IMG/VR virus record: IMGVR_UViG_3300006947_000065
Span: 1-27,418 of that record
Source of the DNA: a virus
DNA length: 27,418 nucleotides
Strand: one strand, 5' to 3'
Shown: in pieces, positions 1 to 27,418 of the stretch
Position numbering within the stretch: the stretch's first letter is position 1
Layout of the letters: each line of letters begins with the position of its first letter
Notes under the pieces: generated by a model
What the model saw: only the letters and a program-made list of their open reading frames with translations
What the model was told of the DNA's origin: nothing
The model's database searches: none
Made by a program: the position numbers and the translations under genes

Positions 1-27
1 AGATAAACTTAAAAAACAAATACTGTA

Positions 28-2202
28 ATGGCAATAAGAATATTAAGTAGCGAAAATATAACGGGAGATTTAACATTGTCTGGTGCTTTGACTGTAAATG
101 GTATTGGTACATTTAATGCCCCTACGGGTGGTGTAGCTTTTAATGTTGATGCTTTTACAGATGGTTATGGTGTTATGCGTTTTAGAACAAATAATAATAT
201 TAGCAAGTGGGATATAGGTCTAAACAGCAGTAATCATCTTTATATTCAAAATACCGGTCTCAACACGGCTCTTGAATTTGACACATCTAGCAATGCAACT
301 TTTGCGGCTCAAGTTATTGCTTTAAGTTCTTCAAGTGGCGATTATGTAAGAATGTATGGAGCTAGTGGAACAGGGCGATGGGATATATATGGAAATGGAG
401 AAAATTTGAGAATAAGTGAAAACTCAAGTGGTGGTGGTGTTTTCGCAGTAGATTCAGGAGCATCTTTTGGAGGAAATGTAACTTTTAATGGTCCATCAAC
501 AAAATTTAATACTGATGGAGATAGTTTCTTTGAGATTTTAGATGCTGGTACAAATGCTTGTTATTTAAGAGCAGGCGCTAGTGATGAAATATATATGGGT
601 GCAAATAATAATTATCAGTTAAGATTTAAGACCAACAAAGATGTTGTAATGGATAATGGCGGTAATTTTGGAATCGGGACGGATTCGCCCGCTGATAAAT
701 TAGAAATTAAAAGTGGTTATTTAAGAATGCATGACCCAAGTTCAAATATTAATGCGGGTTTTCCTGTTAGATGGAGTTCTAATAATGGCGGGACTAATGT
801 TACTTTTGCTAATATATCTGGAGTGACTACAAGCGCAGGGAATAGAACAGGTGATTTATATTTTAGTACATCAAATGCAGGTGCACCTACAGAAAAAATG
901 AGGATTACAAGTGAGGGTTATGTCAATATAAATAATAAACAAAACTCTGGTTTAGAGTATGATTTATTAATTAATTTAGGAACCTCACCTAATGGCAAAA
1001 TAGCTTATCAAACAAGAGAACAATTTAATAATGCAACTTTACAGAAATGGTATAATGTTGATGCTGCAAACGCAGGGACTTCACAATGGGTTAAATTAGG
1101 TACTTTATCAAATTTTGGACAAGGTGGTTATACTTTTTGCCTTACTTTTTTTGGTCATACTGGTTACAACGCTAGTAATAATCAAGATTATAATTGTAAG
1201 TTATTTATGAAAACTTCTAACGGAGGTGGATCTGGGGCTAGATTTAATACTTGGGTTGAAAACACGGGAAAAAACGTTGCTTCGCCAGCTTTTAAATTGA
1301 TTAATACTGATTCTAGTGGTACACCAACCGTAGGTGGTAGTTCTTTTGAAATATACATGAATGTACCAGCTTATGCTAATGGTAGTATTTATGCAATAAA
1401 CAAGTGGGGTGGGGATTGGACTAGTCAAAACACTATTGGTCAAACTGATCCAGGTGCTGATAGCTCCACTGTTTTACAAGCTGAAAATGTTTTTAATATA
1501 TTCAATACTAACGTCGGGATCGGGACGAATTCGCCAACTTCTCAATTATATGTAAATAATACATCAGATGGCGACAAAATAAGATGGGGTAGAAGTGATG
1601 CTTTAGTTGGTTCAGTAGGAACTTATAATGGTGTGCCTTATATTGGCTATCAAGGTGGTGCAGGTGGTGGAATTATGTTTAATGGTTTAACTATTGAACC
1701 TACTGCATTAGGCTCTACTAGGTCAGACGATACAAATAATCTTGGTAGTCCTAATTTTCGATGGAAAAACGTTTATATAGGTGATGGTGTATATTTAGGC
1801 GGTACTGGAAGCTCATCTGTGTTAAAAAAGTTTGTTGGATATCAAGCGGGTAACGGTGCGACATGGACACCAAGTGTAACATCAAGTGGCGGTGGTGGTT
1901 TTCCTACTTATACATCAAGTGGTTTTTACCAACAAATTGGTAATGTAGTTACTGTATCTTTTGAATTTACAATAAGTGATTTAGGTACATCATCAGGGAC
2001 TGTTATAATAACCAATTTACCAATAGCTATTTCTCAAACAAATACAGTTGCAGGTTATGGTCACATAAAAGCATTAGGTCAATCATTAACAATATATCAT
2101 TACGTCGCAACAAATCAAATAGGTATAAATAAATATAATGGATCTTTTGCAGGAACTACCTATAAAACAATAGGTACAGTAACTTATTGGGCAGTAACTT
2201 AA
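28..2202 (+). CDS. Phage tail fibre / receptor-binding protein with GIGT modules
   Basis: This 724-residue protein is probably a trimeric virion fibre that contacts the host surface. Its N-terminus (residues 5-30, beginning ILSSENITG and followed by short LTLSG/LTVNG strands) is of the kind that starts many marine phage fibres. The body is rich in Gly, Asn, Ser and Thr with alternating beta-strand patterns. Two copies of a GIGT(D/N)SP...L motif lie near residues 215-226 and 497-508, each followed by a new beta module; such motifs recur in phage fibre shafts. The last ~120 residues begin near a WTPSVTSSGGGG stretch and look like a small C-terminal beta domain (YQQIGNVVTVSFEF). There is no recognisable C-terminal intramolecular chaperone (peptidase S74). 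The ATG follows an A-rich leader (ttaaaaaacaaa), and the window edge cuts off what lies upstream. Class is fairly sure; exact receptor role is inferred. Confidence 0.8.
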   Translation: MAIRILSSENITGDLTLSGALTVNGIGTFNAPTGGVAFNVDAFTDGYGVMRFRTNNNISKWDIGLNSSNHLYIQNTGLNTALEFDTSSNATFAAQVIALSSSSGDYVRMYGASGTGRWDIYGNGENLRISENSSGGGVFAVDSGASFGGNVTFNGPSTKFNTDGDSFFEILDAGTNACYLRAGASDEIYMGANNNYQLRFKTNKDVVMDNGGNFGIGTDSPADKLEIKSGYLRMHDPSSNINAGFPVRWSSNNGGTNVTFANISGVTTSAGNRTGDLYFSTSNAGAPTEKMRITSEGYVNINNKQNSGLEYDLLINLGTSPNGKIAYQTREQFNNATLQKWYNVDAANAGTSQWVKLGTLSNFGQGGYTFCLTFFGHTGYNASNNQDYNCKLFMKTSNGGGSGARFNTWVENTGKNVASPAFKLINTDSSGTPTVGGSSFEIYMNVPAYANGSIYAINKWGGDWTSQNTIGQTDPGADSSTVLQAENVFNIFNTNVGIGTNSPTSQLYVNNTSDGDKIRWGRSDALVGSVGTYNGVPYIGYQGGAGGGIMFNGLTIEPTALGSTRSDDTNNLGSPNFRWKNVYIGDGVYLGGTGSSSVLKKFVGYQAGNGATWTPSVTSSGGGGFPTYTSSGFYQQIGNVVTVSFEFTISDLGTSSGTVIITNLPIAISQTNTVAGYGHIKALGQSLTIYHYVATNQIGINKYNGSFAGTTYKTIGTVTYWAVT
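670..689 (+). repeat. GIGT-motif nucleotide repeat, copy 1
   Basis: Twenty bases (GGAATCGGGACGGATTCGCC) code for GIGTDSP-type residues 215-220 and differ at only two positions from 1516-1535. Both use ATC, GGG, ACG and TCG codons that the rest of this AT-rich gene mostly avoids. Confidence 0.85.
1516..1535 (+). repeat. GIGT-motif nucleotide repeat, copy 2
   Basis: Twenty bases (GGGATCGGGACGAATTCGCC) code for GIGTNS at residues 497-502. Eighteen positions match 670-689, in the same reading frame, despite divergence of the protein on both sides. Confidence 0.85.
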
Positions 2203-2226
2203 AACAAATTATAATTATAAAATTAT

Positions 2227-2240
2227 TATATTTGTAAAAA
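2227..2240 (+). promoter_or_regulatory. Bacteroidetes-type -7 promoter box upstream of 2250 gene
   Basis: The box TATATTTG (2227-2234) is an exact match to the Bacteroidetes primary-sigma -7 consensus TAnnTTTG. The 14 bases TATATTTGTAAAAA recur identically at 14086-14099, and both copies lie at the same distance before an ATG (box end 15 bases from the start codon). I see no clear -33 TTG at the usual distance, so this is a motif-based call. Confidence 0.55.
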
Positions 2241-2249
2241 TATTAAACT

Positions 2250-2612
2250 ATGGCAAATTTTTATAAATGGACAATAAATCAAATGAACGCCCGTATCGAA
2301 GAAGATGGGAATCAAAACGTAATCTACACAGTACACTGGACGTATACCGCTCAAGACGACGTTTATCCACAATATACCGCTAGTGAAATAGGAGCATACT
2401 CTCTAAAGTATGATCCGTCCTCACAATTCATACCGTATGCTAATACAGATGCGTTTGAAACTTATGTGGTTGGTTGGTTAAAAGCAGGGTTGCCTGTTAG
2501 TGAAATGGAATTAAGTTTGTCTAAAAAAATAAACTTAGAAAAGAATCCTATAGATGAAGACTTATACTTTACATGGGATATTCCAGATCCTCCAGAACTG
2601 CCTGAAGAATAG
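2250..2612 (+). CDS. Small fibre-associated protein, unknown function
   Basis: This 120-residue soluble protein has no signal peptide or membrane segment. The N-terminal part (residues 1-60) alternates strands and includes the aromatic motif VHWTY and a YxxxEIGAYSLKYDP stretch. The middle (about 67-82) looks helical, and the C-terminus is acidic and proline-rich (PDPPELPEE). Short proteins of this style (MANFYKW start, a VxWxY strand, ending in a WD/DPP tail) often sit beside tail-fibre genes in marine phages, as I remember them. That supports a minor virion or fibre-assembly role but does not prove one. It has its own leader with a promoter-like box at 2227, so it may be transcribed separately from the fibre gene upstream. 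It could equally be a non-structural accessory protein. Confidence 0.75.
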   Translation: MANFYKWTINQMNARIEEDGNQNVIYTVHWTYTAQDDVYPQYTASEIGAYSLKYDPSSQFIPYANTDAFETYVVGWLKAGLPVSEMELSLSKKINLEKNPIDEDLYFTWDIPDPPELPEE

Positions 2613-2624
2613 TAATATATTTAC

Positions 2625-2632
2625 TATATTTA
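2625..2632 (+). promoter_or_regulatory. Possible degenerate -7 promoter box
   Basis: TATATTTA is a 7-of-8 match to TAnnTTTG in the 51-base gap before the 2664 gene, with the ATG 31 bases after the box. In AT-rich DNA a one-mismatch hit is weak evidence, so this is listed as a candidate only. Confidence 0.25.
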
Positions 2633-2663
2633 CATAAATAAAATTAACATTAAATAAATTAAA

Positions 2664-2933
2664 ATGAGTGAAATTAAATTAACTGAAGACGAATTAAAAA
2701 GAATTCAAGAACTTAACCAAGACTTTACTAAAGGTAAATTAGAAATTGCTGACAATGTATTAAGACAGCAACAGAGTTTAAAAAATCTAGAAGATTTAAG
2801 AGGTTCTTTTGGTATTGAAGAAAAAAAATTAGCGGAGAAATATGGACAAGATGCTGTTATTGATTTAGCAACTGGTATTGTCACTAAAAAACCTGAAGCT
2901 ATAGAAGATGCGGTTGTTGAAGAAGTAAAATAA
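2664..2933 (+). CDS. Small coiled-coil protein, unknown function
   Basis: This 89-residue protein is mostly charged helix. Residues 5-60 carry regularly spaced Leu/Ile/Val consistent with a coiled coil (LTEDELKRIQELNQDF and LRQQQSLKNLEDL), followed by a short helix and an acidic tail ending AVVEEVK. There is no signal peptide, membrane segment or cysteine. The ATG follows an A/T-rich leader (attaaataaattaaa), as expected for Bacteroidetes-type initiation. It stands between two small fibre-side proteins, so a role as an assembly factor, a fibre chaperone or a minor structural protein is plausible. Nothing in the sequence fixes a function. Confidence 0.75.
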   Translation: MSEIKLTEDELKRIQELNQDFTKGKLEIADNVLRQQQSLKNLEDLRGSFGIEEKKLAEKYGQDAVIDLATGIVTKKPEAIEDAVVEEVK

Positions 2934-2940
2934 ATTATAT

Positions 2941-3468
2941 ATGTCTAGAATAAGTAATACTACTGCGTACCCTAATATAACACCAACGGTGTCAGATTAT
3001 TTTGTTTTAACAGATGCTGAAAACAATTTATCTACAAAAACATGTACGATAGAAGAATTACAGACTTTATTTGGACTGAGTAGTGTTTCAACAACAATAG
3101 CTGTAAGTTCTATTTACTTAAAAGCTTTAGGCACTCAATCATTTACATTGTTGCCAGCTCCTGGAGATGGCTTTGTTTATGTTGTTAGTGAAATTGTAAG
3201 TTTTATGAATCCGGGTAATATTGTTTTTGATTTCCCTGGAAGCGTTAATATTGTACAAGGTAGTATTACTGAGCCAATACCTAATACTTTATTAAACTCT
3301 ACAACTCAAAAAGTATATAAAAACGATCCATCACCAGCTGAATTTATTCCATCAAACACAGGAATAGTTTTACAAGCAATAGCTGGGCCATCTGCAGGAA
3401 ATACAGGTAATGGTATTTTGTATGTAAATATTACATACAGAAAATTAAAATTAGCAACTTCATTTTAA
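2941..3468 (+). CDS. Putative minor virion protein with beta-rich body
   Basis: This 175-residue protein starts seven bases after the previous stop, so the two are probably co-transcribed. Residues 1-45 (SNTTAYPNITPTVSDYFVLTDAENN...TKTCTIEELQTLFG) resemble the N-terminal segments of phage fibre or appendage proteins, in which a short 'fetch data and step through it' TDxxNN stretch precedes a helix. The remainder alternates hydrophobic and small residues typical of a beta-sandwich (VSTTIAVSSIYL, GFVYVVSEIVSFM, GILYVNITYRKLK). No catalytic motif, signal or membrane segment is seen. A virion decoration or fibre-attachment role is inferred from position and style only. Confidence 0.75.
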   Translation: MSRISNTTAYPNITPTVSDYFVLTDAENNLSTKTCTIEELQTLFGLSSVSTTIAVSSIYLKALGTQSFTLLPAPGDGFVYVVSEIVSFMNPGNIVFDFPGSVNIVQGSITEPIPNTLLNSTTQKVYKNDPSPAEFIPSNTGIVLQAIAGPSAGNTGNGILYVNITYRKLKLATSF

Positions 3469-3472
3469 CTAA

Positions 3473-3691
3473 ATGGATATAAGAAAAATCTCTATAGGTG
3501 CAGACTACAAGTCTGGCGCTATGCATTACATAACTGGACAACCTGTTCTAGGGGGTGCTTATGTTATTCATTTAATACAGCAAGAGAATTCTTCTTATAA
3601 AATTTGGATTATAAAAGATAAAGAAATTTTGTTGTGGAAAGAGTTTAAGCTTACTATGCCAATCTCGTTAGAGTATAATATAAACTTTTAA
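3473..3691 (+). CDS. Conserved-type short protein, unknown function
   Basis: This 72-residue protein reads as one small alpha/beta or all-beta domain: DIRKISIGADYKSGAMHYI, a Gly-rich turn (GQPVLGGAY), then strands VIHLIQQ, YKIWIIKDK and ILLWKEF, ending PISLEYNINF. I remember very similar short proteins (MxIRKISIGxDYK start, EYNIxF end) in marine virome contigs, so it is likely a real conserved phage protein even though no function is known to me. The stop codon overlaps the next start by one base (TAATG at 3689-3693), so translation of the 3691 gene is probably coupled to it. It opens the chain of overlapping genes that leads to the terminase and portal. Confidence 0.75.
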   Translation: MDIRKISIGADYKSGAMHYITGQPVLGGAYVIHLIQQENSSYKIWIIKDKEILLWKEFKLTMPISLEYNINF

Positions 3692-4254
3692 TGAAGTCTC
3701 CTTTTTATTTTATTGTAAAGCCTATAAAAGGTAGGCGTTATGATAATATAAAAAAAATAGGTGGACTTGATATTGTAACTAGTGTTTCGAAAGAAGATTA
3801 TAAGTCTTCAAATAGATTTGCGGAAGTTATAGCTTTACCAATAAATTATACTGGAGACATTGAAGTTGGGAATGTCTTGCTAGTTCATCATAATGTTTTC
3901 AAGTATTATAATGATATGAAAGGAAGAGAAAAAAGTGGTAAAAGCTTTTTTAAAGATGACATGTTTTTTATTGATGCTGAACAGTTTTTTTTATATTACA
4001 AAAACAATAAATGGAATGCTTATTCTAAATATTGTTTTGTTAAACCTATTCCTGTTAAAGATTTTTATTTAAACAAATTAACTACTGAAGAGCCTTTGTA
4101 TGGCATTTTAAGGTACTCTAATAAAGAGTTGGAATGTTTAGGCGTAAAAGAAGGGGATGAGATTTCTTTTACTCCAGACAGTGAATATGAGTTTTATGTA
4201 GATGGAGAAAAACTCTACAGAATGTTTACGGATAATATTACAATGATATTATGA
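3691..4254 (+). CDS. Probable tandem GroES-like co-chaperonin
   Basis: This 187-residue protein looks like two GroES-type beta-barrel domains in tandem. In the first (about 6-101), FIVKPI is followed by a loop with GG (24-25) like the GroES mobile loop, then AEVIALP (44-50) and IEVGNVLLVHH (57-67). These correspond to the 'GEVLAVG' and 'VKVGDIVIF' strands of GroES. In the second (about 114-187), CFVKPI, YGILRYS (137-143), VKEGDEISF (152-160) and the closing LYRMFTDNITMI repeat the same order. Phage GroES-like proteins (T4 gp31 is the classic case) adapt the host GroEL chamber for capsid protein folding, and the nearby capsid gene suits that role. The call rests on pattern matching by eye. It starts inside the previous stop (TAATG) and its own stop overlaps the next ATG (ATGA). 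Confidence 0.6.
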   Translation: MKSPFYFIVKPIKGRRYDNIKKIGGLDIVTSVSKEDYKSSNRFAEVIALPINYTGDIEVGNVLLVHHNVFKYYNDMKGREKSGKSFFKDDMFFIDAEQFFLYYKNNKWNAYSKYCFVKPIPVKDFYLNKLTTEEPLYGILRYSNKELECLGVKEGDEISFTPDSEYEFYVDGEKLYRMFTDNITMIL

Positions 4255-4721
4255 ACATATATGTATATGATAATGTTTTAGAAGATCCTGATTCTTATGT
4301 AAAGGAAGTATTATTAAATGGTTTTGAAGATGTGCAAATAGGTGAAGATCTTTTTAGATCGGTAAAACAAAAAGGTAGAGATGATATAATTGATTTTTTA
4401 TGGGATAAATTTCCAGGACATTATGCAGCATTAAATTTCGTTAGACAATCACCACAAGATCAAACAGAGCCTAATTTTATTCATTCAGATGAAATGATGG
4501 GCGAATTAACCGTTATAACTTATTTAAATAAAGAGGTTTGTTTTGGTGATGGAACTACCATTTATAATAACGACTTAAAACCTATTTGTGTTTTAAAAGC
4601 AGATTATAATAGGATGGTTGTGTTTGAGTCGTATTTAAATCATTCAAGGAATATATATGAAAATTTTGGGAACCAAGATAGTTCTAGATTAATCCAAGTT
4701 ACTTTTTTAAAAAAGTTATGA
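4251..4721 (+). CDS. 2-oxoglutarate/Fe(II)-dependent oxygenase
   Basis: This 156-residue protein has the signature of the 2-oxoglutarate- and Fe(II)-dependent dioxygenase fold. The HxD pair of the iron triad is H78/D80 in a FIHSD context, followed by a strand-rich segment (LTVITYLN). The distal histidine is H131 in LNHSR, and R146 in SRLIQVTF is the expected 2-oxoglutarate-binding arginine. The N-terminus (IYVYDNVLEDPDSYVKE) matches small prolyl-hydroxylase-like oxygenases common in marine phages. The usual reaction is hydroxylation (or oxidative demethylation) of a protein or small molecule in the cytoplasm; the substrate here is unknown. The start overlaps the GroES-like gene (ATGA at 4251) and the stop overlaps the SET gene (ATGA at 4718), so the three are probably made together. 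Confidence 0.8.
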   Translation: MNIYVYDNVLEDPDSYVKEVLLNGFEDVQIGEDLFRSVKQKGRDDIIDFLWDKFPGHYAALNFVRQSPQDQTEPNFIHSDEMMGELTVITYLNKEVCFGDGTTIYNNDLKPICVLKADYNRMVVFESYLNHSRNIYENFGNQDSSRLIQVTFLKKL

Positions 4722-5128
4722 GTATAGAAAACATAAGTCAAGACGATTATTTTAATATGCTAAATGAATATGGTTTAAACGAAGAAGACGTTAATCGTAT
4801 GATTAACAGTAAGGAGTTTGATAAAATAGCAGGTGAAGTAATTGACGAACCTAGTGAATTATATTATAAAGCGCCATCTCAAATTCACAAACAAGGTATG
4901 TTTGCTAAAATTAAATTTTTTAAAAATGATTTTATGGGATATGGCGTTAAAAATAAAAAAAGGTCATTAATTGGTAGGTATACAAATCATTCTTCTTTAA
5001 ACAATTCAGAGTTTATTCAATTCAACAAAAGTGATGTAATTTTAATTGCTACAAAAGATATTAAAATAAATGAAGAAATTTTAGTAAATTACAGACACCA
5101 TAGTAAATTACCTAATGAATATAAATGA
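4718..5128 (+). CDS. SET-domain protein, putative protein lysine methyltransferase
   Basis: This 136-residue protein has an N-terminal helical part (1-46) and then a compact SET domain (about 48-128). Visible SET motifs are a QGMFAK strand (59-64; equivalent to GxGvfA), the RYTNHSS block (87-93; the NHS motif that forms the S-adenosylmethionine-binding pseudoknot), and ATKDIKINEEILVNY (111-125; equivalent to the 'A..dI..GEEl..dY' block with its terminal tyrosine). SET proteins transfer a methyl group from S-adenosylmethionine to lysine side chains. At about 80 residues the domain is short, lacking visible pre- and post-SET zinc clusters, as in bacterial and phage members. The target is unknown; host or virion proteins are both possible. 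It is translationally coupled to the oxygenase before it and overlaps the next gene by 14 bases. Confidence 0.75.
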   Translation: MSIENISQDDYFNMLNEYGLNEEDVNRMINSKEFDKIAGEVIDEPSELYYKAPSQIHKQGMFAKIKFFKNDFMGYGVKNKKRSLIGRYTNHSSLNNSEFIQFNKSDVILIATKDIKINEEILVNYRHHSKLPNEYK

Positions 5129-5390
5129 AATAAAAGAACAGATAATTAATGCAGGAGAAAAAGCGGTATTGCAATTAATAAAAGTAGCTAAAGAGGATAT
5201 TATTAAATACGATAAGGATGATGAATTAGCTGCTGACAGATTAAAGAATGCAGCTGCAACTAAAAAACTAGCTATTTTTGATGCGTTTGAAATACTAAAA
5301 AGAATTGAAGACGAAAAACAATTATTAAATGGCGTTGATGTAAATAAAAATAATACCCCAAAAGGATTTGCAGAATCAAGATCAAAATAA
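5115..5390 (+). CDS. Small helical protein, candidate terminase small subunit
   Basis: This 91-residue protein is almost entirely helical (NEIKEQIINAGEKAVLQLIKVAKEDI, then ELAADRLKNAAATKKLAIFDAFEILKRIEDEKQLL), ending in a basic, disordered tail. It begins inside the end of the SET gene and its last 23 bases overlap the start of the large terminase. Being directly upstream of the terminase large subunit is the classic place of the small subunit, and a small, all-helical DNA-recognising protein would fit. However, no helix-turn-helix is obvious and the protein is short for that family. The 'candidate small terminase' label is therefore positional inference; a terminase-associated unknown is the alternative. 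The gene itself is well supported by its codon pattern and tight overlaps. Confidence 0.55.
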   Translation: MNINEIKEQIINAGEKAVLQLIKVAKEDIIKYDKDDELAADRLKNAAATKKLAIFDAFEILKRIEDEKQLLNGVDVNKNNTPKGFAESRSK

Positions 5391-7617
5391 TTTATTTAGC
5401 CCTGTTCTTAAAGCAGTGCCTGCTAATGTTTTGTCTACCAAAAACAAATCAAAAACATGGCAATATGGCTACAATGAAAAATATGATTTTGTAGTTATAT
5501 CTAAATCAGGACAGATTCAAGATATAATAAACATTAATGGATTAAAGATTGCTTTACCTAAGCCACCATCCAAAGTCTACAAGCGTTCTAAAAGCAAAAA
5601 AGAGCAATATTGGAAAGCAACTGAAGTTCACAAAGATTTAAAAAGAATTCAATCAATATTTCAATGGCATGAAGCTCCTATACAATTTAAAAATAAATGG
5701 GTTGATTATATTGAACAAGAGTTTGATAGAAGAGAAGAAGGTTTTTGGTTTATAAATAATAGTGTTCCTACTTACATCACAGGAACACATTACATGTATT
5801 TACAATGGACTAAGATTGATGTTGGTCATCCTGACTTTAGAGAAGCTAATAGATTATTTTACATTTTTTGGGAAGCGTGTAAGGCTGACAAACGAAGTTT
5901 TGGAATGTGTTATTTAAAAATAAGACGTTCGGGGTTTTCATTTATGAGCTCGTGCGAGGGTGTGAATACTGCGACCATTACTAAAGATTCTAGAGTTGGT
6001 ATACTATCTAAAACAGGAGCGGATGCTAAAAAAATGTTTACTGATAAGATAGTTCCTATATCTAACAATTACCCTTTCTTTTTTAAACCCATACAAGATG
6101 GTATGGATAAACCTAAAACTGAATTAGCTTATCGTGTTCCGGCCTCTAAAATAACCAAGAAAAACATGTATACTGTTAGTGAAAATGATTTAGAAGGATT
6201 AGACACTACTATTGACTGGAAGAATACATCTGACAACAGTTATGATGGAGAAAAATTACAACTGCTTTTGCATGATGAAAGTGGTAAATGGGAACGCCCG
6301 GAAAACATATTAAATAACTGGAGGGTTACCAAAACTTGTTTACGTTTAGGAAGTAGAATAATAGGTAAATGTATGATGGGATCAACATCAAATGCATTAG
6401 ACAAAGGGGGTAGAAATTTTAAAGATTTATTTGAAGCTTCAGATTGTTTAAAAAGAAATCAAAATGGCCAAACTAAAAGTGGGTTATATAATTTGTTTAT
6501 TCCTATGGAGTGGAATATGGAGGGGTTTATTGACCGTTATGGTATGCCTGTTTTTAATAATTCTGAAGATAAAATAATAGGCATTGATGGTGAGCTAATA
6601 AAACAAGGTGCTGTAGATTATTGGAGAAATGAAGTAGACTCTTTAACTTCAGATCCTGATGCGTTAAATGAATTTTATAGGCAGTTTCCTAGAACAGAAT
6701 CGCATGCATTTAGAGATGAGAGTAAACAATCATTATTTAATCTTACTAAAATATATCAGCAAATTGACTATAACGATTCTTTAAATATACACCATCATGT
6801 AACTCAAGGATCTTTTTATTGGAAAGATGGGATACAAGATTCTAGTGTAATATGGTCTCCAAATAAAAGAGGAAGATTTTTTGTAACTTACACTCCTAAA
6901 GCCGCACTTCAAAACAATGTGATTGTTAGGGCTGGTAAAAAATATCCAGGCAACGAACACATAGGAACATTTGGGTGCGACTCTTATGATATTTCAGGCG
7001 TGGTTGTTGGGAAAGGTTCTAACGGAGCTTTACATGGGTTAACCAAATTCAACATGGATGATGCGCCAAGTAATGAATTCTTTTTAGAATATATTGCTAG
7101 ACCTCAAACGGCTGAAATATTTTTTGAAGAAGTGTTAATGGCTTGTGTGTTTTATGGCATGCCAATATTATGTGAGAATAATAAACCTCGTTTATTGTAT
7201 CATTTTAAAAATAGAGGATACAGGGGGTTTTGTTTAAATAGACCTGATAAGGTTTATAATAAATTATCTAAGACTGAAAGAGAGTTAGGAGGAATTCCTA
7301 ACACCTCTGAAGATGTAAAACAATCACACGCCTCTGCTATTGAGTCGTATATTGAAAAACATGTAGGTTTGGATTTAGAAGGGACTTATAGAGATAAAGA
7401 CGATATGGGAAATATGTATTTTCGCAAAACTTTAGAAGATTGGGCAAAGTTCGATATATCTAACAGAACAAAATTTGATGCTTCTATTAGTTCAGGTCTG
7501 GCAATTATGGCAAATCAAAAACACCTCTATACTCCGGTAGAAAAAAAATCAAAAATAAGCATTAACTTTGCAAGATATAATAATAAAAATTCAGTAAGTC
7601 AATTACTTAATAAATGA
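5368..7617 (+). CDS. terL: Terminase large subunit
   Basis: This 749-residue protein is the ATP-driven DNA packaging motor and nuclease. The ATPase half shows a variant Walker A at LKIRRSGFSF (about 183-192), lacking the usual lysine before S/T, and a Walker B at LLLHDE (299-304) with D303 and E304 as the acidic pair, followed by GKWE. The nuclease half shows an RNase H-like first acid in GCDSYD (D538), a second in LCEN (E603), and a late acid in TKFDASISSGLA (about D704). The frame is open only from 5344 and the codon at 5368 is TTG; the first in-frame ATG (codon 143) lies well inside the conserved protein. A TTG start that overlaps the previous gene by 23 bases is therefore the best choice, preceded by an AAAAGGA stretch. 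The stop overlaps the portal start (ATGA). Confidence 0.93.
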   Translation: MQNQDQNNLFSPVLKAVPANVLSTKNKSKTWQYGYNEKYDFVVISKSGQIQDIININGLKIALPKPPSKVYKRSKSKKEQYWKATEVHKDLKRIQSIFQWHEAPIQFKNKWVDYIEQEFDRREEGFWFINNSVPTYITGTHYMYLQWTKIDVGHPDFREANRLFYIFWEACKADKRSFGMCYLKIRRSGFSFMSSCEGVNTATITKDSRVGILSKTGADAKKMFTDKIVPISNNYPFFFKPIQDGMDKPKTELAYRVPASKITKKNMYTVSENDLEGLDTTIDWKNTSDNSYDGEKLQLLLHDESGKWERPENILNNWRVTKTCLRLGSRIIGKCMMGSTSNALDKGGRNFKDLFEASDCLKRNQNGQTKSGLYNLFIPMEWNMEGFIDRYGMPVFNNSEDKIIGIDGELIKQGAVDYWRNEVDSLTSDPDALNEFYRQFPRTESHAFRDESKQSLFNLTKIYQQIDYNDSLNIHHHVTQGSFYWKDGIQDSSVIWSPNKRGRFFVTYTPKAALQNNVIVRAGKKYPGNEHIGTFGCDSYDISGVVVGKGSNGALHGLTKFNMDDAPSNEFFLEYIARPQTAEIFFEEVLMACVFYGMPILCENNKPRLLYHFKNRGYRGFCLNRPDKVYNKLSKTERELGGIPNTSEDVKQSHASAIESYIEKHVGLDLEGTYRDKDDMGNMYFRKTLEDWAKFDISNRTKFDASISSGLAIMANQKHLYTPVEKKSKISINFARYNNKNSVSQLLNK

Positions 7618-10049
7618 AAGAAGTAACTATAGATATACAGACTGCTGCATTTCCAGATCAATTTGCTTCAGATTCAACAAAAAGTACATTAGAATATGGC
7701 CTTAGAATAGGTCAAGCTATTCAATACGAATGGTTTAGAAGAGACGCTGGTAGTTGTAGATTTTATAATCAATGGGGTGAGTTTATGCGTCTACGTCTTT
7801 ATGCTAGAGGTGAACAATCTGTAGCAAAATACAAAAATGAATTAGCAATAGATGGAGACTTAAGTTACTTAAATTTAGATTGGACTCCTATTCCTATTAT
7901 ACCAAAATTTGTTGACATTGTTGTAAACGGCATGTCTGACAGACTTTTTAAAGTTAAAGCTTACGCAGAAGACGCAATGTCAGCGGAGAAAAGAAATGAA
8001 TTTCAAGAAATGGTTGAGAAGGATATGATATCAAAAGATATGATACTTCAAGCTGAACAAGATTTTGGGATGGAATTATTTCAAACTCCTGAAAATGAAT
8101 TGCCAGAATCCAACGATGAGTTGGAGCTGTATATGCAAATGAAGTACAAACCTGCGATTGAGATTGCAGAAGAAGAAGCTATTAATACTCTTTTAGCAGA
8201 AAATCATTATAATGATACTCGTAGTCGTGTAGATTATGATATTACCACACTAGGTATGGGTGTTACAAAACACGAATTTTTACCTGGTCAAGGAGTAAAA
8301 GTAGATTATGTAGATCCTGCTAATGTTGTTTATAGCTACACAGAAGACCCTTACTTTAAAGATTGTTTTTATTGGGGAGAAATTAAAACAGTTCCAATAA
8401 CAGAGCTTATTAAAATTGACCCTTCACTTACTAATGATGATTTAGAGGAGATTTCAAAATACAGTCAATCGTGGTATAATTATTTTAATAATGCTCAATT
8501 TTATCAAAACAGTTTGTTTTATAGAGATACTGCTACGTTAATGTATTTTAATTATAAAACTACACATACTTTTGTTTACAAAAGAAAAAAAATAAATGAA
8601 GGTGCTTTTAAAACGGTTGAAAAAGATGACCAGTTTAATCCACCACAAGAAAAGATGGATGAGGGTGAGTTTGAAAGAATAGAAAAAAGGATAGACGTAT
8701 GGTATGATGGTGTAATGGTAATGGGAACTAACATTGTTTTAAAATGGGAGTTAGCAGAAAATATGGTTAGACCTAAATCTTCAAACCAGTTTGCATTACC
8801 TAACTACATAGCATGTGCGCCTAGAATGTATAAAGGTGGGCTAGAGTCTTTAGTAAGAAGAATGATTCCATTTGCAGATTTAATTCAAATGACTCATTTA
8901 AAAATACAACAAGTAGTATCAAGAGTTGTGCCAGATGGTGTCTTTATAGATGCAGATGGATTAAATGAAGTAGATTTAGGAACTGGAAATGCATATAACC
9001 CTGAAGACGCATTACGTTTGTATTTTCAAACAGGTAGTGTTGTTGGTCGAAGTTATACTCAAGACGGTGAATATAATAATGCCAGAGTTCCTATAACTCA
9101 ATTAACTTCTAATAGTGGTGCTAGTAAAATGCAAATGTTAATTGCAAACTATAATCATTATTTAGATATGATTAGACAGGTTACTGGATTAAACGAAGCA
9201 AGAGACGGCTCAATGCCAGATCCTAATTCTTTAGTTGGTGTTCAAAAACTAGCTGCATTAAATTCTAATACCGCAACAAGACATATTCTTCAAGGTAGCT
9301 TATATATAACAAGAACAATTGCGGAAGCATTGTCTATTAGAACTGCTGACATATTAGAATACTCTGACTTTGCTGATGAGTTTGCTATGCAAATAGGGAA
9401 ATATAATTTAAATATAATTAAGGAGATTAAAGATTTATATTTACACGATTTTGGAATATTTATTGAAATGGCTCCAGACGAAGAGCAGCAAGCTATGTTA
9501 GAACAAAACATTCAAATGGCTTTGTCTAAAGAAAATATTAGTTTAGAAGATGCTATAGATATTAGAGAATTAAATAATATTAAAATGGCTAATCAACTTC
9601 TTAAATTAAAACGTAAGAAAAAACAAGAAGCCGAACAAGCGCAGCAAGCTCAAGCTCAACAAATGCAAGCACAAATGCAAATGCAGGCGCAGCAAGCGCA
9701 AGCTCAACTTGACGCTCAAAAAACACAAATGGAAACTCAATCTAAAATACAGATTAAAGAAAGTGAGATGAATTTTGATGTTCAAAAATTACAAATGGAA
9801 GCTCAATTAAAAGAAAAATTAATGCAAACGGAATTTAATTTCCAGATGCAATTAAAAGGTGTTGAGCAATCTCAGTTAGATCAAAGAGAGCAAAATAAAG
9901 AGCAAGCAAAAGATCAACGAATAAGCCAACAATCTACTCAAACTTCAAAAATGATTGAGCAGAAAAAAAGAGATTTACCAGCTATTAATTTTGAGTCTAA
10001 CGAAGATAGTTTAGATGGTTTTGATTTAGCAGAATTTGAACCTAGATAG
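7614..10049 (+). CDS. Portal protein
   Basis: This 811-residue protein is assigned as the portal: a dodecameric ring at one capsid vertex through which DNA enters and leaves. It follows the terminase with an ATGA overlap and precedes the scaffold-like and capsid genes. Residues ~85-120 (LDWTPIPIIPKFVDIVVNGM then SDRLFKVKAYAED) are typical of the portal clip/wing region of podoviruses. The core continues with alpha/beta segments such as KVDYVDPANVVYSYTEDPYF (about 229-248) and a long helical stem region (about 415-430 and 495-530). The C-terminal ~140 residues are a long glutamine- and methionine-rich coiled coil (Q675 onward, QAQQAQAQQMQAQ) that could form the portal barrel inside the capsid, followed by an acidic end. 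The length is large for P22-type portals (about 725 residues), mainly because of this tail. Confidence 0.9.
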   Translation: MKEVTIDIQTAAFPDQFASDSTKSTLEYGLRIGQAIQYEWFRRDAGSCRFYNQWGEFMRLRLYARGEQSVAKYKNELAIDGDLSYLNLDWTPIPIIPKFVDIVVNGMSDRLFKVKAYAEDAMSAEKRNEFQEMVEKDMISKDMILQAEQDFGMELFQTPENELPESNDELELYMQMKYKPAIEIAEEEAINTLLAENHYNDTRSRVDYDITTLGMGVTKHEFLPGQGVKVDYVDPANVVYSYTEDPYFKDCFYWGEIKTVPITELIKIDPSLTNDDLEEISKYSQSWYNYFNNAQFYQNSLFYRDTATLMYFNYKTTHTFVYKRKKINEGAFKTVEKDDQFNPPQEKMDEGEFERIEKRIDVWYDGVMVMGTNIVLKWELAENMVRPKSSNQFALPNYIACAPRMYKGGLESLVRRMIPFADLIQMTHLKIQQVVSRVVPDGVFIDADGLNEVDLGTGNAYNPEDALRLYFQTGSVVGRSYTQDGEYNNARVPITQLTSNSGASKMQMLIANYNHYLDMIRQVTGLNEARDGSMPDPNSLVGVQKLAALNSNTATRHILQGSLYITRTIAEALSIRTADILEYSDFADEFAMQIGKYNLNIIKEIKDLYLHDFGIFIEMAPDEEQQAMLEQNIQMALSKENISLEDAIDIRELNNIKMANQLLKLKRKKKQEAEQAQQAQAQQMQAQMQMQAQQAQAQLDAQKTQMETQSKIQIKESEMNFDVQKLQMEAQLKEKLMQTEFNFQMQLKGVEQSQLDQREQNKEQAKDQRISQQSTQTSKMIEQKKRDLPAINFESNEDSLDGFDLAEFEPR
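9636..9720 (+). repeat. Imperfect CAAGCx/CAAATG codon-pair repeat in portal C-terminus
   Basis: About 85 bases consist of alternating CAA/CAG and GCN/ATG codons, coding for Gln-Ala and Gln-Met pairs. The tract is a low-complexity, slippage-prone stretch in a helical portal tail. Length variation between relatives would be expected here. Confidence 0.7.
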
Positions 10050-10082
10050 TTTATAGGCTTAAAAATGTATATATTAAATGTG

Positions 10083-10090
10083 TAACTTTA
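10083..10090 (+). promoter_or_regulatory. Possible degenerate -7 promoter box before scaffold-like gene
   Basis: TAACTTTA matches seven of eight positions of TAnnTTTG and lies in the 57-base gap after the portal gene, ending 16 bases before the 10107 ATG. It is weak, but the gap is one of the few long ones in the region and precedes the scaffold-capsid pair. Confidence 0.28.
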
Positions 10091-10106
10091 CTAAAAATTA
10101 AATTAA

Positions 10107-11237
10107 ATGGAAATAAAAGTAAGAGACTTAGGTTTTTTGGAAGAAAAATCCCAAGCAGAAGTTGAACAACAGCTGCTAAAAGATCATGAAGAAAAATTTG
10201 AAGAGAATCAAACTCCTGTTGTTACAGACAACAAAGTAGATTTTTCAAAAGATAAAGAAGTAAAAGAAGAAGAGAAATTAGATGCGTCACTACCCTTACC
10301 GGAATTAAGTGACACAGACGTTCTTTCATATATAAAAAATAGATACAACAAAGACATTAATTCTGTCGATGAATTGTTTGCGGAAAAAGAGGCAAATGAG
10401 GAATTACCTGAAGATGTGTCTGCGTATTTTAAGTACAAAAAGGAAACCGGGCGTGGTATTGAAGACTTTTATAATTTACAAAAAGATTTCAATACAATGG
10501 ACGATGACATTGTACTAGCTAATTATTATAGTTCGACTGAAGACGGGTTGGATGAAATAGATATTCAAGATATCATTGAGGATAAATTTAGTTTTGACGA
10601 AGACTTAGATGAACCAAAAGATATTAAGAAAATCAAATTAGCGAAAAAACGAGAACTTGCGAAAGCTAAAAAGTTTTTAAATGAACAAAAAGATAAATAT
10701 AAAACTCCTCTTGAGTCAAGTGGGGGTGGGTTATCGGAAGATCAAAAAGAAAATTTAACTGCCTACAAAAGTTACATAGAGAAATCTAAAAGTCAAGAAG
10801 ATGAGGGTAAAAGAAAGTATGATTATTTCTTAAATAAAACCGATGAGGTTTTTAACAGCGAATTCAAAGGTTTTGATTTTACTGTTGGTGATAATGATTT
10901 TACATTCAAGCCTGGAACTGCTGAAGAACTTAAAAATGTTCAATCTGATGTTAATAATTTTATTAGCAAATTTTTAAACGAAGATGGTTTGATGCAAGAT
11001 CCAAAAGGATATCATCGTTCATTAGCAGTAGCTATGAATCCTGATAAATTTGCTCAATTCTTTTATGATCAAGGTATGTCAAAAGCTGTAGATGATGTTA
11101 GTAGAAAATCTAAAAACATTAACATGGATATTAGACAAACGCCACAAACAGTATCAAAAAATGGGATAAAAATAAAACCTGTTGGAAATACTGAAAGTGG
11201 AAGAGGACTCAAAATTAGAAGCATTAAAAAAAGTTAA
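10107..11237 (+). CDS. Putative scaffolding / capsid assembly protein
   Basis: This 376-residue protein lies between portal and major capsid genes, the usual place of the scaffold. It is highly charged, with alternating acidic and basic helices: an acidic N-terminal part (KVRDLGFLEEKSQAEVEQQLL, then KEVKEEEKLD), a strongly acidic centre (FSFDEDLDEPKD near 170-180), a lysine-rich coiled-coil stretch (IKLAKKRELAKAKKFLNEQKDKY), and a basic C-terminus (KIKPVG...GRGLKIRSIKKS). Scaffold proteins typically have this helical, low-hydrophobicity character and a basic C-terminal helix-turn-helix that docks on the capsid protein; the basic tail here fits that. No protease motif is visible, so an assembly protease fusion is not supported. 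Function is inferred from position and composition. Confidence 0.7.
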   Translation: MEIKVRDLGFLEEKSQAEVEQQLLKDHEEKFEENQTPVVTDNKVDFSKDKEVKEEEKLDASLPLPELSDTDVLSYIKNRYNKDINSVDELFAEKEANEELPEDVSAYFKYKKETGRGIEDFYNLQKDFNTMDDDIVLANYYSSTEDGLDEIDIQDIIEDKFSFDEDLDEPKDIKKIKLAKKRELAKAKKFLNEQKDKYKTPLESSGGGLSEDQKENLTAYKSYIEKSKSQEDEGKRKYDYFLNKTDEVFNSEFKGFDFTVGDNDFTFKPGTAEELKNVQSDVNNFISKFLNEDGLMQDPKGYHRSLAVAMNPDKFAQFFYDQGMSKAVDDVSRKSKNINMDIRQTPQTVSKNGIKIKPVGNTESGRGLKIRSIKKS

Positions 11238-11259
11238 ACATTAAAAAAATTAAAAAATT

Positions 11260-12714
11260 ATGGCAGTAAACGTAGCCCCGGGATTTGATTTACAACCAAG
11301 TGCCCAACAACAAGCTCTAAGTACAAATTATATAACAAACTTTAATTTCTTAGACCAATACCTTCCTGACACTTACGAAAAAGAATTCGAAAGATACGGG
11401 AATAGAACAATAGCGTCATTCTTAAGAATGGTTGGCGCTGAAATGCCTTCAAACTCTGACCTTATAAAATGGGCAGAACAAGGTAGATTACATACTAAGT
11501 ACACAGGATGTACTCCAGTAGCAATTGGAGCTGGAAACGATAGTTCAACATGGACAATTCCAAATGCTAATTTTAATCCAGCAATTGGAGCATCTACTTC
11601 AGCTGCATTAAGAGTAGGACAAACAGTTATGATTTCTTCGGAAGGCGTAGGTGGTACTCTTACAAATAAAGGCGTAGTAACAACAGGCCCAACAGCAGGA
11701 GCAGCCGCACAAACAGTAGTAATAGCTTACTATGAAGCAGGTGGACAAGCAATGGCTGACGATGCACCTTGTACTATTTTTATTTATGGATCTGAATTTG
11801 CTAAAGGAACTAACGGAATGGTTGGATCTAACGAATCAGATGATATTTTCTTTGAAAATAAACCAATTATTATAAAAGATAAATACTCTGTATCTGGATC
11901 AGATATGGCTCAAATTGGATGGGTTGAAGTAACTGGTGAAGATGGCGTAAGCGGATACCTTTGGTATTTAAAGTCTGAGCACGATACTAGACTTCGTTTT
12001 GAAGATTATTTAGAAACTGCAATGTTAGAAGCAGTACCTGCAGAAGTAGGTTCTGGAGCATCAGCAGCACTTGGAAACGGTACAGCTGTAGCTGGAGCGC
12101 CAACAGGAGCAGGTTCTGAAGGTATTTTCTATGTAGTTGGAAATAGAGGTAATGTATTTGGAGGTGGTAACCCACAAAATCTAGGTGCATTTGATAATAT
12201 TATCCAAAGACTTGATAAGCAAGGAGCTATTGAAGAAAATGTTATTTTTGTAAATAGACAATTTTCATTTGATATTGACGATATGTTAGCAGCACAAAAC
12301 TCTTATGGAGCAGGTGGTACATCTTATGGTCTTTTTGACAATGATAAAGACATGGCTTTAAATCTTGGATTTACAGGATTTAGAAGAGGTTATGACTTCT
12401 ATAAGTCTGACTGGAAATATCTTAACGATCCTACTATGAGAGGTGGACTTATTGCTGGTGCAATCAACGGACTTTTAGTTCCTGCTGGTTCAACGTCAGT
12501 TTATGACCAAATCTTAGGTAAGAACGCTAAAAGACCTTTCTTACATGTTAGATATAGAGCTTCAGAAACTGAAGACAGAAGATACAAAACTTGGATTACT
12601 GGTTCTGCCGGTGGAGCAAGAACTTCTGACTTGGATGCAATGGAAGTAAATTTCCTATCAGAAAGAGCTGTATGTACTTTAGGTGCAAACAACTTCTTCT
12701 TATTCCAAAACTAA
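11260..12714 (+). CDS. Major capsid protein
   Basis: This 484-residue protein is the shell subunit, probably of the HK97 fold. It follows the scaffold-like gene and precedes a strong terminator. The N-terminus (residues 15-75: ALSTNYITNFNFLDQYLPD, then YGNRTIASFLRMVGAEMPS) would form the N-arm and first helix. A Gly/Ala/Thr-rich region (about 80-160) suggests an E-loop or insertion domain. The C-terminal third contains RFEDYLETAMLE, a GFRRGYDFYKSDWKYLNDP segment and KRPFLHVRYRASETEDRRYK. The protein ends SERAVCTLGANNFFLFQ. The leader (attaaaaaaattaaaaaattATG) is exceptionally A-rich, typical of efficient Bacteroidetes initiation, and the gene uses more C-ending codons (such as CTT, AAC, TTC) than its neighbours, as expected for a very abundant product. 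No cleavage site is identifiable. Confidence 0.85.
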   Translation: MAVNVAPGFDLQPSAQQQALSTNYITNFNFLDQYLPDTYEKEFERYGNRTIASFLRMVGAEMPSNSDLIKWAEQGRLHTKYTGCTPVAIGAGNDSSTWTIPNANFNPAIGASTSAALRVGQTVMISSEGVGGTLTNKGVVTTGPTAGAAAQTVVIAYYEAGGQAMADDAPCTIFIYGSEFAKGTNGMVGSNESDDIFFENKPIIIKDKYSVSGSDMAQIGWVEVTGEDGVSGYLWYLKSEHDTRLRFEDYLETAMLEAVPAEVGSGASAALGNGTAVAGAPTGAGSEGIFYVVGNRGNVFGGGNPQNLGAFDNIIQRLDKQGAIEENVIFVNRQFSFDIDDMLAAQNSYGAGGTSYGLFDNDKDMALNLGFTGFRRGYDFYKSDWKYLNDPTMRGGLIAGAINGLLVPAGSTSVYDQILGKNAKRPFLHVRYRASETEDRRYKTWITGSAGGARTSDLDAMEVNFLSERAVCTLGANNFFLFQN

Positions 12715-12730
12715 GAATATCCTTAAAGTT

Positions 12731-12767
12731 TATCTCCGTCTTCGGGCGGAGGTACTCTTTATTTTTT
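12731..12767 (+). terminator. Rho-independent terminator after major capsid gene
   Basis: A 7-bp stem CTCCGTC/GGCGGAG (12734-12740 with 12745-12751, one G-T pair) closes a stable UUCG tetraloop. It is extended by three weaker pairs at 12731-12733/12752-12754 and followed by a T-rich run (CTCTTTATTTTTT). It begins 17 bases after the capsid stop and likely ends the packaging-capsid transcript. Confidence 0.88.
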
Positions 12768-12792
12768 ATAAATCAAATTAAATTATATTATA

Positions 12793-13548
12793 ATGAAAAA
12801 AAACATTACCCTTAAGACTAGAGCATACAGATTAACTAATGGAAAAGCTCCATTATCCTATATGCTATCATCACGACATTCTGCAAGATCTCCTTTATTA
12901 TATTTTGATGAAGATGAAGGCGTAAACAAGCCTTTAAGATATGCAAGAAACCAAAAAAGTCCATTTGAAGATGACCAAGATGGAAATGCAATTTTAGAGC
13001 CTGTTGTTTTTGAAGATGGCATGCTAGTTGTAGAAAGAGAAAACCAAGTATTACAAAAGTTTTTATCATTACATCCTCAGAACGGAACTGCTTTTGAAGA
13101 AGTAGATAACGCTAAAGATGCTAATATAGAATTACATCAATTAGATATAGAGCTAACTTCTCAAATTTTAGCTAAAGAATTAACTACTGAAAAATTAATT
13201 TCAGTTTCCAGAATATTAATGGGAAATCAATCAAACACATTAACTATTCCAGAATTAAAAAGAGACATATTAATTTATGCAAAAAATAATCCTGAAGAAT
13301 TTATAGAAACAGTAAAAGATCCGTTGTTAGAATTACAGGGCCATGTTGCTGAGTTTTTTGACAAAGGTTATTTAGCTTTTAAGAATAGAAATAAAGACGT
13401 ATATTTTAATCTTTCTGGTAATAAAAAGAAAATGTTAACAATCCCTTTTGCTGAAGATCCCAACTATGTAGTTGCGTCTTACATGCAAAGCGACAAAGGT
13501 GTAGAGGCATATAAGTTCTTAATAGATCGCTTAAAAAAAGATAATTAG
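12793..13548 (+). CDS. Unknown head-associated protein
   Basis: This 251-residue protein follows the capsid gene after the terminator. The N-terminal half (1-105) is compact and polar with beta-like segments (ITLKTRAYRLTNGKAPLSYML, then GNAILEPVVFEDGMLVVERENQVLQKFLSLHPQNG in outline). The second half is helical (IELHQLDIELTSQILAKELT, IPELKRDILIYAKNNPEEFIE, VAEFFDKGYLAF), ending in a short basic tail. No signal, membrane segment or catalytic motif is visible. The layout suggests a capsid-associated, head-completion or DNA-ejected protein, but I do not recognise the family. It may depend on readthrough of the terminator or on a weak unseen promoter in the 78-base gap. It starts at an ATG preceded by an A/T-rich leader (aaattatattata). 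Confidence 0.72.
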   Translation: MKKNITLKTRAYRLTNGKAPLSYMLSSRHSARSPLLYFDEDEGVNKPLRYARNQKSPFEDDQDGNAILEPVVFEDGMLVVERENQVLQKFLSLHPQNGTAFEEVDNAKDANIELHQLDIELTSQILAKELTTEKLISVSRILMGNQSNTLTIPELKRDILIYAKNNPEEFIETVKDPLLELQGHVAEFFDKGYLAFKNRNKDVYFNLSGNKKKMLTIPFAEDPNYVVASYMQSDKGVEAYKFLIDRLKKDN

Positions 13549-13554
13549 AAAGAT

Positions 13555-13562
13555 TATCTTTG
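13555..13562 (+). promoter_or_regulatory. Bacteroidetes-type -7 promoter box upstream of 13593 gene
   Basis: TATCTTTG is an exact TAnnTTTG match, seven bases after the 13548 stop and 31 bases before the 13593 ATG. Its surroundings (TTATCTTTGTnGATnAT) match the box at 25068 closely, pointing to a repeated phage promoter type. No clear -33 TTG is seen. Confidence 0.55.
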
Positions 13563-13592
13563 TAGATCATTAACCCATTAAAATTATTAACT

Positions 13593-14024
13593 ATGGACAA
13601 ATTTATCAAATTAAACATTGCTACAGCTGGAGCTGATCAAGGTTTAAAACTAATTTCTATTAACGACATTTTAGAAGTTAAACAAGAAAGCCTAACTGTA
13701 ATAAATATTTTTTACAAAGGCCTTTCTACTCATGGGACAGTCCCTGCTCAAGTAGCAATTTCAGACGGCCCTTCGCAAGCTGAATATGTTTTACTTAACT
13801 CAGTTCAGTCTTTAAAGATTACTTTAGCTAGCGATGCTTACGATCTCTTTAGCTGGAAGGACTTCTTAAACGAATCTATTGAAACTGCTTTGACATTATC
13901 ATGGCAACAGCCAGTTTTTACTCCAAGCGCAAGTTCATACCCTAAAAGTGCTGCGACTGGTAATCCACCAACAACAATTGCTACAATTGTTACAGGTACT
14001 AAGGATGCTGCATTACAATCGTAA
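13593..14024 (+). CDS. Putative auxiliary capsid / decoration protein
   Basis: This 143-residue protein is beta-rich and neutral, with no cysteine. Segments FIKLNIATAGADQGLKLISINDILEVKQES and TVINIFYKG alternate hydrophobic residues, followed by VLLNSVQSLKITLASDAYDLFSWKDFLNESIETALTLSW (helical towards its end). The last third is a Ser/Thr/Pro/Ala-rich flexible tail (about 105-143). The gene has a promoter-like box before it and a strong terminator straight after, giving it an expression unit of its own. This suits a small protein needed in many copies, such as a capsid decoration or cement protein. The structural role is inference; I do not recognise the family. Confidence 0.65.
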   Translation: MDKFIKLNIATAGADQGLKLISINDILEVKQESLTVINIFYKGLSTHGTVPAQVAISDGPSQAEYVLLNSVQSLKITLASDAYDLFSWKDFLNESIETALTLSWQQPVFTPSASSYPKSAATGNPPTTIATIVTGTKDAALQS

Positions 14025-14044
14025 GATTTAATTCTTATTAAAAT

Positions 14045-14082
14045 AAAAGAGAGGTTACAAAAAAAGTAACCTCTTTTTTTTT
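14045..14082 (+). terminator. Rho-independent terminator after 13593 gene
   Basis: A perfect 8-bp stem GAGGTTAC/GTAACCTC (14051-14058 with 14066-14073) encloses a seven-A loop. It extends by about six further pairs (one G-T) between the A-rich left flank and the T-run on the right. Nine Ts follow the core stem. It starts about 20 bases after the stop codon. Confidence 0.93.
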
Positions 14083-14085
14083 GTC

Positions 14086-14099
14086 TATATTTGTAAAAA
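14086..14099 (+). promoter_or_regulatory. Bacteroidetes-type -7 promoter box upstream of tail adaptor genes
   Basis: TATATTTG (14086-14093) exactly matches TAnnTTTG. It lies four bases beyond the preceding terminator's T-run and 15 bases before the 14109 ATG. The 14 bases from 14086 are identical to those at 2227. This back-to-back terminator and promoter probably starts the transcript for the adaptor, muzzle and downstream genes. Confidence 0.65.
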
Positions 14100-14108
14100 G
14101 AATTCGAC

Positions 14109-15110
14109 ATGATTAACTCGGTTAGAAATACTGTTTTAGCTATTGCTAATAAAAATAATTACGGATATATTTCTCCACAAGATTTTAATTTATATTCTCA
14201 GCAAGCTCAGATGGATTTGTTTGAAGATTATTTTTATCAATATAATGCGTGGATTAATAAAGAAAATAATAGGCTTTCAGGAACAGGGTATGCTGATATT
14301 GTAAAAGGTCTAGTTGAAGTAATAGATAGTTTTTCAGTTACTAAAGGATTAGATCAATTAGGTAACAATTTTTATAACTTACCCTCTGACTATTATTTTA
14401 TTAATAAACTAAATTATTTTCCAACACTAATAGATGCTGGTACTACAACTGCCGCTGGCGCAAATACATTGACTGATGCGAACGCATCTTTTGTAACTTC
14501 AGGTGTTGTAGCTGGTCAATATTTAGTAAACACTTCAGCTTCTGGTGCTGCACAATATAGCGGATGGACAGCATATGTAGTAAGCGTGGATAGTCAAACT
14601 CAATTAACCTTATCTTATAATTTATTTTCACTTGCCGCATCTATTGGAGAATCTTATTCTATTTTTAGCCCTAGTAATATTGTGGAAATTGAAAGAGTAA
14701 ATCAAAACAAAATATTTTATTTAAATAATTCACCTTTAACAGCTCCTTCTATTGGATACCCAGCGTATGTATTAGGTGGCGCTACAAGTAATATAGTTGG
14801 TAATGCAGCGTCTGGTCAATTAGGCAATACTGTTACTGTATATCCAGCCAATTTAACAACAAAAGGAAGTGTAAGTGCCGAATACGTTAGGTATCCTATA
14901 CCACCTAAATGGACATACTCTTCTTTAAACACTGGCGAACCTTTGTTTGATCAAGGGCAAGCTGATTATCAAGATTTTGAATTACCATTATCGGATGAAC
15001 CGGGTATTGTAGCTAAGATTTGTCAATACATAGGAATAGAAATTAGAGAAAGTCAAGTTTATCAGTTTGGAAAAACAGAAGAAGTAGAAGATAACCAAAT
15101 ACAAACATAA
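14109..15110 (+). CDS. Head-tail adaptor / ring-type structural protein
   Basis: This 333-residue protein starts with a helical domain (residues 1-50: MINSVRNTVLAIANKNNYGYIS, then DFNLYSQQAQMDLFEDYF) of the kind seen in connector proteins that bind under the portal. It is followed by a Y/F-rich segment (LGNNFYNLPSDYYFINKL). A small beta domain (about 110-190) is inserted, with a TDANASFVTSGVVAGQYLVN and VDSQTQLTLSYNLF pattern and ending in ESYSIF; such modules occur in many phage structural proteins. The C-terminal part returns to beta structure and helices (VEYV-like strands, IVAKICQYIGIEIRE). It overlaps nothing but is three bases from the next gene. The position between capsid and muzzle genes matches the ring or gp4-like adaptor genes of P22-like and crAss-like phages. 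The role is inferred. Confidence 0.72.
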   Translation: MINSVRNTVLAIANKNNYGYISPQDFNLYSQQAQMDLFEDYFYQYNAWINKENNRLSGTGYADIVKGLVEVIDSFSVTKGLDQLGNNFYNLPSDYYFINKLNYFPTLIDAGTTTAAGANTLTDANASFVTSGVVAGQYLVNTSASGAAQYSGWTAYVVSVDSQTQLTLSYNLFSLAASIGESYSIFSPSNIVEIERVNQNKIFYLNNSPLTAPSIGYPAYVLGGATSNIVGNAASGQLGNTVTVYPANLTTKGSVSAEYVRYPIPPKWTYSSLNTGEPLFDQGQADYQDFELPLSDEPGIVAKICQYIGIEIRESQVYQFGKTEEVEDNQIQT

Positions 15111-15113
15111 GAC

Positions 15114-16022
15114 ATGGCATATATAAATGATTACGCATATTATGCAAATTCAGGAACAGTACCCGAAGATAAAAATTGGGGATCTTATCAATACGTTTCA
15201 TTAAATGAAATAGTAAATAATTTTATGTTAATGTATCAAGGGAATCATTCTTTGGTTAATAACATAGAACGATATCAAATTTTATTTCATGCAAAAAGAG
15301 GTATTCAAGAATTGAATTACGATGCAATGAAAGAACTTAAAATATTGCAATTAGATTTAGATGAAAATTTAAGATTTATTTTACCTTCAGATTTTGTTAA
15401 TTGGGTAAGAATATCTCAATTTTTAAATGGAGTTTTATATCCTTTAAGCGAAAACATACAGACACAATGGGCTGAAAGTTACTTACAAGATAATCAAGGT
15501 AAAATAATTTATGATCAAAACGGGAATGTTCTAAAACCTGAATTTTCTGAATTAAATTCTAACAAGAAAAGTATTTATTTAAATTCAGGAAGTCCGTATA
15601 ATGGACAAGAAGGTTGGTGTGTTGATGGATGTTGGTTTTTTGATTTTGGCGTAGGTGGTGCTTTTGGGTTAAATCCTGAAACAGCCAATGTTAACCCGAC
15701 TTTTAATATAGATAAACAAAGAGGAGTTATCAATTTTAGTTCTAACGCAAGCGGGGGTTCTATAGTTTTAGAATATGTTTCTGATGGCATGGAAAATGGA
15801 GTTGATTCTGATGTTAGTGTGAATAAATTATTTGAAGAATTTATATACGCCTATATAAGATATTCTATTTTAAATAGTAAATTAAATGTACAAGAGTATA
15901 TTGTTAATAGAGCTAGAAAAGACAAATCTTCTTTATTAAGAAATGCAAAAATTAGGTTAAGTAATATACACCCTGGAAGACTCTTGATGAATTTAAGAGG
16001 TCAGGATAAATGGATCAAATAA
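15114..16022 (+). CDS. Tail adaptor / ring-type structural protein
   Basis: This 302-residue protein has a N-terminal helical region (about 25-75: VSLNEIVNNFMLMY, then IERYQILFHAKRGIQELNYDAMKELK). A beta domain follows, with LQLDLDENLRFILPSDFVNWVRISQFLNGVLYPLSENIQTQWA in outline (about 78-120). A middle Gly/Trp/Cys-containing part (YNGQEGWCVDGCWFFDFG) and a helical end (FEEFIYAYIRYSIL) complete it. The 'HAKRG(I)QELNYD...LPSDFVNWVRIS' pattern matches proteins I know from crAss-like and marine podovirus contigs, where the gene sits directly before the muzzle/stabilization gene, as here. The likely role is a connector ring beneath the portal. It is separated by three bases from the previous gene and one from the next, so the three are almost certainly co-transcribed. 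Confidence 0.75.
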   Translation: MAYINDYAYYANSGTVPEDKNWGSYQYVSLNEIVNNFMLMYQGNHSLVNNIERYQILFHAKRGIQELNYDAMKELKILQLDLDENLRFILPSDFVNWVRISQFLNGVLYPLSENIQTQWAESYLQDNQGKIIYDQNGNVLKPEFSELNSNKKSIYLNSGSPYNGQEGWCVDGCWFFDFGVGGAFGLNPETANVNPTFNIDKQRGVINFSSNASGGSIVLEYVSDGMENGVDSDVSVNKLFEEFIYAYIRYSILNSKLNVQEYIVNRARKDKSSLLRNAKIRLSNIHPGRLLMNLRGQDKWIK

Positions 16023-16023
16023 A

Positions 16024-19000
16024 ATGCCAATAGTAAACACAAATTTTATTGCAGGTAGAATGAATAAAAGTGTGGATGAACGATTAGTTCCTCCAGGCGA
16101 ATACATTAATGCAATTAATGTTAGATTAGGGTCTACTGAATCTACAGAAATAGGTGCAGTAGAAAATTCAAAAGGAAATTCTAAATTAACAACTTTAACG
16201 TATGGTGGTCAAGCATTATCTAATCAAGCAAAATGTTTGGGAGCGTTTGAAGACGGCTCTTTGGAAACTCTTTATTGGTTTATTCATGATTCTAATAATC
16301 CAGTTGCAACTGATGGAATTGTGGACTTGGTTGTGTCATACAACACAAATACGCAAGTAGTAGTTTATCATGTTACAACATTAGATTTATTAAATTTTAA
16401 TGTTGACTATTTAATAACTGGTATTAATAAAATAGAAAATTTATTGTTTTGGACAGATAATTTTAATCCTCCAAGAAAGATAAATGTTAATTCTAATTAC
16501 AACGATCCTGTAGGAGATTTAGATGGTGTTATTGAAGAAGATATTAGTGTGATATTAAAACCACCTGGATATACTAATTTAGACAATTTAACAGCGCCAA
16601 GTATAAATTTAATTTCAGCGCCAGGAGATGAAAATTATTTAGACGAAAGGTTTATAACTTTTGCTTATAGATATCGCTATGTTGATCAAGAATATAGTGC
16701 AACGTCTTTATTTACAAAACCAGCTTTTGCTCCAGGGCCTTTTAGGTTTGATACTAATAATTATAATAATGCTGGTATGATAAACCAGTATAACACAGCT
16801 GAAGTCAGTTTTAATACGGGAGGTAAAAATGTAATACAAGTTGATTTGTTATTTAAACCAACAGATTCTAATGTTATTTTTGTAATAGAAAGATTTAATA
16901 AATCAGATTATGGGTGGGCTGACAATACTACTCAAAATTATACATTTACTAACAGCAAAATATACACCTCTTTAGGATCAGATGAATTATTAAGGTTGTA
17001 TGATAACGTACCTAAAACAGCAAAAGCTCAAACGATAATGGGTAATCGTTTAATGTATGCTAATTATAAAGATGGATACAATATTACAAATTCAAACAAT
17101 ATTTCAATTCCTATAAACTATACAACTAGTCATTTAGTTAATGATATTTTATTTGAAGATTTACCTGATGCAACATTATCAGAAGGCATAGCGTATTCAA
17201 TAAATCCAGCTACTGCCACTACGATACCTAATTCTAAGGTTACGTTTGACTTATCGGGTCAAGTATTGTTGTTAAAAAGAGGGTCTAGTTTTAATTTTAC
17301 TTTAAACATTGAACATGATACTTTAAACGGAAGTGTAGGCGATGCTTGTTATGATGCTTCATTTGAAAATCCTGCATTTTTATTAAACTTTTCTTTTCCA
17401 TTAGATCAAGATTATTCTTCAGTTTCTAATATGGTTAATAGTGAGGCTTTTGCAAATAGAATAGGAACTTTAATAGGTGTTAATTTTGAAGTTATTGCAA
17501 ATGCAGCTTTAGGATCTTCTTTAACCGACTTTTTTAACTCTGAATTAATTGCACCAACTAATTGTTCTTTTGGTAAATCCAACAGTAGTATTAATTCACA
17601 AACTCAACAAGGGTTTAAATTAACTAGCTCTGGAAATACATTTTCATTACAAATTTTAGCAATGAAATTCTTGTCGGGAGCTACTGAAGTATATGAATAC
17701 TTTAGAATAACACAAGGTACTGGGAATTTTACATCTCAAAAAGATACGTCTTCATTACATAGTAACAGGGATTATGATACTGGTATTGTATACATGGATA
17801 ATAACGCAAGAGCTTCAACAGTGTTGGTCTCTGAAAACAACACAATATTCGTTCCTACACTAAATAGTGTAAATCAAAATAAAATAAAAGTAAATATAGA
17901 AAACTTACCGCCTTCTTGGGCTACTAAATATAAATTTGTCACAAAATCAAGTGGCGGAAATTACGAAACTTTATATTCTAATTTTTATTATCAATCTACC
18001 GCTAACAGAGTTGTGTACTTTAAGTTAGAAGGGCAAAATAAAAATATACCAAAAGCAGGTGATGTGTTAATTGTCAAAAGAGATGCGTCTGGGCCTCTAG
18101 AGAGGTTAGTAAAATCCGAGGTTTTAGCTGTAGAAGCTGAAGCTGTAGATTTTTTAGCAACTGCAGCTGGGTTAGGGGCAGAATCTAATCAATTAGCTGG
18201 TTTGTATATGCAAATGAAGCCCTCAAACTTTTCAATTGCTATAGATGACAACGCAGTTATTGATTTAGGTGATTTTAATTATAGAGATAATTCTGGAAGC
18301 AAGTGTAAGGCTAAAGTAAGTTATCCATGTTTTTACACTAATGATGACTCAACAACTAATAACTATACAATACCAGCTGGTAGTCAAATCTATATGAGAT
18401 GGTTTATTCGTAGAGTTAATAGAAATAGTTGTGCTGGTATTGAATGGTTGTGGGAAAGAACTTATGTAGCTAGTGCAGATTATACCGACTTGTATCAATG
18501 GTTTAAAGGTGATGATATTGATCCTGGTGTAGGAGAGCTAATAGAGAATGTAGATGATCGAATGAATCAAGCCTATTTTACATCAACACTAGCTTCTAAT
18601 GAAAATTCTATTATTTGCACGCCTTTTGAACCTAATTTTCAATTTTGGCAAGCAAATCCTGGGGATGCAGCTTCACCATTATACTTAACATGTAGAAGTG
18701 GAGTAAGAGGTTGCGGTTATAGTGGTTCAACCTCTAATATAAACGCTGAAATAGTAGTAACTAGAGCTAACAATTTAATAGTGTGGGAAACAGAACCTTT
18801 AGACGCAAGTTCTGATTTATATTTTGACGCTTCAGAAGCTTATAATGTTACTAACGGATTTCATATGGGTGGTAATAGAGAAGGTGATCAATCTCAAACC
18901 GCTAATAGAAACGCTATAGTAACAATACCTTTTGCTAATTGTTATACTTTTGGAAATGGTGTTGAGAGTTATAAAATAAACGATTCTTTAATTGGAAAAA

Positions 19001-21168
19001 GTTTTAATTTAGGTGAAAGAACGTTAGCTGTATCTACACAAGATTTTAAATCTGCAGATAGATTTGCTGGCATAACTTATAGCGGAGTATTTAGTAGCTC
19101 TTCAAATGTCAATAATTTAAATGAGTTTAATTTAGGCTTAGTTAATTTTAAAGATTTAGAAACAAGTTTTGGCCCTGTAATGATTCTTCACGCAAGAGAG
19201 ACTGATATTCTTGTTTTGCAAGAAGACAAAATATCTTATGTATTAGCTTCTAAAAATTTAATAAGTGATTCTACTGGTGGTGGCGCTATAGCTTCAGTGC
19301 CTGAAATATTAGGAACACAAATTGCTAGAATAGAAGAGTATGGAATTAGTTTTAATCCTGAGAGTTTTACTTCATGGGGGTTTGACATGTATTTTACTGA
19401 TACCAAAAGAGCTTCAGTTCTTAAGTTAAGCGGGAGTTCTAGAAAAACTGATGAATTAGAGGTTATTTCAGATACAGGAATGAGATCTTGGTTTAGAGAT
19501 CAATTTAATGTACAGTTAAATACGCAAAAATTAGGAGGATATGATCCTTATATGGATGAATATGTCTTAGGAACTAACGGAACTTCAATTCCATTATCTC
19601 CTATTGTTATACCATGTGGTACTACTCAAGCAATAAACGATACAAGCACAGTTCGATCCTACACTGTAGGGTTAGGTGAGGTTATAGGAAATGTAGTTAT
19701 AGATTATACTGTAGGAACTGGAACTTTAACTATTGTCGCAGAATGGGATGGTGCAATAGTGGCTTCAGTTTATAATACAACATCTTCAGGATCAATTAAT
19801 TTTAATAAAACAAAAAGATTCCCAGATTCACTAACGGTAACAGTAACGCCTGTAGCCGCACCAGTATCTTATACATTAACGGCTAAATGCCCAGCTGAAA
19901 AAGAATTAATAATTTTTCAAGTTGGATTAAATTCTGATGAAAATACCGGTCAATTTATTACTAATGAATTTAGTTGGAAAGACGCTTTAATAACAAGTCC
20001 TACTGAATCAAATAGAATGACTTTTGCTTCAGATCCTGAGATTGCTTCTCAATATAATCTGTCTGAAGGTATACGATCTTTAGGTGTGTTTCCGTATAAT
20101 GGAGCAAACGTAACAATAAGATCTAATAAAATTGGTTTTGATGATTATGATTGGGTTATAAATAGTGATAATTTTAGATGGTTATCATCTAGTGTGCTTT
20201 ATCCTAATACTAGCCAGGGTATATCTAATTTATTAACGGCTGCAACTAAAATAGTTAATACAGCTGTAACAAACCCAAGTCCTGGAATTTATCAAACAAC
20301 TGTAAACTCTATGAGTTTACCTGATACTAATTCATATTTATATTTAATATATGATTATAGAACTATAAACTCCGCTTCATTATGTTATGATGCTACTTCT
20401 TTTAGTGAGTCATGTTGTGATTGCGGTAATTTTTGTACTCCATATAGTTCATCAACTGTACAACAATCTAGCAGTGTAGCTTGTGTTCAACCAACTGGAC
20501 AAACATATTATCACGATGGGTTAAACCCTTTACCAATAATAGGTGATACTGTTTATTCTACTCCTTCATGCTCATCAGGATCTACTCTAAATGGTGGGTT
20601 TTATAAAATTGGAGGAAATGATCAATGGATTAGTGTTAATACGGCTGGAATTGTAACTCAAATAGGTTTTTGTACAACACGAACTTTTGACTCAAGTATA
20701 AAAGAATTACAGAATACTGTTGTATGTACTTTAGATATTGATCAGAAATATTATTTTAATGGAGCTGGAGTATTACCAGTTGCAACTAATTATTGTTATT
20801 CTGATCCAGGTATTACACCTTTAGCAAACGGACTTTATAGGATAACATCCACGCAATATTTAGTTATAGCAGGAGGCCTTGGTCAAGTTAGTAGTGTTGG
20901 AATTTGTCAAGCATTGGTATACTATCCTTTTAATACTGAATTGCAACCATCTCCAACTGCAGCTTGTAGGTACACGCATTTATTAACAATGGTATATTAT
21001 ACAACTTTTGGTACTGGCCCTTCAAACGGAGCAGGGACTTTAATATATAGTGATCAAGCAGGAACTTTAGCTCCTAACGAAGTTTTTGCATATAGTATAG
21101 CTCCAAATACATATTTTACTACTGATAACTTAGGGGCAATTGACGCAAATGGAATACAAAATTGTTAA
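16024..21168 (+). CDS. Muzzle / stabilization protein (P22 gp10-like) with repeat tail
   Basis: This 1714-residue protein closes the tail channel and retains packaged DNA. Typical markers are the N-terminal FIAGRMNKSVDERLVPPGEY with AINVRLG (8-36), LLFWTDN...PPRKIN (140-154), a LYDNVP...GNRLMYANY segment (about 325-350), the LVLQEDKISYVL and EILGTQIARIEEYG block (about 1063-1100), and FRDQFN...NTQKLGGYDPYMDEYVLG (about 1157-1183). An Ig-like beta domain follows (about 1195-1290, starting PCGTTQ). A short SWKDALITSP segment comes next, then from about residue 1450 a Cys-containing repeat region (LCYDATSFSESCCDC, then three YY-type modules) ending in Cys-stop. It is far longer than P22 gp10 (about 470) and long even for crAss-like muzzle proteins. 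It is one base from the preceding gene and seven from the next. Confidence 0.85.
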   Translation: MPIVNTNFIAGRMNKSVDERLVPPGEYINAINVRLGSTESTEIGAVENSKGNSKLTTLTYGGQALSNQAKCLGAFEDGSLETLYWFIHDSNNPVATDGIVDLVVSYNTNTQVVVYHVTTLDLLNFNVDYLITGINKIENLLFWTDNFNPPRKINVNSNYNDPVGDLDGVIEEDISVILKPPGYTNLDNLTAPSINLISAPGDENYLDERFITFAYRYRYVDQEYSATSLFTKPAFAPGPFRFDTNNYNNAGMINQYNTAEVSFNTGGKNVIQVDLLFKPTDSNVIFVIERFNKSDYGWADNTTQNYTFTNSKIYTSLGSDELLRLYDNVPKTAKAQTIMGNRLMYANYKDGYNITNSNNISIPINYTTSHLVNDILFEDLPDATLSEGIAYSINPATATTIPNSKVTFDLSGQVLLLKRGSSFNFTLNIEHDTLNGSVGDACYDASFENPAFLLNFSFPLDQDYSSVSNMVNSEAFANRIGTLIGVNFEVIANAALGSSLTDFFNSELIAPTNCSFGKSNSSINSQTQQGFKLTSSGNTFSLQILAMKFLSGATEVYEYFRITQGTGNFTSQKDTSSLHSNRDYDTGIVYMDNNARASTVLVSENNTIFVPTLNSVNQNKIKVNIENLPPSWATKYKFVTKSSGGNYETLYSNFYYQSTANRVVYFKLEGQNKNIPKAGDVLIVKRDASGPLERLVKSEVLAVEAEAVDFLATAAGLGAESNQLAGLYMQMKPSNFSIAIDDNAVIDLGDFNYRDNSGSKCKAKVSYPCFYTNDDSTTNNYTIPAGSQIYMRWFIRRVNRNSCAGIEWLWERTYVASADYTDLYQWFKGDDIDPGVGELIENVDDRMNQAYFTSTLASNENSIICTPFEPNFQFWQANPGDAASPLYLTCRSGVRGCGYSGSTSNINAEIVVTRANNLIVWETEPLDASSDLYFDASEAYNVTNGFHMGGNREGDQSQTANRNAIVTIPFANCYTFGNGVESYKINDSLIGKSFNLGERTLAVSTQDFKSADRFAGITYSGVFSSSSNVNNLNEFNLGLVNFKDLETSFGPVMILHARETDILVLQEDKISYVLASKNLISDSTGGGAIASVPEILGTQIARIEEYGISFNPESFTSWGFDMYFTDTKRASVLKLSGSSRKTDELEVISDTGMRSWFRDQFNVQLNTQKLGGYDPYMDEYVLGTNGTSIPLSPIVIPCGTTQAINDTSTVRSYTVGLGEVIGNVVIDYTVGTGTLTIVAEWDGAIVASVYNTTSSGSINFNKTKRFPDSLTVTVTPVAAPVSYTLTAKCPAEKELIIFQVGLNSDENTGQFITNEFSWKDALITSPTESNRMTFASDPEIASQYNLSEGIRSLGVFPYNGANVTIRSNKIGFDDYDWVINSDNFRWLSSSVLYPNTSQGISNLLTAATKIVNTAVTNPSPGIYQTTVNSMSLPDTNSYLYLIYDYRTINSASLCYDATSFSESCCDCGNFCTPYSSSTVQQSSSVACVQPTGQTYYHDGLNPLPIIGDTVYSTPSCSSGSTLNGGFYKIGGNDQWISVNTAGIVTQIGFCTTRTFDSSIKELQNTVVCTLDIDQKYYFNGAGVLPVATNYCYSDPGITPLANGLYRITSTQYLVIAGGLGQVSSVGICQALVYYPFNTELQPSPTAACRYTHLLTMVYYTTFGTGPSNGAGTLIYSDQAGTLAPNEVFAYSIAPNTYFTTDNLGAIDANGIQNC
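20371..21168 (+). repeat. Cys-containing YYHxG repeat modules at muzzle C-terminus
   Basis: Residues ~1450-1714 contain a linker (LCYD...CCDCGNFC) and three modules with the pattern YYH/FNGxG, P(V/I)x(T/G)D/N, YSDPG/Q, LANG(L/F)Y and a closing (I/V)xxC. The first starts near QTYYHDG, the second at KYYFNGAG, the third near VYYTTFG. The same modules appear in the three ORFs that follow, including at each of their C-termini. Confidence 0.8.
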
Positions 21169-21175
21169 ATAAATT

Positions 21176-21667
21176 ATGGCAACAAGAGGAATATATTATT
21201 TTGATGGATTAAGTTTTGCTTTAGCAAGATCATTGTTTACGGATTCAACTTTAGACACGCTAGCTCCAGATGGATATTATACATTAGGAGCAGTTTCCAG
21301 AAGACAAGTATCTGGTCGTTTAGAAAATGCCGTTATATGTCCTGCATGTGGCACAGCTACAGATTTATGTTATGATGCTGACTCAGCTGACGATGTATGT
21401 TGTCCTGGATGCTCAACTACTCTGACATCTTTTACATCTACGGTTGCAGGTAATTTTAGCGGAACTTGTAGTGACAATAACTTTACTCAAACATATTACC
21501 ATAATGGATCAGGAACTATCCCTTCGACAGGTGATTTAGTTTATACAGATTCAGACGGGCTAATACCTTTACCTAATGCCTATTACCATACAAATGATAC
21601 GGGAACTAGCACTTTTTTTAGAACTACAAACAGCACAGGGTTTGTTGGGCTTTTAGAATCGTGTTAA
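21176..21667 (+). CDS. Modular repeat protein, putative tail appendage (one copy of each module)
   Basis: This 163-residue protein contains one copy of each of two modules. The first (residues 5-50: GIYYFDGLSFALARSLFTDSTL then DGYYTLGAVSRRQVSG in outline) ends in a Cys block CPACGTATDLCYDADSADDVCCPGC (55-79, in part). The second (about 104-163) runs TQTYYHNGSGT, GDLVYTDSDG, LPNAYYH and finishes GFVGLLESC-stop. It starts seven bases after the muzzle gene. Both modules match those in the muzzle C-terminus and in the next two ORFs, so it is probably an outer tail or fibre component assembled with them, or a domain cut off from a longer ancestral protein. I cannot name a function. The Cys pattern could bind metal or be redox-active. 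Confidence 0.75.
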   Translation: MATRGIYYFDGLSFALARSLFTDSTLDTLAPDGYYTLGAVSRRQVSGRLENAVICPACGTATDLCYDADSADDVCCPGCSTTLTSFTSTVAGNFSGTCSDNNFTQTYYHNGSGTIPSTGDLVYTDSDGLIPLPNAYYHTNDTGTSTFFRTTNSTGFVGLLESC

Positions 21668-21707
21668 CCTCTTTAATATACCTTAGTATTATTATATTTT
21701 TTTTTCG

Positions 21708-21715
21708 TAAATTTA
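21708..21715 (+). promoter_or_regulatory. Possible degenerate -7 promoter box before 21735 gene
   Basis: TAAATTTA matches seven of eight positions of TAnnTTTG and ends 20 bases before the ATG at 21735, in the 67-base gap that separates the second and third repeat ORFs. A T-run (21697-21705) precedes it. Support is weak in such AT-rich DNA. Confidence 0.25.
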
Positions 21716-21734
21716 CCAAAACTAATACATTAGA

Positions 21735-22727
21735 ATGGCAACAACTGGAACTTATTTTCTAAATGACACAGTCTGGGCTTCAGGCGATGCAAATACTGCT
21801 ACAAATATATTTACTAATTCTGATTTATCCACTGCAGCACCTGCAGGATGGTATAAAAGCGGAAGTGTTTACAGAGAAGTAACAGGAGCTGTTGGTGCTT
21901 TAGGTACTTCAGCTAGTTGTACTACCTGTGGAACAGCATTTGTGTTAGGATATGGAGCTACAGCTTTTGCAGCTTGCTGTTCTGGAACAACTGCTACTTT
22001 TTATTTAGATACTGCAGCTTTTGCAACAGCAACTAGTGTTTGGACTAGCCCATTAATGAGCACCCAAGCAGCTAACCAACAATATTCTTTTAGCGGTAAT
22101 AGTAGAGATAAAGTTTCGAACGCTCAATTTGATGCATCAACTGCATGTGCTACATGTTATCCAGCAATTGGATTATCATTTGGAGCAACAGCAAAAGCAG
22201 CTTGTTGTACAGGTGCTTCAGCTACTTATTATATGAACCAGACAACTTTCGCTGCTTCAACAAAATTATATACTAATTCTGACGGATCAACAGCAGCAGG
22301 TAATGGATTTTATTCTTTTGACGCTGGCTTAGGTGGTACGGTAGTACAGAAACAAGCAAGTGGAGGTGATGGAACTTTAACAGGAACAACAACAAATTGT
22401 GTTGCTTGTGCTACAAGTATTTCGTTATGTTATAGTTCAGTAAGTGTTGATGAGTTATGTTGTACTGGATGTGCTGCATTAACATCATTTGTTGGTTCAA
22501 CCGCTTCTAACTTTAACTCAGTTTGTTCAGTGGCAACAATGGCAACTACATATTATCATAACGGTTCGGCATCATTACCAGTGGTCGGAGACTTAGTGTT
22601 TACTAATTCAGGAGGAACAACACCATTATCCAATGCTTATTACAAAATTAATACAGCAGCGGCAAGTGATAGTTATATTAGAATAACAGGAAGTAACGGG
22701 TATATAGCTGGATTGGAAGATTGTTAG
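21735..22727 (+). CDS. Modular repeat protein, putative tail appendage (three plus one modules)
   Basis: This 330-residue protein carries three copies of the first module (about 5-82, 86-158, 162-247). Each has the pattern GTYFLN/ATFYLD/ATYYMN, an 'AT.L/F(Y/F)T(N/S)S(D)' stretch, G(W/F)Y, and a closing cysteine block (SCTTC...AACCSG; ACATC...AACCTG; NCVAC...LCCTGC). It ends with one copy of the second module (271-330: TTYYHNGSAS, GDLVFTNSGG, SNAYYKIN, YIAGLEDC-stop). The composition is extremely Ala/Thr/Ser-rich. The start MATTGTYFLN aligns with MATRGIYYFD and MPTQGTYFLD of the neighbouring ORFs. The likely role is a fibre-like or repeat appendage of the virion. The Cys motifs are intriguing but of unknown function. 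Confidence 0.78.
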   Translation: MATTGTYFLNDTVWASGDANTATNIFTNSDLSTAAPAGWYKSGSVYREVTGAVGALGTSASCTTCGTAFVLGYGATAFAACCSGTTATFYLDTAAFATATSVWTSPLMSTQAANQQYSFSGNSRDKVSNAQFDASTACATCYPAIGLSFGATAKAACCTGASATYYMNQTTFAASTKLYTNSDGSTAAGNGFYSFDAGLGGTVVQKQASGGDGTLTGTTTNCVACATSISLCYSSVSVDELCCTGCAALTSFVGSTASNFNSVCSVATMATTYYHNGSASLPVVGDLVFTNSGGTTPLSNAYYKINTAAASDSYIRITGSNGYIAGLEDC

Positions 22728-22754
22728 TATCATAAAAAAGATTAAAATAATATA

Positions 22755-24290
22755 ATGCCAACGCAAGGAACGTATTTTTTGGATACATCATCGTTTGCTA
22801 CCACTACAAATCTATTTACAGATGAAGGTCTTACGACTGTGGCCAGCAACGGATGGTATCAAAGTGGAGTTTCATTTAGGCAACTTTCTGGAGGAAACTT
22901 AGGGTCTACAGTTTATACTTGCGAGTGTACTACATTTTCATCATCATCTATACAGTCTACTTCTACTCTTGCGTGTGCAGCTAGTCTAAGTCAAACGTAT
23001 TATCATACAGGTTCTGGTAGCACGCCAGTAGCAACAAATGTTTGTTATTCGGATGCTGGTCAAACAGTATTGGGTAACGGATTTTATAAAATATCCACTG
23101 CAGGAAACGGAACGTATATGCAAATTACTGGAGGTTCTGGAGTTGTATCAGGAATTACAACTTGCCCTGCATCAGTAATATCTTACAGTTCATCAAGCGT
23201 AGAGTCTACTTTAGTTGCTGCTTGTGGAGCTACAGCAAATCAAACTTATTACCATGCAGGCTCAGGAAGCACCCCGTTAGCAACAAATATTTGTTATTCA
23301 GATTCAGGAACAACAGTATTAACTAATGGATATTATAAGGTTGCACCTTTAAGTCAAAACTATACTATAACTGTTGCTAATGTAGGAGCAGGAAATAAAT
23401 ATTATATTAACGGAGTATTACAAACAACTTTTGTATTGTCAAAAGGATATACTTACACTTTTAATCAAACAGCATCTACAAACACTAACCATCCATTTAG
23501 GCTATCAACAACTAATAATGGTACTCATGGTGGTGGTGTTCAGTACACAAGCGGATGGTCAGATAATGGCGGTACAGCTGGTTCAACTTTAATATCAACA
23601 TTTGTAGTGCCTGCAAACGCACCAGATACATTATATTATTATTGCCAATACCATTCTGGAATGGGTGGACAAATCAATATAGGGGCTGGAAGTTCTCAAG
23701 GAACGTACGCTCAAATTACTGGAGGTTCTGGAGTTGTTGCTAGTGTAGGCGCATTTTCACTAGGCACATCGTTTAGCTCATCATCTATACAAACTACATC
23801 TACACTTGCGTGCGCTGCTAGTATAGGTCAAACTTATTATCACAATGGAGCTGGTTCAGCTCCGGTTGCATCAAACGTTTGTTATAGCAATGCTTGTAAA
23901 TCAACAGTATTAGGTAATGGATATTATAAAATATCTACATCAGGAAACGGAACGTATATGCAAATTACTGGAGGAAGCGGTGTCGTTTCATCAGTAACAT
24001 CTTGTCCATCATCATTAACCTCTTATAGTTCATCTGTTAAAGGAGTGTTTAACCAAGCTTGTCCTTTCAACGGATCTAACCCTGGTTTAACTGAAACTTA
24101 TTATCATGACGGTGGAGGTTCAGCAGGCACACCACCAGCAACTGGGGATAGTTGTTATTCAGACTCTGGTGGATCAACACTTTTATTATCAGGATATTAT
24201 AACTTAGACAATAATACAGGAGTAGACAATAGGTCTTATATATCAATAACAAATGGTGTAGTAGACTTTGGATATCCAACGGATTGTTAA
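22755..24290 (+). CDS. Modular repeat protein with inserted cupredoxin-like domain
   Basis: This 511-residue protein begins with one copy of the first module (5-58, ending TCECT) and continues with four copies of the second module (about 60-137, 141-332, 337-417, 422-511). Each has a Ser-rich hinge (FSSSSIQSTSTLAC), QTYYHxGSGS, CYSD, L(G/T)NG(F/Y)YK, and a QITGGSGVV closing strand. The second copy is split after YYKVAPLSQ by a separate beta domain (202-310) carrying H246, C297, H300 and M303 in a type-1 copper arrangement; its closing GTYAQITGGSGVV follows the insertion. The last copy diverges and ends GYPTDC-stop. The protein is probably a virion appendage. It starts 28 bases after the preceding stop and lies 11 bases before the next gene. 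Confidence 0.8.
   Translation: MPTQGTYFLDTSSFATTTNLFTDEGLTTVASNGWYQSGVSFRQLSGGNLGSTVYTCECTTFSSSSIQSTSTLACAASLSQTYYHTGSGSTPVATNVCYSDAGQTVLGNGFYKISTAGNGTYMQITGGSGVVSGITTCPASVISYSSSSVESTLVAACGATANQTYYHAGSGSTPLATNICYSDSGTTVLTNGYYKVAPLSQNYTITVANVGAGNKYYINGVLQTTFVLSKGYTYTFNQTASTNTNHPFRLSTTNNGTHGGGVQYTSGWSDNGGTAGSTLISTFVVPANAPDTLYYYCQYHSGMGGQINIGAGSSQGTYAQITGGSGVVASVGAFSLGTSFSSSSIQTTSTLACAASIGQTYYHNGAGSAPVASNVCYSNACKSTVLGNGYYKISTSGNGTYMQITGGSGVVSSVTSCPSSLTSYSSSVKGVFNQACPFNGSNPGLTETYYHDGGGSAGTPPATGDSCYSDSGGSTLLLSGYYNLDNNTGVDNRSYISITNGVVDFGYPTDC
23101..23134 (+). repeat. 34-bp perfect direct repeat, copy 1
   Basis: This stretch of 34 bases (starting CAGGAAACGGAACG) is identical to 23941-23974 and codes for the same residues GNGTYMQITGG near the end of two repeat modules. 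The two copies are exactly 840 bases apart, a multiple of three. Sequence to both sides also matches with few changes, indicating a recent duplication or gene conversion between modules. Confidence 0.9.
23358..23684 (+). other. Cupredoxin-like domain with full type-1 copper ligand set
   Basis: Residues 202-310 of the 22755 ORF form a beta domain of ~109 residues with strands YTITVAN, KYYINGV, YTYTFNQ, FRLSTT and FVVPAN. The pattern NHPF (H246) and YYYCQYHSGMGG (C297, H300, M303) gives His, Cys, His, Met in the order and spacing of plastocyanin-type copper sites. Similar HPFRLST...YYCxxHxGM domains recur in marine phage structural proteins, as I remember them. Copper binding here is inference. 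Confidence 0.75.
23941..23974 (+). repeat. 34-bp perfect direct repeat, copy 2
   Basis: This is the second copy of the 34-base direct repeat first seen at 23101, within the module that follows the one holding the cupredoxin insertion. It is in the same reading frame as copy 1, so recombination between the copies would delete 280 codons, including the cupredoxin domain, without a frameshift. Confidence 0.9.
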
Positions 24291-24301
24291 AATAAAAAAA
24301 T

Positions 24302-25060
24302 ATGGCAGTAGAAACTTTACAAACATTATCGTATAGTACTGGAGCAAAAGGCTGGCCGTCTTTCTATACTTACTTTCCTGATTACATGATAGGAATGAAT
24401 AGTTTCTTTTATTCTTTTAAAAACGGCAACTTATTTAGACATAACACAAACGAGGTTAGAAATAATTATTATGGTGTGCAAGGTATCTCAACAATACAAA
24501 GTGTATTTAATCCTGAGCCCACTTTATCCATAAAACTTTTTAAAACAATGTCTTTAGAAAGTAACGCTAGCTGGAATGTAACTCAATTAATAACCGACTT
24601 AAGTTCGGGATCAATGTTAAGTACATATTTTGAACAAAAAGAAGGTGAATGGTTTAGTTATATTAGAAGTAATAGTGGAGCTGTAGATTGGAATTTAAGG
24701 TCTGCTAATGGTTTAGCTACTAGTAATAATATTACAGGAACACCAGCTGCAAAAGTAATTAACTTTGCAAATCCCATAGGAAGTATATTAAGTATAGGTG
24801 ACAGTATTTATGCTAAGACTGACCCACCAGAAAAAGTTGGTGATATAACAAGTTTAACATCAAGTTCTATTACCGTAGATGCGTCTGCTGTAGGAGCATA
24901 CCAACCACAAGCAGGCGATTTTATCTTATCTTACAAAGATAGTGTTGCCGAGTCTCAAGGAGCTCGTGGATATTACATGGAGTTTACTCTTACAAATGGC
25001 AGTACAGCAGCTGTAGAATTATTTTCAGTAGGAAGTGATGTCATGAAAAGTTATCCATAG
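24302..25060 (+). CDS. Muzzle-associated protein, probably the distal part of a split muzzle
   Basis: This 252-residue protein starts (residues 12-48) with GAKGWPSFYTYFPDYMIGMNSFFYSFKNG in outline, followed by NLFRHNTNEVRNNYYGVQG. I remember this 'KGW.SF..Y.PD...GMN..FYSFKNG.L(Y/F)RHN' segment from the distal end of large muzzle/stabilization proteins in related phages. Further segments, TLSIKLFKTMSLESNASWNV and FEQKEGEWFSYIR, also fit that region. Residues ~145-205 form a small beta domain (AKVINFANP...SIGDSIYAK...SSITVDAS), and the end is a strand-rich YYMEFTLTNGS. It is 11 bases after the repeat-rich ORF and may complete the muzzle assembly as a separate chain. A claim of an ancestral split is inference. 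Confidence 0.68.
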   Translation: MAVETLQTLSYSTGAKGWPSFYTYFPDYMIGMNSFFYSFKNGNLFRHNTNEVRNNYYGVQGISTIQSVFNPEPTLSIKLFKTMSLESNASWNVTQLITDLSSGSMLSTYFEQKEGEWFSYIRSNSGAVDWNLRSANGLATSNNITGTPAAKVINFANPIGSILSIGDSIYAKTDPPEKVGDITSLTSSSITVDASAVGAYQPQAGDFILSYKDSVAESQGARGYYMEFTLTNGSTAAVELFSVGSDVMKSYP

Positions 25061-25067
25061 AAATTCT

Positions 25068-25075
25068 TATCTTTG
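25068..25075 (+). promoter_or_regulatory. Bacteroidetes-type -7 promoter box just before 25082 gene
   Basis: TATCTTTG exactly matches TAnnTTTG and lies only six bases before the ATG at 25082. If transcription starts about seven bases downstream of the box, the message would be leaderless or nearly so. The context TTATCTTTGTnGATnAT is shared with the 13555 box. Confidence 0.5.
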
Positions 25076-25081
25076 TGGATA

Positions 25082-25492
25082 ATGAAATTTAATATAAGGG
25101 ATTTAAATCAGAACGACTATAACGATGTGTTAGTTGGTTGGTGGAAAGACTGGAGATGGACACCACCACCAAAAGATTTTTTACCAGATAATGGTAAAGG
25201 AGGTTATATTGTTTTTGATGGAGAAATTCCCGTATGTGCAGGATATATTTATTTTACAAATTCAAAAGTAGGATGGTGCGATTGGATAGTTTCGAATTTT
25301 AATTATAAAGATAAAGTAAAAAGAAAAGAGGCATTAAAGTTTTTAGTGTCAATTTTAACAGAAGCTTTAACGCAAGGAGGATGTAAGTTCTCTTACGCAT
25401 TATTAAAAAGCAAGAGTTTAGTTTCTATTTATAAGGATTTAGGATATGTAAATGGTGATAAAGACTATAGTGAAATGATAAAAAAATTATAA
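25082..25492 (+). CDS. GNAT-like acetyltransferase-fold protein
   Basis: This 136-residue protein has a GNAT-like order of elements: an N-terminal strand and helix (FNIRDLNQNDYNDVLVGWW), then GGYIVFDGEIPVCAGYIYF (40-58) as beta strands 2-4. The WCDWIVSN strand (65-72) precedes a long helix (RKEALKFLVSILTEALTQGG), and a late strand/helix (FSYALLKSKSLVSIYKDLGY) fits the usual closing GNAT motif. The acetyl-CoA loop (Q/RxxGxG/A) is not well formed here (KDKVKRKEA instead), so catalysis is uncertain. GNAT proteins usually transfer acetyl groups to amines. I start at the ATG at 25082; the frame also permits TTG at 25073, which would overlap the promoter-like box. It lies between the muzzle-associated gene and the ejection-type genes. 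Confidence 0.6.
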   Translation: MKFNIRDLNQNDYNDVLVGWWKDWRWTPPPKDFLPDNGKGGYIVFDGEIPVCAGYIYFTNSKVGWCDWIVSNFNYKDKVKRKEALKFLVSILTEALTQGGCKFSYALLKSKSLVSIYKDLGYVNGDKDYSEMIKKL

Positions 25493-25493
25493 T

Positions 25494-26258
25494 ATGGCAG
25501 TAATAACAGCAACAGCAGCAACAGGAGCAGCAATAGGAGCAACAACAATTGCAGCAGGAGTAGGGGCAGCAACAGCAATAGCTGGAGCTGGAGTATCTTT
25601 TAGTCAAGCAGCAAAGCAAAGAAGAGTAGCGGATACGGCAGCAGCACAGTCTGATGTATTAATGAAAAAAGCTAGAGATCAAGCTACCAAAGATCAATAC
25701 GCTGCACTCAATGTCCCTTTGGATGTTTATGATAGACAAATGGAACAAACCACGCAACAACAAACAGATTTGATTGCAGGATTATCAGAAGGAGATCCAA
25801 GGAATTTAGCAGCAGGTGTAGGTAGAGTTGGTGCTTTAGGTGTTGATGCGGCAGAAAGCACTAGGATTGCTAAAGCTGACGCTATATATGATAATGAGAC
25901 CATGAAAGCAAACTCCAGAGCTGACATAGACCAGCAACTTATAGGTATGGATGTTGGCGAAGCTGGCATGCAAAATGAATTAGCAATTAATGCAAACAAA
26001 GCGAGAAACGCAAACATAAGCCAAGGGTTTTCATCAGTAGGAAAAATACCAGGTGCATTAGCGCCATTAGTTCCTTTATTTCCTGACGGAGATGTAACAC
26101 CTGATCCAAATTTGGTAACTCCTCCTCCAGCTCCAGCACCGATTACCGCACAAGCGGAAGCTGCTAGTTTAAAAGTAACTTTACAAGAATTAATGGATGC
26201 AAAAGCACTAGCTTCACAAAAAGGTGGTGACTATAAAGACTATTTACCAAAATATTAA
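25494..26258 (+). CDS. Candidate DNA-ejection / internal virion protein
   Basis: This 254-residue protein starts with a hydrophobic Ala/Gly-rich segment (1-35, ATAATGAAIGATTIAAGVG), able to insert into membranes but lacking a classic signal peptide. A long Ala/Gln-rich amphipathic helical part follows (36-190, for example KQRRVADTAAAQSDVLMKKARDQ in outline). Then comes a proline-rich hinge (TPDPNLVTPPPAPAPI, about 197-212) and a short helical tail ending DYKDYLPKY. This arrangement and position at the end of the tail genes resemble the small internal virion or ejection proteins (T7 gp14-type or P22 gp7/gp20-type) that form a channel through the host envelope. It starts two bases after the previous stop and ends three bases before the next start. 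No protein family is certain. Confidence 0.65.
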   Translation: MAVITATAATGAAIGATTIAAGVGAATAIAGAGVSFSQAAKQRRVADTAAAQSDVLMKKARDQATKDQYAALNVPLDVYDRQMEQTTQQQTDLIAGLSEGDPRNLAAGVGRVGALGVDAAESTRIAKADAIYDNETMKANSRADIDQQLIGMDVGEAGMQNELAINANKARNANISQGFSSVGKIPGALAPLVPLFPDGDVTPDPNLVTPPPAPAPITAQAEAASLKVTLQELMDAKALASQKGGDYKDYLPKY

Positions 26259-26260
26259 TT

Positions 26261-27418
26261 ATGGCTGAAGCAAATAGAAGACAAGCGGTTGATCCTAAAC
26301 TATATCAAAGGAGAACAGAATATGAAGCAGATGTAGATTACGGAGCAGAAATTTCTAAAATTACTGAGCCTATAGGACTAGAGATAGCAAACAGGGAAGC
26401 TGCAAAAGATCAAATACAAAAAGATTATGAATCAGTAGAAGAACAATTACAGAATTTTGAGTTTAATACAGAGTCAGATAATAGTGCTTTGGTTTTAGAT
26501 TTGGTAAACAAAGCTAAACAAGCAAATTATGACAATAATCAGCTTGTAATAAACGGAAAGATTCCACCTATTGATGGTCAAAAAAGACAAGCAAAAATAT
26601 CTAACCAAATGAAAGAAGCTGGAAAAGCTAATAAAACTTGGAATGATAATCTTGCAGCAAAAGCACTAAGAGCAACTAATTTGACATCAGCGCCATCAGA
26701 GATTGCAGCTACGAGTGCAATTAATCAATTTTCAAACACTAAAGGGTTACAAAGTTATGTTGATGATACAGGTAACATTTGGACTTATAGAGCAGATACT
26801 CGTAAAGAAATTGAAGATCCTAATAATCCAGGACAAATGATTCCAAATCCTGATTTTAATAAAACACCTGATTTTAAAACGCAACCAGGTAAGTTTATAG
26901 CTTATAGTAGGATTAACGAACAAATGCAATATGAATCTAACAGAGCTAATTTTGATGTTGGTAAGATTATAGGGGCAAAAAATAAAGAATTAGGTAAGTT
27001 TATAACAAGTATGGGGTTAAAAACAACTGTTGACGGTGTATCAGGCCGTAGTGTTTTAACTAAAGAATCTTTATCTGCTATAAATAGTAATGATGATTTA
27101 AAAAAATTATGGGATACGTATAAAGAAAATACTTCTAACACAGTTACTTATGACAACGAAGCTGTTGCTAATATATTAGCTTTAAATGAAGGTTATCAAA
27201 TTGTATTATCACAAGAAGATTTTGATGAATTAAAAAAAACTGATCCTGAATTGAGAGATGATCAGATGATTTTAATGAATACACTAGAAAGTCCTCCTAC
27301 CTTTACTTTTAAAGGTGGTCAAGATGTTGCAACAAATGCTGCAAAAGATGTGGTTAAAAACCAAATAGATGTAGATATGGGATTTGTAGAGAAACAAAGC
27401 TCTACTCAATTCCCTCCA
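26261..27418 (+). CDS. Large helical internal virion-type protein, partial (runs off window)
   Basis: An open frame of 386 codons starts at the ATG at 26261 (MAEANRRQAVDPKLYQRRTEY) and reaches the window end with no stop. It is charged and mostly helical: residues 43-70 (GLEIANREAAKDQIQKDYESV in outline) look coiled coil, followed by KANYDNNQLVINGKI and a lysine-rich helical stretch. The middle has aromatic, strand-like pieces (GNIWTYRADTRKEIEDP, FIAYSRINEQMQYE). No signal, membrane segment or enzymatic motif is visible in the part seen; the region that might hold a lytic or other enzyme lies beyond the window. It follows the candidate ejection protein by two bases. A role as an ejected or cargo protein is inferred from position and composition. 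Confidence 0.7.
   Translation, partial: MAEANRRQAVDPKLYQRRTEYEADVDYGAEISKITEPIGLEIANREAAKDQIQKDYESVEEQLQNFEFNTESDNSALVLDLVNKAKQANYDNNQLVINGKIPPIDGQKRQAKISNQMKEAGKANKTWNDNLAAKALRATNLTSAPSEIAATSAINQFSNTKGLQSYVDDTGNIWTYRADTRKEIEDPNNPGQMIPNPDFNKTPDFKTQPGKFIAYSRINEQMQYESNRANFDVGKIIGAKNKELGKFITSMGLKTTVDGVSGRSVLTKESLSAINSNDDLKKLWDTYKENTSNTVTYDNEAVANILALNEGYQIVLSQEDFDELKKTDPELRDDQMILMNTLESPPTFTFKGGQDVATNAAKDVVKNQIDVDMGFVEKQSSTQFPP

Follow-up and report, generated by a model that had tools for sequence, protein, structure and literature searches.

What would a domain resembling a small blue copper protein be doing inside a repeat of a phage protein, and is it likely to carry copper? This question is raised by an open reading frame at positions 22755–24290 of a 27,418-nucleotide viral sequence (IMG/VR record IMGVR_UViG_3300006947_000065), referred to here as the window; it is the entire record of this virus contig. 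The original prediction, made from the sequence, was that residues 202–310 of the encoded protein form a cupredoxin-like domain with intact copper ligands, and that the phage appendage may thereby bind copper, with a possible role in stability, attachment, or redox chemistry. The encoding reading frame, its parts, and its neighbors between positions 16024 and 25060 lie on the + strand.

A Foreign Domain within a YYH Repeat

The reading frame is open throughout and encodes a 511-amino acid protein, which combines an N-terminal module with four YYH repeats (at residues 82, 165, 361, and 449) and matches phrog_21885 (E = 1.1e-11). Its second repeat is interrupted by a foreign domain. YYKV (residues 193–196, positions 23331–23342) is the final element of the host repeat ahead of the insert, and GTYAQITGGSGVV (residues 316–328, positions 23700–23738) marks its restart. 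Motif positions, repeat alignment, and comparison with orthologs all place the split exactly between these two elements, as originally proposed. When the two halves of repeat 2 are joined without the insert, they align gap-free to repeats 1 and 3 and also to the repeats of orthologs. The break point corresponds to a loop of a few residues, and the length of this loop differs among the other repeats.

The inserted stretch covers residues 198–315 (positions 23346–23699), within which the cupredoxin-like domain occupies residues 202–310, that is, exactly positions 23358–23684 as first given. The predicted positions of YYKV, NHPF, YYYCQYHSGMGG, and GTYAQITGGSGVV were likewise all correct. Several weak Pfam matches of the full reading frame (Glyco_hydro_20b, Crystall_2, and ricin-type lectin) were far under the cut-off and were discarded.

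Genomic Context and Probable Location in the Virion

Relatives of the window's terminase were found in Flavobacterium elemoviruses and Cellulophaga phages, which makes Bacteroidota the likely hosts. Terminase, portal, and muzzle-type proteins (phrog_6681, phrog_6547, crAss_MUZ_C, and homologs of gp120 and gp121 of Cellulophaga phage phi13:2) place this marine phage among phi13:2-like podophages, which are related to the crassviruses of the gut; phi13:2 itself is called the outgroup in a structural study of crassviruses (PMC10172136). In phi13:2-like phages (Baltivirus and Elemovirus), terminase, structural proteins, and the muzzle C-terminal domain occur in the same order as in the window.

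Upstream of the 511-amino acid protein lie a 1714-amino acid homolog of virion structural proteins with YYH repeats at its C-terminus (positions 16024–21168; phrog_14478, E = 6.7e-232; homolog of phi13:2 gp120), a 163-amino acid YYH-repeat protein (positions 21176–21667; phrog_21885, E = 1.4e-7), and a 330-amino acid protein with YYH-type repeats and without a cupredoxin (positions 21735–22727; phrog_21885, E = 2.6e-9). Downstream is a protein with the crassvirus muzzle C-terminal domain (positions 24302–25060; PF25729, E = 4.2e-13), which is homologous to the phi13:2 structural protein gp121. Genes gp120 and gp121 are adjacent in phi13:2, both annotated as structural, whereas three YYH reading frames separate their homologs in the window. 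Because of this arrangement, and since YYH repeats also end the 1714-amino acid protein, we infer a tail tip decorated by the YYH proteins. The term phage appendage used in the original prediction is plausible from gene order and from the annotation of relatives as structural proteins. Nothing in the gene neighborhood indicated copper or electron-transfer genes.

Some other features of the window are unusual. The 330-amino acid YYH-type protein is rich in cysteine (Cys) pairs (e.g., CCSG, CCTG, and CTTC). A 136-amino acid protein with a SET domain (positions 4718–5128; PF00856, E = 1e-8) is encoded beside the terminase genes, an uncommon place for it, and the reading frame at positions 3691–4254 matches the GroES co-chaperonin family phrog_13932 (E = 3e-20).

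Orthologs Lacking the Domain and Origin of the Insert

The domain is missing from the seven closest IMG/VR orthologs (L001–L007, recurring as L198–L204), whose proteins have about 300–321 amino acids, the same position, and the same preceding neighbors. A profile search of the loci retrieved with the N-terminal part of the protein detected a cupredoxin in none of 30. The end of repeat 2 in the window protein resembles the end of the first repeat in the orthologs, indicating that the window protein has one extra repeat in addition to the insert. The insertion of this domain into a YYH repeat is a combination for which no second case was found in IMG/VR.

Both GC3 and codon usage of the insert are like those of the other genes of the phage, so that there is no visible sign of a recent gain. 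No other copy exceeds 65% identity to the insert, and in a tree of the domain, which had too few columns, the window copy joined no supported clade. A fusion of this kind could also arise if a cyanophage or pelagiphage fragment had been joined into the contig during assembly, and it is true that the exact fusion occurs only once in IMG/VR and that the reading frame is repetitive. However, such a chimera would need two in-frame junctions at a repeat loop, the insert would have to match the codon usage and GC3 of this phage, and the low identity to all other copies leaves it without a known donor. We therefore regard a chimeric assembly as very improbable.

Fold of the Inserted Domain

We modeled residues 195–322 with AlphaFold2 using an alignment of 67 rows of relatives. 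The model (mean pLDDT 86.9, pTM 0.80) is a beta-sandwich of nine strands. When it was searched against PDB with Foldseek, 19 matches were obtained at E ≤ 1e-3, nearly all of which are cupredoxins (copper proteins). Rusticyanin was the top match (E = 7.8e-5), and AcoP, copper nitrite reductase, and a pseudoazurin with an engineered amicyanin loop were also found; next in the list came an azurin with a CAAHAAM loop (E = 2e-3). The TM-scores to known cupredoxins are modest (0.36–0.54), and SO1698 of Shewanella, a non-copper protein, is also among the matches, so that the fold class is well supported and the kinship distant. As modeled, residues 202–310 are a genuine cupredoxin-fold domain with a Greek-key beta-sandwich, in line with the original prediction, which a different predicted fold would have refuted. 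A model of the whole protein, built from only seven rows, had a pLDDT of 36 and was not used.

In profile searches against cupredoxin families, no curated Pfam or NCBIfam copper model was matched at its cut-off. PF00127 (Copper-bind) did not match the window copy and matched 12 of the 67 relatives weakly (best E = 0.0042), and PF25489 (At5g54830-like) scored 13.3 bits against a cut-off of 27. Sequence searches of PDB yielded chance matches to antibodies and an endoglucanase, which were rejected, and one weak match to pseudoazurin.

Predicted Copper Ligands

Based on motifs and conservation, four residues are predicted to be copper ligands. H246 (codon at positions 23490–23492) is part of NHPF (residues 245–248, positions 23487–23498), and C297 (positions 23643–23645), H300 (positions 23652–23654), and the predicted axial ligand M303 (positions 23661–23663) are all contained in YYYCQYHSGMGG (residues 294–305, positions 23634–23669). 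Their order and spacing are those originally described, and together they represent a complete type-1 copper ligand set at the sequence level. In the AlphaFold2 model, H246 directly precedes one strand and the other three lie between the last two strands, as in type-1 sites. The C-x2-H-x2-M spacing equals that of the CAAHAAM loop of engineered azurin (as given in the PDB title) and also that of the natural amicyanin loop.

Of 106 alignment columns, only 11 are invariant, and these include all four predicted ligands (P about 7e-5 for four positions named in advance). All 96 complete IMG/VR copies (100 unique copies were found) have the full His-Cys-His-Met set. Since several search seeds contained the ligand motifs, the possible bias was checked by a seed split and by a motif-free tblastn sample. 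Among copies from genomes, 54 of 55 have complete ligands, and so do 34 of the 35 that the Cys motif had not caught; in both cases, the exception has glutamine in place of Met. The motif-free sample comprised 24 named-phage loci with the window left out, and ligands were intact in 30 of its 40 copies or fragments. Of the ten others, some are second copies within baseplate proteins of cyanophages, some belong to tail proteins of S-WAM1 and S-SZBM1, and some are fragments; none of those that span the ligand stretch has Cys, His, or Met in place, although the first His may persist. Homologs that routinely lack the ligands, which would have spoken against the original prediction, were therefore not what we observed: most retain them, and those that do not drop Cys, His, and Met together.

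This all-or-none behavior favors a metal site. On the other hand, the survival of ligand-free phage copies implies that the fold can persist, and has some value, without a metal. Judged by sequence and model, the domain probably binds copper. Chance is a poor explanation for the whole observation, given seven orthologs without the insert, hundreds of relatives of the domain, and ligands that fall among the few invariant columns.

Two types of variant copy were noted. Second copies without the ligand set occur in cyanophage baseplate proteins (L192, residues 554–671 of the reading frame at 3243–6227; also L197, L231, and L237), each accompanied by an intact upstream copy in the same protein. 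The SAR86 copy in L168 (residues 241–337 of the reading frame at 2–1015) has Gln at the axial position (CHQ), where it replaces Met; the same substitution is known from stellacyanin-type sites.

Distribution in Marine Phages and Cellular Organisms

The original prediction mentioned similar domains in other marine phage proteins, and they are indeed widespread. A tblastn search retrieved 340 phage records with the domain, almost all from cyanophages and a few from pelagiphages, and both the collected copies and predicted viral structures agree with its presence in phage proteins. Most of the carrier proteins are annotated as tail fiber, baseplate wedge, gp9 connector, virion structural, or hypothetical protein. 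The window copy belongs to this group by significant sequence matches, both to phrog_677 (E = 2.9e-16 over residues 9–115 of the domain), whose C-terminus represents the group, and to S-TIM5 (AEZ65678, E = 6e-26). Its relatives in tail or structural proteins of named phages (e.g., S-TIM5 AEZ65678, HTVC028P gp32, P-SSM2 PSSM2_028, and the C-terminus of the phrog_677 gp9 connector) share up to about 54% identity and the same four ligands, and their records name no copper function. These copies, mainly from cyanophages, are N-terminal, C-terminal, or located between other tail modules, whereas in the window a phi13:2-like phage has the domain within a YYH repeat. One protein of cyanophage ACG-2014d contains a YHYH domain in addition to a cupredoxin-like copy (L234, reading frame at 2050–5511; PF14240, E = 1.5e-23).

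A scan of marine genomes, assembled from metagenomes or single cells, also revealed the domain, which is carried by secreted proteins of SAR86, Marine Group II archaea, and Bacteroidota. Some of these loci are clearly cellular: the SAR86 copy in L157 is on a 1.19-Mb contig alongside adenylate kinase and BacA, and the Bacteroidota copy in L181 adjoins ribonucleotide reductase and a tRNA synthetase. Direct reading of the sequences indicated lipoprotein-like or signal-like starts in L135, L159, L163, L177, and L181, with a collagen-like stalk in L135 and L181 and a cadherin-like stalk in L159. Other genome hits, for instance from single cells of Pelagibacter, may represent phage DNA; one of them groups with HTVC028P in the domain tree with almost no branch length. 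The secreted proteins resemble the window protein in having the domain with its ligands, which they place outside the cell envelope and often after a stalk; they differ in being cellular proteins with signal sequences rather than a phage repeat protein. Within one ocean community, the module is thus shared by phages, on their virion appendages, and by cells, in proteins that they secrete. Collagen-like stalks and the cupredoxin were found together in L135 (reading frame at 3311–4342; Marine Group II, lipoprotein-like), L181 (2747–4231; Bacteroidota, secreted), and L188 (2563–4260; P-SSM2, tail-fiber-like).

Possible Function of the Domain

The most likely interpretation is that the tail tip exposes a mobile cupredoxin. 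A module common to tail and baseplate proteins of marine phages and to secreted surface proteins of marine bacteria and archaea would have been grafted into a loop of a YYH-repeat protein, most likely at the tail tip, in a phi13:2-like podophage infecting Bacteroidota. The domain would bind one copper ion, which would lock the ligand loop, and the copper-loaded domain would serve the tail appendage for display or docking, its H300 edge turned toward a partner on the cell surface. We assign this full statement a probability of about 0.5; the insertion, fold class, ligand retention, and spread of the family are supported directly by our results, and copper occupancy, position on the virion, and the docking role are its inferred parts. 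It is favored by the confident model, the nearly exclusive matches to cupredoxins, the retained ligands, and the empty site in seven orthologs, as well as by carriers that are mostly tail, baseplate, or structural proteins, cellular relatives that are secreted with stalks, and neighbors homologous to virion structural proteins. It is weakened by the modest TM-scores and the lack of a copper family at its cut-off, by the ligand-free phage relatives, and by orthologs that manage without the domain.

Other functions should be weighed against the same observations. Copper might be purely structural, stapling the loop and stiffening a beta-sandwich spacer with no copper-dependent task at the host surface. 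Such a role fits the use of the fold alongside numerous other modules in long tail and baseplate proteins, and the persistence of ligand-free copies in the same type of protein suggests that its main value may be that of a spacer; however, more drift of single ligands would then be expected, and the strict all-or-none pattern, together with the presence in secreted cellular proteins, hints at more, if not strongly. We consider this account fairly improbable. The conserved residues might instead serve packing or internal contacts in a metal-free adhesin with a cupredoxin fold. Ligand-free relatives, the lack of a significant copper family match, and other invariant columns of the same loop, which are aromatics and a glycine (Y294, Y295, and G304), are compatible with this idea. 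Yet packing can hardly explain why Cys, His, and Met are kept or lost jointly, nor the change of the axial Met to Gln and a spacing known to hold copper in engineered azurin, and we find the metal-free reading unlikely.

About equally unlikely, if not slightly more so, is a redox-active domain or copper lure, which during attachment would exchange electrons with proteins of the host envelope or be mistaken for copper cargo. The type-1 ligand set and the loop spacing of electron-transfer cupredoxins speak for such a role, and an iron version has been proposed for marine phage tails (PMC11705849). However, the iron hypothesis is itself untested in that study, and the gene neighborhood offers no pointer to copper or electron transfer. 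Display or docking by a copper-loaded domain is our preferred reading.

Comparison with Known Systems and Implications

Small blue copper proteins such as amicyanin, pseudoazurin, rusticyanin, and plastocyanin share with the window domain the fold class (by Foldseek), the His-Cys-His-Met order, and, in amicyanin and the CAAHAAM azurin, the length of the C-x2-H-x2-M loop. They are free electron carriers, whereas the window domain is an insert in a phage repeat protein and has no significant sequence match to them. A functional analogy is provided by the iron-bearing HxH tail fibers of T4 (gp37) and Alteromonas phage R22Y, whose metal site has been given a proposed receptor role known as the Trojan Horse (PMC11705849). 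Like these fibers, the window domain would offer a metal site, predicted in our case, on a phage tail with a proposed role in receptor contact; the fibers use a different metal and different ligands and have no separate metalloprotein domain. For the window phage, metal-dependent recognition of this type is suggested by analogy only.

Public records already contain the domain itself, mostly labeled as a tail or hypothetical protein. A search of titles and abstracts, with most subscription journals outside its reach, found no literature on it as a cupredoxin or on its copper binding or function. What is new is the site of insertion, a YYH repeat in a phage of the phi13:2-like group.

A broader possibility is that working type-1 copper centers are present on the virions of marine phages whose tails are of unrelated types, that the module passes between these phages and surface proteins of bacteria and archaea in the ocean, and that copper on the tail contributes to host attachment or to redox contact with the envelope. 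We consider this extension doubtful, somewhat more so than a purely structural copper. The copper question can be tested directly, as the domain is short and present in cultured phages (S-TIM5, HTVC028P, and P-SSM2). Our analysis also reveals a module that phage tails share with proteins on the surface of cells from the same ocean community. Should the domains be loaded with copper, hundreds of sequenced cyanophages and pelagiphages, as well as the window phage, would present copper proteins at the interface where infection takes place, and the copper chemistry of seawater would be tied to infection, as has been proposed for iron.
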